A DNA stretch of 56,915 nucleotides from Rhodospirillaceae bacterium. Its GTDB lineage: Bacteria > Pseudomonadota > Alphaproteobacteria > TMED109. Below are positions 1 through 56,915 of this stretch, in pieces (position 1 is the first letter of the stretch; every line of letters begins with the position of its first letter). The notes under the pieces are model-generated. The model saw nothing but the letters and a program-made list of their open reading frames with translations, had not been told where the DNA came from and did not search any database. The stretch lies in assembly GCA_902614225.1 (NCBI GenBank), contig CACMKJ010000003.1:1-56915 (forward strand), read 5' to 3'. Position numbers and translations under genes: made by a program.

Positions 1-432
1 ACCTTTAACTTCCTTGGTTTTAATTTTTTTTAATTCTAATTTATCTATTATCTTTAATTTTCCGTCTTTCAATTTAGAAGAAAGCAAAATTCTAATAGCT
101 TGCTTTTTTAATTTTGAAGGTATTTTTTTATTATGAGATCTAACTTTAGGTCCATGGACAACGCCTCCTCCTTTAAATTGAACAACTTTTTTTGATCCGT
201 GCCTTGCTCGTCCTGTACCTTTTTGTCTATATATCTTAGCATTAGATCCAACTACTTCATTTCTCTCCTTGACTTTGTGACTTCCTTGTCTTTTATTAGA
301 AAGCTGCCAGTTTACAACCTTAGCAACAATTTCCTCTTTAATTTCAGCGGAAAAAATAAAGCTTGGTAAATCTATGCTTTCTTTAGATTTATTATCTAAA
401 TCTATTATTTTATGCTTTATAGCCTTATCCAT
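1..432 (-). CDS. rplD: 50S ribosomal protein L4 (partial, 3' end outside window)
   Basis: The N-terminal 144 codons of ribosomal protein L4, a primary 23S rRNA-binding protein whose long loop lines the exit tunnel. The conserved loop region is visible, with glycines and basic residues around KIYRQKGTGRARHG followed by GGGVVHGP. The family is usually about 205 residues, so the C-terminal third lies beyond the left edge. The start ATG shares one base with the rplC stop codon (TAATG), which indicates translational coupling in the S10 operon. The gene is intact as far as it can be read. Confidence 0.95.
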   Translation of the reverse strand, partial: MDKAIKHKIIDLDNKSKESIDLPSFIFSAEIKEEIVAKVVNWQLSNKRQGSHKVKERNEVVGSNAKIYRQKGTGRARHGSKKVVQFKGGGVVHGPKVRSHNKKIPSKLKKQAIRILLSSKLKDGKLKIIDKLELKKIKTKEVKG

Positions 433-1259
433 TACTTAGTCTCTTTTCCATTATCTTTAATTGATTCATCAGCATTTTTTTTATCTTGTTCTAAATTTTT
501 CGTTTCGATAACAACTGTTTCTTCTTTTTTTTCGTCATTATTGGCCCGTTTTGTATCTATGTTTTCTTTTTGACTATTTTCCTGATTTCCTCTTATACCT
601 GCTGGATAAGGAACGTTGGCAGGCAAACTCTTTTTCTTTGCGTCAGTAATTTCCACCCAACCTCCAATAGAACCAGGCACACCTCCTTTAACAAGTATTA
701 AACTTCTTTCCTCGTCTATTGATACTACCTCTAAACTTTGTACTGTTATTTTTTTATTACCCATTTGCCCAGCCATTTTCTTTCCTTTCCAGACTCTACC
801 TGGATCTTGGCTGTTACCTGTTGAGCCATGACTTCTATGAGATATAGAAACTCCATGACTGGCTCTTAAACCAGAAAAATTGTGTCTTTTCATTGCACCT
901 GCAAAACCTTTTCCTATTGAGTCAGACCTAACATCTACAAATTGCCCAACAACAAAATGAGAAGTAATTATAGTTTTTCCTTTTTCTACAAAATTTTCTT
1001 CAGATATTCTGAATTCTTTAACTTTTTTAAGTGGTTCTTGTTTTATTTTAGAAAAAAATTCTTTCTGGGGTTTTTTTAAGTACTTAGGATTTACTTTTTC
1101 AAAACCAAGTATAAGAGCATTATAACCATCTACTTCAGTTTTTCTATGTCCTATTACAATACTAGAAGGGAGTTTTAGAACCGTAACACTGTTATGCTCT
1201 CTGTTTGGAGTATAAACCCTAGTCATTCCTACTTTTCTGGCTAATACACCGGTTCTCAT
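432..1259 (-). CDS. rplC: 50S ribosomal protein L3 with charged C-terminal extension
   Basis: Ribosomal protein L3, an early assembly protein close to the peptidyl transferase centre. The signature region [20 protein letters not shown] is present at about residues 138-157, containing the Gln that PrmB-type enzymes methylate in many bacteria. The L3 fold ends near residue 220. The last 50 or so residues are a Lys/Glu/Asn-rich, low-complexity tail that is probably disordered, making this protein (275 aa) longer than the usual 205-240. Its start overlaps the end of rpsJ by four bases (ATGA), and its stop overlaps the rplD start. Confidence 0.96.
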
Positions 1260-1567
1260 AACTTAATCTCCACATCAACACCTGCAGCAAGATCTAGTTT
1301 CATTAATGCATCTACAGTCTGTGGAGTTGGACTCACAATATCAAGAAGTCTTTTAAAGGTTCTAATTTCAAATTGTTCCCTTGACTTTTTGTCTACATGT
1401 GGAGATCTGTTGACAGTGAACCTTTCTATTCTGGTAGGCAAAGGTATAGGCCCTCTAACATCAGCTCCTGTTCTTTTTGCAGTATTGACAATCTCATGAG
1501 CTGAACTGTCAAGAATTCTGTGGTCAAAAGCCTTAAGTCTTATCCTTATATTTTGATGTCCTACCAT
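1256..1567 (-). CDS. rpsJ: 30S ribosomal protein S10
   Basis: Ribosomal protein S10 (103 aa, normal length), a head protein of the small subunit and, as NusE, a partner of NusB/NusG in antitermination. The conserved segment [20 protein letters not shown] lies in the middle and includes the typical IPLPT loop. The gene begins a few bases after tuf and overlaps rplC by four bases. It is the first gene of the S10 operon and is joined here to the str operon with no clear promoter between. Confidence 0.97.
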
Positions 1568-1574
1568 TCAATTA

Positions 1575-2765
1575 TTACTCAATTATTTCTGAAACTACTC
1601 CAGCTCCAACAGTTTTTCCTCCTTCTCTAATAGCGAACTTTAAACCTTTAGCCATAGCTATAGGAGAGATTAGATTAACTGTTAGACCAATATTATCACC
1701 TGGCATAATCATTTCAGTTCCACTTGGTAATTCAATAGTACCAGTTACATCAGTGGTTCTAAAATAAAACTGTGGTCTGTAATTACCAAAAAATGGTGTA
1801 TGCCTTCCACCTTCTTCTTTAGTTAATACATAAGTCTCTGCTTTAAATTTGGTATGAGGCTTAATAGAACCAGGTGCCGCTAATACCTGTCCTCTTTCAA
1901 CATCTTCTCTATTAATACCTCTTAGAAGTGCACCAATATTATCTCCAGCTTCGCCTCTATCTAATAGTTTTCTAAACATTTCCACCCCTGTACATACAGT
2001 TTTAGTAGTATCTTTAATCCCAATGATTTCAATTTCATCATTAACATTAACGACTCCTGACTCTACTCTGCCAGTTACAACTGTTCCTCTTCCAGAAATA
2101 GAAAAAACATCTTCAATAGGCATTAGAAACGGTTGATCAACTGGTCTTTCTGGCTGCGGCACATATTTATCAACTTCTTCCATCAGCTTCATGATAGCTG
2201 GGGCTCCTATATCTGAGCTATCACCCTCTAAAGCTTTTAATGCTGAACCTTTTATTATTGGAATATCATCACCTGGAAATTCATATTTTGACAATAACTC
2301 TCTAACTTCCATTTCAACTAATTCTAATAATTCTGGATCATCTACTTGATCTACTTTATTAAGAAAAACAACTAATGCCGGAACTCCCACTTGTCTTGCC
2401 AATAGGATATGTTCTCTAGTTTGAGGCATAGGACCATCAGCAGCTGATACAACAAGAATGCCTCCATCCATTTGTGCAGCTCCTGTTATCATATTTTTTA
2501 CATAATCAGCGTGTCCGGGACAATCAACATGAGCATAATGTCTTCCTTCTGTTTCGTATTCGACGTGTGCAGTATTAATTGTAATACCCCTTTCCTTTTC
2601 CTCTGGAGCTTTATCAATTTCATCATAGGCTATACTTGTTGCCCCTCCTGTTGCAGATAAAGTTTTAGTTATAGCTGCTGTCAAAGTAGTTTTACCATGA
2701 TCTACGTGACCTATGGTACCTATATTGACATGGGGTTTGGTTCTCTCAAATTTTTCTTTTGCCAT
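1575..2765 (-). CDS. tuf: Translation elongation factor Tu
   Basis: EF-Tu, the GTPase that carries aminoacyl-tRNA to the ribosome (396 aa, full length). The G1 motif GHVDHGKT is at residues 19-26, followed by the DCPGH switch II motif and the NKVD guanine-specificity motif. Domains 2 and 3 complete the protein. It lies between fusA and rpsJ as the last gene of a classical str operon (rpsL-rpsG-fusA-tuf). No second tuf is seen next to tRNA-Trp/secE, where many proteobacteria keep one, so this may be the only copy. That cannot be settled from one window. Confidence 0.98.
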
Positions 2766-2803
2766 TTTTTTTCTCCGTTTTCAATATTTATAAATCTGTT
2801 TTA

Positions 2804-4882
2804 TTAACTAGCAAGCTTTGACTTAAGTTCTTCTTCTACCATCGCTGGAACTAATTCATATTTATCAAACTGCATAGTATAAACTGCCCTGCCTTGTGTC
2901 ATTGATCTTAAATTATTAACATACCCAAACATTGTAGCTAATGGAACATTTGCTTTAACTAATGTAGCATTGCCTTGAGGTTCCATCCCCTGAACCTGAC
3001 CTCTTCTGCTATTTAAATCACCTATCACATCCCCTACAAAATCTTCTGGTGTTACTACTTCTACTCTCATCATTGGCTCTAATAGTTTTGGCTTAGATTT
3101 AGATAAGGCATCTTTAAATGCAGATCTACCAGCGATTTCAAAAGCCATTACACTTGAGTCAACATCATGAAAAGCACCATCATATAGAGTGACGCTAATA
3201 TCTATAACAGGATAGCCAGCAACTACTCCATTTTGCATAGCACTTTCTATGCCCTTTTGAACGCCTGGTATATATTCCTTAGGAATGTTTCCACCAACTA
3301 CCTTATTAATAAACTCTAAACCACATCCGGGCTCGCCTTTTTTAATTACCATTTTAACCCTAGCAAATTGTCCTGCTCCACCTGATTGTTTTTTGTGGGT
3401 ATAATCTACATCAGCTTCAGAAGTAATTGTTTCTCTATAAGCAACTTGAGGAGCACCTACGTCCGCTTCAACTTTAAATTCTCTTTTCATTCTATCCACA
3501 ATAATGTCTAAATGAAGTTCTCCCATACCTTTAATAATAGTTTGACCACTTTCAATATCAGAACTTACACCAAAAGATGGGTCTTCAGCAGCTAATCTTC
3601 CTAGCGCCTCAGACATTTTTTCTTGGTCTGCCTTAGTTTTAGGTTCGACTGCTACCTCAATAACAGGGTCAGGAAACTCCATTCTTTCAAGAATTATAGG
3701 CTTATTAGGATCACATAAAGTATCACCTGTTGTCACAGACTTCAAACCACATATTGCAATAATATCACCAGCTCTTGCTTCTTTAATATCTTCTCTGCTA
3801 TTAGCATGCATTTGCAACATTCTACCAACTCTTTCTTTTTTACCTTTAACAGTATTTTCTACAGTTGAACCACTATCAATTACACCAGAGTAAACTCTGG
3901 CAAATGCCAAGGTTCCGACAAAAGGATCAGTCATAATCTTAAATGCGAGAGCAGAGAAAGGTTCTGAGTCAGTGCTATCTCTAGTTAGCTCTTCACTGCC
4001 ATTTACCTCTACTCCTTTAACTGGAGGTAAGTCTGTAGGTGAGGGCAGGTAATCTATAACGGCATCTAACATTGGTTGCACACCTTTATTTTTAAAAGCA
4101 GTACCACAAAGCACAGGAACGAAAGCCCCACTTATAGTGCCTTTTCTTATACACTTTTTTAATTCATCTATGCTAGGCTCTTTTCCATCTAAATAACGTT
4201 CCATTATTTCGTCATCTTGCTCTACTGCAAGTTCTACCAATCTCTTTTTATACTCCTCAGCTTTTTGTCTATATTCATCAGAAAGTTCATTTATTTTAAA
4301 CTCGGCTCCTAAAGTATCCTGTTGCCATATTATTTCATTCATATTTAAAATATCTACAACACCTAAAAAATCTGCTTCTGCTCCAACAGGTAATTGTAAT
4401 ATTATGGGAGTAGCTCCTAATCTATCCTCTATCATACCTAAACATCTATAAAAATCAGCACCTACTCTATCCATTTTATTAATAAAGCACATCCTAGGAA
4501 CATCATATTTGTTGGCCTGCCTCCAGACTGTCTCAGATTGAGGTTCAACTCCAGCAACACTATCAAAGACTGCTACCGCCCCATCAAGGACTCTTAACGA
4601 TCTTTCTACTTCAATAGTAAAGTCAACGTGACCAGGTGTGTCAATAATGTTAATTCTATGGTCTTTCCAAAAACAAGTAGTAGCGGCAGAGGTAATAGTG
4701 ATTCCCCTTTCTTGTTCCTGTTCCATCCAATCCATAGTGGCAGCTCCATCATGAACTTCTCCTATTTTATGAGAAACTCCAGTGTAATATAGAATTCTTT
4801 CTGTGGTAGTTGTTTTACCAGCATCAATATGTGCCATTATCCCAATGTTTCTATATTTATTTAATTCTGTTTTTCTACTCAT
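2804..4882 (-). CDS. fusA: Translation elongation factor G
   Basis: EF-G, the ribosomal translocase GTPase. I place the start at the ATG beginning [14 protein letters not shown], giving 692 aa, the normal family length, with the P-loop AHIDAGKT at residues 17-24. An in-frame upstream ATG would add 23 residues inside rpsG that are not homologous to [11 protein letters not shown] and NKMD motifs follow, then domains II-V; domain IV contains the conserved [10 protein letters not shown] stretch. The gene begins just after the end of rpsG and precedes tuf by a short spacer. Confidence 0.97.
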
Positions 4883-4892
4883 TATATTTCTA

Positions 4893-5375
<483 letters not shown>

Positions 5376-5747
5376 CTATTTTGGCCTTTTAGCGCCATAT
5401 TTTGATCTTCTTTGTTTTCTATTACCTACTCCTTGAGTATCAAGAATACCTCTTACCACATGGTATCTAACACCTGGTAAATCTTTAACTCTACCACCTC
5501 TAATAATCACCACGGAATGCTCTTGCAGATTGTGTCCTTCTCCAGGAATATAACTTGTAACCTCAAAACCATTAGTAAGCCTTACTCTAGCAACTTTTCT
5601 GAGTGCTGAGTTTGGTTTTTTAGGTGTAGTAGTATAAACCCTAGTGCACACGCCTCTTTTTTGCGGGCAAGACTCTAATGCAGGCACTTTATTCCTTTTT
5701 ATTTGCGTCTTTCTACCTTTACGCACTAGCTGATTTACTGTTGGCAT
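5376..5747 (-). CDS. rpsL: 30S ribosomal protein S12
   Basis: Ribosomal protein S12 (123 aa from the start chosen here), part of the decoding centre. The universally conserved start [12 protein letters not shown] dictates this ATG rather than one two codons upstream. [15 protein letters not shown] and the [13 protein letters not shown] loop, which holds the methylthio-aspartate site, are present. The streptomycin-contact Lys in TTPKKPNS is the wild-type residue. This is the first gene of the str operon, preceded by a good promoter. Confidence 0.97.
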
Positions 5748-5789
5748 TAACAAATTCCTTTATAACTTTTTAAATTACCAGAAGAACGC

Positions 5790-5818
5790 ATATTATTGAT
5801 AGATAGCATCGCGGTCAA
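5790..5818 (-). promoter_or_regulatory. Sigma-70-type promoter for the str operon
   Basis: On the minus strand a -35 box TTGACC (5813-5818) and a -10 box TAATAT (5790-5795) are separated by exactly 17 bases. They lie about 45 bases upstream of the rpsL start. A long poly-T run on the minus strand (5821-5835 region) sits just upstream, after the end of rpoC, and could act as a terminator tail or UP-like element. Assigned by eye from box quality and position. Confidence 0.65.
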
Positions 5819-5876
5819 GTATAAAAAAAAAAAAAAATTATTTATGTGTTGCTATTTTACAACAAAAAAATTTTTT

Positions 5877-8800
5877 CTAGTTAGCTTCTATTTGTTTAGC
5901 TTGTTCTGCTTTAATTTTTTCTTCATTTATAGTAGCTAGTTTCTTGAACTTTGACATTGATCTTCCAGTTCCCGCTGGAATCAGTCTACCCACTATAACG
6001 TTTTCCTTCAAACCTATTAAGTCATCTTTTTTACCAGCAGAAGCAGCCTCTGTAAGCACTCTTGTAGTCTCTTGAAATGATGCCGCAGAAATAAATGATC
6101 TAGTTTGCAAGCTGGCTTTAGTTATTCCATTTAAGACAGGAACAAATGCAGCCACTTTTTTTGATTTTTCTAAAGCTTCACGATTAGCTATTTCAACATC
6201 TTCCCTATCTAATATTTCACCAGGCATTAGCTCAGTATCTCCACTTTTTAAAATCTCTACCTTCTGAAGCATTTGTCTAGAAATTACTTCAATATGCTTA
6301 TCATTGATTTTTACACCTTGTAATCTATACACATCCTGTATTTCATTAACTAGATAATTAGCCAATTCTTCGATTCCTAATACTCTAAGTATATCATGAG
6401 GTACAGGATTACCATCCATTAAAAGGTCTCCTTTATTAACTATATCTCCTTCTTGGACCATAATATGCTTACCCTTAGGAACTAGGTATTCAACAATATT
6501 ATTTTCATCCTCTAAATCAACAACTAATAGTTTTCTGTTACTTCTAACATCATCTCCAAATTGTACTCTACCTCTTAAATCTGAAATAAAAGAATAATCT
6601 TTGGGCTTTCTTGCTTCAAAAAGCTCTGCTACTCTTGGTAAACCTCCGGTAATATCTTTTGATTTTTGAGAATCCAAGGGTATCCTTGCGAGTAAATCAC
6701 CTGGATTAACTTTTATTTTCTTTTTTCCGCCTGAAACATATGAGACAGAAAGAACTGCATCAACTGGGAGCTCATATATAGCCTTATTACCATTAGATAA
6801 TTTAACAAGCTTTTCATTTTCATCAATTATTTCAATACGGGGACGCATAGTTATATTCTTATTCTTTGATGTAGCACCTTTCCATTCTTTTATCAATTGA
6901 CTGGTCATTCCTGTATCAGCAGAAGTAATTTCTTCAAGTGTCTCCTTATTAACATCAACAAACTTAACAAAACCCTGTTTTTCAGTAATTATAGGCCTAG
7001 TGTAAGGATCCCATTCAGCGAGTTTTTGCCCTCTAATCACTGTACTCCCTTCTTTTACTAAAATATTAGCTCCGTAAGGTACTCTTTCTCTAAACCTTTC
7101 CCTATCATTATCATCTATAATAACCAACCTACAATCTCTATCTAAAACTATACCCATGCCTTTCTTGTCAAAAATTACATTACCACCATCTATAGTTAAT
7201 TTACCCTCTATTGTAGCTTCTAATCTAGACTGTTCTGAACCAGCCTGAGCCGCTCCACCAATGTGAAAAGTTCTCATAGTAAGCTGAGTTCCTGGCTCAC
7301 CTATTGACTGGGCTGCAACTACACCCACAGCCTCTCCAATATTTACCTTAGTTCCTCTTGCTAAGTCCCTTCCATAGCATGTAGAACAAATTCCTATAGA
7401 TAAATCGCATGTAAGAGCACTTCTTACTTTTACAGAATCTATTTCTGCTTCTACGATTGTATGAGCTAATTCCTCATCTATGAAATCTCCATTCTTAGCC
7501 ACTACCTTATTATCTGTAGGACTTATGAGGTCATCAGCACAATATCTACCAATTATTCTATCATATAAGCTTTCTATAATTTCTCCAGCGTCAATAATAG
7601 CTTTTTTTATAATACCCTTAGTAGTCCCGCAGTTCTCCTTAGTAATGATTAAGTCCTGCGCTACATCAACTAACCTTCTTGTAAGATATCCTGAATTAGC
7701 TGTCTTCAATGCAGTGTCTGCCAAACCTTTTCTAGCTCCATGGGTAGAATTAAAATACTCTAAAACACTCAGGCCTTCTTTGAAATTAGAAATAATTGGC
7801 GTTTCTATAATTTCTCCTGAAGGTTTAGCCATCAAACCTCGCATTCCTGCGAGCTGCTTCATTTGTGCAGCAGAGCCTCTTGCCCCAGAGTCAGCCATCA
7901 TAAAAACAGAATTCATATTTTTCCCTTTTCCAACAGACATTTCTGACATCATTTTATCAGCAACGTTGTCAGTACATGTAGACCATGAGTCAATAACTTT
8001 ATTATATTTTTCACCCTGAGTAATAAGACCATCTGAGTATTGTTTTTCATATTGTTTTATTAAATCTCTAGTTTTATCAACTAGACCTTTTTTTGCTTCT
8101 GGAACAATCATATCATCTTTACCAAAAGAAATACCCGCCATACAAGCATGCTTGAAGCCAAGTTCCATTAACCTATCTGCAAAAATCACTGTGTCCTTCT
8201 GACCACAAAATCTATATACAATATCTATCAAGCCAGCTAATTCCTTTTTACTTAATACCTTATTTATTATATCAAATGCTACATGCTTGTTTTTTGGAAG
8301 CACTTCAGAAATAAGGAGTCTACCAGCAGTTGTTTCAACTATTTTAGTTATAGTATTACCTGTAGAATCGATAACTGAGATCCTGGCTTTAATTTTAGCG
8401 TGCATGCTTAAACATTTAGCATCTAATGCATGCTTAACTTCAGGTATTCCTGAAAAAATCATACCTTCACCTAATTCATCGTCGCTTTCTAAACTTAAAA
8501 AATACAGCCCTAAAACTATATCTTGAGTAGGCACAATGATTGGCTTACCATTTGCAGGACTAAGGATATTATTTGTTGACATCATTAAAACTCTTGCTTC
8601 CAGTTGAGCTTCGACTGATAGTGGCACATGAACTGCCATTTGATCACCATCAAAATCAGCATTAAATGCTGTACACACTAATGGATGTAACCTTATAGCT
8701 TTTCCCTCTATTAAGATCGGTTCAAAAGCTTGAATACCTAGTCTATGCAATGTAGGTGCTCTATTTAATAAGATTGGGTGCTCTCTAATAACCTCATCCA

Positions 8801-10034
8801 AAATATCCCATACCTCAGGACGTTCTTTTTCAACCATTTTTTTCGCTGATTTAATTGTTGTAGCAAGTCCTCTAATCTCTAATTTTGAATAAATAAAAGG
8901 TTTAAATAATTCTAAAGCCATCTTTTTAGGAATCCCACATTGATGTAATTTTAATTCTGGCCCAACAACTATAACTGACCTACCTGAATAATCACATCTC
9001 TTACCTAATAAATTTTGTCTAAACCTACCTTGTTTTCCTTTCAACATATCAGCAAGTGATTTTAATGGCCTTTTATTAGATCCTGCTATTGGTCTAGCTC
9101 TTCTTGTATTATCAAAAAGTGCATCAACAGACTCTTGAAGCATTCTCATCTCATTTCTAACAATTATGTCAGGAGCTTTAAGTTCGATTAATCTTCTTAA
9201 TCTATTATTTCTATTAATAACTCTCCTATAAAGATCATTTAGATCTGAGGTAGCAAATCTTCCGCCATCTAATGGTACAAGTGGCCTTAAATCTGGTGGA
9301 ATAACAGGTAATGATGTCAGTATCATCCATTCAGGTTTATTACCTGAAGTCAAAAATTGCTCTACAAGTTTTAATCTTCTAATTAATTTTTTTTTCTTTA
9401 TGTCTGATTTAGTTTCAGAGTACTCAACTTTTATATTTTCTTTTTCCTCCTTAAGATCCATAGTTTCAAATATTTTTCTAATTGCAGCAGCACCAATACC
9501 GGCGGAAAAAGAGTCTGCAGAATTTTCATCTAAAGCCTTATTGTATTCTTCGTCTGATAATATTTGTTTAAACTTTAAATTTGTCAACCCTGGCTCAATA
9601 ACAATATGATTTTCAAAATAAAGAACTCTCTCAACATCTTTCATTGACATGTCTAAAAGCATGCTAATCCTTGATGGCAATGACTTGAGAAACCAAATAT
9701 GAGCAACAGGAGCTGCTAACTCAATATGCCCCATTCTCTCCCTTCTCACTTTAGATTGAATTACTTCCACTCCACATTTTTCACAGACTATTCCTCTATG
9801 CTTCATCCTTTTATATTTTCCACAAAGGCACTCATAATCCTTTACAGGCCCAAAGATTTTAGAGCAAAACAACCCATCTTTTTCAGGCTTGAAAGTTCGA
9901 TAATTTATTGTTTCTGGTTTTTTTACCTCTCCAAAAGACCATGACCTAATTTTTTCAGGACTAGCAATAGATATTTTAATTAAATCAAACTCGTTACTAT
10001 TAGATAGTTCAAATTGTTTCAAAGCTTTATTCAT
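5877..10034 (-). CDS. rpoC: DNA-directed RNA polymerase subunit beta'
   Basis: Beta-prime subunit of RNA polymerase (1385 aa, normal for the group). The N-terminal zinc site is visible as [20 protein letters not shown] near residues 69-88. The catalytic loop NADFDGDQ, which binds the two Mg ions, is near residue 460. The second zinc cluster ([19 protein letters not shown]) and the trigger-loop region with [11 protein letters not shown] are intact. The start codon overlaps the rpoB stop by one base (TAATG), as expected for coupled synthesis of the two large subunits. Confidence 0.98.
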
Positions 10035-13000
10035 TAATTCTCCTGACTATTATTCTTAATTTTTTGAGTGCTGTTATCATTAGACAAAGAAACATCCAAA
10101 CATAAAGATTGCATTTCTTTTACTAAAACATTAAATGACTCTGGAACTCCTGCTTCAAAGTTAGTTTCACCTCTAACAATTGATTCATAAACTTTACTTC
10201 TTCCAGCAACATCATCTGACTTTACAGTTAACATTTCTTGTAGTGTATAGGAAGCACCATATGCTTGCAATGCCCATACTTCCATTTCTCCAAACCTTTG
10301 ACCTCCGAATTGAGCCTTGCCTCCTAATGGTTGTTGGGTAACTAAACTGTATGGTCCTATCGATCTTGAATGAATTTTATCATCAACTAAGTGGTGTAAC
10401 TTCAACATATAAATATAACCAACAGTAACCTTTCTATCAAACATTTCACCGGTTCTTCCATCTATTAAACTTACTTGACCTGATTCATCTAATCCAGATA
10501 GCTGAAGTAACTTTACTATATCATCGTTTTTTGCTCCATCAAATACAGGAGTTGCCATATTTAAACCAGATTTTATATCTTTTAGAAGTTCTAATATCTC
10601 TTCGTCTTTTAAGTTATTTATTCTTTCATCATAATATTTAGATTTAAAAAAAGACTTTAGGGTCTTCCTGCACTCATTACTTTTGACCTTTAATTCAGTT
10701 TTAGTATTATTAATAATATTTTTGATTTTCTTACCTAATCCAGCTGATGCCCAACCTAAGTGAGTTTCTAAAATTTGACCGACATTCATTCTTGAAGGTA
10801 CTCCTAATGGATTTAAAACTATATCTACGGGAACACCATCTTCTGTATGAGGCATATCTTCAATAGGCGCGATTTTAGAGATGACTCCCTTATTGCCATG
10901 TCTGCCAGCCATTTTATCTCCTGGTTGAAGCTTTCTTTTTACAGCCACAAAAACCTTTACCATTTTCAAAACACCTGGTAATAAGTCATCACCTGATTGG
11001 ACTTTATCAACTTTCTCTGAAAACATTAATGAAATTTCTTTCATTTCAGCATCATACTCATTCTTTAAGTTTTCTATACTTGCCATAGTTTTTTGATTTT
11101 TTGTAGTAATTTTCCAGAGATCTTTTTTTTCTATTTCACCAAATATTTTTTCTGAAATGATCTGTCCTTCTTTAAGCCCTTTTTGGCTTTTCAATGATTG
11201 TTTACCTACTAACAACCCTTTTAACCTTTGATGAATATTGGCTTCAATTATTCTAATCTGGTCATCTCTATCCTTGGCTAATCTCTCTATTTCCTCTTTT
11301 TCAATAGCTAAGGCTCTTTCATCTTTATCAACCCCTCTTCTGTTAAAAACTCTTACTTCTACAACAGTTCCTGAAACTCCGGCTGGAAGCTTTAAAGATG
11401 TATCTCTAACATCTGAAGCTTTTTCTCCAAATATGGCCCTTAATAACTTTTCCTCTGGAGTCATAGGAGTCTCGCCTTTAGGTGTTACTTTTCCGACTAA
11501 AATATCATTGGGCTTGACCTCTGCTCCTATATAAACTATTCCTGTTTCATCAAGATTTTTGAGAGACTCTTCTCCTACATTTGGAATATCTCTTGTTATC
11601 TCTTCAGGCCCTAATTTAGTATCTCTAGCCATTAACTCAAATTCCTCTATATGAATTGAGGTAAATACATCATCTCTAACTATTCTCTCAGAAATTAAAA
11701 TAGAATCTTCATAATTATAACCATTCCATGGCATAAAAGCTACTAACACATTCTTTCCTAGTGCTAACTCTCCCTTATCAGTTGCCGGACCGTCTGCTAT
11801 TACATCACCTTGCTCAACTCTATCACCTACTTTTACCAAAGGCCTTTGATTAATAGCTGTATTTTGATTAGATCTTTGAAATTTTAAAAGATTATAGACG
11901 TCCACGCCTAGAGTAACATCAAATTTTTCTTCATCGGTGTGTCTAATAACAATTCTTTTTGCATCTACCTGTTCTACAAAACCTCCTCTTTTTGCAACCA
12001 CTGCTGCAGAAGAGTCCTTAGCAACCACTGCTTCCATCCCTGTTCCTACAATAGGCGACTCATTAATAACTAAAGGCACAGCCTGTCTCATCATATTAGA
12101 ACCCATTAGCGCCCTATTAGCATCATCATTTTCCAAAAATGGAATCAATGAAGCAGCTACAGAAACTAATTGTTTAGGAGAAACATCCATATAATCTATC
12201 TTGTCTGGTGTAGACATAATAAAATCTCCGTCTTTTCTACAAGAAACAAGATCTCTAACAAACTGATTAGACTTAGTTAAAGGTGCGTTTGCCTGAGCTA
12301 TGCAATACTTATCTTCATCAATTGCTGATAAATATTCAACCTCGTTAGTAACTTTGCCATTAATTACTTTTCTGTAAGGACTTTCTATAAAGCCATATCT
12401 ATTTATTTTTGAGTAAGTTGCCAAGCTATTTATCAAGCCAATATTTGGTCCTTCAGGGGTTTCAATTGGGCAAATTCTACCATAATGAGTAGGGTGAACA
12501 TCCCTTACTTCAAAACCAGCTCTTTCTCTCGTCAGCCCACCAGGCCCTAATGCCGAGAGACGTCTTTTGTGTGTAATCTCTGAAAGAGGGTTAGTCTGAT
12601 CCATGAATTGGCTTAGCTGTGAACTACCAAAAAACTCTCTTAAAACTGACGTTAAAGGTTTAGCATTAACTAACTCCTTTGGCACTAACTTTTCTTCTGT
12701 AACAGAACCCATTCTTTCTTTAATTGATCTTTCCATTCTAATAAGGCCCATTCTGAATTGATTTTCAACTAACTCTCCAACTGACCTCACTCTTCTGTTG
12801 CCAAGATGATCTATATCATCACACTGCCCTATTCCGTCTTTAAGGTTAATTACTGTTTTTATGACTTGTAATATGTCACTCATCTGTAATTCACCAAATT
12901 CTTCAGGTATTGAGGAGCCTAATCTTGCATTTAGTTTAACCCTGCCAACAGCTGATAAGTCATACTTTTCTGATTCTAGCTTTATAATGTCCTCATTTTT

Positions 13001-14356
13001 AACCCATAAGTTATACCCAAATCCCTTTCTTGCCAAAGTACCTACAGTAACAAGATTCCAATCTTTTTCTTTTTTTAAAATCCAGACACCTTCTTGTTCA
13101 ATAGCTTCTCTATTCAATGAAAGCTTACTTTTATCATCTACTTTAGGGTTATTATAAAAATTTGTTATATTACTTTTTCCTTCTACTCTTGAGAAAAATA
13201 AATCAAAAAAAAGTTTTTCAGAACTTTCCTCAGTGGGAGGTTCTCCGGGCCTCATAATTTTATAAATTGCAGCTAAGGAGTCAACTCTTGAAACATCTTT
13301 TTCTACTTGCAGAGTGTTTCTGACATAAGGCCCAATTTTATCACTAATAATTATAATATTAAACTTATTAATATTAGATTTGACTAAAGTCTCAATATTA
13401 GCTTCATTAATTTCTTCTCCAGCTTCAGCAAATATTTCACCAGTTTCTTCATTAAAAATATCATTAGCAAAAAACTTACCGTAAATTTCTTCAAATGGAA
13501 CTAAGATTCTAGTTAACCTACTTTCAATAAAACTTCTATTATGACGGTTAGTTAACCTTTCTCCTTTTTTCAGCAATAGTTTATTTGAGGAAGAATCAAT
13601 TAAATCAAAGCTAAGCTCACCTTTTAAATCTTCAAAATTATAAGGTATGCTAACATGAGTATTACTTTCTATATTTACTTCATCATGATCATAAAAATAA
13701 TTTAATATATCTTCATTATCCATGCCCATAGATTTAAGCAAGAATATAAGAGATAATTTTTTTCTTCTATCAACTCTTATAAATAATAAATCCTTAGCAT
13801 CAAACTCTATATCAAGCCATGATCCTCTGTATGGAATTACTCTGGCAGCATAATTAGCGTCAAAGAAAACGCCAGGAGATCTATGCATTTGACTAACTAT
13901 AACTCTTTCCGTTCCATTGATTACGAATGTTGCCTTATCTGTCATTAAGGGTATATCTCCTAAATATACTTCCTCCTCTCTAGCGTCTTGACCTATTTTA
14001 TCACCTGTATCTTCATCAATATTTATTATATCTAATCTAAATATAACTTTAAGAGCAGCTGAATAAGAGAGCCCACGCTGCCTGCACTCTATTACATCAT
14101 ATTTAGGCCTATCTAATTTATAAGATATATATTTTAAACTCATACGCCCTGCATAATCTTTTACAGGAAAAATACTTTTTAAAGCATCATCAATACCAAT
14201 ATCATTTTTATTATGTATCTCTGACTTGGAGTCAAGAAACTGTTGATATGAAGATCTTTGAATTGCTATTAAATTAGGCATATTTACGGTATCTGATAAT
14301 ACACCAAATGTGTGACGTAAACTTCTTCTATTCGTTAGGGACAAACTATTAGACAT
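10034..14356 (-). CDS. rpoB: DNA-directed RNA polymerase subunit beta
   Basis: Beta subunit of RNA polymerase. I choose the ATG giving [18 protein letters not shown] (1440 aa). It has an AGGAG ribosome-binding site just upstream, whereas a possible earlier ATG adds eight unconserved residues. The rifampicin region shows the wild-type pattern [29 protein letters not shown] (read in two pieces). The [11 protein letters not shown] catalytic-centre segment and the C-terminal clamp sequence are present. It is about 100 residues longer than the E. coli protein. It follows rplL after a 114-base gap containing a hairpin. Confidence 0.98.
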
Positions 14357-14433
14357 AATACTCCTAAGTAAAAGCTTCAAGCCGAAGCATGATTATTTAA
14401 AAATTAATAAAATTAGACATGAATAAATTATTA

Positions 14434-14463
14434 TACACTTCAAATTTTAAGTTGTGAAGTGTA
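14434..14463 (-). terminator. rplL-rpoB intergenic hairpin (attenuator-like)
   Basis: A perfect 9-bp inverted repeat, TACACTTCA and TGAAGTGTA, encloses a 12-base loop. It lies 7 bases after the rplL stop codon and about 80 bases before rpoB. On the minus strand the 3' arm is followed by an A/T-rich stretch without a long pure T run, so partial termination or RNA processing is more likely than a strong terminator. In E. coli an attenuator and an RNase III site occupy the same gap and lower rpoBC expression relative to L7/L12; a similar role here is inferred. Confidence 0.6.
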
Positions 14464-14470
14464 AAATTAG

Positions 14471-14848
14471 TTATTTAAGATCTATTTTAGCGCCGGCTTC
14501 TTCAAATTTTTTCTTTATTTCTTCAGCTTCTGCCTTTGCTACGCCCTCTTTTATAGGCTTAGGAGCTGCTTCAACTAAATCTTTAGCTTCTTTAAGCCCT
14601 AATCCAGTGGCTGCTCTGACCTCTTTAATTATATTTATCTTTTTATCCCCAACATCAGTTAATATAACATCAAAAGAATCCTTTGCAGCAGCTTGATCAG
14701 ATGAAGCGGCTTCGCCACCTGCAGCAGCAACAGCAACTGGAGCAGCTGCAGAAACACCCCACTTTTCTTGAAGCAGCTTAGATAGTTCAGCAGCCTCCAT
14801 TACAGATAATTTAGATAGCTCGTCTACTATTTTATTTAAATCACTCAT
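14471..14848 (-). CDS. rplL: 50S ribosomal protein L7/L12
   Basis: L7/L12 stalk protein (125 aa), present in several copies per ribosome and recruiting translational GTPases. An N-terminal dimerisation helix pair is followed by the Ala-rich hinge (around residues 35-50). The C-terminal globular domain contains the conserved [20 protein letters not shown] factor-binding surface. It is encoded just after rplJ, whose product anchors it. The hairpin downstream probably allows it to be made in excess over RpoB/RpoC. Confidence 0.97.
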
Positions 14849-14870
14849 TACATTCCTTTCTAGTAAATTA

Positions 14871-15380
14871 TTATTTCTTTTTTGAATAGTTTTCTATTAC
14901 ACCTGCAGTCTCAGTAGCAGGAGCATTTAAAACATTGATAAGTTGCTGATGAGGAGCAGTAATAAAACTAACGATTTTTGCTCGCAATTCTTCTAGTGAC
15001 GGCAATTTAGCTAATGCTTCAAACTCTTTAAGCTCTATAATTTTCTTATCAAAACTTGCAGTAATAAATTTTAGTTTTTCATTTTTATCGCTAAACTTTT
15101 TTATTGCTTTAATTCCTGCTAAAGCATCTTCTGAAAATACTAGTGCCGTTGGTCCAGTAAAAAAATCATTTAAACTTTCATAATCAGTACTTTTGGAAGC
15201 TAACTTAACTAAACTATTTTTAGCAACACAAAACTTAGCGCCTACTGCTTTAACCTGACTTCTAAGATCAGTAAGCTCCGCACTATTCAACCCTAAATAG
15301 TGTGTAACAACTACACCTGATGAGTTTTCAAAGGATTCTTTCAAATCTTTTACTATATTTTTTTTAACTTGTTTATCCAT
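14871..15380 (-). CDS. rplJ: 50S ribosomal protein L10
   Basis: Ribosomal protein L10 (169 aa), which forms the stalk base and binds L7/L12 dimers through its C-terminal helix. The N-terminal half shows the typical [16 protein letters not shown] and KNSLVKLA segments. A 117-base non-coding leader upstream is the usual place for L10-(L7/L12)4 autoregulation in bacteria. I cannot show the structured leader by eye, so that regulation is inferred. Confidence 0.96.
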
Positions 15381-15462
15381 AATTTGCCTGTAAAATTACA
15401 GACTAAGATATTACTGCTATCTATACAGGATTTATAATACCTATAGTCTTTGACAGAACTTA

Positions 15463-15490
15463 AAAATAATACCAAAATAATTAAAGTCAA
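15463..15490 (-). promoter_or_regulatory. Possible promoter in the rplA-rplJ leader
   Basis: In the 117-base gap between rplA and rplJ the minus strand has TTGACT (15485-15490) and, 16 bases on, TATTTT (15463-15468). A better -10 hexamer, TATTAT, starts two bases later but leaves only 13 bases of spacing. The remaining leader of about 80 bases before rplJ is long enough for an L10 leader. The call rests only on box resemblance in very A/T-rich DNA. Confidence 0.3.
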
Positions 15491-15497
15491 GTGCTAT

Positions 15498-16187
15498 TTA
15501 GTTTATTTTATTTAAAAGCTTTAAAGATGGTCCCATGGTAGAGGAGATATACATGTCCTTAAAGTAATTGCCCTTTGCCCCACTTGGTTTTGCTTTAATT
15601 ATTGCATCTACAAAATTATTAATATTTTTTTCTAATTTTTCTTCAGTAAAACTTATTTTACCTACGCCTGCATGTACTGTGCCTGCTTTGTCCGCTTTAA
15701 ATTCTATTAAACCATCTTTAATGTCTTCAATAGTTTTCTTTAAATCTAAAGTAACTGATCCTAATTTAGGATTAGGCATTAAACCTTTCGGCCCCAGAAC
15801 CTTTCCAAGTTTACCTACTGTAGCCATCATATCTGGAGTTGCTAGAACTCTATCAACTTTAATTTCACTTCCTTCTAATTGCTTTGCTAAGTCTTCTGTA
15901 CCTACAAAGTCTGCTCCAGCATCCTTAGCTTCTTTTGCTTTTTCTTCCTTTGCAAAAACTGCTATCTTTACTTCTTTACCTGTACCATGAGGAAGCTTAA
16001 CTAATCCCTTGACAATTTGATCTGCATGCTTGGGATCAACACCTAAATTTATTGCTATGTCTAAAGTTTCATCAAACTTTAATTTTTTACTTTTTTTTAT
16101 TATAGTAATAGCCTCTTTGACGCTGTAAGACTTAGTTACTTCAATTAAGTCTTTAACACTTTTATACCTTCTACTTCTAGTTACCAT
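15498..16187 (-). CDS. rplA: 50S ribosomal protein L1
   Basis: Ribosomal protein L1 (229 aa), which builds the mobile L1 stalk that handles deacylated tRNA and can repress its own operon. The signature [20 protein letters not shown] (about residues 118-137) and the TVHAGVGK motif are intact. It starts two bases after the rplK stop, the normal rplK-rplA pairing. It ends before a gap that separates it from rplJ. Confidence 0.97.
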
Positions 16188-16189
16188 AA

Positions 16190-16618
16190 TTATTTAACCT
16201 CAACTCCCATCGACCTTGCAGTACCTGCAATTATTTTAGAGGCAGCTTCAGGATCTGAAGTATTTAGATCAGGCATCTTTTCCTTAGCTATTTTCAAAAG
16301 TTGCTCTTTAGATATAGATGCAACTGGATCTGCAATGCCTGTCTGACCTGAACCTTTTTTTAAATTAACCTCTTTCTTGATGTAGAAGCTAGCTGGTGGC
16401 TTTTTAACTATAAATTCAAAAGATTTATCTTGAAACACAGTAATTACTACCGGGCAAGGCATACCTTTTTCCAGTTTTTCTGTTTGCGCATTAAATGCTT
16501 TACAAAAATCCATAATATTTAAGCCAGCTTGGCCTAATGCTGGTCCAATAGGTGGAGAAGGACTAGCAGATCCAGCAGGGACTTGTAACTTTACATAACC
16601 TGTTATTTTTTTTGCCAT
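16190..16618 (-). CDS. rplK: 50S ribosomal protein L11
   Basis: Ribosomal protein L11 (142 aa) of the GTPase-associated centre. The Pro-rich N-terminal motif with [22 protein letters not shown] (read around residues 21-42), which contacts the thiostrepton region of 23S rRNA, is clear. The C-terminal rRNA-binding domain ends with [10 protein letters not shown]. It is placed between nusG and rplA as in most bacteria. Confidence 0.97.
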
Positions 16619-16660
16619 ATTTTTTCTAATTCCTGGGTATATAATGTAATTATAAATTAA

Positions 16661-17212
16661 TCAAGATTTTTCTACTTGAGTATACTCAAGTTCAACTGGA
16701 GTAGCTCTACCAAATATAGAAACTGCTACTTTTAGTCTTGATCTATCTGCATCAACTTCTTCAACAACTCCATTAAAAGATGCAAAAGGACCATCAGCAA
16801 CTTTAACTGTTTCTCCAATTTCAAATGAAATTGTAGAAACAATACTTTCTACACCTTCTTTTACTTGCCCAAGTATTCTTTCAGCTTCTTCATCTCTTAA
16901 GGGGACAGGCTTATTAGCAGCACCTAAAAACCCACTTACTTTAGAAGTTTTTTTTACTAAATGCCAGGCATCATCATTCATTATCATTTTAATTAGAATA
17001 TACCCTGGATAAAATTTTTTTTCTCCCTCAACTTTTTTGCCTTTTTTAATTTCCAAAGTCTTTTGAGTAGGCACTAAAAAATCTTCGAAATAATTTGAAA
17101 GACCTTTTTTTTTAATTTCTTTCTTGATATTATTTATCACTTTTGCTTCAAACCCAGAGTGAGTGTGTATTATATACCACTTGTGAGATTCAGTATTTTG
17201 CTGTTGCATCAT
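16661..17212 (-). CDS. nusG: Transcription antitermination/elongation factor NusG
   Basis: NusG (183 aa), which binds the RNA polymerase clamp through its NGN domain and S10 or Rho through its KOW domain. The NGN domain starts at WYIIHTHSGFE (about residues 12-22). The PGYILI strand and the KOW-type segment with DGPFASFNGVVEEVD (about residues 135-150) follow. Two ATG codons stand next to each other at the start. The first overlaps the secE stop by one base, giving the conserved secE-nusG coupling. Confidence 0.97.
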   Translation of the reverse strand: MMQQQNTESHKWYIIHTHSGFEAKVINNIKKEIKKKGLSNYFEDFLVPTQKTLEIKKGKKVEGEKKFYPGYILIKMIMNDDAWHLVKKTSKVSGFLGAANKPVPLRDEEAERILGQVKEGVESIVSTISFEIGETVKVADGPFASFNGVVEEVDADRSRLKVAVSIFGRATPVELEYTQVEKS

Positions 17213-17403
17213 TATATACCTAATATTAGTCTAATCAACCAAGATATGATATTGTCAACCAGTAAAAAAAATAAAGAAAATATTAGAACCATAACAAATA
17301 CCATAGCAGTAGTAATTAAAGTTTCTTTTCTTGTAGGCCACACTATTTTTTGCCCTTCTTGCTTTACTTCTTTAAAAAATTTACTTGGATTAAAATCTTT
17401 CAT
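17212..17403 (-). CDS. secE: Preprotein translocase subunit SecE
   Basis: SecE (63 aa), the small clamp subunit of the SecYEG channel in the inner membrane. It has the short single-span form common in alphaproteobacteria: an amphipathic helix with the conserved EGQKIVWPTRKET (about residues 16-28), then one membrane helix from about residue 30 to 52. It lies between tRNA-Trp and nusG. There is no obvious Shine-Dalgarno sequence, and the likely promoter is so close that the transcript may have almost no leader. Confidence 0.95.
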   Translation of the reverse strand: MKDFNPSKFFKEVKQEGQKIVWPTRKETLITTAMVFVMVLIFSLFFLLVDNIISWLIRLILGI

Positions 17404-17412
17404 AGTGGTTTG

Positions 17413-17441
17413 ACATTATGATAAAAAAACATTTAAGTCAA
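17413..17441 (-). promoter_or_regulatory. Candidate secE-nusG promoter with very short leader
   Basis: On the minus strand a -35 box TTGACT (17436-17441) and a -10 box TAATGT (17413-17418) are 17 bases apart. The -10 box ends only about ten bases before the secE ATG, so the predicted start site is within a few bases of the start codon. This would give a leaderless or near-leaderless mRNA, consistent with the absence of a ribosome-binding site. Inferred by eye. Confidence 0.45.
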
Positions 17442-17494
17442 TTATGAAGTAAGTGCTAATACTCGCATAAAATATATTTCTAAAAAATATTTTT

Positions 17495-17570
17495 TGGCAG
17501 GAGTGGAGGGACTCGAACCCACAGCCCCCGGTTTTGGAGACCGGTGCTCTACCAATTGAGCTACACTCCT
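17495..17570 (-). tRNA. tRNA-Trp (CCA)
   Basis: A complete cloverleaf is readable on the minus strand. The 5' acceptor arm AGGAGTG pairs with CACTCCT, the D arm is GTAGCTCAATTGGTAGAGC, and the anticodon CCA lies in the loop flanked by CCGGT/ACCGG. The T arm contains GGTTCGAGTCC. The discriminator is G and the terminal CCA is encoded. It lies between tRNA-Gly and secE, its standard proteobacterial place. Confidence 0.96.
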
Positions 17571-17578
17571 AAATTCAG

Positions 17579-17652
17579 TGGAGCGGGTGAAGGGAATCGA
17601 ACCCTCGTAGCCAGCTTGGAAGGCTGGAGCTTTACCACTAAGCTACACCCGC
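17579..17652 (-). tRNA. tRNA-Gly (TCC)
   Basis: A complete cloverleaf on the minus strand: acceptor arm GCGGGTG/CACCCGC, anticodon stem CCAGC/GCTGG around the loop carrying TCC (reads GGA/GGG), T arm with GGTTCGATTCC, discriminator T and encoded CCA. Only eight bases separate it from tRNA-Trp, so the two are probably one transcript. Its usual upstream neighbour, tRNA-Tyr, is now about 31 kb away on the far side of the polysaccharide island. Confidence 0.96.
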
Positions 17653-17979
17653 AAAACCTATACTCAATCTAGGTCACAGCAAATTTATTACCTTATCTGT
17701 AACCATTTCTATCTTTTCGCATCACACATGCACCATTTTATTATTTAAGAACCATACAATTATATACACAAAAGATATCAGGATTATACATAAGTATGCA
17801 ATTTAAACAAGCTAATATGCTGAAATAAAAATTTATAAAATAAGTATTTCTATTTCTAAAATTATGTGTTTTATATTTTGTTTATAAAAAAAATTTAAAA
17901 GCTTATTTGTGAGAATAAACTTAAGAAAGTTTGAAAATAAAAAAGCCTTTTTTAGTTACAACTATTATTATATCTGTAG
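17653..17979 (-). other. Intergenic gap at the island/core junction
   Basis: A 327-base A/T-rich gap between tRNA-Gly and the last gene of the polysaccharide island. It must hold the 3' end of the island transcript and a promoter for the tRNA-Gly/tRNA-Trp pair, but I see only weak boxes (a TATAGG close to the tRNA 5' end). The self-complementary AAAAAAGCCTTTTTT-type run near 17940-17955 could be a weak terminator. No open frame, tRNA fragment or repeat of the tRNA-Tyr 3' end is visible. Confidence 0.5.
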
Positions 17980-19008
17980 TTATATTTTGGGCTTGTAAGC
18001 TATTAACATCATATGAGAAGAGTTATTAGATTTGATTAGGTAATCTTGAAATTTCTTTTCGCTGTCTAGACTTTCATCTTCTATCAAACTCAAAATAAAA
18101 GGACCTAATCTATTTTTGTTTATATTTTTTTCAAGATATGCTTGCTTTACAATATCAAAATCCAATAGCCCCGGTGTTGATACAATTACTTTTTCAAATC
18201 CTGCCTGCTCTAACATCTTTTTAATAGATTTTGTATTAAATAAATTTAAATGTTCATGATCTACTGTATCAGACTCTTTTCCCAACACAGTTGTTTCAAA
18301 TCCTCCTATATTCGGACAAGTCAAAAAAATACAGCCACCTCTATTTAAATTTTTAAAACACCATTTCAAAAATTCTCTCGGATCAAATAAATGCTCTATC
18401 ACTTCAAAGTTTACTATAACATCAAACTTAAAACTAATTTTAGCTTTTTCATAAGAGCTTTCTATTACATCTATTTTCTTTTTTCTCAATACTTCTGCTA
18501 AATCAGGGGTAGGTTCAATAGCAATAACTTTTTTAAATAAATTCAATTTTTTTATTTCTTCACAAAAATACCCATATGCCGCTCCTATTTCTAATAAATT
18601 TCCATTTAAATATTTTGAATCAATATTTTCTTTTAAAAAAAATGCTCTAGGTTTAAAAATTTTTTCTTTTCTAATGTCTGCACTGGCAGAAAAAATATAC
18701 TTAGCCCAATAGGCATAATTTAAGGAGTTTTTATAAAAATCTTCTAACACAGCTTTTGTTGGCCTAGGACTGATATACTGCGTCAAACAATTATTACATA
18801 ATAAGTGATTTAAATAATACTTAACGTATAAGGGTTTACTATTTTTGCTTCCACATGATGGACAACATACGTTTACAAAATCCATTGATCTATTTTTAAG
18901 CCACTCGATATCAGCTTTCATAGCTTTCTTTTGTTCCTGCATAAGAATTTTTGGCCTTATGTCATTTTCATTTAATGGCTTTAGATTATTGTTTCTGAGT
19001 TTTTTCAT
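17980..19008 (-). CDS. SAM-dependent methyltransferase with N-terminal zinc ribbon
   Basis: A class I methyltransferase of the kind found in sugar-modification clusters (342 aa). Cys pairs CPSC (49-52) and CNNC (71-74) form a zinc ribbon followed by the typical QYISPRPT sequence. The SAM-binding glycine loop LLEIGAAYGYF is at about 138-148, and a VIVNFEVIEHLFDP segment provides the acidic motif II. This two-part layout resembles sugar C-methyltransferases and small-molecule O-methyltransferases. The substrate is not evident. It is the last gene of the island, next to the tRNA-Gly/Trp pair. Confidence 0.8.
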   Translation of the reverse strand: MKKLRNNNLKPLNENDIRPKILMQEQKKAMKADIEWLKNRSMDFVNVCCPSCGSKNSKPLYVKYYLNHLLCNNCLTQYISPRPTKAVLEDFYKNSLNYAYWAKYIFSASADIRKEKIFKPRAFFLKENIDSKYLNGNLLEIGAAYGYFCEEIKKLNLFKKVIAIEPTPDLAEVLRKKKIDVIESSYEKAKISFKFDVIVNFEVIEHLFDPREFLKWCFKNLNRGGCIFLTCPNIGGFETTVLGKESDTVDHEHLNLFNTKSIKKMLEQAGFEKVIVSTPGLLDFDIVKQAYLEKNINKNRLGPFILSLIEDESLDSEKKFQDYLIKSNNSSHMMLIAYKPKI

Positions 19009-19083
19009 ATTTGATCAACTAATTTCAGTTAACATCTTTGAATACTTTATTCAATACATTAATTGAGTAAACAAATTTTATAA

Positions 19084-20388
19084 TTATTTTACAGGAGCTT
19101 TTAATAATTTAATCAAATTTTGATCCTTTAATTTTTCTATAAATGGATAAGTCTCCCAAATTGGAATATCACAAAGCTCTGCTATATCTATTAGAGATTT
19201 TTTACCGTCTGACCAACTTAATATATCCATTAATAATTTGACTTTGTTACTTTTAATATTGTTACTTATTGTTGGATATAAGCCTCGTTTACCCATTTGC
19301 GGTTCGCCTAAAATATTTACCAATGGATAACAATTATTTTCTATGCCTTCAATACATAGTTTAACAGACTGATATCCTCCATCTAATCCTTCGGGGGTAA
19401 CTACATTCTCTAAATTATCTAATGAAGTATGATATTCATCATACATACCGTATTTTGTTCTCATAATAGATGCTATTGGCAAATCTATTAACGGCGCACA
19501 GTACTGTCTTTCATCTGATCCTCTATCAGACCATTTATACTCTACATAATTTTTATCAATCGCTTTTAAAATATGCTTCGCAATACGATCACTGATAGTA
19601 TCTCCTTTTCTAGATGGTAGAAAAGAATGTGCTCTATCATCTCCTATACAAGTAATATTAAATCCTGCATATACGAATTTTTTAAGATGTTTTAAATTTT
19701 TACTAAGATAAGTTAATGAACCTATAGTTTCTGGAATAAATATAATTCTATATGAATATCTTTTTTTTTTTAAAGACATAATCCATTTTGTAAGAAAAGT
19801 TAGCACAGATGGACCAGATAATTCATTATTAGCCATAGATGGATGACAAATATAAGTTGATAATAAAATCTCCCTTTTAGACTCTCCTCTAATAAGAACT
19901 TCACCGTATGTTAAACTTCCATCAAATAACTCTGAGTCAATGTAAATTTCATATTCTCCGTCAATTAATTTTTTTCTATTTTCTTCTGATATACAAAATC
20001 CCCAATTTTTTTTATAATAACTGGTTACATATGGTATTGCTTTTTTTTGATCTGGCAGAGAGTGTAAATGCTTTTGTAACTCATCTAGAGTTATTTTTTT
20101 ATGAATTGGTACACTATAACCAACAATATGGAGATTATTATTTTTAAAGTCACAAATTTTTTTACCATTGGGAAGTTTAATCCAAGCATTTCTTATTTTC
20201 CACTCTTTAGGAACAACCCAATCAAATACTTTTGTTCCACTAGGTATTTTTTTTATACTTAAGTTAGGAATATGTAGTTGAATTTTTCTTAACGTTTGAT
20301 CTACTCCCTCTCCAGTAATACTTCTATTTATAGGCCAAAGTTCTTTACAAAACTTCCAAATGCTAACACCTATTTTTTTATTCTCCAA
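19084..20388 (-). CDS. DUF4910/aminopeptidase-like domain protein
   Basis: A 434-aa protein that I recognise as the DUF4910 (aminopeptidase-like) family common in polysaccharide and secondary-metabolite clusters. It starts with the typical WPINRSITGEG stretch (18-28). Possible metal-binding residues of an M28-like fold are His182 and Glu189 (ICHPSMANNELSGP) and Glu220 (IPETIGS); RGSDERQY follows near residue 286. The last 60 residues look like a winged helix. The family's reaction is not established; amide or peptide-bond hydrolysis is an inference. It sits 12 bases after the MaoC-SDR-ACP gene, in the same run as the acyl module. Confidence 0.7.
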   Translation of the reverse strand: MENKKIGVSIWKFCKELWPINRSITGEGVDQTLRKIQLHIPNLSIKKIPSGTKVFDWVVPKEWKIRNAWIKLPNGKKICDFKNNNLHIVGYSVPIHKKITLDELQKHLHSLPDQKKAIPYVTSYYKKNWGFCISEENRKKLIDGEYEIYIDSELFDGSLTYGEVLIRGESKREILLSTYICHPSMANNELSGPSVLTFLTKWIMSLKKKRYSYRIIFIPETIGSLTYLSKNLKHLKKFVYAGFNITCIGDDRAHSFLPSRKGDTISDRIAKHILKAIDKNYVEYKWSDRGSDERQYCAPLIDLPIASIMRTKYGMYDEYHTSLDNLENVVTPEGLDGGYQSVKLCIEGIENNCYPLVNILGEPQMGKRGLYPTISNNIKSNKVKLLMDILSWSDGKKSLIDIAELCDIPIWETYPFIEKLKDQNLIKLLKAPVK

Positions 20389-20399
20389 ATACTTAATCC

Positions 20400-21875
20400 T
20401 TAAGTGTTTTTATTAGTTAATTTAGATTTTACAGTATTTACAATATCATCCAATGATATCAAAATTTCAAAATTTTCAGAAGAAAACTTTATAGCGAAAT
20501 AATTTTCTACTTCCAGAATAATTTTGATATGATTTAAAGAATCCCAACCTCTAGTATATCCAAGAGCCGCGTTATCAAGTTCGTTAATATCTTCCAATTC
20601 AAGTTCTTTCATTATAATTGAACTAACTTTTGCTTTGATATCAATATCTTCATTTTCAGAAGAAAGTATTTTTTTATCTATATGTTTAAATTGGTTTTGA
20701 AAATTATTATATCTATTTTGATCGTCTAAACTATGACCTTTATCAACAAACTTAATCTCGCCAGATTTATTTATTCCTATATCTAATATTTCTATGTTAG
20801 ACCCCGAAGTTAATAGCATTTCAGAAATATAATTAGCAACTTCTTCTGGTAAAAGTGTGGGGGAGTTTCCACGAATATTCTTTGAAAATTTTGTTCTCAC
20901 AAAACCTGGCATTAGAACTTGTGTTCTAACTCCATACTTCTTATATTTTTTATCTAATGTCACTGCATAGTTAGTAGTCATACTTTTTGCAGCGCTATAA
21001 TCCTCAATGTTTGAATTTATATTAAATAAAGAGGTGGAACCAATAAAGATAATTCTTCCTTTTTGTCTTGATAGCATTCTAGGAACTAAAGTATTTGTTA
21101 TACTTTTAAAAGCTGTGTAGTTAATCGCTACCAAATCTTTAATGTCAGATTCTATTGAAGATGACGCAGAATGAACAAAAACGTCAATTTCTATATTTTC
21201 TTTTTTTATAAAATTTGACACTACTTTATGTCCATTAGGTTTGGTTAAGTCAGCTGAAATAAACTTAATTTTAGAATTATTATCCTTAATATACTTTTTA
21301 ATTGTATTTCTATGCTCTCCAGGTTTTCTGTCGTGATACACTATTGAGTAACCATCTTTGACTAACTTTTTAACTATGCTAGATCCTATTGATCCTTTTG
21401 CGCCAGTAACAAAGGCCCATTGGTTTCGGTTAGTTCTTTTGATACTTTTAATGCTTTTGACATTCCATTCATTTTCTGTAGCTTGAACGGTTAATTCTGC
21501 TTCTATAACTATCTCAGATTGACGGTGCACTAAAACGTTAATTTTTAATATTCTCAATACTAGATTTATATCTACTATTTTCGCACTGTAAGAAATAATT
21601 TGGTTATAAAATATCGGAAGAGTAGCTTTTATTTTATGTCCTAAATATAATGATGGTTGTCCTGGAAAAATCATTCCTGCTATCATAGAAAATGGCGCAA
21701 TAGCCAAATGAACTGGCACGATAGGCTTCATAAAAGCAGTAGAAGCTGCATACTTCTTATCATAATGAAGTAAATTTTTGTCACCACTTAAAGAACAAAA
21801 ATTATCAAAATCTTTATTTTTAAAAGTTTTTTCAAATGTTACATAGTCACCAATATTAAAATCTTTAAAATTCAT
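20400..21875 (-). CDS. MaoC dehydratase - SDR - acyl carrier fusion protein
   Basis: A three-part protein (491 aa). Residues 1-135 resemble a MaoC-type hot-dog hydratase, with the catalytic D/H pattern in SGDKNLLHYD (30-39). Residues 152-375 are a short-chain dehydrogenase with cofactor motif TGAKGSIG (157-164) and catalytic YSAAK (Tyr293, Lys297). Residues 412-488 are an acyl carrier domain with the phosphopantetheine serine in GWDSLNH (Ser446). It is followed or preceded at 7-12 bases by its neighbours, so it is in an operon with the AAC(3)-FkbH protein. The layout suggests that a carrier-bound acyl group is reduced or dehydrated. No ketosynthase is nearby. The function is inferred. Confidence 0.8.
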   Translation of the reverse strand: MNFKDFNIGDYVTFEKTFKNKDFDNFCSLSGDKNLLHYDKKYAASTAFMKPIVPVHLAIAPFSMIAGMIFPGQPSLYLGHKIKATLPIFYNQIISYSAKIVDINLVLRILKINVLVHRQSEIVIEAELTVQATENEWNVKSIKSIKRTNRNQWAFVTGAKGSIGSSIVKKLVKDGYSIVYHDRKPGEHRNTIKKYIKDNNSKIKFISADLTKPNGHKVVSNFIKKENIEIDVFVHSASSSIESDIKDLVAINYTAFKSITNTLVPRMLSRQKGRIIFIGSTSLFNINSNIEDYSAAKSMTTNYAVTLDKKYKKYGVRTQVLMPGFVRTKFSKNIRGNSPTLLPEEVANYISEMLLTSGSNIEILDIGINKSGEIKFVDKGHSLDDQNRYNNFQNQFKHIDKKILSSENEDIDIKAKVSSIIMKELELEDINELDNAALGYTRGWDSLNHIKIILEVENYFAIKFSSENFEILISLDDIVNTVKSKLTNKNT

Positions 21876-21881
21876 AACACC

Positions 21882-24341
21882 TCAACTATAATTAATGATA
21901 GAGTTTTTTATTTTAGCCCATGCTGGAGGAATATATTTCTTTTCTTGTCTATATTCCCATATTCCTTTTTCATTTTTTTTAAAACCCGACTCTGCATAAA
22001 TATTTCTCGCGGGCGTATTCCTATCTGTTTCTATAATATCTGCTTGAATGGACGAAATTGTGTTATTTATAAAATATTGAGAGATGATTCTAGGAATTAT
22101 ATTCTCTATACCTCTTCCTAATAAACGGCAAGATAGGAGATACAAATCAATTATGCGAACATTTGGTAAATATCTTGAAGGTTTCAAAATTATAACGCCA
22201 ATATTTTCAAAGGTAGAATATTTATCTTCATATCCAATAACAATTATATGATATCCATTTTTTTTAAAATTATTTAATTGATACATATCATAACGCCTAG
22301 CGGTTGTATTAAATTGATTAGTTTTATTAATTAATTGTACTGTTCTATCAGCATTTGTTTCATCAAAACTTGAAAAATAAATAGTCATTTCTAAACTTTC
22401 ATAAAATTTTTCCATGCTTGTAAAATTACTTTGACTGTCTAAAAGTAACTTTCTATTTTTATAATTTTTGATTCTATTCTTATCTTCTTCTGTAATCTTT
22501 AATTTATGTAAAAAAGGAAAGTTTCTTAGAGACTCAAGATAACTAGAAACATCTCCAGATAAATTTATTATTTTTACTGCAGGCAGATTAATTTTTATTT
22601 TATCTCTTTCAACAGGGTTATCGTCAATAAAACATATTGCATCTAAACCAATATTTAATTCTTCTGCAATTTCAATTATATTTTTCCATTTTTCATAATA
22701 ATTAATTTTTATCGCTGAAAAATTTTTTGATTTTAAAATCATGTTAGGGTGAGTATCAATAGCATCCATTGCTTGATCCTTATCATTTTTACTAGATATA
22801 GCAAGAGCTATTCCATCTTCATTTAATTTTTTTAATTCTTTCTGAAATGCAAGATATGCATTACCTGGATAATCTCCCCCTATTTTTATTCCTTGCTTAC
22901 CATTTTCACCAAGTATGCCTCCCCAAATAGTATTATCTAAATCTAATATTATTAACTTTGAAGTTTTTCCCAATATAGCTAAGGTCAAACCTACCCATTT
23001 TTTTGAAAGTTGCGCAGAAAACGAATATGAATATGGAAACTTGCCAATATACCATAATCGAGGATCAAAAACTCTACCATTATGTTTTGCAATTTCTGTT
23101 GATGAGTCTATCCAAATAATTTGGGGTAAGTCTTTCAGTTCTTCTTTCATAATATTATTATATTTATCTATGTAATTATTTGAGTAAATTTCTTCATGAT
23201 TACTGGAAAAATTTAAATTTACAAAACTATGAACAACTGACCAGCCTCCAAAACTAAGATGTAACTTTTTAATATTTAATACATATCTTTGAATCTGACT
23301 AAGTTTTCTGTCTTTGGAGTTGTTATTATCTCCAATAATATCTTCAATTTTATTACAAAAAACTCTCAAATAAGGTTTGAAAATATTTAGTTTAGATTTT
23401 TTTTCAATTATTTCTTTTTCTAACTGTCCAAATGGTAAAACATACTCTTCGATTAATCTCTCAGGTACATATTTTTTTAACATTTTTTTATATTTACTTC
23501 TAAGAATATCCAGGTTTTGATATCCTAATATAGCATACTTTATAGGCTTATTTAATTTTTTCTCATTTTTTAAATATACTTTATATTCTATAAGTTTAGG
23601 GTTTTTAACAAATGAGTACAAAGATTCCTTTAAAATTTGATTACAAAAAAGTGCAATATCTTTTGCCTGACACGCCTCTATTTGTAATTTAAATTCAGAC
23701 TGTTGTTTAATTAGTCCTTTTTTCTTCAACTCCAGAATAATAGTAGAAAAGTCATTTACCGCTTTGATCTTATGGTCTCGCACGAACATTGTAGTTTTAA
23801 TATTTTTTATTTTTTTATTTTCAATAATATCACCAATAAAAGTTTTTTTATAACGATAAGGTACTTTATGTTTTTCTTCAAAATGGTGAAAAAAAGTATT
23901 ATATTTCCAATCACAGCCCAACATTATTATTGTTGCATTTTCTCTTTCAAAAAACTCAAAAATAGTGTTTCTTCCGAACGCTTTTTTTGCATTAGTATTA
24001 ATTATCTTTTTGGAGAGTTTACCTAGAGAAGAAAAAGAATATATTGGATGTTTTGATCTTTCAAAACCCTCTATATTTTTTATACAGAAATCTGACAAAA
24101 TTCCAACCTCTGAATTAGATTTTATGACATCAAATTTTCTTTCAGTACAAAATGAAAAAGTAAATGAAGGTAAAGCTACTGTCCAACCTTCTTCAGACAA
24201 TAATTTAAAAATATAACCTAAATCCCATAATATATTTTTGCTAAATGATCCTAAATGAGGAATTGACGAATGAACAACTATTACCCCAGCCTTTTCAGGC
24301 AATAACTTTTTAATACATCTTAACAATTGTTTTCTATGCAT
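21882..24341 (-). CDS. AAC(3)-like acyltransferase fused to FkbH-type HAD protein
   Basis: An 819-aa fusion. Residues 1 to about 255 match the AAC(3)/FrbF N-acetyltransferase family (VHSSIPHLG at 23-31, LPSFTFSF at 57-64, RSKHPIYSFSSLG at 95-107). After a linker comes an FkbH-like part with a SGNH-like segment. The HAD motif DLDNTIWGG is at 467-475, a CFIDDNPVERD loop is near 580, and a GNAT-like C-terminus covers about 660-800. FkbH proteins load a glyceryl unit from 1,3-bisphosphoglycerate onto a carrier protein, and the next gene encodes an ACP. The AAC(3) domain could transfer the acyl group to an amino sugar. That step is an inference. Confidence 0.78.
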   Translation of the reverse strand: MHRKQLLRCIKKLLPEKAGVIVVHSSIPHLGSFSKNILWDLGYIFKLLSEEGWTVALPSFTFSFCTERKFDVIKSNSEVGILSDFCIKNIEGFERSKHPIYSFSSLGKLSKKIINTNAKKAFGRNTIFEFFERENATIIMLGCDWKYNTFFHHFEEKHKVPYRYKKTFIGDIIENKKIKNIKTTMFVRDHKIKAVNDFSTIILELKKKGLIKQQSEFKLQIEACQAKDIALFCNQILKESLYSFVKNPKLIEYKVYLKNEKKLNKPIKYAILGYQNLDILRSKYKKMLKKYVPERLIEEYVLPFGQLEKEIIEKKSKLNIFKPYLRVFCNKIEDIIGDNNNSKDRKLSQIQRYVLNIKKLHLSFGGWSVVHSFVNLNFSSNHEEIYSNNYIDKYNNIMKEELKDLPQIIWIDSSTEIAKHNGRVFDPRLWYIGKFPYSYSFSAQLSKKWVGLTLAILGKTSKLIILDLDNTIWGGILGENGKQGIKIGGDYPGNAYLAFQKELKKLNEDGIALAISSKNDKDQAMDAIDTHPNMILKSKNFSAIKINYYEKWKNIIEIAEELNIGLDAICFIDDNPVERDKIKINLPAVKIINLSGDVSSYLESLRNFPFLHKLKITEEDKNRIKNYKNRKLLLDSQSNFTSMEKFYESLEMTIYFSSFDETNADRTVQLINKTNQFNTTARRYDMYQLNNFKKNGYHIIVIGYEDKYSTFENIGVIILKPSRYLPNVRIIDLYLLSCRLLGRGIENIIPRIISQYFINNTISSIQADIIETDRNTPARNIYAESGFKKNEKGIWEYRQEKKYIPPAWAKIKNSIINYS

Positions 24342-24359
24342 ATCTAATAATACACTGTT

Positions 24360-25535
24360 TTAATGATTTTTTAAAAATGGTATTTGCTTTTCCTTTATTA
24401 ATTTAACATCACCATAAGCTCTTGGAATATTATCTAAATTATTTTTCCACCACTTACCGTCTTGGATCCACCATACTCTAGGATCTCTAAAGTTATCAGC
24501 TATTTTATCAAATTGTTCTTCAGTCATTCCTGTCATTTTTAAAAAGTATTCTAAGGATGCCTTTGGTTTAATATGATCATATTGTAAAACAAGTTTAACA
24601 CCTTCTTCTCTAGTCATATATCCTAATCTAATATCCTTAGAGGTATGATCTGTACATCTTCCATATCCAAATTTAATAAACTTAAGATAATCCTTAATAC
24701 CATTTTCATGAATATCATCTACATTTGAAAATCTTCTATAAGTTCTTTCATAAGGCTCAGGGTTTTCTTTAAATCCTAATTGTTTTGCAATTTTTAAATG
24801 TTTATTAGCATCCCAATATATATAATTACCCATAAATAAACCTCTTACTCCAACACGATCTAAATCCTCATCACTTGGATACCTTGTCCAAAGTAAATCT
24901 TTCTCTTTTAATCCTTCTTTCCCAATAAAGTCATCTTCAGAAAAGCCCCTTAACATGTCTTCATTACGCTGTCTTTTAGTGAATTCTGGAAAATCATCAT
25001 GAGAGTATTGTCCAACCAAGTCTAAAAAACCATGCTCTCCATATATCAAAAGCGGAATATTAAATTTTACTGCAAATTGAAAAGGAAGACTCCATACACC
25101 GCAATGAAAATGCCAACTCATATCTCCAGTCATTTTAAATCCAACTTTATTCATTTTTTGTATCACATGTTTACTCGGGTAAAAAACATAATGATCTAAG
25201 CCTAAGCTTTCTCTTATATTTGTAAGATTTTCTTCTCCTGTTTTAGAATAATTGTGGGTATAATACGTAAATAAAAGTGGATTTAAACCTAATTGCTTAA
25301 AATACCAAGCTTGAAAATGACTATCTTTACCACCACTTACAGGAATAATGCAATCATAAGTTTGATTACTTTTTGATTTATAGCTCATAATTAAATCAAC
25401 AAATATTTTTTCTCTAGATTTCCAATCAATATTTGATTTTTCATCTGAAACAATGCAGCCACTGCATACTTTTTCATCATCCATAGCTAAATTAACTGCA
25501 ACAATTGGGTAAGTACAACGGCTACAATATATCAT
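24360..25535 (-). CDS. N-acetyl sugar amidotransferase (WbpG/PseA family), cassette 1
   Basis: A PP-loop ATP pyrophosphatase of the WbpG/PseA family (391 aa). Zinc-type Cys pairs are at 4/7 and 24/27 (CSRC, CSGC). The PP-loop SGGKDS is at 67-72. In this family the enzyme activates an N-acetyl group of a nucleotide sugar and uses ammonia from its HisH/HisF-like partners to form an acetamidino group. Those partners are the two genes immediately upstream (25552-26996). The sugar substrate is unknown; a 2,3-diacetamido-uronic acid or a nonulosonic acid are the known types. Confidence 0.85.
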   Translation of the reverse strand: MIYCSRCTYPIVAVNLAMDDEKVCSGCIVSDEKSNIDWKSREKIFVDLIMSYKSKSNQTYDCIIPVSGGKDSHFQAWYFKQLGLNPLLFTYYTHNYSKTGEENLTNIRESLGLDHYVFYPSKHVIQKMNKVGFKMTGDMSWHFHCGVWSLPFQFAVKFNIPLLIYGEHGFLDLVGQYSHDDFPEFTKRQRNEDMLRGFSEDDFIGKEGLKEKDLLWTRYPSDEDLDRVGVRGLFMGNYIYWDANKHLKIAKQLGFKENPEPYERTYRRFSNVDDIHENGIKDYLKFIKFGYGRCTDHTSKDIRLGYMTREEGVKLVLQYDHIKPKASLEYFLKMTGMTEEQFDKIADNFRDPRVWWIQDGKWWKNNLDNIPRAYGDVKLIKEKQIPFLKNH

Positions 25536-25551
25536 TATTTTCCTCCTTATA

Positions 25552-26385
25552 TTACAAACGTGTATTAATTTTATTTTTAATCATGTATTTTTTTGCATTT
25601 AGTACGCTTAATTCTGTAAAGTGAAATATATTTGCAGCAGCTAAAGCCAAATCTTTATTTACATTATAACCATCTACAAAATCTTGATACTCGCCAACAC
25701 CTGCTAGAGCTATAACCGGTATTTTTGAGATATTAGACACAACTTCTAATAATTTCAAATCATAGCCTTTTCCTTGCCCATCTCGATTTATGGATTGAAT
25801 TAATATTTCACCTGCACCTAAATCCTGAATTTTTTTTATCCATTCACTTAAACCAATATTTACTTTTTCTTTCCCAAATTTTTTATATATGTTCCACTTA
25901 TCTGATTTTTTTTGTAAGTCTTTTTTTACGTCAATGGAAATAACTATACATTGTGAACCAAACTCCTCTGATGCTTTTTTAATGAATAAAGGGTCTTCCA
26001 ATGCAGCTGTATTTATTGCTACTTTATCTGCGCCCGCCTTAAGTCTTAAGCTAATATCTTTCAAATTTTTAATTTTACCGCCAATAGTCAAAGGAACTCT
26101 GCATACTTTTGAGACGCTTTTAATTATATCTATGATGTTGTCTTGATTATTATGCTTCATATTTATATTGGACGAGGTTGAACCAATCACACTTTTTCCT
26201 GAATATAGGTTATAATTATTATCTCTTGTAATATCTAAATAGATAATTTCATCAGCCTTCCAATCAGAAAATCTTTGCACCTGATACAAATGATTTCCGG
26301 TGAATTGATGTAGAGAAAAACTTCTACTTCTGACAAGGATACCATTTTTTAATAATAACACAGGAATTAATCTAGTCTTTAACAT
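25552..26385 (-). CDS. HisF-like acetamidino modification protein, cassette 1
   Basis: A TIM-barrel protein of the AglZ/HisF2 family (277 aa). It starts RLIPVLLLKNGILVRS, so the Asp at HisF position 11 is replaced by Leu, while the Asp in VISIDVKK (the HisF Asp130 position) is kept. LTIGGKIK and LAGVG phosphate-binding loops are present. It most likely channels ammonia from the adjacent HisH-like protein to the WbpG-like enzyme and does not make imidazole-glycerol phosphate. It overlaps the HisH-like gene by seven bases. Confidence 0.83.
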   Translation of the reverse strand: MLKTRLIPVLLLKNGILVRSRSFSLHQFTGNHLYQVQRFSDWKADEIIYLDITRDNNYNLYSGKSVIGSTSSNINMKHNNQDNIIDIIKSVSKVCRVPLTIGGKIKNLKDISLRLKAGADKVAINTAALEDPLFIKKASEEFGSQCIVISIDVKKDLQKKSDKWNIYKKFGKEKVNIGLSEWIKKIQDLGAGEILIQSINRDGQGKGYDLKLLEVVSNISKIPVIALAGVGEYQDFVDGYNVNKDLALAAANIFHFTELSVLNAKKYMIKNKINTRL

Positions 26386-26996
26386 TTTATATTAATAAAG
26401 TTTTTTAAAATTTTTAAGCCAGTTTCATGACTCTTTTCTGGATGAAATTGTACTCCATATATATTATCTTTTTCTACTATCGCGGTAATATCATTTCCAT
26501 AAGAACATGTTCCAGTAATATACTTTGTATTATTAACATTGAAATAATAACTGTGTACAAAGTAGCAATGAGTATCAATATTGTTATTTAATAATCGGGA
26601 AGTTGAATTTATTTTTAAATCATTCCAACCTATATGTGGAACCCTAAGATTAGAAAGTTTATTATTAATTCTGCTTACATTGCCACTTATCCAATCTAAG
26701 CCTTTAACTATACCTCCTTCAGAACTTGTTGTTGCAAAAAATTGCATACCCAAACAGATTCCAAGTATAGGTTTTTTATTATTGATCACTTCGAAGTTTA
26801 ATATTTCATCTAAACCTCTTTGGTTTAATTTTTGCATACCTTTTTTAAAACTGCCTACTCCCGGTAGAATTAAATGTGAGCTATTTTTTATTTTGAAAGG
26901 ATCATCTGAGACTATTACGTCGGCTCCTATGTATTTCATAGCATTGAATATTGATGCAATATTTCCTAACCCATAATCTATTATACAAACGCTCAA
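26379..26996 (-). CDS. HisH-like glutamine amidotransferase, cassette 1
   Basis: A class I glutamine amidotransferase subunit (205 aa) with the complete triad: Cys81 in GICLGMQF, and His185 and Glu187 in QFHPEKS. It would hydrolyse glutamine to supply ammonia to the HisF-like and WbpG-like proteins encoded just downstream. It is the first gene of a tight run (26996 to 17980). A 443-base non-coding gap upstream is the probable promoter region. The context (no other his genes, a WbpG-like partner) argues against a role in histidine synthesis. Confidence 0.85.
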   Translation of the reverse strand: MSVCIIDYGLGNIASIFNAMKYIGADVIVSDDPFKIKNSSHLILPGVGSFKKGMQKLNQRGLDEILNFEVINNKKPILGICLGMQFFATTSSEGGIVKGLDWISGNVSRINNKLSNLRVPHIGWNDLKINSTSRLLNNNIDTHCYFVHSYYFNVNNTKYITGTCSYGNDITAIVEKDNIYGVQFHPEKSHETGLKILKNFINIKC

Positions 26997-27439
26997 GTTA
27001 TATGCTTTTTAAAATAATTTATTTTTAGTATTTGACTATAATTTACTAAAACTTTACTTTTTTAAATTCCACTATCATGCATATCTATACACTAAAAAAA
27101 TAAAATTTGTTGCGTATAAAAATTAAATTATTAAATTCCTCAAAATAAGTCAATAAAAAACTAATTTGTATCCTTATGGCAAAAAGTTTTCTTTGTCTTA
27201 CTCTAAATCATAAACTTTTATATAAATGCAATAACCTTTTTAAACTACTATATTAAGAGTTAAATCCTTAATTTGTTTCTGAATAGCACCTATGCTTTAC
27301 CTACGTAATGTATACTTTTGGCTATAATTAAAATAAATAATATTCTTTAGTAGTCAGCAAAAGGTAGGTAAATTAAAACTAGTTTTTCACAGAAAGTAAT
27401 AAGATAATAAAAAAAAATTTATTTAAATTAAAATATATC
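26997..27439. other. Non-coding gap inside the island
   Basis: A 443-base gap, about 75-80 percent A/T by eye, between the HisH-like gene and the carbamoyltransferase gene, both on the minus strand. I see no open frame, tRNA or clear repeat. It probably carries the promoter for the 19-27 kb gene run and the 3' untranslated end of the carbamoyltransferase transcript. It may also be a junction between two separately acquired sub-clusters. Confidence 0.5.
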
Positions 27440-29161
27440 TTATTTTTTTGATATTAAATAATCATCTAAAACTAAAAACTTTAACCCAGATCTCTCAAAA
27501 GTTGAAATTGCATCTTTGGCAGAGTTTACAATGGGCTCGCCGTGAATATTAAACGATGTTTGAAGAACTCCATATTGATTATACTTTGTACAATATCTTT
27601 TTAACATATTATATATTTTTTTATTGGTTGAACGTTTCATGACTTGGGGTCTACAAGTTTTATCAATTGGATGCATTGCTCCTGCGAGGCCTTCTTGCGC
27701 ACTTTCTTTTGCAGGTAAAGCAAATGTCATATAACTTGGTTTTATTTTTTTTTTATCATCAATACATAGGTTATATTTAGTATCTAAAATTGTTGGAGCA
27801 AAAGGCATCCAAAAATCTCTCATTTTAATCTGACTATTAATCTTATCTACTATTTTTCTAGATCCAGACTTGGCAATTATTGATCTATTACATAATGCTC
27901 GTGCTCCCCATTCGGTCCTGCCATTACATATTGCTATGGATTCATTTTTATTTAAAATATCACTAATAGTATTGTCAAAATCATAGTTTTCCTTAATTTC
28001 GTAATTCTTGTTTTGTTTTATTTTTGTTAATTCTAAGTCAAGATCATCTTTTCTCAAGGGGCTACCTAAATAGAGATTATCTAATTTTCCACTAATTTTA
28101 TTAAATAGTTTATTAAAATTATTATTATAAAAATGTAATGCGGCGCCTATAGACAATGATTCATCAGAAGCACTAGGCATCACGTAAACATTTTCAATTT
28201 CGGGCAGGTTTTGAATTAACATATTAGCTTTTACATTCATAAATACTCCTCCCCCGCACACTATTTTTCTAATTTTAGTTTTCTTTACTGCTGCTTTTAC
28301 CCAATTTACTAACATCTCCTCCGTAAAAATTTGTACTGCCCCTGCGATATTATCGAACCTTACTCTTTCAAATTGTTCTTTAAGAAAAAAATAGCTATAG
28401 TTTGTTGACAAATTACCAACTAATTCAAAATTTAATTTTTTTTTGTTTAATTTGATTAGTTTATGTAACTTTTTTGATTCATTAGTAGCAATTTTTTGAT
28501 TAGCGTATGGAGCTAAACCCATTATTTTATATTCATGCTCCCAAGGTTTCATCCCCAATAACATTGTTATCCTAGAATAAATTTTTCCTAATGAAGCATG
28601 TCTATCTGTATGACTTATTCTATTAATTTTATTATTAGTACAAATTGAAACAGATGAAGATAGACCATCCCCAGCTCCATCACAAGTTAGTCCTAATATT
28701 TTTTCATCCTTTTTAAGGTTTGGATATGTATAGTAAGCAGCTGCTAAATGTGCTAGATGATGCTCTATAAAGGAAATACAGCTACTATCAACTTGCAAAT
28801 GCCTTACTACATTGTCTATTCTTTCTTTTTTTCTCTGTAAAAAAACACTTTTTAAATATTTTTTACTTCTATTACTATCTATTTTTTGCTGATTTTCATC
28901 TACTAAGTACCATGATGATATATTTACTAAATATGAAGGTTCATGCATAAAATTTGATGCTATTATAATTTTTTTAATTTGCTTAACATCTACATTTGCT
29001 ATCTTAAGGCATTCCTCTATAGAGAGCTTGGGGTAGCCAACCTCATTTTTTTTCCTTGTTAATCTTTCTTCTAAAACGGAAGAAATAATTTTTCCATCTA
29101 GGCATAAGGAGGCCCCACAATTATGGCCATCATGTATACCTAAAATATATATACCATCCAT
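27440..29161 (-). CDS. Carbamoyltransferase (NodU/CmcH family)
   Basis: A 573-aa carbamoyltransferase of the NodU/CmcH/TobZ family, which moves a carbamoyl group from carbamoyl phosphate (through carbamoyl-AMP) to a hydroxyl of a sugar or antibiotic. The YrdC/Kae1-like N-terminal domain begins ILGIHDGHNCGASL (7-20), and HHLAHLAAAYY near 133-143 carries metal-binding His residues. The C-terminal domain has the typical RTEWGARALCNRSI and LQTSFNIHGEPIV motifs. It is the first gene leftward of a divergent pair with the glycosyltransferase at 29266, so the 104-base gap likely holds two promoters. It probably O-carbamoylates the surface glycan. Confidence 0.88.
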   Translation of the reverse strand: MDGIYILGIHDGHNCGASLCLDGKIISSVLEERLTRKKNEVGYPKLSIEECLKIANVDVKQIKKIIIASNFMHEPSYLVNISSWYLVDENQQKIDSNRSKKYLKSVFLQRKKERIDNVVRHLQVDSSCISFIEHHLAHLAAAYYTYPNLKKDEKILGLTCDGAGDGLSSSVSICTNNKINRISHTDRHASLGKIYSRITMLLGMKPWEHEYKIMGLAPYANQKIATNESKKLHKLIKLNKKKLNFELVGNLSTNYSYFFLKEQFERVRFDNIAGAVQIFTEEMLVNWVKAAVKKTKIRKIVCGGGVFMNVKANMLIQNLPEIENVYVMPSASDESLSIGAALHFYNNNFNKLFNKISGKLDNLYLGSPLRKDDLDLELTKIKQNKNYEIKENYDFDNTISDILNKNESIAICNGRTEWGARALCNRSIIAKSGSRKIVDKINSQIKMRDFWMPFAPTILDTKYNLCIDDKKKIKPSYMTFALPAKESAQEGLAGAMHPIDKTCRPQVMKRSTNKKIYNMLKRYCTKYNQYGVLQTSFNIHGEPIVNSAKDAISTFERSGLKFLVLDDYLISKK

Positions 29162-29265
29162 AAAGAGTTACTTTCTAATTTAATTATATTGTTAGTTGTA
29201 TGCAATAAAAGTAAAGTAATATTTAATTTATATTATAATTAGCAATGTAGCAAATAAAATTAATA

Positions 29266-30414
29266 ATGCATAAAAAAACTTTAGATATATTACATATTGA
29301 TATTGAAAATGGATACGGAGGCTCTTCCAGAAGCCTTTCTTATTTAGTAAATAAATTAAAAGATCATGATATAAAATCTGAAATTTGGATAGCAAGTCCA
29401 GGGCCTGCTTTAAAGAGAAATAAAAACAATAACATAAAATGTAAAATAAATAAAAATATAAATTATTTAATTCCAGTAAGGAAACGTAATGTATTAAACT
29501 TGATTATTTCTATTCCCAAAATATTTAAATTATTTAAACTAGCTAATCATATAAAATTAACCAACCATGACCTACTTCATCTTAATCATGAAGGGTTACT
29601 TATATTAGCATTAATTTTGAGGTTATTTGGCTACAAAAAAAAAATAGTAATTCATAAAAGAGGCATCACTTTCATAAACTATTTTAGTAAAATTTATTTT
29701 AAACTATCAAGATATGTTGATGCATTTATTTTTATTTCAGAAAATGAAAAATTAAATTTTTTTGAATTAGTTAAAAACTATCAAACTAAGTATACAATAA
29801 TATTTAATTCTTTTGATTGCTTTACATATATTAAAAATAAAAGAAAAAAAACTTATAATGTTATTTATTTAGGTTCATTTAATTATTATAAAGCACCTGA
29901 TAGAATTATAAGTTTAGCTTATCATACCAAACTGCATAACTTACCTCTTAAATATACATTATTTGGAAAAGGAAATGAAAAAAAATATATATTTAAAAAA
30001 AATGAAATAAATACTAATTTTTTAAAAAATAAAATAAAAAAACTAAATCTCTCTGATATTGTTGACGTAAAGAATCAAACTGAAGAACCTGAAAAAGCCC
30101 TTATTAAAGCTGATATTTTAATTCGTCCATCTAGAAAAAATGATAACTGGGGTAGAGACATTATAGAAGCAATGTCTACAGGAAAGTTTATTGTTTCAAC
30201 AGGACTTAATGAATACTTTATAAAAAATAATGTGAGTGGGATTGTGATAAGTAAATGGAATAATGAAGAAATATTACAAATATTAAAATTTTATTTAAAA
30301 AACATCTCTAAATTTAATAAAATTAGATTGAATGCACATTTTTTTGCAAAACAAAACTTTGATGCAACTGAAAATGCTAAAAAAGTGAAAAAATTTTTTT
30401 ATTCTTTATTTTAA
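29266..30414 (+). CDS. Glycosyltransferase, GT4-like
   Basis: A GT-B fold glycosyltransferase (382 aa). The N-terminal loop NGYGGSSRSLSYLV (about 15-28) is the Gly-rich acceptor-side motif of GT4 enzymes. The C-terminal half has YLGSFNYYKAPDRII and the nucleotide-sugar site DNWGRDIIEAMSTGKFIV. It is very rich in Lys, Asn and Ile, and its A/T content is extreme even for this island. It is the only island gene on the plus strand, and its 3' end overlaps the convergent asparagine-synthase-like gene by nine bases. Donor and acceptor are unknown. Confidence 0.78.
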   Translation: MHKKTLDILHIDIENGYGGSSRSLSYLVNKLKDHDIKSEIWIASPGPALKRNKNNNIKCKINKNINYLIPVRKRNVLNLIISIPKIFKLFKLANHIKLTNHDLLHLNHEGLLILALILRLFGYKKKIVIHKRGITFINYFSKIYFKLSRYVDAFIFISENEKLNFFELVKNYQTKYTIIFNSFDCFTYIKNKRKKTYNVIYLGSFNYYKAPDRIISLAYHTKLHNLPLKYTLFGKGNEKKYIFKKNEINTNFLKNKIKKLNLSDIVDVKNQTEEPEKALIKADILIRPSRKNDNWGRDIIEAMSTGKFIVSTGLNEYFIKNNVSGIVISKWNNEEILQILKFYLKNISKFNKIRLNAHFFAKQNFDATENAKKVKKFFYSLF

Positions 30415-32046
30415 TGGTTTTTCCCCGTCCCATTGAACTTTTTTTTCTTCTAAATACTCGGCGATATACCAACTAATGGAGCTGTAATGCTGTCTTTTAT
30501 CAAAAAAGATTTTCATATATCTCCAAGGACTATAATTGTGCAAATCATCTATAAAATACTCAATATACTTTCTCTCGAACATATACCACTTTTCTTTTCC
30601 CACTAGAAAAAAAGTACTTTTGAATATAAACCTAATTATTTTATAGTACCAAGCAATTTTTTTTTTTGGATTAATGCCTATATCCTTCCAAACATTACCC
30701 CAGTTATTTTTTTTTAAAGTTTTTTTATAATAGTTTTGTTGAAATTTTAATTTAAAAGGAGCTTTTTCCCAATATCGCATATATTCAAAGTCCCATAAAG
30801 GCATTCTCCATTCAAAATTAAAAAATTCATAATTGCGCGTTCCATTAATTACATATTTAACCTGTCTATTGTAAAACTCTAGGGTTTCATAGATACCAAA
30901 CATATTAATATTTTTACCAGTTATATTTTTTGTTCCTAATAAGTTATATATTTGATTTTTAAGTTGTTTTTTAATTGTACCCTTCTTATCTAATGTCAAT
31001 AAAGATTTCCAATATTTATTATGTTTTGAAATATATCCTTCTAATACTATATCCAGTGATTCAGTGTATTTACCTATTTGAATTGGAATATGATTACCTG
31101 TAATAAAGTCTCCACTCTGTCCATTAACAATAATTGCATCTTTATCTACTGCACTATTTTGCTTAATCTCAGAGAGCATTAAATACTCACCCATAAAATG
31201 TATAGAATTTAAATTATCACAATATTTTTTATATAATTTGTATCTTTTAGAGTTATAAATATTTCTTATCTTATTTTTATTGTATATAACTTGTATCCAT
31301 TTGAAACCTAAAGATTCTGACAACTTTTTAGCAATTTTCATATCATTACTATTTTTCCTGCCATAAGTTACACAGATTACATTATTATATTTAAAATGTT
31401 TAAGACCAGAGGCAATAAATCTAGAGTCCCATCCTGCTGAGAGTGGTAATATTATTTGCCTGCCATCACAAGATTTAATTAATTTCTTTATTATCTTTTC
31501 ATTTAAATAAAAAATTTTTTCTTTTTTAAAATTATTTTCTTTTACTTTTTTCCATGGCTGCCATAAATAAAAATAAAAGCATGAAAAGTTATTTTTAGTA
31601 ATCAATATAAACTGGCCAGGTAATAAACTTTTTAAACCTTTAAAAATAGTATTATTGTCTACAGTATACCCTGACATAGCAAATGTAGTAGAGATATTAT
31701 AATCAATATTATTTTCATTAAATTTTAGTTTTTTTACTAAGTTTAAACCATTGTCTGATATATAAACTTCATTTTTTAGCCTTGCATATGTTAATGGATA
31801 AGAATTAATTCTATCAGCTACAGCTAATGTTGAATTATTGCCTTCAATAATAATTGAAAAATTTCCATCGAGCTTTTTTAGAAATTTAATAATATTATTT
31901 TTTGAGAAACAACTAAGCTTTTCTATAACCTCCGTATCATTGAATTTAAAAAAATAACCTATCAGGTGTATTTTTAAATTTTTATAAGAATAGAACCTCC
32001 AATTTTTTTTTGAGATAATTATTTTAGTTTTTAAAACTTTTTTCAT
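30406..32046 (-). CDS. Asparagine synthase-like protein without N-terminal catalytic Cys
   Basis: A 546-aa member of the asparagine synthetase B family. An Ntn-like N-terminal domain (to about residue 160, with DGNFSII and ADRINSYPL segments) lacks the Cys2 nucleophile of the glutaminase, because the protein starts MKKVLKT. The synthase domain contains the PP-loop PLSAGWDSR (Ser203-Ser208) and an NGQSGDFITG segment. Such proteins in glycan clusters are thought to amidate uronic acids or act with an external ammonia source. The two HisH-like proteins here could in principle supply ammonia; that is speculation. Confidence 0.7.
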   Translation of the reverse strand: MKKVLKTKIIISKKNWRFYSYKNLKIHLIGYFFKFNDTEVIEKLSCFSKNNIIKFLKKLDGNFSIIIEGNNSTLAVADRINSYPLTYARLKNEVYISDNGLNLVKKLKFNENNIDYNISTTFAMSGYTVDNNTIFKGLKSLLPGQFILITKNNFSCFYFYLWQPWKKVKENNFKKEKIFYLNEKIIKKLIKSCDGRQIILPLSAGWDSRFIASGLKHFKYNNVICVTYGRKNSNDMKIAKKLSESLGFKWIQVIYNKNKIRNIYNSKRYKLYKKYCDNLNSIHFMGEYLMLSEIKQNSAVDKDAIIVNGQSGDFITGNHIPIQIGKYTESLDIVLEGYISKHNKYWKSLLTLDKKGTIKKQLKNQIYNLLGTKNITGKNINMFGIYETLEFYNRQVKYVINGTRNYEFFNFEWRMPLWDFEYMRYWEKAPFKLKFQQNYYKKTLKKNNWGNVWKDIGINPKKKIAWYYKIIRFIFKSTFFLVGKEKWYMFERKYIEYFIDDLHNYSPWRYMKIFFDKRQHYSSISWYIAEYLEEKKVQWDGEKPLK

Positions 32047-32189
32047 TTAAACATTATATAATTAAAATAGTTTAGTTAGATTATTTTCTTTTTTAAACAT
32101 AGTAATAAATCCAGACTTGATTTAGTAGTATTTTGTAGAAGACAATATTTCAAATATTAATTATCTAAATTAAATCCAGATATTAAATT

Positions 32190-33116
32190 TTAATCATCAA
32201 TTAATTTATTATCCACAGCAAAGATAAATAAATCATGATAATTTAATTCACCTTCTACATTTCTTAATTCACATATCACTGGTGAATAGTTATTTTTATT
32301 TAAAATAGAGATATAATTATGATGAAAGTCAGCTGTTTGTCCACCTATAGGAGAATAATTATCTTTTAAATCTTCAGGTTTTTTTAAATTTAAACTATTA
32401 AAGGATAATGGGAAAGCCCACCACGGTTCAAAAAACAATAAATACTTTACCCCTAAGTATTTAAAAACTTTAATATATTCATATAACTCTTTATTACTAA
32501 ATTTAGGCGACGTACTTATCATTATTACCATATCTGGTTTAACTACTTTTTTCTTAAAAAGCATTAAAGCATAGTCATTATGGACTTTCCAATTCTTCCT
32601 TTTTCCCAAAATTAAATTAATTTCCTTAAGGTTGGATTGCATGTCTATTGAATGGAAATTAATTCCTTTAAATTTTTTAGAAAAATAGTTACTTATTGTA
32701 TCTACTCTTGAACCCAAATTTGCAACTGTTTTAATATTATTACCTTTATCAATAAACAATTGATTTAAAAATGCAGCTACACGCTGTTGTTTAGAATTTT
32801 TTGTTGTTAAATTATTATGATTATTAATAATTTCATCAGTTATTATAGTTTTTGTAATTGTTCTCTCTATAGTCGGAGTCAAAAGAGAGTAATTATATTC
32901 TCTCCATTCTTTAATTATCTCTTCTGGTAATTCAGCTTGATACATAATTTTTTTCTTTGCCTGATAAAAATCATATAGCCACTTTGATTTACTTCTTAAA
33001 TTTAGTTTCCCTATAATAAGGTTGCATCTAATTCTAAAACCAGAAAACAATGAAACACATAAAACCTTTAAAAAACTAATTTTCACAGTAGTATACTTTA
33101 CACTTTTATATTTCAT
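32190..33116 (-). CDS. Hypothetical protein, possibly methyltransferase-like
   Basis: A 308-aa protein that I do not recognise with certainty. The N-terminal 90 residues are basic and may associate with the membrane. From about residue 135 it looks like a Rossmann fold: TVANLGSRVDTISNYFS could be a degenerate SAM loop, followed by INFHSIDMQ ending strand two with an acid. An aromatic stretch LLFFEPWWAFPLS follows. This is consistent with a class I methyltransferase or a degenerate relative. It is flanked by sugar acyltransferase and methyltransferase genes, so a role in glycan modification is inferred. Confidence 0.5.
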   Translation of the reverse strand: MKYKSVKYTTVKISFLKVLCVSLFSGFRIRCNLIIGKLNLRSKSKWLYDFYQAKKKIMYQAELPEEIIKEWREYNYSLLTPTIERTITKTIITDEIINNHNNLTTKNSKQQRVAAFLNQLFIDKGNNIKTVANLGSRVDTISNYFSKKFKGINFHSIDMQSNLKEINLILGKRKNWKVHNDYALMLFKKKVVKPDMVIMISTSPKFSNKELYEYIKVFKYLGVKYLLFFEPWWAFPLSFNSLNLKKPEDLKDNYSPIGGQTADFHHNYISILNKNNYSPVICELRNVEGELNYHDLFIFAVDNKLIDD

Positions 33117-33171
33117 ATAATTTCCTTTATTTTTATATATTTTATGCTCATAAGTTTATATTTCTATCTGT

Positions 33172-33810
33172 TTAGAGGTAGCTATCGCCAATTCTTCTCT
33201 TTTTAATAATTTTAGCTGGAGTACCAAAAACTATTAAATTACTTTTTACTTCCTTATCTACATAACTATTTGCACCAATTACTACATCTTTGTTTATAAT
33301 TACATCATGTTTTATTGTAGCATTAATACATAAAGCAGACCTCATCCCTATTTTTACATTTCCACCTGTAACACTTGCAGGTGCTAAAGAGGAAAAATTT
33401 GACATTTTACTATCATGATCAATACTGGCGTTAGTATTTATAATGCAAAAATTTCCAATTATAGAATTGGACCCTACAACTGCATTTTGTAACACTACTG
33501 ATCCTTTTCCTATTTTAGAAAATTTAGATACTACTGCCGTTTCATGAATAATTGCAGGAAAATTAATATTTGAATAAAGTTTATTTAACAGTAAATATAC
33601 TTGTTGTCTTTGATAGTTATCACCTAAAGCTATAATAATATTAATTATACCTTTATGTTTTTTAATACTTTTACAAACCTCATAACCTAAAATAGTGTGT
33701 TTATATTTGTATTTATCTACAAAGTATAAAATTTTGTCACCATTTGATATTACTGCTTCGGCTATACTTACAGCATGCCCTCCTGCCCCTATGATAATAA
33801 TTTCTCTCAA
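33172..33810 (-). CDS. NeuD/PglD-family sugar O- or N-acyltransferase
   Basis: A 212-aa acyltransferase with the two-part NeuD/PglD layout. The N-terminal Rossmann-like part opens IIIGAGGHAVSIAEA (5-19), where PglD binds the nucleotide sugar. From about residue 85 to the end runs a left-handed beta-helix with hexapeptide pattern (VVSKFSKIGKGSVVLQNAVVGSN). The His near the DHDSKM region may be catalytic. It could acetylate a 4-amino sugar and so produce the N-acetyl group that the WbpG-like enzymes convert; this link is an inference. Confidence 0.85.
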   Translation of the reverse strand: MREIIIIGAGGHAVSIAEAVISNGDKILYFVDKYKYKHTILGYEVCKSIKKHKGIINIIIALGDNYQRQQVYLLLNKLYSNINFPAIIHETAVVSKFSKIGKGSVVLQNAVVGSNSIIGNFCIINTNASIDHDSKMSNFSSLAPASVTGGNVKIGMRSALCINATIKHDVIINKDVVIGANSYVDKEVKSNLIVFGTPAKIIKKRRIGDSYL

Positions 33811-33858
33811 AAAATATTCCTTATTCTTTTAAATCAATATAAACTAAAATATAATTTT

Positions 33859-34635
33859 CTAATCTTTAAATTGTACCATAACTAATTTCTTGTAGTGATT
33901 AGATGTAATGCTATCCTGAAATTTTTCAAATTCTTTTAATTCTTTATATTTAAGTCCAAGACCATCCATCACATTTGAAATATCTTTATTTGAAAATCTA
34001 AAGTCTTTTACTGATCTTTTTAAAGTAAAACCCATGAAAGAAATAAAATAATCATTTGGAATATTTTCATGTGAGCTTTGATAATCAAAAAATATTTTTC
34101 CTTTTTTTTTAAGGTGTTTTTTTAGCTCAAAAAGGATTTTATGAACTTCTTTAAGAGGGTTATGACTTATCACTGAGTACATTAATATTTTATCAAATTT
34201 TATTTCACCTACTAAATCTTTTATGGTTTTATTTACAGAAACAAAAAACCTATGTTTCTTTATTACTTTAGTGTTTAGGGATGCAATAAATTCATTTGCT
34301 AGCCTTATACGCTCTTTAGATAAATCCATTCCAATATATTTATTTTTATCTAAATATTTTATTAGAGGCAACACCATACGACCATAGCCACAACCATAAT
34401 CTAAAAAGTCATCACTTTTTTTAAGTCCTTTTTTGATGAATAATTCTTTTACTTTATTACCAATTTCTAATGCCCAAAAATGCTTTTTATGTTTTTTATC
34501 TTTAATATCCTTAATGCTTATGTCTCTATCTTGTCTATTAATAATTAAAGAATAATATTCTCTCCAGCCATAGCCAAGCATTAAAAATATATATCTCAAT
34601 GGAAATAATAAAATCCACTTTATTTTTGTTAGCAT
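33859..34635 (-). CDS. Class I SAM-dependent methyltransferase
   Basis: A 258-aa methyltransferase with a clear SAM site. The Gly-rich loop FLDYGCGYGRMVLPL lies at about 82-96, and YIGMDLSKERI supplies the acidic residue for the ribose. KILMYSVISHNPLKEV forms motif IV. The N-terminus has a short hydrophobic stretch (ILLFPLRYIFLMLGYG) that might anchor it at the inner membrane. The substrate is unknown; island context suggests a sugar. Confidence 0.8.
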   Translation of the reverse strand: MLTKIKWILLFPLRYIFLMLGYGWREYYSLIINRQDRDISIKDIKDKKHKKHFWALEIGNKVKELFIKKGLKKSDDFLDYGCGYGRMVLPLIKYLDKNKYIGMDLSKERIRLANEFIASLNTKVIKKHRFFVSVNKTIKDLVGEIKFDKILMYSVISHNPLKEVHKILFELKKHLKKKGKIFFDYQSSHENIPNDYFISFMGFTLKRSVKDFRFSNKDISNVMDGLGLKYKELKEFEKFQDSITSNHYKKLVMVQFKD

Positions 34636-34687
34636 AATAAAATCCTTTCCTAAAATTTGTTTAACAATTTAATTTATTTTTTTAAAT

Positions 34688-36475
34688 TTATAAAAAATCG
34701 CTTGCCTTACCAACTTTATTAATTAAACCATCCTTTATACTAATTATTTGATCTAAGTTTTTATATGACGAAATTCTATGAGCAATTAAAATAACAGTTA
34801 TTTTCATCTTTTTTTGTAAAATAGCTATAGTATTCTGAATATATTCATCTGAGTCTTTATCCAGCGCACTGGTAGGCTCGTCTAATATTAATACTGACGG
34901 TTTTTTTAAAAATGTTCTAGCCAGGATTATTCTTTGTCTTTGGCCTCCTGATAACTTAGAACCCATAGCACCTAAATTAGTGTTTAGTTGATCAGGGAGA
35001 TCTTTTACAAAATTTTCTGCATTAGCTAGCTTCAAAGCACTCCATAAATCAGAATCTGAAGCATCCTCTCTTACATACCTCATATTTTCTGCTATAGTCA
35101 TTCTGAATAAAATAGGGTCTTGTGGTATATATGATACATTTGATCTAATAGAGTATAAAGATAAATCCGAGATATTAATGCCATCAAATAATATTTGACC
35201 ACTTGAAGGTGTTATCAATCCTGTTAGCATTTCTACTAATGTAGATTTACCTGCACCTGAATGACCTATTATTGCTGTAAAAGACCCTGCATTTATGGTA
35301 AAGCTTAAATTTTTTAGTACCATAGCATTTCTACTAGGGTAAGAATACCTTACATTTTTATAAATAATATTTTTTGTTACAGAAGGTAAAGAAATACCAG
35401 ATTTAATGTTTTCCATGCCTTTAGAGGCATTAATAAATGTTTTTTCCAAGTGAACACACGATGGAAAAAACCTTATTAAATTATTAATATTTGCCTGCAA
35501 ATTAGACATTAAAGGCATAATTCTTAAAAATGCGATACCAAAAGTTAGAATAATAGTTAACTGAATAGATAAAACAGATACAAAAATATTTATTGTAAAT
35601 AACAAACTTAAAGTTGCTAATGATATAAATAATAAACTAATAATTGCCGAAATTTTTGCTAACCTAAGCTCATTTTTGAAAATATTTTCTTGAATTTTTT
35701 TTATTTTATCTTCTTCTAATAATTGGTTATTAAATAGTCTTATTAGTTTCCAAGACATAAACCTCTCATTAATGAACTCTCTGTAAATATTTCTATAGTT
35801 AAGATTAGACTCACTTATTTTTTTTGTTTTTCTTATAAAACCACTTGAGACTAATAAAAGAAATATAACAAATAATAATATTGAAAATGTTATTTTTGGA
35901 GCAGTTAAAAATAGTAAGGCCAAATAAGAAAAAGCAGTTAATAAAACTACTGTAAACGCATTATATATTCTTAAAATAGCAGCAACTTGTGGTATTTCCC
36001 AAGCAGTAATATTAGATAAGTTACCTGATTTAAAATCCTGTATATATTCAGCATTACTGTTCATGATTAAATTAAATGTTTTAATTTGTAACCTTTTATC
36101 AACGTTCCATTTTAATCTTTCCATTTCAATGGTATTTATGTAATTACAGACCTGTCTAAATAATGTAAAAAATACAGCAGCGATAGATAATGATAATAAA
36201 CTTAAGTGAATGCCAAAAAAATTATATACATTAAATACATACCTACAAAGTAGCGAGCTTTCGATGAATTGATCTATATCCCCGTTATTTTCAATAAAAC
36301 TAAATATAGGAATTACTAATGACAAACCTAAAGCTTCACAAAATACTGTTAAGAAACCTAGCCCTATAATAAAAATTAATTCCTTATAATTCGTTATATT
36401 TCTAGAATATAAAAACTTCCAATGCATTAATATATAGAAAAATAATTTAGGAATTTTTTTAAGGTTTGAAATCAT
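34688..36475 (-). CDS. ABC transporter half-molecule (MsbA/PglK-like flippase)
   Basis: A 595-aa ABC exporter. Six membrane helices occupy about residues 20-330, and a nucleotide-binding domain follows. Walker A is GHSGAGKST near 408-416, the signature is KLSGGQRQRI, Walker B is VLILDEPTSALD, and the H-loop is IAHR. This single-polypeptide homodimer type includes PglK, which flips lipid-linked oligosaccharides, and MsbA. As the only transporter in the island it is the likely flippase for the glycan or its lipid-linked precursor. Its start overlaps the end of the KpsS-like gene. Confidence 0.85.
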   Translation of the reverse strand: MISNLKKIPKLFFYILMHWKFLYSRNITNYKELIFIIGLGFLTVFCEALGLSLVIPIFSFIENNGDIDQFIESSLLCRYVFNVYNFFGIHLSLLSLSIAAVFFTLFRQVCNYINTIEMERLKWNVDKRLQIKTFNLIMNSNAEYIQDFKSGNLSNITAWEIPQVAAILRIYNAFTVVLLTAFSYLALLFLTAPKITFSILLFVIFLLLVSSGFIRKTKKISESNLNYRNIYREFINERFMSWKLIRLFNNQLLEEDKIKKIQENIFKNELRLAKISAIISLLFISLATLSLLFTINIFVSVLSIQLTIILTFGIAFLRIMPLMSNLQANINNLIRFFPSCVHLEKTFINASKGMENIKSGISLPSVTKNIIYKNVRYSYPSRNAMVLKNLSFTINAGSFTAIIGHSGAGKSTLVEMLTGLITPSSGQILFDGINISDLSLYSIRSNVSYIPQDPILFRMTIAENMRYVREDASDSDLWSALKLANAENFVKDLPDQLNTNLGAMGSKLSGGQRQRIILARTFLKKPSVLILDEPTSALDKDSDEYIQNTIAILQKKMKITVILIAHRISSYKNLDQIISIKDGLINKVGKASDFL

Positions 36476-37995
36476 TATTTAGTATTGTGAATATTGTAAG
36501 TTTCAATTAAAAGTTCTACAGTTCTCTCAGTGTCTTTTGCATCTAAATAAGTTCTTTTTCCATAAAATAATGGAGTTTCCTTTGCCTCAAAAGATGATTT
36601 TTCAATAGCTTTTACTATTTTTAAAGCATTTTTTTTGATTTTTAACTGTATACTTTTACTTAATGGAGTCATTACTTTATTTATAATTTTATTTAAATTT
36701 GTAAAGTCTGTTATAGTCCATATATTTGATAAAAAAGAAAAAGAGGAATGTAATGAAAATTCAATTACATTTTTACCTAATAAACTAGCCTCCAAACTCA
36801 CAGTTCCTACTAAGCTAGCTACAGCTCTTGACTTTTTAACTAACTCTTCTCCTTTTATTGAGGGATGTACCATCCTTACATTTGGTAATCTTAATAATGT
36901 TGTATAAAATTCATTACTTCTTCTTCCTATATCAACATGCTCTTTAATAATTAACTCATAGCCTGCTGGCATATTCAACGCTAGTTGTTTGATTATAGCT
37001 CCTTGATCATTAAACTCTTTGCTTCTACCTTGAACAGAGAATTCTGGTTCTAAAGAAAGTGCATAAAATAAGAAAGGCTTTTTTAATAAGTTAATATCTC
37101 TGACGCTAAATTTATTAAAAAACTTATACATTCTTCTACTATGTATATGAAATAAAATATTTCTTAAAATACTTACTCTTTTTTTTTTTGTAAAATCTAG
37201 CTTTAATATATCTAAAATCAAAAACTCTATTCTGAAAAATATTATTTTTAATATTCTTTTTAAAACTACTGTTCTAGAATAATTTGTATCTAATTTATCT
37301 AATGAAATATATCCAGATGCAGGCTTAGCCATTACATCTTGCTTAGAGTCAATCATTTGTTGATTTCTATCATAATAGTACTTTAATTTAGAATTATCTA
37401 AAAAAGCACTGCTTGTCCAAAATCCATAACTTTTATACTTAGAATTATAAGGAAAGGTAACTAATACATTTTTACTTTCTAAAATACCTGCTAAAGTAGC
37501 TGATAATCCGTCTACTGGCCAAATAATAGCCATATCAAATTTATATTTTTTTATTAAATGTTCACTAAACTTAAAATACCCATTTATCAATTTAATTAAT
37601 TTTTCATTACTACTGATTGTATTTTTTCCCCAAATATAATTTGCAGCATGTGATAAAAAATAAGTAGAAAGCTGTCTATCCTGCTGAATAATATCTCTCA
37701 TATAATTTAAATCATATAAAGTTTCATTATTCCTTGCTAATTCTTCTTCCTTAAAAACTTCTTCACTATATCCCTCAGAAAAAGTATTTTTTAAACTATT
37801 ATCTAAACTGATAAACAAATCTTCTTTTTTATTCAATACCTTATTGTAATTAAAACGAGAACTCTCGGAAGCTATAACTACAAAATTACAATTATATTTT
37901 TTTTTAAGTACAGGAATGATTATAAGATACAACCAATGAAGTATTTCATATCCAACAATTATGACACTTTTAGGACTTTTATGATTAATACTCAT
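36475..37995 (-). CDS. Capsule-synthesis (KpsS/KpsC)-like protein
   Basis: A 506-aa protein whose C-terminal half resembles the capsule polysaccharide synthesis (KpsS/KpsC-like) GT-B family. FLFYALSLEPEFSVQGRS (about 310-327) is followed by YELIIKEHVDIGRRSNEFY, NVRMVHPSI, and SLVGTVSLEASLLGKNVIEF near 400-420. The N-terminal half begins like a GT-B N-domain (SVIIVGYEILHWLYL). Family members transfer Kdo or other sugars to lipid or act on phospholipid-linked chains. The acceptor here is unknown. It lies between the second amidotransferase cassette and the ABC flippase with almost no spacing. Confidence 0.65.
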   Translation of the reverse strand: MSINHKSPKSVIIVGYEILHWLYLIIIPVLKKKYNCNFVVIASESSRFNYNKVLNKKEDLFISLDNSLKNTFSEGYSEEVFKEEELARNNETLYDLNYMRDIIQQDRQLSTYFLSHAANYIWGKNTISSNEKLIKLINGYFKFSEHLIKKYKFDMAIIWPVDGLSATLAGILESKNVLVTFPYNSKYKSYGFWTSSAFLDNSKLKYYYDRNQQMIDSKQDVMAKPASGYISLDKLDTNYSRTVVLKRILKIIFFRIEFLILDILKLDFTKKKRVSILRNILFHIHSRRMYKFFNKFSVRDINLLKKPFLFYALSLEPEFSVQGRSKEFNDQGAIIKQLALNMPAGYELIIKEHVDIGRRSNEFYTTLLRLPNVRMVHPSIKGEELVKKSRAVASLVGTVSLEASLLGKNVIEFSLHSSFSFLSNIWTITDFTNLNKIINKVMTPLSKSIQLKIKKNALKIVKAIEKSSFEAKETPLFYGKRTYLDAKDTERTVELLIETYNIHNTK

Positions 37996-38009
37996 TCTAT
38001 AATAATTTT

Positions 38010-39239
38010 TTATAACAATTCTTTAAGTTCTTGATAAAGAATCCATTTATTATTTTCTTTTTTCCAAAGGTGAGGTGATCTAAAATGATCAATTTTTTCC
38101 CAAAACTCTTCTCGTTTTAAATTTAAAAACTGTAGACAATCATTAATATATCTTTCAGGAAATTCTCCTTCGAATTGTTTAGCTAATAAAATGGCTTCTT
38201 CTCTATCTATATGATTATTTCTTATTTCCTGACTAGCATCTAGCCTAGTTCTTCCAATTCCAAATTTTATGTAATGACAAAAATAATGCAAAGAGTCAAA
38301 CTTATCATCTATACTGGCATATTTTCCATATGTTCCATCAGTACGCTGGTCATCTGGTTGAAATCCACAATTTTCTACAGCATAATAATATGCTGATTGT
38401 GGATCCCACTTCAAATACCACCCAAGATTATCAACTTGGATATTTTTACTCTTTAATTTATCAAAGTGTATGGCACTATATGGTTCTATATCATTATCTG
38501 ATAAATTATGTTTCTTCTTCAACTCATTAATTGGCATGCCCGCAATATAAAGCTCGCTCTGATCTTTATCTATAGAATAAAATTCTTCACCAAACCCAGG
38601 TTTATCTACTTTATTAGGATCTTCACTGCCATATTCCGATCTAGGTTCTCCATAAAAAACTAAATCTATGTTATATTGCATAGCTACCTTTATCGGATAT
38701 ATTTTTAATCCAAATTTAAATGGTTGAATAGGATGTAATAAATTATCAAAAGCTTCTCTTGCTAAAATTCTAGACACTTTACCATTAGGAGTAAAAAGAA
38801 TATTATCAAATCCACCTATATTAATCCAATTTGCCATATTTCTTAGACCTTCTTCAGTATATAACAAAGGAGAATAAGTAACTGTTAATGGATGCATTCC
38901 ATACTTATACTTCAAAATATGTGATGCCATTCCACTATCTTTACCTCCTGAACCTGGAACAACGCAATCATACCTTCCATCATTTCTTCTATATTTATTT
39001 AATTTTTCTATTAATAATTTTTCTCTTTCTTCCCAATCAATTTTATCTTTCTTTTTATCCGCATAATGGCAAGCAGAACATAATCCATCCTCATGAATAT
39101 CAAGACCAAATTTTTTAACTTCTACTCCATGTACCATTTCATTCACAGAAAAAGGTTTTTGGTTAGTCATTAAACATTTTGAACAATGTTCAACTTTTTC
39201 TGGTAAACCATACAAAGAAAATTTATTTTTATTACTCAT
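38010..39239 (-). CDS. N-acetyl sugar amidotransferase (WbpG/PseA family), cassette 2
   Basis: A second WbpG/PseA-type PP-loop enzyme (409 aa). Zinc-type Cys are at 19/22 and 54/57 (CSKC, CSAC), and the PP-loop SGGKDS is at 97-102 within a PGSGGKDSGMASH segment. It is clearly different from the cassette 1 enzyme, with a longer N-terminal region and a differing SGGKDSG/SGGKDSH context. It is therefore an old paralogue or separately acquired, not a recent duplicate. It is encoded 15 bases after its HisH-like partner. Likely to act on a different sugar or position. Confidence 0.83.
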   Translation of the reverse strand: MSNKNKFSLYGLPEKVEHCSKCLMTNQKPFSVNEMVHGVEVKKFGLDIHEDGLCSACHYADKKKDKIDWEEREKLLIEKLNKYRRNDGRYDCVVPGSGGKDSGMASHILKYKYGMHPLTVTYSPLLYTEEGLRNMANWINIGGFDNILFTPNGKVSRILAREAFDNLLHPIQPFKFGLKIYPIKVAMQYNIDLVFYGEPRSEYGSEDPNKVDKPGFGEEFYSIDKDQSELYIAGMPINELKKKHNLSDNDIEPYSAIHFDKLKSKNIQVDNLGWYLKWDPQSAYYYAVENCGFQPDDQRTDGTYGKYASIDDKFDSLHYFCHYIKFGIGRTRLDASQEIRNNHIDREEAILLAKQFEGEFPERYINDCLQFLNLKREEFWEKIDHFRSPHLWKKENNKWILYQELKELL

Positions 39240-39254
39240 TAAGATTCCTTTGAA

Positions 39255-39875
39255 TTATAAATTAACAAAATCTTCAAATATTTTAAAACCAAGGTTATCA
39301 CTTAATTCTGGATGAAATTGACATCCATGAACATTACCCTCACTAATAATTGCAGCAAGATTTTGTCCGCCGTAGCGTATTTCACCTACTATGTTTGTGT
39401 GATCATCTAAGTCACAGAAATAAGAATGAATGAAGTAAAAATCATTATTACAAGTTATATTATTAAATGGTGAGTTATTTTTTTTTCTTAATATTTTGAC
39501 TTCACACCATCCAATATTAGGAACAGGCCATTTGTCTTTAGCTATAATTGGTTTTACCTTCCCCTTAATAAAGTTTAAACCCTTATGATTTCCAAATTCA
39601 AAACTTTCTGATAATAATAATTGCATACCCAGACATATACCTAACAAAGGCTTGCCAACCTGAACATATTCAATAATAGGCTCTAACATATGATTTTTAT
39701 TTAATGTATCCATTCCTGACTTAAAGGCACCCACTCCGGGTAAAAATAGCCCATCTAATTTTTTTAATTCTTCTGGTCGATTAACTATAGTACCTCTTAT
39801 ATCTAATTGTTTTAAACTTCTCATTAAGCTATATAAATTTCCTGACCCTATATCCAATACTCCATAACTTCGCAT
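39255..39875 (-). CDS. HisH-like glutamine amidotransferase, cassette 2
   Basis: A class I glutaminase subunit (206 aa) with Cys81 in GICLGMQLL, and His188 and Glu190 in QFHPELS. I use the ATG giving MRSYGVLDIGSGN, which aligns the glycine-rich opening with the family; an upstream ATG adds six residues inside the preceding gene. It would feed ammonia to the HisF-like protein encoded just upstream and the WbpG-like enzyme just downstream. Confidence 0.84.
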   Translation of the reverse strand: MRSYGVLDIGSGNLYSLMRSLKQLDIRGTIVNRPEELKKLDGLFLPGVGAFKSGMDTLNKNHMLEPIIEYVQVGKPLLGICLGMQLLLSESFEFGNHKGLNFIKGKVKPIIAKDKWPVPNIGWCEVKILRKKNNSPFNNITCNNDFYFIHSYFCDLDDHTNIVGEIRYGGQNLAAIISEGNVHGCQFHPELSDNLGFKIFEDFVNL

Positions 39876-39876
39876 T

Positions 39877-40647
39877 TTAGTTATTCCTAGCAATACGCGT
39901 TTTCATGTTCATATTTTTTAATTGAAGTTTGATTTCATCTATATTAGTAAAATCAAAATGTAAAATATTAGCTATTGCTATTGCATACACTCCCATATTA
40001 GCTAATTGAATAATATCATCAACATTTCTAATACCTCCGCTAACAATTAATGGAACAGAAACTTTATTTTTAATATTCTCAATTAATTCAAAATCTGGAC
40101 CTAATTTAGTACCGTCTTGATCAATAGAAGTTAATAAAATTTCGCCTGCTCCCCTTTCTATAACTTCAACACTCCAACTACAGACATCCTTACCAGTTTT
40201 TTCTCTACCATTATTACAATATACTTCCCAACTATCTTTTAATTTTTTTGCTTGAATTGAGGCAACTACAGATTGAGATCCAAAAGCATGAGCTAAATTT
40301 GTTATTAATTTTGAGTTATTACATATACCTGTATTAATAGAAATTTTATCTGCTCCATTCCTTAATAAAGTCTTTGCATCATCCAAACTCCTGATACCTC
40401 CTCCAACACATAAAGGTAGTTTAATATTTTCTGCGGTTTTAGTAACTAAATCTATTAAATGATTCCTTCCATAAAGTGATGCAACAGTATCAATAAATAT
40501 TATTTCGTCAGCACCTTCTAAATAATATTTTTCGCTTAAAAGTTCTGGTTTACCTACTACACGTAAACCTTCCATTCTGATTCCTTTTATTACATTACTA
40601 CTCTTTATTTCTAATTTGGGAATAATTCTAATTTTAGGAGTATCCAT
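39877..40647 (-). CDS. HisF-like barrel protein with altered catalytic Asp, cassette 2
   Basis: A 256-aa HisF-like TIM barrel. PKLEIKSSNVIKG takes the place of the usual CLDVKDGRVVKG, so the HisF catalytic Asp11 position is Glu. VVASIQAKK puts Gln at the Asp130 position. Phosphate-binding loops VGGGIRS and VSGGIRN remain. With both catalytic acids changed it should not make imidazole-glycerol phosphate. A role as ammonia conduit for the cassette 2 amidotransferase fits. It is the first gene of the cassette, and its stop is one base from the HisH-like start. Confidence 0.82.
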   Translation of the reverse strand: MDTPKIRIIPKLEIKSSNVIKGIRMEGLRVVGKPELLSEKYYLEGADEIIFIDTVASLYGRNHLIDLVTKTAENIKLPLCVGGGIRSLDDAKTLLRNGADKISINTGICNNSKLITNLAHAFGSQSVVASIQAKKLKDSWEVYCNNGREKTGKDVCSWSVEVIERGAGEILLTSIDQDGTKLGPDFELIENIKNKVSVPLIVSGGIRNVDDIIQLANMGVYAIAIANILHFDFTNIDEIKLQLKNMNMKTRIARNN

Positions 40648-40711
40648 ACTTGAATATAATAAACTTTCACTTTAAAATAAACATATTTAAACAATTTAAT
40701 GCTATTTGCAA

Positions 40712-41569
40712 TTATTTTTCGTTATAAAAAACGAATTTATCTTTTTTATATACTCTTTCAGGATCTAATAGATTTTTAAGAGAATTTATATTGATAAGTT
40801 CCTTATCAAATTTAAATGAATTATATCCATATTTAGTACCTATAGGGCCTCTAGATATAGCGTGTTTTTCTGGAATGGAAAATTCTAATGATAATAAAAT
40901 ACGCTCTTTTCTTGCATTTTCATAAGAACCTCTATGCAGGAGTTGAGTATCTAATAAATTTACACTTCCTTCAACATGTATTAGTTTTTTTGTACCAATC
41001 AGTTTTACTTTATTTTCAATACCAAACCACCTAAATGACTCTATTAAAATAGACTTCAACCAAGAAATAGTTGTAGGTATTCTATCTGAATTAGGTAAAA
41101 TTAACGTTGGTTGTGAACCATCTCCCTTAATGCAAATAAACATTTTTATCCTGGCGCCTACATTGTCTGTATGCCAATTTATTGAGTTTGATTTTCTTAA
41201 TTTTTCATGACTTTTAAATTTAGATGAAACCATCCAATTAATGCCATCTAAAAAGACTTTATTTCCTAAATATTCTATTACTTCTTTTTCAGCTAATTTA
41301 AAAATTTCATTGAAAGCCGTATAGTGTTTTTTTTCTATAGAAATTCTATATTTTTCATTTTCATTATTTTTACTAATATCATATAAATTTGATAATAGCT
41401 TTACTGACTTTCTAGATATATTAAAGCAAGCATACCCTTTTGCTGATAGTGCTCCTGAGAAAGGTGACTTTCTGTCTATCTCGTACAAATTTTTTCTAAG
41501 CTTGAAAACTCTAATATAGAATTTAATTCCTATAATAAGTCTTTTATAAATTTTAAGAAAAATATTCAT
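40712..41569 (-). CDS. Fe(II)/2-oxoglutarate dioxygenase-like protein
   Basis: A 285-aa protein resembling phytanoyl-CoA dioxygenase-type enzymes. The facial triad is visible as His133 and Asp135 in NWHTDNVG, with a distal His212 in LLHRGSYE. Arg220 or Arg223 could be the 2-oxoglutarate-binding residue. The N-terminal 30 residues are basic and hydrophobic. In glycan clusters such enzymes may hydroxylate a sugar or its acyl group. The substrate is not evident. It is bordered by a 190-base gap upstream (41570-41759) with no features seen. Confidence 0.68.
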   Translation of the reverse strand: MNIFLKIYKRLIIGIKFYIRVFKLRKNLYEIDRKSPFSGALSAKGYACFNISRKSVKLLSNLYDISKNNENEKYRISIEKKHYTAFNEIFKLAEKEVIEYLGNKVFLDGINWMVSSKFKSHEKLRKSNSINWHTDNVGARIKMFICIKGDGSQPTLILPNSDRIPTTISWLKSILIESFRWFGIENKVKLIGTKKLIHVEGSVNLLDTQLLHRGSYENARKERILLSLEFSIPEKHAISRGPIGTKYGYNSFKFDKELININSLKNLLDPERVYKKDKFVFYNEK

Positions 41570-41759
41570 AATATTTAAATAATCAATTTAAAAAAACTTT
41601 TAATCATTTTCAACATATTTATATTTTCAGTTATGAGAAAATCAATAAATTTATTTTACCATATTTAAGTTTATCTAATTACTAAATAAAATACTTTTTT
41701 AAATAATAATTTTTTTATATATTCACAAAATAAGTTAATTATATTAAATTATATTCTGC

Positions 41760-42707
41760 TTAAGTTAGCATTAATCTATTGGACTCAATAGCTGACTTAA
41801 AATGGTGTTCAGAAAAATTCTTTCCTTTATATGCGGAAACCAAAAAGTATAAAATGCTATCTTCTAAAGATTTTTTATAATCACTTTCACCAGATAAATT
41901 ACTAGAGAATAAAATTTTAGGAACCTTAAAAAAACCGTTCTTGTCATATGTAGAAGTAGGTCCACGTAATAATAATTTATTATTAACTTTATGCAAAACA
42001 CCATTAGTAAATATAAGCAACCACTCTACGTATAATGAAGAATAGTAAGTTGAAAATACATTTACACTAATATTTCTATTTATTTCTAGGTTCACCATTG
42101 CACTATCATAACTATCACCTACTTTTGATAAATTAAAAAGCTTTGGTTTATTTATTTTTTTAATTTTAAAATAATAGTTTAGTAAGTCGATATCATGAAT
42201 AGTGACTAATTCATAAACACCCTTAGGACAACTTGATTTCTTGGCTCTCCAATTATTTTTATATTCATTTTTAAATGCTAAACCTTTAGAGTTAATTACA
42301 GTCCCGTATACTAGATTACCTAATTTATATTTGTCTATACTGTTCAATATTTTACCCAAAATAGAAAAGCGATTATTGAAATTAAAATAAATTTTATTTG
42401 TATTCATTTTTTTTAGTTTATTTAAATCTTTAATATTACTCACAGGGGGTTTTTCACAGAAAATATATTTATGTCTTCTATACTTTTCTATATATTTATA
42501 ATGTGTTTCATTAGGAGAACAGATAAATATTATATCTGAGGCCTCTACAGTATTTATATTATTTATCTCACCTGAATTAGAAGTTTTAGGTTTATATATG
42601 CTAAATTCATAATTATATTTTTTTAGTACTTTTTGAATTCTTTTAGAATGAATTCCATCACCTATAAATGTAATAGTTTTAATCAAAAGCCACACCACAT
42701 CTATCAC
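41760..42707 (-). CDS. Gfo/Idh/MocA-family sugar oxidoreductase
   Basis: A NAD(P)-dependent sugar oxidoreductase-like protein. The Rossmann motif TFIGDGIHSKRI replaces the canonical GxGxxG in slightly degenerate form. The family-typical FICSPNETHYKYI and FCEKPPVSN (the EKP lysine) are clear. The start is uncertain: the ATG at 42707 gives 315 aa, but a TTG at 42686 would start MIKTITFIGDG, which fits the family better. Either start lies inside the end of the radical SAM gene. WbpB-like oxidation of a nucleotide-linked uronic acid is one possible role. The short C-terminal part suggests a divergent member. Confidence 0.75.
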   Translation of the reverse strand: MIDVVWLLIKTITFIGDGIHSKRIQKVLKKYNYEFSIYKPKTSNSGEINNINTVEASDIIFICSPNETHYKYIEKYRRHKYIFCEKPPVSNIKDLNKLKKMNTNKIYFNFNNRFSILGKILNSIDKYKLGNLVYGTVINSKGLAFKNEYKNNWRAKKSSCPKGVYELVTIHDIDLLNYYFKIKKINKPKLFNLSKVGDSYDSAMVNLEINRNISVNVFSTYYSSLYVEWLLIFTNGVLHKVNNKLLLRGPTSTYDKNGFFKVPKILFSSNLSGESDYKKSLEDSILYFLVSAYKGKNFSEHHFKSAIESNRLMLT

Positions 42708-43836
42708 AAGGATTAATTTTTTTTCTATCTCCCGCTAAATGAGCTTTTCTTAACTTATTTATAGCTTCTCCATTCCAAATATTTGATATGCTATTATTTT
42801 TAATATTTCCGTAGCTTAAATAGCTTTTATAATCAGCATCACAAGGATTAACTACACCATCATGCCATATATACATTCTGTCCCAAAGCTTTTCACATGG
42901 GTCATTAATATTTGGATGTTTATTATTTAAATAAGTATTATATCTTTCTATTGGAAATGAAGCTGAAACTTGATCAGAACGTTTAATCCAAAAATCGTGA
43001 AATTTTTTTCTATCCAAGTTTTTATCATTATCTACGCCTGATATTCTTATTTCTGTAATAGAGTCTTTATAAAAATTTTTTCTAATGTTATATAACATAT
43101 CTACATTTTGAACTATTTTTTCAAATATGGCTCCTACTCTTAATCTCTCATAATGCTCCTTAATGTAATGGTCTGATGAGATAACTATTTGTGTCACTCC
43201 ACTACTCAAAATTGCATGACATAATTTTTCTGTTAACCTAGAAGCATTTGTATTAATTTTAAATTCATAAATGTTTTTTTTATTTCTAAGATATTCTACC
43301 ATTTCAACAAAATTTTTATGCATAGTTGGCTCACCTCTGCTTGCTAAAGTAATGGCTCTTACTCCAATTTTATCTGCCTCATCAATTATATTTTTATATA
43401 ATTCAAAATTCATTATTCCCATAAATGGTTTCGTAGTAAAAGTTTTATCTGACTGAAAACAAAATGGACACTTCAAATTACAGGCACTTACAGGTTCTAC
43501 TAACAAATATAAAGGCACTTTAAAAAATAACTTTTCTTTCCCACTTGATCTAAACTTAAATCTAAAAACTAAATAATTAAAAATTTTCTTATAATTACTA
43601 ATATGAGCATTGCAAAAAATTTCCTCATGCTTATTTAAACTAAAATTAATTTTGTTAAATTCTTTCAAATTTTTCAGCAAAGAAATTTCATATTTGTCTT
43701 TTGATGAAGAGAATAACTTTTCTAAAAAAGAAAAATTTTTACATAATAACTCTTCTATTTTCCTTTGATCTACATGCGAATTAATACTTTCTTGAGCAAA
43801 GTCTTTTTCGTTACCTATTTTTTTTCCTTCAAACAT
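42679..43836 (-). CDS. Radical SAM/SPASM domain protein
   Basis: A radical SAM enzyme (385 aa) with the 4Fe-4S motif Cys119-x3-Cys123-x2-Cys126 in SACNLKCPFCFQ, followed by a TLASRGEPTMH segment. The C-terminal SPASM-type region carries further Cys in INDPCEKLWD, VVNPCDADYKSYLSYGNI and INPCDRCGVAFD, probably holding one or two auxiliary clusters. Similar proteins in glycan clusters carry out dehydrogenation, epimerisation or dehydration of sugars. The reaction here is unknown. The stop codon lies inside the N-terminal coding region of the next gene. Confidence 0.82.
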   Translation of the reverse strand: MFEGKKIGNEKDFAQESINSHVDQRKIEELLCKNFSFLEKLFSSSKDKYEISLLKNLKEFNKINFSLNKHEEIFCNAHISNYKKIFNYLVFRFKFRSSGKEKLFFKVPLYLLVEPVSACNLKCPFCFQSDKTFTTKPFMGIMNFELYKNIIDEADKIGVRAITLASRGEPTMHKNFVEMVEYLRNKKNIYEFKINTNASRLTEKLCHAILSSGVTQIVISSDHYIKEHYERLRVGAIFEKIVQNVDMLYNIRKNFYKDSITEIRISGVDNDKNLDRKKFHDFWIKRSDQVSASFPIERYNTYLNNKHPNINDPCEKLWDRMYIWHDGVVNPCDADYKSYLSYGNIKNNSISNIWNGEAINKLRKAHLAGDRKKINPCDRCGVAFD

Positions 43837-43960
43837 ATTTTCTCACATTTAACTATTATTATTTCTATAATAATATTAATACAAAATAATATTTAAATTA
43901 AGTATATTTTAGTATTTATTCAGTTTAGTTTATATGAAAAATAACGCTAATTGATCTTTA

Positions 43961-44929
43961 TTAAAAGTATTTATTTTCTTTATACCACCTAAAAGTAATA
44001 TCTAAACCCTGATCTAAAGAGATGGTATTAATATTTTTCATAAAGTTAAAGGTATTTTTCATACTAGGGCATCGTCTAGAAGGAGAGCCTATAGTATTTT
44101 CCATATGCTTTATTTTTGCTTCTCTTTTAGTAACAAAAATAATTTTTCTTGCTAACTCTATTATCTTTATTTCTGGACTTTCTAACCCTATATTAAAAGC
44201 TTGGTTAATTGTATCTTTATTCATTACCAAATTAAAGATTTGCTCAATTGCTGTATCAATAAAACAAAAAGTTCTTGTATGCAGCGGAGAAAATACTTCT
44301 AAATCTTTACCATTTTCTAGATTATAAATTTTACGCATTAACTGTGGTATTACATGAGACATTCCCATTCTAGGTCCATAAATATTATGTGGTCTCAAAA
44401 TTAAATAAGGTAGTTTTGAATGTATACACAAACTTTCACCATATATTTTAGATAACATATATGAAGTTCTTGGATTATCTAGTTCTGATAGCGCTAAAAT
44501 TGATTTTTCTTCCGTAGGTATTTTTAATAAACCATGCCGCAATGTTCCTGCATAAACTTCACTTGTAGAGGCAAAAATAAAACACTTTAAATCTTTCTGC
44601 TTTTTCGCAATACTTATCGCTTGTGTTGTGAGTTTGACATTATCCTCTAAAACTTTGTATGGACTCAATATCACATTATTCACACCCAGTATAGCAGCAA
44701 AATGAAAAATAAAGTCATAGTCATCAGACATTTGTTCATTAACCTCTAATTTATTTAGATCCTTTTCAATTAATTTACCCTTGTTTTTATCAAGAAAAAA
44801 TATAAGCTCTTTATCTTTTTTGCCCCTAGAAAAACTATCAAGAATGTCAACCTTAAAATTCTTTTTATTTAGAAGTCTTGCTAAACTTAGACCAATAAAA
44901 CCTGCACCACCAATAATAAGAACTTTCAT
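43961..44929 (-). CDS. NAD-dependent sugar epimerase/dehydratase
   Basis: An extended short-chain dehydrogenase (322 aa) of the UDP-sugar epimerase/decarboxylase group. It has GGAGFIG at 7-13, FHFAAILGV near 76-83, the Ser/Thr catalytic residue in ASTSEVYAG, and catalytic Tyr157-x3-Lys161 (YMLSKIYGE). It is encoded directly after the nucleotide-sugar dehydrogenase with no gap, so it may use that enzyme's UDP-uronic acid as a 4-epimerase or decarboxylase. Exact specificity cannot be assigned. Confidence 0.83.
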   Translation of the reverse strand: MKVLIIGGAGFIGLSLARLLNKKNFKVDILDSFSRGKKDKELIFFLDKNKGKLIEKDLNKLEVNEQMSDDYDFIFHFAAILGVNNVILSPYKVLEDNVKLTTQAISIAKKQKDLKCFIFASTSEVYAGTLRHGLLKIPTEEKSILALSELDNPRTSYMLSKIYGESLCIHSKLPYLILRPHNIYGPRMGMSHVIPQLMRKIYNLENGKDLEVFSPLHTRTFCFIDTAIEQIFNLVMNKDTINQAFNIGLESPEIKIIELARKIIFVTKREAKIKHMENTIGSPSRRCPSMKNTFNFMKNINTISLDQGLDITFRWYKENKYF

Positions 44930-46318
44930 CTATTTATCTCCTCTACCAGTTGTAATAATCGTATTACCACGACTTATTAACTCTTTACGTATTTTTTCTT
45001 TGATTATATTGTTTGCATCTAAAACTATTTTATTATTTTTATTTAACCATTTTAGAAAATTTAATTTTCTATAAAAGTTATGTGCAACTGCTAATATAAT
45101 AATTTCAAACCTATTAGAAATTGGAAATTTATTTAGTATATTATAGTTTTTCCATACCTTTACATAAGGGTCATGAACAAAAACATTTGCTTTACTTTTT
45201 ATTAGTTCATCTATAAAAACTTCTGATGGTGTATTTCTTAGATCATCAACCTCTGATCTGTAAGCCGCACCCAGGACTAATATTTTTTTTTTTTTTAGTG
45301 AATTTATATGTACTTTTAAAAGTTTTAAATTTTCTAGTGGCATAGCCCTATTAGTTTTTAAACTTTTCTCACTAAAAGGAAACTTTAGATTTTTATTTTT
45401 GAATAATTGTACAGCTGATACTTTTCCAAAATAAGGATCTTTAGTTAAACAATATCCACCAACTCCAAATCCAGGCACCCTTATATTATTGTGCGTAGGT
45501 CTTTTTCTTATTGCCTCTATTACTTCATAACAATTAATGCCTATTTTTTCAGAGAATCTTGCCCACTCTTCTATAAAAGCTATATTAGTTGATCTATAGC
45601 TATTTTCCATAATCTTAGCAGTTTCAGATGAAGTCATTGATGATAACTTGGTTAATGGAAAGTCAGAAGTATTAAGAAAACTTTGTAAAAATCTTTTACA
45701 AAAATTTTCTGCTTTTTTATTATTTGCTGAATAAACCCTCCAATTATTTATTATTGAGTCAATATATTGTGGTCCAGGCATGACTCTCTCGTATGAATGT
45801 GCTAATCTAATTTTATTTTTATCAAGATTTCTTCTTATAAAAAATTTTTCTAATATAGGCATTATTACTTTCTCACAAGTACCTGGAGGAACTGTAGTTT
45901 CAACTAATACTAAACATGTTTGGCTTATATTTTTTGCAATAGTTTCTATGGCCTTTTTAAAAGTAGTAAAATTTACATAAGGTTCATTGTTTTTAAAATT
46001 TATGTCTAAAGGTATATTAACAATTACAGCGTATGCATCTTTGAGACAAATCGTATCGTAAGTGGCAAATAGCCTTTCTTCTTTAGAGGCTTTTTTTATA
46101 GCCTTTAGCATTTTTTTATCTGAAGACTTAAATGGAAAAAAACCTTTATTTAGTAAATTAATTCTATTCCTACCTAATTTGCTATTCAAATCTAAGCCTA
46201 TTATTTTATATTTAGGTTTATTACCTTCATTCATTGCTAATGATATCGCAGCCATAGTAGCAGCTCCTACATAACCCAAACCCTGAACTACTACTTTTTG
46301 TAACTTTTTCTTTTTCAT
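44930..46318 (-). CDS. UDP-sugar 6-dehydrogenase (WbpA/WbpO/Ugd family)
   Basis: A nucleotide-sugar dehydrogenase (462 aa) that oxidises C6 of a UDP-hexose to the uronic acid. The NAD motif QGLGYVGAA is at 12-20, ETTVPPGTCEKV at 140-151, and the catalytic Cys290 in GFGVGGYCLTKDP. The C-terminal UDP-binding domain contains VLGAAYRSEVDDLRNTPS. The GGYCLTKDP form and the length suggest a UDP-N-acetylglucosamine/galactosamine dehydrogenase (WbpA/WbpO) at least as much as UDP-glucose dehydrogenase. A UDP-HexNAcA product would suit the later acetamidino modification. Confidence 0.85.
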   Translation of the reverse strand: MKKKKLQKVVVQGLGYVGAATMAAISLAMNEGNKPKYKIIGLDLNSKLGRNRINLLNKGFFPFKSSDKKMLKAIKKASKEERLFATYDTICLKDAYAVIVNIPLDINFKNNEPYVNFTTFKKAIETIAKNISQTCLVLVETTVPPGTCEKVIMPILEKFFIRRNLDKNKIRLAHSYERVMPGPQYIDSIINNWRVYSANNKKAENFCKRFLQSFLNTSDFPLTKLSSMTSSETAKIMENSYRSTNIAFIEEWARFSEKIGINCYEVIEAIRKRPTHNNIRVPGFGVGGYCLTKDPYFGKVSAVQLFKNKNLKFPFSEKSLKTNRAMPLENLKLLKVHINSLKKKKILVLGAAYRSEVDDLRNTPSEVFIDELIKSKANVFVHDPYVKVWKNYNILNKFPISNRFEIIILAVAHNFYRKLNFLKWLNKNNKIVLDANNIIKEKIRKELISRGNTIITTGRGDK

Positions 46319-46392
46319 TTTTTAAGAGCTGTTTATATTTATTTTACTTTAATTCTATAAATACTAATTATTTTTAGTAATTTTTAAAGTAA

Positions 46393-47307
46393 TTACTTAA
46401 TTATTTTTTTTGACAAGGTTTGTAACATAAAAAAATTTTTTAGTAATTTAGCTAATAGCCTACCGAAAATCGGAATTCTAAAACAATAATATAAAATTTT
46501 TCTTACAAAGAGGCTATTATCTTTATCATAATTATTAAAGTTAGCCTTACTAACTAACCTTTCTAAAGTTAATTCTTTAAATGATCCCAAATATTTTGAT
46601 ATTTTTTTATAATGAAAATTAGGTGTTCTTAGTTTCAAAAATTCTCCATTATATTTCTTAGCAATTTTAGCTCCCTCATGTAATAAAAATTCTTTATTCT
46701 GTATAGATTTTAACACGCCATAAATGGTAGGCTGAAGAAAATAAGGAAACCAGTGTGCAAACCAAATTCTAGAGTGAGAGTCATAAGGAACTAGCAGATG
46801 AGGAACCTCATGGAATGCATAGCCATTATTTTTCAAGACTCTAGCTTCTTCTGAATAGTATAGATCTATACAATTATCCTGAACATGTTCAAGTACTTGT
46901 AAACTAAATATAAAATCAAACTTATTATTTTTGAAAGGTAAAACTCTCCCATCGGTAGTAAAGAATCTTTTTTCTGAAATTAAAAATTGTTTTCTTAAAA
47001 TTAGGTTTAAATATTCAATATCATCATTTTTATTAACTCCATAAATATTTGTATATCCAAGAGCAATTAAATAAAAAGACTTTAATGCCGAACCACATCC
47101 ATGATCTAAAAGAAATATTTCACCTTTATTTTTTTTTTTCTCAACCTTTTTTAAGCTATTCATTAAATTAACTAAAAAATCTGGACAATTATTATTAACT
47201 TGTTTTGCTAAAATCTCAAATTTTTCCCATTCATTTTCTAAAAATTTGTTTTTTTTTGCAGAGTAGCTAAGTTGATTAAAAGCTAATTTTAATTCATTCC
47301 AAGACAT
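46393..47307 (-). CDS. Class I SAM-dependent methyltransferase
   Basis: A 304-aa methyltransferase. LLDHGCGSALKSFYLIALGY (about 71-90) is the SAM loop with a slightly unusual CGSALK sequence. IFSLQVLEHVQD (about 130-141) is the typical motif IV with EH, and NNGYAFHEVPHLLVPYDSH follows. It is the most upstream gene of the island on the minus strand, 74 bases before the UDP-sugar dehydrogenase gene. Island promoters probably lie in the 200-base gap to its right. The substrate is unknown. Confidence 0.8.
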   Translation of the reverse strand: MSWNELKLAFNQLSYSAKKNKFLENEWEKFEILAKQVNNNCPDFLVNLMNSLKKVEKKKNKGEIFLLDHGCGSALKSFYLIALGYTNIYGVNKNDDIEYLNLILRKQFLISEKRFFTTDGRVLPFKNNKFDFIFSLQVLEHVQDNCIDLYYSEEARVLKNNGYAFHEVPHLLVPYDSHSRIWFAHWFPYFLQPTIYGVLKSIQNKEFLLHEGAKIAKKYNGEFLKLRTPNFHYKKISKYLGSFKELTLERLVSKANFNNYDKDNSLFVRKILYYCFRIPIFGRLLAKLLKNFFMLQTLSKKIIK

Positions 47308-47513
47308 ATTTTATCATATCAAATAGAAAAATATATAAAATAATAAATTTAAAAATTTTACTAGAAAAATTAGATACACATCTATGCTATAGAACTAAAA
47401 AACATCTTATTCTATCTATTAAGAGTGTGAGATAAAAAGTTAAAAGAAAATTATCCTGAAGTAATGTCAGATTTCTATTTGGATATTTATGATAAGAGTA
47501 TTATATTGATGTG

Positions 47514-47966
47514 ATGAATATTTTATATTTGCTATTATTCTTTTCTATATCATTTGGCCAGGCAAAAGATTACTTATTTGAAGCTGGTGGTATTATTTCT
47601 AGTGCTGATGAAGAATTAATAGAATTTCCAGATGGTACTAAATTTATAGTGTATAAGGGAAATAACGGAGCATGGAAAGATAGTGAGGGTGATTATGGAA
47701 AAGAAAAATGTATTGGATATGTTAAGACAAATATTAATAAGAATGCCGAGGTGTACTTTAGTTGCGAAAGTACTAATCAAACCGGAGAAAAGTTTTGGAC
47801 TACTAGAGTCAGACAATCAGATTCTGTTGAAACAGGTGGAGGCATTAATACTTATGTTGCAGGAACAGGAAAATATAAAAAAATGATAGGCATGAAGTGT
47901 CCTTATGGGATTCAATATCATGAAGATGCAGTTTGGTATACCCATAAATGTAAATTAAATAAATAG
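47514..47966 (+). CDS. Small secreted protein of unknown function
   Basis: A 150-aa protein with a clear N-terminal signal peptide (MNILYLLLFFSISFGQA, cleavage likely after GQA). I use the ATG one codon after a possible GTG start. The mature part is acidic and Gly-rich (FEAGGIISSADEELIEFPDG, GYVKTNINKNAEVYFSCES), with Cys residues that could form disulfides. I do not recognise the family. It stands alone on the plus strand between the polysaccharide island and the gatB fragment, in a zone that looks like decayed mobile DNA. It is probably cargo of a former element. Confidence 0.55.
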   Translation: MNILYLLLFFSISFGQAKDYLFEAGGIISSADEELIEFPDGTKFIVYKGNNGAWKDSEGDYGKEKCIGYVKTNINKNAEVYFSCESTNQTGEKFWTTRVRQSDSVETGGGINTYVAGTGKYKKMIGMKCPYGIQYHEDAVWYTHKCKLNK

Positions 47967-47973
47967 TTAAAAT

Positions 47974-48100
47974 TTCAGATTCTGCCCAATCACTTAAATC
48001 AGGATAAGAAGCTATCTCCATCAAAGCAACTCCTGCTCTATTATAATCAATAGAAGTTTTATCAGGCACCGTAAATAAAAACTTATCTTCATGATGATTA
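47974..48100 (-). pseudogene. gatB: gatB fragment (Asp/Glu-tRNA amidotransferase subunit B)
   Basis: The minus strand encodes DKTSIDYNRAGVALMEIASY followed by PDLSDWAESE (48063 down to 47974). This matches the highly conserved GatB segment normally read as KTYIDLNRSGVALMEIVSEPD, near residue 150 of the roughly 480-residue protein. Upstream, HHEDKFLFTVP may be a damaged version of the preceding EEDAGK region. The rest of the gene is absent, so this is a non-functional remnant. Substitutions such as Tyr for the conserved Glu before PD point to decay. A complete gatB must exist elsewhere because GatCAB is essential in organisms lacking GlnRS or AsnRS. Confidence 0.72.
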
Positions 48101-48728
48101 ATCACTAAATTAAGAATTAATACTTTCAAGTTGTTAAGTGTTTTACTTTTATTATGAGGTTCTAATCTAAGTACTGAATAAATAATCAATACCTTTACGA
48201 TCTATCTCACTTGAAAAGGAATGAGTAGAAAAAAGGAATAGCAAGATTAGTAATTATCTCATAAACCAGTTATAATTTCTAAAATCAAGTTAAATTATAG
48301 AATAGGAACCAATAATATTTAAACCTTTTTTAAATATATTACCTTTATAGTGTGAAGATACTTCCTCTCCTCTTTTGTATTTTTCCCTATGTTCATTCTC
48401 TTTTTTTCAGCATATATAGACAGCATAAGAAGAGCTAAAATAGGAAAATAAAACATCCAAAACTGACAAAGCAATAATTGAAAAATTGTTATTCTAATTT
48501 ACTAAAACAAGCATAAATTAATTAACTTGTGCTATTAATTATCTGTTTATAGAAGCTAAATGCCATTTTTAAGTTAGCAGATGTATAGGAACCTAAAGCA
48601 GTCTTAGTACCTAAGTTCTTACTTCTACCTCAAAGCACGTTTTAGGTATTAGTATAGTACCCAAGTTCTAATCCTATCTGTGTCCAAGTTCTACAAATTT
48701 TTAGGTTTTAACCTTTCACAAATACCCC

Positions 48729-48750
48729 CTGTACTACACCTGTACTACAA
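48729..48750 (-). repeat. 11-bp tandem repeat downstream of tRNA-Tyr
   Basis: Two back-to-back copies of CTGTACTACAM on the plus strand. On the minus strand, the direction of tRNA-Tyr, they read TTGTAGTACAG and GTGTAGTACAG. They begin 83 bases after the tRNA 3' end. They differ at only two positions from the TTGTATTGCAG words before the integrase gene at 51258, and have the same orientation and similar distance to their tRNA. I interpret them as arm-type sites of a lost integrase. Confidence 0.5.
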
Positions 48751-48832
48751 AATTAAAAAGTATCTTATGTATTTGTCGTGTTGCTGTTATTTCTTGAAAA
48801 CCTGGTAACCCAATCAAACATTAGTAGTTCTA

Positions 48833-48918
48833 TGGTGGAGGGGGTAGGATTCGAACCTACGTACTCAAATGAGGGCAGATTTACAGTCTGCTGCCTTTAA
48901 CCACTCGGCCACCCCTCC
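48833..48918 (-). tRNA. tRNA-Tyr (GTA)
   Basis: A complete class II tRNA on the minus strand (86 bases with CCA). The acceptor arm is GGAGGGG/CCCCTCC, the anticodon GTA lies in a loop between GCAGA and TCTGC, and there is a long variable arm. The T arm contains GGTTCGAATCC, the discriminator is A and CCA is encoded. It is the expected upstream partner of tRNA-Gly but is separated from it by the island. A decayed integration zone lies directly at its 3' side. Confidence 0.96.
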
Positions 48919-49135
48919 CGTGCTTAATATTAAACTGTATAATATCAATCAATTTTATATATGCAAGTAGTGTATATTATTAATTACAAAATAGGTTAAT
49001 TTGATATTTAGAAAACTAATAATTAAATAGATTTAAAAATAAAATATTTTTAAATATAGTACCTAAATAATTAAATAGTAATGATAGATTACTAAAATAA
49101 TAAGTTAAATAAAAATATTTACTAACATAAATTCT

Positions 49136-49942
49136 TTAAGAGATAATATTATTTATTATAAGTTTTTGAATATTTGATTTTTTATTAAAACTTGTTGAAA
49201 CGGCAATAAACATTCCTGTTTTAGGACTAGGAGTGTCATAAAATATCGGATTAAAGTTAATATCCATAGTTGCACCTCCTGTACCTCTCAAAATAGCATC
49301 CCCTGCTGCTATATCCCATTTACTTATAGATTCAAATCTTGGATATATATCTGCTTTACCCTCAGCAAGAATACAAAACTTCATAGATGAAGATAATTTT
49401 TTTATATTAAAAAGATTATTTTTTTTTAAAAATAATTCAGTTTTTACATCTAACCCTCTAGAACATAAAATTAAAGGGTTCTTTATATTTTTTTTCATAT
49501 CATATAGTTTTTTTAATTTATTATTTGCAAGCAAATAAGACTTTTTTTGAAGTGAATACCATATTTTTTTTGATGGAGGATGCCCTATTATTCCAAACTC
49601 AGGGATACCATTAATTATTAAAGCAATATTAACAGTAAATTCATTACCTCGTTTTACAAAATTATTAGTTCCATCTATTGGATCTATTAGCCAATATTTA
49701 TGATTTAAAAAACAATTTTGTTCTAATTCTTTTTCCTCACTTATAACATCAGTATTATTATCTAAATCTCTCAACTTGATACTAATGTAATTGCTAACAT
49801 CAATATCGGCTTGTGTAACTACAGTTCCATCATCTTTAAAAAATTTTTGATTTAATGAAGCTGAATTAATAATTTCAAATGATTTCTTAATGATGTCAAT
49901 CATTTGCTCAACTTTAACATTATCATTAATATAACTAGCCAT
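49136..49942 (-). CDS. cysQ: CysQ-like 3'(2'),5'-bisphosphate nucleotidase / IMPase family
   Basis: A Mg-dependent phosphatase of the inositol monophosphatase superfamily (268 aa). The metal-binding motifs are visible: EE at 69-70 in VISEEKEL, DPIDGTNNF with Asp87 and Asp90 (LIDPIDGT), and KWDIAAGDAIL near 211-221. The pattern and neighbourhood fit CysQ, which removes phosphate from PAP in sulfur metabolism. Histidinol-phosphate phosphatase or an inositol-phosphatase cannot be excluded by eye. It belongs to the core segment between tRNA-Tyr and rlmB, and is divergent from rlmB with a 190-base gap. Confidence 0.75.
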   Translation of the reverse strand: MASYINDNVKVEQMIDIIKKSFEIINSASLNQKFFKDDGTVVTQADIDVSNYISIKLRDLDNNTDVISEEKELEQNCFLNHKYWLIDPIDGTNNFVKRGNEFTVNIALIINGIPEFGIIGHPPSKKIWYSLQKKSYLLANNKLKKLYDMKKNIKNPLILCSRGLDVKTELFLKKNNLFNIKKLSSSMKFCILAEGKADIYPRFESISKWDIAAGDAILRGTGGATMDINFNPIFYDTPSPKTGMFIAVSTSFNKKSNIQKLIINNIIS

Positions 49943-50132
49943 ATTAAATAATTTAAATCCTAAACTATACTATAGTATTATAAATATCACTATTAATTGA
50001 GATTAAAAATAAAAACAGTATAATCAATTATAATCTTTTTGGTTTTAATCTCAAGTAATTAGGAAATTTATAAATTTTATATTTTTTTAAATTTATTTTT
50101 AATTGTAAATTTACAATAAACTTTTAGAAGCT

Positions 50133-50921
50133 ATGAATAAAAAAAAAATAAAGAATACAAGGAGCTATTGGATTTACGGAAAGCATCCAGTAATATCAGC
50201 TATACTAAATCCAAATAGAAGAATACTAAAACTAGTAATAAATTCTAACAAAGAGAAAGTATACCTTAAAACGTTAAAAGAGAAAATATTTATTAGTAAA
50301 AAAAATATTGATATAAAAATTCTTGAACCCTCTTATTTTAATAAATTAATTAATTTTAGGATCAATCAAGGCATTGCCGTCCTTGTTGAACCTTTAGAAC
50401 TATCAAGCATTGATAGCTTCTTTAAAAATAAAAGCGCTTTAAAAAGCAATATTTCAATTTTACTTTCAGATATAAACGACCCCCATAACATAGGGGCAAT
50501 TATAAGATCAGCTGTTGCATTTGATATTAAAGATATTTTCTTAAAAAAAAATAGAACACCTAAAGATACTCAAACAATAGCTAAAGTAGCCTCAGGTGGA
50601 CTGGATCATATAAATATTTATAACTTTGGAAATACTAGCGTTACATTTAAAAAGTTAAAAAAACTAGGCTGGTATATAATAGGTTTAGAACTAGATACCG
50701 AACTTATATTAAATAATATTAAAAAAGAAAAATTTAACTTTGATAAGATATTAATTATTATGGGATCTGAAAGTTCAGGCATTCGTACCTTGATAAAAAA
50801 AAATTGTGATATTTTAGTAAAAATACCAATAAACTCTCATAATATAAATAGTCTTAATGTTTCATGCGCAGCAGCTATCACGTTTTATCAAATAAGAAAC
50901 CTCCTGGACGCGCGAAAATAA
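50133..50921 (+). CDS. rlmB: 23S rRNA 2'-O-methyltransferase (RlmB/TrmH family)
   Basis: A SPOUT-class RNA methyltransferase (262 aa) that, in the RlmB group, methylates Gm2251 in the P-loop of 23S rRNA. The N-terminal substrate-binding domain starts YWIYGKHPVISAIL (10-23). The three SPOUT motifs are NDPHNIGAIIRSA (112-124), IIMGSESSG near 208-216 and IPINSHNINSLNVSCAAAI near 231-249, which form the trefoil knot and SAM site. Many alphaproteobacteria encode it beside tRNA-Tyr/tRNA-Gly, which supports the idea that the flanks are core genome. Confidence 0.88.
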   Translation: MNKKKIKNTRSYWIYGKHPVISAILNPNRRILKLVINSNKEKVYLKTLKEKIFISKKNIDIKILEPSYFNKLINFRINQGIAVLVEPLELSSIDSFFKNKSALKSNISILLSDINDPHNIGAIIRSAVAFDIKDIFLKKNRTPKDTQTIAKVASGGLDHINIYNFGNTSVTFKKLKKLGWYIIGLELDTELILNNIKKEKFNFDKILIIMGSESSGIRTLIKKNCDILVKIPINSHNINSLNVSCAAAITFYQIRNLLDARK

Positions 50922-50951
50922 TAACAGATATCACTTTGTTATATGTTTTTT
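50921..50951 (+). terminator. Possible terminator after rlmB
   Basis: ATAACA (50921-50926) pairs with TGTTAT (50937-50942) across a ten-base loop and is followed by TG and a run of six T residues. It begins at the last base of the rlmB stop codon. The stem is short and A/T-rich, so it is a weak prediction, but its position is right. Confidence 0.4.
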
Positions 50952-51062
50952 ATTTTATTTACCTAATGCCTCAAATCTTGTATATATTGAGATGTTTTAT
51001 TATGTATAATTAAAAGAGACTAGATTTATTGTAATTATATATATACAATAGTGTAATATCTA

Positions 51063-51109
51063 GCCGGATTAGCTCAGTCGGTAGAGCAACTGATTTGTAA
51101 TCAGAGGTC
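51063..51109 (+). pseudogene. Truncated tRNA-Thr (TGT), 3' half missing
   Basis: The 5' half of a tRNA-Thr is perfect: acceptor GCCGGAT, D arm with TAGCTCAGTCGGTAGAGC, and anticodon loop TTTGTAA with anticodon TGT. From base 51105 the sequence no longer fits. There is no T-stem/T-loop and no 3' acceptor strand ATCCGGC; instead AGGTCTCAAATCCTAACC leads into the integrase region. It therefore cannot fold as a tRNA. The junction coincides with the left end of the integrative element, so this is most likely the left attachment half. An intact copy should stand at the other end or elsewhere in the genome. Confidence 0.8.
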
Positions 51110-51178
51110 TCAAATCCTAACCACTCTCAAAGCACTACAAAACTAGCCTTTATTAGCAAATACTATAAGATTTATTTG

Positions 51179-51230
51179 TTGTATTGTGTTGTATTGCAGA
51201 TATAATTGTTGTATTGCAGTTGTACTGCAA
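51179..51230 (+). repeat. Integrase arm-type direct repeats
   Basis: Four copies of a TTGTATTGCAG-like 10-11-mer: 51179-51188 (TTGTATTGTG), 51189-51199, 51209-51219 and 51220-51230 (TTGTACTGCAA). A related TTGTATTATG overlaps the integrase start codon (51251-51260). The copies are in phase with one DNA helical turn, as expected for protein binding. They lie between the tRNA-Thr breakpoint and the recombinase gene, which suggests arm sites for the integrase and possibly repression of its own promoter. Confidence 0.62.
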
Positions 51231-51257
51231 AAAAGAAAATAACTAAAATGTTGTATT

Positions 51258-52889
51258 ATGTATAGAGCACAAGAGATTAAAAAGTTAGATACAAAAGAAG
51301 AGGTTAGTTTTGGTCAAGGCTTCTATGCTAGATGTAATTCAGACAGCTCTATATCTCTTTTAATTAGAGGTAGAATTAAAGGCAGTAAGACTACTGGTTC
51401 ATTATCTACAACAGTAGCAAGAGTAAATAAGTTAGACAGAAATTTAGATAAGGTTTTAATCAATGCTAGTCAAAAAGCATTAGATATAAAATCATTAATG
51501 AGCAATGGAATAAATCCTAATCAATATAAAAAAGAAGAAGAGGCATTAGTTAAAAATAAAACTATGACATTGCTAGAAGCATTAGAGCAGTATGACCAAG
51601 TAAAGAGAGGCACTGATAGCAATACTGAAAAGTGGATTAAAGAAAGAAGAAAAAATCTAGAGAGAGTTTGTCTTAATTGGTTCGATATACCAGTAAGTAA
51701 AATTACTACTAAGATGATACTAGATAAGTATTTGGAAACATCATCAAGTCAGAATAAAAAGAAACTTAGAACTGCTGAATTATTTTATGTAAACTTGAGG
51801 TCAGTATTTAATTACCTAGTAAGAATAAAAGTATTAACTGACTCTCCTTGTACCCCCTTAACTGATTTAATTAAAGTAGTACATAGACCTAAAGTTGATA
51901 ATCATCTATTACCTTCAGAAATAAAAACATTTTTAAGAGTTACTAATTCTTTTAGAGAAGGTCTAGGAGGTTTAATCAATAAAACAAGAGTCAGCAAAGA
52001 AAGTAAAAAACAATTAAAAGAAAAAGAACATTATAAAGATAAAGAAGAAATATTTTATAAAACCTTTTTAGTGCAAGCAGTAAACTTTATAGAATTTTTA
52101 ATGCTTACTGGATTGCGACCAGACGAAGCAAAGAAATTAGAATGGAAAAATGTTTATCTTGAAGGTAATGAATATAATCCAAATCCTTTCTTTGTATTAG
52201 ATAAGTCTACAAGAAAAAGAAAAGAAGTTTATGCAATAGCTATTACAGATATGATTAAAAAGATATTGGACTTTCAAAAGCTTTTAATAGGTCAAGGTGA
52301 TATAGTCAACCTTGCTAGTGTAGATATATTTGAAGAAGATGATAAGCCAAAGAAAAAGAAAATGCCTAAGTATATCTTTATGTGCGAAGCTGACTTGCAT
52401 TCCATAGGTGCAAATAACTATAAGCTAAGAGGTGCTCCACTTATTAATAAACCAGTATCGAATGTTAGGTCTGGCTTTACTGCTATTAAAGAGAGAATGC
52501 CTAAACTTAAAGTCGCTGAGTCTTTTTCTCCTTATACTTTGAGACATACTTTTACTACTATAGGTAATATGTGTGGATATACTGAGAGCGAATTAGATGC
52601 TATGACTGGACACATAAAGCAAGGAAAGACTGCTACAAGTCATTACATAGCAAGACTGGTAAAAGATAATAGACAAGGATTCAAAATTATACATAAGGCT
52701 ATGGTTGGTGATGAAATCCAAGATAAAGACATACCTAAGAGAGAAGATGACATTAGCAAGAAACTTAAGAAAGCTAGTAAAGAAGAGTTAATTAATTACT
52801 ATCATAAAGGATTAATGACTGCTGAAGAAGTAGAACAATATAAAATCATTCCACTCCTTCATAAAGCTTATAAAAAAAAATATAAGTAA
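51258..52889 (+). CDS. Tyrosine recombinase (site-specific integrase)
   Basis: A large tyrosine recombinase (543 aa). An N-terminal arm-binding region (1-100) is followed by a SAM-like core-binding domain (about 105-205) and the catalytic domain. Catalytic residues visible are Arg287 (TGLRPDEAKKLEW), Arg429 (PYTLRHTF), His452 (MTGHIKQG) and the nucleophile Tyr463 (SHYIAR). The His of the HxxR motif is Tyr426 here. An extra Lys-rich stretch (about 245-265) interrupts the catalytic domain. The C-terminal tail (ASKEELINYYHKGLMTAEEV) resembles a SHOCT-type oligomerisation helix pair. It is placed directly downstream of the broken tRNA-Thr. Confidence 0.9.
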   Translation: MYRAQEIKKLDTKEEVSFGQGFYARCNSDSSISLLIRGRIKGSKTTGSLSTTVARVNKLDRNLDKVLINASQKALDIKSLMSNGINPNQYKKEEEALVKNKTMTLLEALEQYDQVKRGTDSNTEKWIKERRKNLERVCLNWFDIPVSKITTKMILDKYLETSSSQNKKKLRTAELFYVNLRSVFNYLVRIKVLTDSPCTPLTDLIKVVHRPKVDNHLLPSEIKTFLRVTNSFREGLGGLINKTRVSKESKKQLKEKEHYKDKEEIFYKTFLVQAVNFIEFLMLTGLRPDEAKKLEWKNVYLEGNEYNPNPFFVLDKSTRKRKEVYAIAITDMIKKILDFQKLLIGQGDIVNLASVDIFEEDDKPKKKKMPKYIFMCEADLHSIGANNYKLRGAPLINKPVSNVRSGFTAIKERMPKLKVAESFSPYTLRHTFTTIGNMCGYTESELDAMTGHIKQGKTATSHYIARLVKDNRQGFKIIHKAMVGDEIQDKDIPKREDDISKKLKKASKEELINYYHKGLMTAEEVEQYKIIPLLHKAYKKKYK

Positions 52890-52942
52890 GCAGTTAGCTT
52901 CTATGAACAGATAATTGATAGGATTAGTTAAATCAATTATTG
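52890..52942 (+). repeat. 53-bp imperfect direct repeat, copy 1
   Basis: This stretch starts GCAGTTAGCTTCTATGAACA and continues GATAATTGATAGGATTAGTT. It recurs with a few mismatches at 54318-54370. It lies immediately after the integrase stop codon. It could be a recombination scar, a small mobile repeat or a shared regulatory sequence; the copy 2 position just before a gene favours recombination or regulation. Confidence 0.7.
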
Positions 52943-53005
52943 TTTTCATTTAACAACTACTTGGAACAATAGTACGTTAAGTCTTTATCTATTTAAAAAT
53001 TTAAT

Positions 53006-53152
53006 TTATTTGATTTCTGTCTCTGTTGAAATATTATTATGATTTAAAGGTAAGCTCTCTTCTTTTTTAATTGCATTAGTAAGCAATTTAACAACAGTAG
53101 TTCCAATATACCAACCTACTACGCATATAATTATAAACCTTAAAAATTGCAT
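53006..53152 (-). CDS. Small membrane protein, 48 aa
   Basis: A short minus-strand frame in the 420-base gap after the integrase gene, opening MQFLRFIIICVVGWYIGTTV and ending in a polar tail (ISTETEIK). It has one predicted membrane helix (about residues 3-21) with a basic residue at the start and an Asn/Glu/Lys-rich cytoplasmic or periplasmic tail. A weak AGGTAG ribosome-binding site lies about ten bases upstream. I do not recognise it. The orderly hydrophobic-then-polar layout is why I call it, but chance cannot be excluded for so short a frame. Confidence 0.42.
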   Translation of the reverse strand: MQFLRFIIICVVGWYIGTTVVKLLTNAIKKEESLPLNHNNISTETEIK

Positions 53153-53310
53153 ATATTTATTCTACCTAAATAATTTAATACTATCAATTGCCTTATTAGA
53201 TTACCTATAAATGTATAGGCTTTTTATATCATTTTGTAATCTAAAATATTTATGCGTGTAGGTTTTTTAATTCATGATAAATTATAGATAAAAAAACACG
53301 AGGAGCTATA

Positions 53311-53547
53311 ATGAATTCTTATAAATTTGACTGGAAAAGTATGCTAACTGGCACAATAGATTTAGAAGCTGAAGATGGCACTTCAGCAGAAGAGAAATTA
53401 ATGACTATGACTTTAAAAGAACTATTAGATAAATCTAAATATGTATCTGACGATAAAGGTCGTGAAATTAGGTTTGTAGATACAAATGATAGTTTTATAG
53501 ATAGTATGGAAGAAAAAGAATGGAATGAACTTAAACATATTCTATAA
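53311..53547 (+). CDS. Hypothetical protein, 78 aa
   Basis: A small acidic protein, rich in Glu, Asp and Lys, with no signal peptide or membrane segment. A good ribosome-binding site (GAGGAG, seven bases before the ATG) supports it as a real gene. The segment EEKLMTMTLKELLDKSKYVS looks helical. No family recognised. It is followed eight bases later by another small gene and is probably part of the element's first cargo operon. Possible roles include an element regulator; nothing in the sequence proves it. Confidence 0.6.
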   Translation: MNSYKFDWKSMLTGTIDLEAEDGTSAEEKLMTMTLKELLDKSKYVSDDKGREIRFVDTNDSFIDSMEEKEWNELKHIL

Positions 53548-53555
53548 TATTATTT

Positions 53556-53954
53556 ATGAAGAATGAAAATCCATATGTAGAAACTCTTAATTTTGTTTAT
53601 GATTTAATTCATGAAGAAGCAAGAATAAAGATAGAGCCCAAAGACTTAGTTAAAAGTATAAAGAAAATTAAATATGCTAGTATACTTACATCCAACGCCA
53701 CAGGAGAGAACAGAGCTATAGAATGTGCTAACAATATGTTAGCTAATAAGTTTTTTAAAAATAAACCTCTTAATACTTTTGATAATGTTTTACTAAATGT
53801 GTACAGTTATGATGATTTAACTCTACATGAGTTAGATATTATAGTTTCTAAAATAAAGGAAAAGTGTAGAGAAGATGTAGACCCAATAGTTGCTAATACA
53901 ATTCATATTAAAGCTTGGAGAGTAATAGAAATGAAAATGCTTTTAACTAAATAA
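53556..53954 (+). CDS. Hypothetical protein, 132 aa
   Basis: A soluble, mostly helical protein without a recognised domain. It has two Cys and balanced Lys/Glu content, with stretches such as KDLVKSIKKIKYASILTSNA and YDDLTLHELDIIVSKIKEKC. It is encoded eight bases after the 78-aa gene, so the pair is likely co-transcribed. It is followed directly by a duplicated signal-peptide remnant. No function can be assigned. Confidence 0.6.
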   Translation: MKNENPYVETLNFVYDLIHEEARIKIEPKDLVKSIKKIKYASILTSNATGENRAIECANNMLANKFFKNKPLNTFDNVLLNVYSYDDLTLHELDIIVSKIKEKCREDVDPIVANTIHIKAWRVIEMKMLLTK

Positions 53955-53955
53955 A

Positions 53956-54018
53956 ATGAAATACTTACTCGTCTTGCTATTCCTTTTTTCTACTCTTTCA
54001 TTTTCCTTGATAAATTAA
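53956..54018 (+). pseudogene. Orphan signal-peptide remnant related to the MORN protein gene
   Basis: This frame encodes only 20 residues (MKYLLVLLFLFSTLSFSLIN) and then stops. Its first 12 codons match the start of the MORN protein gene at 55966 almost base for base (ATGAAATACTTACTC, then TTGCTATTCC and TTTTTTCT). It is therefore a copied or left-over 5' gene end. Transcription through it could still yield a hydrophobic peptide. The TAA stop is followed at once by the ATG of the next gene. Confidence 0.6.
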
Positions 54019-54291
54019 ATGCTTCTTTACTCAATGATAATTTTTTCTATCTCTACCACTTTTCCAGAAAGTATTCCTATATTTAAGGAAAGTAGAATTT
54101 TTAAATCACGAGATTTATGTGAAATAGCATTAGAAGATTGGTACGACTTTTATAAAGATAATAATCCAACACCAAAAGTTTATTTTACTAAAGATGAAAA
54201 CGAAGATAAACAATTTTTAGTAGTAGAAGGAATAGAAAAAATTAATTATTACAAATGCATCAAAGCTAAAATACATTTTAATAAACAATAA
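54019..54291 (+). CDS. Hypothetical secreted or membrane-anchored protein, 90 aa
   Basis: A 90-aa protein with a hydrophobic N-terminus (MLLYSMIIFSISTTF) that could be a signal peptide or anchor. The rest is a polar region with two Cys (LCEIALEDWYDFYKD, YYKCIKAK) that may form a disulfide after export. Its ATG directly abuts the stop codon of the signal-peptide remnant, so translation may be coupled. No recognised family. Confidence 0.5.
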   Translation: MLLYSMIIFSISTTFPESIPIFKESRIFKSRDLCEIALEDWYDFYKDNNPTPKVYFTKDENEDKQFLVVEGIEKINYYKCIKAKIHFNKQ

Positions 54292-54317
54292 CTACTAGAT
54301 TAGCTAATTTAAAAATG

Positions 54318-54370
54318 GCAGTCAGTTTCTATGAACAGATAATTGATAGAGTTAGTTAATTCAGTTATTA
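54318..54370 (+). repeat. 53-bp imperfect direct repeat, copy 2
   Basis: Second copy of the repeat at 52890-52942 (GCAGTCAGTTTCTATGAACA, then GATAATTGATAGAGTTAGTT). It ends eight bases before the start of the lipoprotein protease gene, so it forms that gene's 5' leader. The region between the two copies (about 1.4 kb: a 48-aa frame, three small genes and a remnant) is what recombination between them would remove. Confidence 0.7.
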
Positions 54371-54377
54371 TTATTTT

Positions 54378-55445
54378 ATGAATATAATTATATCTATTTT
54401 TTTGTTGGTAGTATTATTTTTGACAGGCTGTCAGGGATGGTCAGAAAAAGAACTAATAGGTGCACATCCAGGTAGAATAATGCATCTCTTGTGTCAAAAT
54501 GAAGCTGACCCAATAAATAATTCGACAGGCACTAGAACAGAATCCATGAAAAATTTTAGGAACGAGTTGAAGCGACAAGGAATTATAAACTATAACTGTT
54601 ATGAAACTTTTTGGAACGTGTCTTATGATTACGAATATGAAGACAAAATTTGTAAAGTTAATCACAGTCAAAATATAGACGAATGTATAGATAAAACAGC
54701 ACTAGTTAAAAAAGAAAAAACAGTTCCTGGTAAAAAAGAAAAACAAATCTCTGAAGATGAAAATAAAATAATACTTTTAGGAACAGGTACTGGATTTCTA
54801 ATTAATAATTCAGGCTATATAGTATCTAATAATCACGTTACTGGTGTATGCAGAGAAGTAGATGCAATATATAATAACGAAATATTAAAAGCTGATTTAA
54901 TAGCTAATGATACAGTAAATGATTTAGCAGTAATTAAAATAAGTATTCCAGAAAATACTAAGTATTTAAATATTAGTAGTGGAAGTAAGTTTGGAGAGGA
55001 TATAAAAGTCTATGGTTTTCCTTTAACTAATAAATTAGGTAGTGGATTAAAAGTAACAAAGGGAATAGTCAGTTCTCTTAATGGTCCAGGAAATAATTAT
55101 TCTTTAATTCAAATTGATGCACCAATACAACCTGGAAATAGTGGTGGTCCTATTTTAAATAAGAATGGCAATCTTGTAGGTGTAGCAGTATCAAGTATTA
55201 GCACTCCTTTAATGATTAGTGATACAACAATTATTCCACAGAATATAAACTTTGGTGTTAAATCAGAAACATTAAGTAACTTTTTGAAAGCTAATAATAT
55301 TAAATACAATAGTAATGATAAACCAATAGAAGAAAGTGATAACTTAGCACTACAATCTACTGTTCAATTAAATTGCTATAATACTTTAAGAGAAGCTAGA
55401 AAGTTAAAAGAACAAGGTTTAGTTAGAAATATTTTAGAGGATTAA
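54378..55445 (+). CDS. Lipoprotein trypsin-like serine protease (HtrA/S1C type)
   Basis: A 355-aa protein with a lipoprotein signal peptide; the lipobox LTGC puts the lipidated Cys at 18. A Cys-containing spacer covers about 20-125. The chymotrypsin-fold protease domain (about 130-305) has the full triad: His153 (SNNHVTG), Asp182 (NDLAVIKI) and Ser255 (QPGNSGGPIL). There is no PDZ domain, unlike DegP/DegS. The C-terminus (REARKLKEQGLVRNILED) resembles a SHOCT-like helix. It should sit in the periplasm attached to a membrane. It is followed five bases on by a membrane-protein gene. Confidence 0.85.
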   Translation: MNIIISIFLLVVLFLTGCQGWSEKELIGAHPGRIMHLLCQNEADPINNSTGTRTESMKNFRNELKRQGIINYNCYETFWNVSYDYEYEDKICKVNHSQNIDECIDKTALVKKEKTVPGKKEKQISEDENKIILLGTGTGFLINNSGYIVSNNHVTGVCREVDAIYNNEILKADLIANDTVNDLAVIKISIPENTKYLNISSGSKFGEDIKVYGFPLTNKLGSGLKVTKGIVSSLNGPGNNYSLIQIDAPIQPGNSGGPILNKNGNLVGVAVSSISTPLMISDTTIIPQNINFGVKSETLSNFLKANNIKYNSNDKPIEESDNLALQSTVQLNCYNTLREARKLKEQGLVRNILED

Positions 55446-55450
55446 AGTCT

Positions 55451-55969
55451 GTGGTTCATTTAGCTTTTTTATTTATAGTTTCAATAACCTATTACCTGAA
55501 GTTTAAAAACTCTCCATGGGAAATAGCTACATTTGAATTACTAATTTTCTTAACGTTTACTAGTTTTCTGGGTACAGTAGTTTTTTTATTTGAAAGTTAC
55601 AGCAAAAATATACAAATTAAAAAGTTTACATTAAACTTTCTTCCATTAGTTTTTATTAATGTATTATTTATATTTACTTGTCATTATTTTTTGAACAAAA
55701 AAATGTATAGTTTTTCTCCAATGATTACATTTAGGCAAAAAGAGGCTATGTTGGAGAGATGGAAGCCTTCAAGATGGGAAGAAAATAATTTTATTTATAA
55801 TATGAAAGAATCCTCTACAGAGATATTTAGCACCTATTATTTTATTTGTTACATTGCAAAAGAGGAGTTCTATTTAAAAAAATTTACTTTACAATTACAG
55901 GATGTGAATACTAATAAAATTTTATATTCTAAAAATTGTAAAAGCTTTAAAACAAATAAGAAAGAATGA
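55451..55969 (+). CDS. Three-helix membrane protein of unknown function
   Basis: A 172-aa protein starting at a GTG with GAGG about ten bases upstream. Hydrophobic segments at about 2-16, 25-45 and 56-77 predict three membrane helices, followed by a polar domain of about 95 residues with three Cys. That domain ends YSKNCKSFKTNKKE. Not recognised. The gene lies between the lipoprotein protease and the MORN protein and overlaps the latter by four bases (ATGA), so the three are probably one operon with a shared envelope role. Confidence 0.6.
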   Translation: MVHLAFLFIVSITYYLKFKNSPWEIATFELLIFLTFTSFLGTVVFLFESYSKNIQIKKFTLNFLPLVFINVLFIFTCHYFLNKKMYSFSPMITFRQKEAMLERWKPSRWEENNFIYNMKESSTEIFSTYYFICYIAKEEFYLKKFTLQLQDVNTNKILYSKNCKSFKTNKKE

Positions 55970-56568
55970 AATACTTACTCATATTGCTATTCCTTTTTTC
56001 TTTTTCCTCTGCTTGGGCTTTGCCTGAGTGTAAAGGTTCTCCACATAAAGGAGATGACTTAAGTATAATAGAACATTGGGATAACTGTGAGGGGACTCAT
56101 ACTTTTAATGCTGGAGATAAATACGTAGGAGAGTTTAAATATGGACTACCTGATGGACAAGGAACTTATTATTTTTTAGCTGACAATGAATTTAAGGGAG
56201 ATAAATACGCAGGAGAATTTAAAGATGGTAAACAGAATGGACAGGGAACTTATACTCATACTAGTGGAAATAAATACGTAGGGGAATATAAAGATGGTAA
56301 AAAGAATGGACAAGGAACTTATACTTGGGCTGATGGAGCTAAATACATAGGAGAATTTAAAGATAGTAAAAAGCATGGTCAAGGAACTTTTACTTTTCCA
56401 GATGGAAGAATACAAGAAGGTCAATGGAGAAATGGTAAGTATATAGGTAAAAAAGAATATGAAGACGAAGTTATCAAGTTAGAGGAAGTAGAAGAGTTAT
56501 ATAAAAATAAAATTATTACTGACGAAGAAAGACAGAAGATGAGAAATAAAATACTGGGTATAGATTAA
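55966..56568 (+). CDS. Secreted MORN-repeat protein
   Basis: A 200-aa protein with signal peptide MKYLLILLFLFSFSSAWA and about four or five MORN repeats between residues 45 and 155. Each is about 23 residues with a YVGEFKDGKKNGQGTYTW-type pattern. Two Cys near the mature N-terminus (PECKGS, DNCEGTH) may pair. The C-terminal segment VEELYKNKIITDEERQKMRN matches the SHOCT pattern. MORN repeats form extended beta-hairpin sheets used for binding; the ligand is unknown. The near-identical DNA repeats make this gene prone to copy-number change. Confidence 0.82.
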   Translation: MKYLLILLFLFSFSSAWALPECKGSPHKGDDLSIIEHWDNCEGTHTFNAGDKYVGEFKYGLPDGQGTYYFLADNEFKGDKYAGEFKDGKQNGQGTYTHTSGNKYVGEYKDGKKNGQGTYTWADGAKYIGEFKDSKKHGQGTFTFPDGRIQEGQWRNGKYIGKKEYEDEVIKLEEVEELYKNKIITDEERQKMRNKILGID

Positions 56569-56591
56569 TGCCAACACCAATTAAAGTAATA

Positions 56592-56876
56592 TTAACCTAT
56601 CCAACATCTTAATATCTTCAGAGAAGTGGCTCCTACCTCTCCATACTCACTATCATATATTTCCTGTGGCACGTTAAACAGCTTTTCTATCTCACCTAGT
56701 TTATGTATAGCTTTAACATAATCTACTGCGTCTGCTTCATTATAAACACTACAATTTCTCTCTCCATTAAAGTAAGACAAGCCATTATCTACTTTGATTG
56801 TATCTTCAATTTCTTTGTTAAAGGTATGAAAGAATAGTTTATACTTAACCACATACTGCATATTATTAATACGCAA
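56592..56876 (-). CDS. Hypothetical protein, 94 aa
   Basis: A small minus-strand protein with no signal peptide or membrane segment, starting MRINNMQYVVKYKLFFHTFN, containing CSVYNEADAVDYVKAIHKLG and ending LRCWIG. Not recognised. It is convergent with the MORN gene and divergent from a possible gene that begins at the right edge. Base composition is typical of the element. The open frame and alternation of strands and helices suggest a real small protein. Confidence 0.5.
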   Translation of the reverse strand: MRINNMQYVVKYKLFFHTFNKEIEDTIKVDNGLSYFNGERNCSVYNEADAVDYVKAIHKLGEIEKLFNVPQEIYDSEYGEVGATSLKILRCWIG

Positions 56877-56895
56877 ACAAAAAAGGAAAGATGAT

Positions 56896-56915
56896 ATGAG
56901 TTTATTTGAGATTTT
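56896..56915 (+). CDS. Possible gene start at the right edge (partial)
   Basis: An ATG followed by six open codons (MSLFEI) runs off the window. AAGGAAAG lies about eight bases upstream and would be a good ribosome-binding site. Divergent from the 94-aa gene. Nothing more can be said from 20 bases. Confidence 0.3.

Follow-up and report, generated by a model that had tools for sequence, protein, structure and literature searches.

The window analysed here is a 56,915-nt stretch of DNA from a Rhodospirillaceae bacterium. At positions 19084-26996, it carries six genes, all on the minus strand, with a cassette of three acetamidino genes upstream of AAC(3)-FkbH, MaoC-SDR-ACP and DUF4910 (Table 1). 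The first-pass annotation had described six packed genes with these domains, and gene calls and profile matches agreed with it. The intergenic gaps are -7, +16, +18, +6, and +11 bp in transcription order, and the motifs it had quoted (DLDNT, TGAKGSIG, YSAAK, and GWDSL) were all found in the proteins. The HisH-like gene is preceded by 443 bp. The DUF4910 gene is followed by 75 bp and then by a methyltransferase gene, which is a possible, uncertain seventh gene of the transcript.

Table 1. Features of the locus, with positions in the window
Feature	Position	Strand	Basis
HisH-like glutaminase, acetamidino cassette	26379..26996	-	TIGR01855, 228 bits
HisF/WbuZ-like subunit, acetamidino cassette	25552..26385	-	TIGR03572, 241 bits, under equivalog cut-off
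WbuX/WbpG-like N-acetyl sugar amidotransferase	24360..25535	-	TIGR03573, 333 bits
AAC(3)-FkbH fusion gene, 819 aa	21882..24341	-	Pfam and NCBIfam matches
AAC(3)-fold N-acyltransferase domain, residues 1-250	23592..24341	-	PF02522, E 9e-21
FkbH N-terminal SGNH/GDSL-like domain, residues 264-458	22968..23552	-	Structure-model matches
FkbH HAD phosphatase domain, residues 460-615, DLDNT 467-471	22497..22964	-	TIGR01681/TIGR01686
FkbH C-terminal GNAT-like domain, residues 652-804	21930..22388	-	Cys738 in LLSCRxLGRG, fold match
MaoC-SDR-ACP fusion gene, 491 aa	20400..21875	-	Pfam matches and relatives
MaoC (R-hydratase) domain, residues 1-140, dyad D32/H37 in SGDKNLLH	21456..21875	-	PF01575, E 1e-4
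SDR/ketoreductase domain, residues 150-370, TGAKGSIG, S280, Y293, K297	20766..21428	-	PF00106, E 1e-32
Acyl carrier domain, residues 410-491, Ser446 in GWDSL	20403..20648	-	Invariant serine and model
DUF4910 protein (M28-like metallopeptidase fold, DUF2172, HTH_47), putative sugar N-deacylase	19084..20388	-	PF16254, E 2e-98
SAM methyltransferase, 75 bp downstream of DUF4910 gene	17980..19008	-	Methyltransf_23, E 1e-21

The functional unit consists of the last three genes. Because these genes recur with both fusions in nine other genomes, their arrangement is not due to chance. The three upstream genes form a WbpG/WbuX set (amidotransferase, HisH, and HisF). The first and second of these exceeded their profile cut-offs (203 bits for TIGR03573, 105 bits for TIGR01855), and the HisF/WbuZ-like protein did not reach the 300 bits required for the WbuZ equivalog. 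The acyl module had been described as joined to this cassette. We rejected the cassette as a module part, since the acetamidino genes adjoin the three-gene module in only 1 of 10 genomes, that of the window, where they are a local neighbour. Their products probably modify a different nitrogen, either on the module's target sugar or on one next to it. In a distant family member (locus L167), an FkbH gene lies near HisH-HisF-WbuX-WbuX; AAC, MaoC, and DUF4910 were not detected at that locus. The window holds two acetamidino cassettes, together with genes for an NDP-sugar dehydrogenase, a Gfo/Idh/MocA-type oxidoreductase, and a NeuD/PglB-type acetyltransferase. No NeuB or nonulosonate gene was found among the genes of the window, and a Pfam scan of its ORFs detected no KS family.

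Domains and conserved residues of the three proteins

An Antibiotic_NAT domain (PF02522; 75 bits, cut-off 25) lies in the same ORF as the FkbH match (TIGR01686; 241.9 bits, cut-off 146.65). In the AlphaFold2 model of the protein (mean pLDDT 84), the AAC(3) domain matched AAC(3)-IVa (6mn3; Z 24.8, rmsd 2.8, 239 aligned). An aminoglycoside resistance enzyme was rejected on the basis of profile scores (33.8 of 270 bits for AAC_3 and 24.9 of 420 bits for AAC_3_IV). FkbH region 258-616 matched 3slr (BF1531; Z 33.8), with its SGNH/GDSL-like domain resembling GDSL esterase 8ik1 (Z 15.9). The HAD domain has the MDP-1 fold (Z 16.7), and the GNAT-like domain has an AAC(6')-Ib-like fold (Z 13.3). An alignment of 10 fusions showed that H152, E155, and E156 of the AAC(3) domain are invariant, as are D467, D469, K518, D573, and D574 of the HAD domain and C738 of the GNAT-like domain.

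In the second fusion, the MaoC domain scored 22.4, below the Pfam gathering cut-off of 27. It matched the (R)-specific enoyl-CoA hydratase 1IQ6 in phmmer (E 6e-12), a hotdog domain, and the Asp-x4-His dyad is present. The SDR domain reached 114 bits with adh_short (PF00106; cut-off 27), and its model matches FabG/actIII KR folds. The ACP part had no Pfam match of its own; the model shows a helical C-terminal carrier domain behind a disordered 37-residue linker (residues 373-409, pLDDT below 50), and S446 is invariant in all 10 relatives compared. S280, Y293, and K297 of the SDR domain are likewise kept in 10/10 fusions. D32 of the MaoC domain is present in 10/10 fusions and H37 in nine, the exception being L161, where the fusion is retained. 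Thus, loss of FkbH or ACP catalytic residues in relatives, a test named in the first-pass annotation, was not seen. The ten fusions are divergent, with 26-36% identity between the window MaoC-SDR-ACP and the others. Since catalytic residues are kept at this level of identity and the pair recurs with FkbH, MaoC and SDR are unlikely to be dead or to have an unrelated function.

The third protein, to which the first-pass annotation gave no role, scored over the Pfam cut-offs for DUF4910, DUF2172, and HTH_47. Its solved relative is 3k9t (CA_C2195; E 4e-113). Both Zn-ligand histidines (His189 and His324) are conserved in the window protein, and the Zn ligand Asp195 of 3k9t corresponds to Asn188. 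The same position is Asn in 84 of the 88 DUF4910 homologues checked. The metal site does not have the full peptidase ligand set, and this, together with the change from Asp195 to Asn188, makes hydrolysis by DUF4910 uncertain.

Occurrence of the module and its genomic context

At least ten bacterial genomes, that of the window and nine others, carry the three genes next to one another with both fusions; the hosts of the nine include Woeseiaceae, Bradyrhizobium (including OK095), other Rhizobiales, and one deltaproteobacterium. Four fusions were recovered by a direct search for the fusion, all accompanied by both partners; a single-sequence search of genome contigs with the fusion gave no match. 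The fused FkbH domains form one clade (SH-aLRT 100) in a tree from which L036 is absent, having been dropped at trimming. Glycosyltransferases, sugar epimerases, and PseI/PseC genes were found as neighbours of the fused modules.

We surveyed 80 DUF4910 loci and 51 Pseudomonadota FkbH loci. The DUF4910-, FkbH-, and Campylobacterales-locus counts are approximate, because the ACP, MaoC, and MBOAT HMMs were home-made from few sequences. AAC(3) was present in 49/80 DUF4910 loci, in 37 of them at most 500 bp from DUF4910. FkbH was present in 12/80, and each of these 12 also had AAC and ACP. Nine other loci contained an adenylation-domain motif, with AAC in all and FkbH in none. For AAC to occur by chance in every one of the 21 loader loci, P = 4e-6, and ACP accompanied FkbH in 12/12 loci vs 13/68 other DUF4910 loci (P = 9e-8). 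This co-occurrence suggests that FkbH and adenylation-domain loaders are interchangeable, both supplying one acyltransferase by way of a carrier. DUF4910, AAC(3), FkbH, and ACP occur together in the window and, unfused, in L074, L075, L083, L093, L126, and L269. In the FkbH set, which was picked by similarity to the window fusion and is not a random FkbH sample, MaoC and SDR accompanied FkbH in 16/51 loci. Because these include loci without AAC or DUF4910, the pair probably acts on the FkbH product.

KS and adenylation domains were looked for by motif. Co-occurrence mainly with polyketide synthase genes, the other named test, was not seen: the type I KS motif, which is blind to FabH-type enzymes, was found in 0/80 DUF4910 loci and 1/51 FkbH loci. 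The earlier claim that the system has no ketosynthase held for the window and, by this motif, for nearly all surveyed loci, but it fails for some relatives, because the Campylobacterales version has a FabH-type ketosynthase-like gene.

A nonulosonate synthase (NeuB/PseI) gene was located on the contig of the module in 6/9 relatives, and 40/80 DUF4910 loci contained a nonulosonate synthase. In L105, PseI (over cut-off), cytidylyltransferase, and PseC-like genes are followed by the module; in L036, a Pse-associated methylase precedes it. Pseudaminic acid synthesis genes do not adjoin the module in the window. On contig C4 of the 55%-complete genome of the window lie a PseB gene (over cut-off) and genes of the PseC-like and NeuB/PseI types. 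The RpoB and RpoC proteins of this host gave their best scores with 7ye1, the Caulobacter RNA polymerase (1812 and 1945 bits, compared with 1576 and 1759 for E. coli), which makes an alphaproteobacterial host probable. NeuB-family genes are common (found in 9/14 control genomes), so finding them in all ten genomes carries little weight and only proximity counts. By gene neighbourhood, the target is likely a nonulosonic (pseudaminic-type) acid.

Chemistry is available for one relative. In Campylobacter jejuni, the aminopeptidase-like Cj1295 is needed for the di-O-methylglyceroyl group at N5 of pseudaminic acid on flagellin, a form with an oxonium ion of 391; deacetylation at C5, the authors' working hypothesis, covers the removal step only (PMC3068675). 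We assign Cj1295 to DUF4910 by locus correspondence: the gene order of the Campylobacterales locus L269 (accC-accB-dcd-PseB-PseC-DUF4910-AAC-ACP-methyltransferase-FkbH-FabH-ACP) fits the Cj1295 locus. L269 has no MaoC/SDR, and its sister locus L258 has a MaoC-SDR gene in addition. A literature search on the Cj1297-Cj1302 genes yielded nothing useful.

Predicted pathway and alternatives

We observed two fusions, their co-inheritance, intact catalytic residues, and a genomic link to nonulosonic acid genes. From these, we infer the chemistry and the identity of the sugar. It is somewhat probable that the three genes form one pathway, predicted to exchange the N-acyl group of a pseudaminic/legionaminic-type nonulosonic acid or its precursor. 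DUF4910, with its metal-binding M28 fold, would hydrolyse the N-acetyl group to leave a free amine. The FkbH region (SGNH-HAD-GNAT), judging from its family, would take 1,3-bisphosphoglycerate, dephosphorylate it, and attach the glyceryl unit to the fused ACP via its phosphopantetheine. More weakly, and by analogy, MaoC might eliminate the 3-hydroxyl to give 2-hydroxyacryloyl/pyruvoyl-ACP, which SDR might convert to lactyl-ACP. Finally, the AAC(3) domain, on the same chain as the loader, would move the lactyl (or glyceryl) group from the ACP to the amine. The first-pass proposal of a small acyl group loaded by FkbH on a fused carrier and transferred by an AAC(3)-type enzyme to an amino sugar is still the best reading, given the intact catalytic residues and the near-absence of the KS motif. 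It needs revision in that lactyl is favoured over glyceryl and the likely target is a nonulosonic acid.

By analogy, lactyl is a better fit to MaoC and SDR than glyceryl. If glyceryl itself were transferred by the same pathway, which we consider unlikely, MaoC/SDR would have another task, such as editing the chain, serving a minor branch, or oxidising the glyceryl hydroxyl. FkbH enzymes are known to yield glyceryl-ACP (PMC7489565, PMC8949500), the C. jejuni group is a methylated glyceroyl and the matching L269 is without MaoC/SDR, and the MaoC histidine is lost in L161. However, the residues of MaoC and SDR are otherwise kept over the divergent fusions, and the pair recurs with FkbH across loci. 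It is equally unlikely that the acceptor is a sugar of the window-encoded glycan, either a 2,3-diamino uronic acid or a 4-amino hexose. Such a sugar would suit the NDP-sugar dehydrogenase, oxidoreductase, and acetyltransferase genes, two acetamidino cassettes, and missing NeuB of the window, and marine O-antigens contain sugars of this type as malyl and 3-hydroxybutanoyl amides (PMC3210612). The proximity of nonulosonate synthases in relatives and DUF4910 loci argues against it, as does the sole characterised relative, which acts on pseudaminic acid.

Within the N-acyl exchange that we favour, DUF4910 is a core module member and probably the deacylase. A role as transacylase or as structural or regulatory partner, with the free amine coming from an aminotransferase product before acetylation, is rather doubtful, if slightly less so than the two preceding alternatives. 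It was argued that the DUF4910 site fits no known peptidase, and transacylation was offered as one option while the reaction was left open (PMC4000134). The Asn at the Zn-ligand position in most homologues is in line with this, and PseC-like aminotransferase genes, whose products make free amines, adjoin the module in L105 and DUF4910-AAC in L258 and L269. On the other side, DUF4910 is core to all ten fused modules, its metal-binding histidines are retained, and the C. jejuni hypothesis involves deacetylation. FkbH is chiefly familiar from polyketide clusters (e.g., methoxymalonyl-ACP and tetronates), and the Campylobacterales version has its FabH-type gene; even so, a small polyketide or secondary-metabolite pathway lying by chance inside a glycan island is very improbable. 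We rejected it because the KS motif is almost absent from the surveyed loci, and the flanking genes of the fused modules are those of sugar metabolism and glycosyl transfer listed above.

The mode of attaching methylated glyceroyl to Campylobacter pseudaminic acid had stayed open. In the fused module, three proteins contain the loader, the carrier, the modifying enzymes, the acyltransferase, and the putative deacylase, and because these proteins co-occur in all ten genomes found, the whole reaction should be reconstitutable in vitro. Tentatively, and with somewhat less than even confidence, we propose that FkbH, MaoC-SDR, and ACP make up a non-polyketide route of general use from 1,3-bisphosphoglycerate to lactyl-ACP, which would serve the DUF4910/AAC(3) N-acyl swap on nonulosonic acids in the fused module and MBOAT O-acyltransferases elsewhere. 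If this is true, bacteria would supply surface-glycan decoration directly from glycolysis via a carrier protein, with no need for acyl-CoA. The predicted rule is that FkbH and ACP alone give glyceroyl, the addition of MaoC-SDR gives lactoyl, and an adenylation-domain loader gives some other acid.

Comparison with known systems

The kind of system is already known; its fused, MaoC-SDR-equipped version is new. The FkbH-DH-KR loading modules of bryostatin BryA reportedly give D-lactyl starters. They resemble the window in that FkbH, dehydratase, ketoreductase, and carrier would make lactyl from bisphosphoglycerate; the window differs in having a stand-alone two-protein system for predicted glycan N-acylation. 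We treat this comparison as a lead, and a literature search found no usable paper on bryostatin D-lactyl loading or MaoC/SDR lactyl chemistry.

The FkbH glyceryl-ACP synthases of FK520/tetronate pathways (PMC7489565) share the HAD motifs, C-terminal Cys, and dedicated ACP. Those pathways use two FkbI/FkbK-type dehydrogenases, whereas the window pairs FkbH with MaoC/SDR, is without a polyketide synthase, and has a product predicted for a sugar amine. The AAC(3) domain shares its fold (Z 22.6-24.8) and His/Glu motif with AAC(3) aminoglycoside acetyltransferases and FrbF (3sma), but it is under the AAC_3 cut-off and its proposed donor is an acyl-ACP.

The gene association has precedent in the set described in PMC4000134 (2014), and the chemistry in that of C. 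jejuni (PMC3068675, 2010). The former associated DUF4910 with an ACP and an "aminosugar N-acetyltransferase + HAD phosphatase." In the corresponding CA_C2195-CA_C2199 operon of Clostridium acetobutylicum (PDB 3k9t), a DUF4910 homologue, an ACP, and an N-acetyltransferase + HAD fusion are found with a NeuB-type spsE nearby. There, the ACP is a separate gene, MaoC and SDR are not listed, and the acyl source was not discussed. The Cj1295 locus shares with the window a DUF4910-type protein, a C3 acyl group N-linked to a nonulosonic acid (predicted for the window), and acetamidino genes; through the syntenic L269, the likeness extends to AAC(3), ACP, and FkbH next to PseB-PseC. In contrast to the Cj1295-type locus, the window is without a FabH-type protein, a second ACP, and neighbouring Pse synthesis genes; it has MaoC and SDR, and fuses AAC(3) to FkbH and ACP to MaoC-SDR.

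Conservation of the three-gene module

The first-pass annotation had placed six tightly packed genes at 19084-26996. ORF coordinates bore out these positions, on the minus strand, and Pfam and NCBIfam agreed with its domain assignments. Intergenic gaps within the cluster are -7, +16, +18, +6, and +11 bp, with 443 bp free upstream and 75 bp free downstream. The acetamidino genes HisH-HisF-WbuX, which that annotation had described as joined to the module, adjoin it only in the window and in none of the nine other genomes that carry it; the finding's name should lose the acetamidino cassette and gain DUF4910.

In these nine genomes, AAC(3)-FkbH, MaoC-SDR-ACP, and DUF4910 are adjacent and carry the same fusions. 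The window and L079 (Woeseiaceae), L103 and L113 (Bradyrhizobium), L105 (deltaproteobacterium), and L123 (Rhizobiales) share this gene order, and DUF4910 comes first in L036, L160, L161, and L162. The DUF4910 match of L103 was the anchor of the search itself. In a tree of 68 FkbH domains, the fused domains form one clade (SH-aLRT 100), counted on nine rows, L036 having been lost at trimming. FkbH D467, D469, K518, D573, D574, and C738, AAC H152 and E155, SDR S280, Y293, and K297, ACP S446, and MaoC D32 are present in all ten fusions, and MaoC H37 in nine. Judged by sequence, the module is real and conserved, with intact catalytic residues. In L161, the MaoC catalytic His is replaced by Phe and nearby residues are also lost while the rest of the module is intact, so the MaoC reaction can be either nonessential or in decay.

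The predicted model of AAC(3)-FkbH (mean pLDDT 84) has four domains (see table); over residues 258-616 it resembles the Bacteroides fragilis protein BF1531 (3slr, Z 33.8). In the MaoC-SDR-ACP protein, a ketoreductase fold is present, and the MaoC domain combines a weak Pfam score with a clear match to 1IQ6, the structure of an (R)-specific enoyl-CoA hydratase. A Pfam search gave no match for the ACP part of the window copy, which follows a predicted 37-residue disordered linker; its serine is unchanged across ten relatives.

Features of the window, of the AAC(3)-FkbH protein, and of loci in other genomes
Feature	Location	Coordinates	Strand	Remark
Glycan island	window	17213-50100		low GC
Methyltransferase	window	17980-19008	-	75 bp past DUF4910; N-terminal Cys-rich, zinc-ribbon-like stretch
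DUF4910	window	20388-19084	-	
NodU-type carbamoyltransferase	window	27440-29161	-	443 bp upstream of cluster
Island ORF	window	32190-33116	-	
Island ORF	window	36475-37995	-	
Second acetamidino cassette	window	38010-40647	-	WbuX (319 bits, cut-off 203), HisH, HisF/WbuZ-like
Island ORF	window	40712-41569	-	
Integrase-like gene	window	51258-52889		
AAC(3) fold	AAC(3)-FkbH	residues 1-250		AAC(3)-IVa, Z 24.8
SGNH/GDSL-like domain	AAC(3)-FkbH	residues 264-458		
HAD domain	AAC(3)-FkbH	residues 460-615		MDP-1, Z 16.7
GNAT-like domain	AAC(3)-FkbH	residues 652-804		AAC(6')-Ib, Z 13.3
MaoC-SDR-ACP	L161	1427-2908	-	MaoC His lost
MaoC, SDR, FkbH, ACP, MBOAT	L170	7798-12600		
MaoC-SDR gene	L258	6411-7772		ahead of FkbH

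Glycan island and nonulosonate genes

The cluster lies in an island with 28% GC in the cluster versus 34% in the rpo region, flanked by nusG/ribosomal/rpo genes on one side and by a SpoU methylase, then the integrase-like gene, on the other. These flanks and the low GC are typical of a variable surface-glycan island. The second acetamidino cassette is complete and lies 11 kb upstream of the first. The methyltransferase next to DUF4910 might act on the new acyl group or on a sugar. Pfam and NCBIfam gave no match for the three island ORFs in the table.

A nonulosonate synthase (NeuB/PseI) occurs in 40 of 80 DUF4910 loci and on the module's contig in L036, L079, L103, L105, L113, and L123, at ~1 kb to ~17 kb. 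In L105, the module is preceded, in order, by genes for PseI (456 bits, cut-off 340), a cytidylyltransferase, one further ORF, a Gfo/Idh-like protein, and a PseC-like protein; in L036, the gene immediately upstream encodes a methylase of the pseudaminic-acid-associated type (168 bits, cut-off 112). The window's genome (55% complete) has PseB (491 bits, cut-off 408), PseC-like (414, cut-off 424), PseG-like, and NeuB/PseI genes on another contig. Because NeuB is common (9/14 control genomes), the argument rests on proximity, not mere presence.

Acyl loaders and proposed acyl chemistry

We surveyed 80 DUF4910 loci with flanks up to 10 kb, taken as best-scoring matches and not at random. AAC(3) was present in 49, within 500 bp of DUF4910 in 37 of them. 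FkbH was found in 12 loci, all with AAC and ACP, and an adenylation-domain motif in nine further loci, all with AAC and none with FkbH. AAC thus accompanied 21/21 loaders (P = 4e-6), and ACP was detected in 12/12 loci with FkbH versus 13/68 without (P = 9e-8); these P values are rough, since the loci are non-random and kinship among the genomes makes them dependent observations. On the simplest reading, either of two loaders works with a carrier, an acyltransferase from a single family, and DUF4910. The adenylation-domain motif has apparently replaced FkbH in L063, L067, L073, L077, L085, L087, L092, L098, and L118.

Known FkbH enzymes produce glyceryl-ACP (PMC7489565, PMC8949500). The 3-hydroxyl of glyceryl-ACP is beta to the thioester and could be eliminated by the MaoC hydratase; the product, an enol, would be pyruvoyl-ACP, which the SDR could reduce to lactyl-ACP. 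The bryostatin loading module follows the same glyceryl-to-lactyl route. Among 51 sampled Pseudomonadota loci, MaoC and SDR accompany FkbH in about 16, often without AAC or DUF4910, and MBOAT acyltransferases lie near FkbH in about 16, which suggests that FkbH, MaoC, and SDR form a plug-in acyl-ACP generator. FkbH, ACP, MaoC, and SDR adjoin an MBOAT O-acyltransferase without DUF4910 in L170 (the clearest case), L197, L262, L265, and L272-L275; there the module's generator apparently supplies O-acylation.

Comparison with Campylobacter and Clostridium

The window DUF4910 matches Clostridium CA_C2195 (3k9t; E 4e-113), whose solved structure was reported along with a list of gene neighbors; among these are an ACP and a protein described as "aminosugar N-acetyltransferase + HAD phosphatase" (PMC4000134). 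The two His ligands of the metal site are kept but the CA_C2195 Asp is not: Asn-Glu stands at its position in 84 of 88 homologues checked (window residue 188). By sequence, the solved structure may represent a minority type among DUF4910 proteins.

In C. jejuni, the aminopeptidase-like Cj1295 is required for 5-(2,3-di-O-methylglyceroyl) pseudaminic acid on flagellin, and its authors proposed that it takes off the C5 acetyl group (PMC3068675). Our FkbH census covered 299 genomes of the order containing L114, a Campylobacteraceae genome, and turned up the locus L269. L269 reads accC-accB-dcd-PseB-PseC-DUF4910-AAC(3)-ACP-methyltransferase-FkbH-FabH-like-ACP (accC, accB, and dcd assigned by eye from sequence), with PseF, PseG, and HisF/HisH farther along. 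This agrees with the published order, in which Cj1293 and Cj1294 are directly upstream of Cj1295; the probable identity of Cj1295 with DUF4910 rests on this correspondence and on family knowledge. L258 is otherwise the same Campylobacterales Pse locus but has a MaoC-SDR gene, which L269 lacks, so the pair is a natural test of the MaoC-SDR effect on the acyl group. We infer that the Campylobacter glyceroyl group comes from FkbH and that MaoC-SDR alters it. Surface-sugar modification of this kind is already known; the module is probably a new fused, extended variant.
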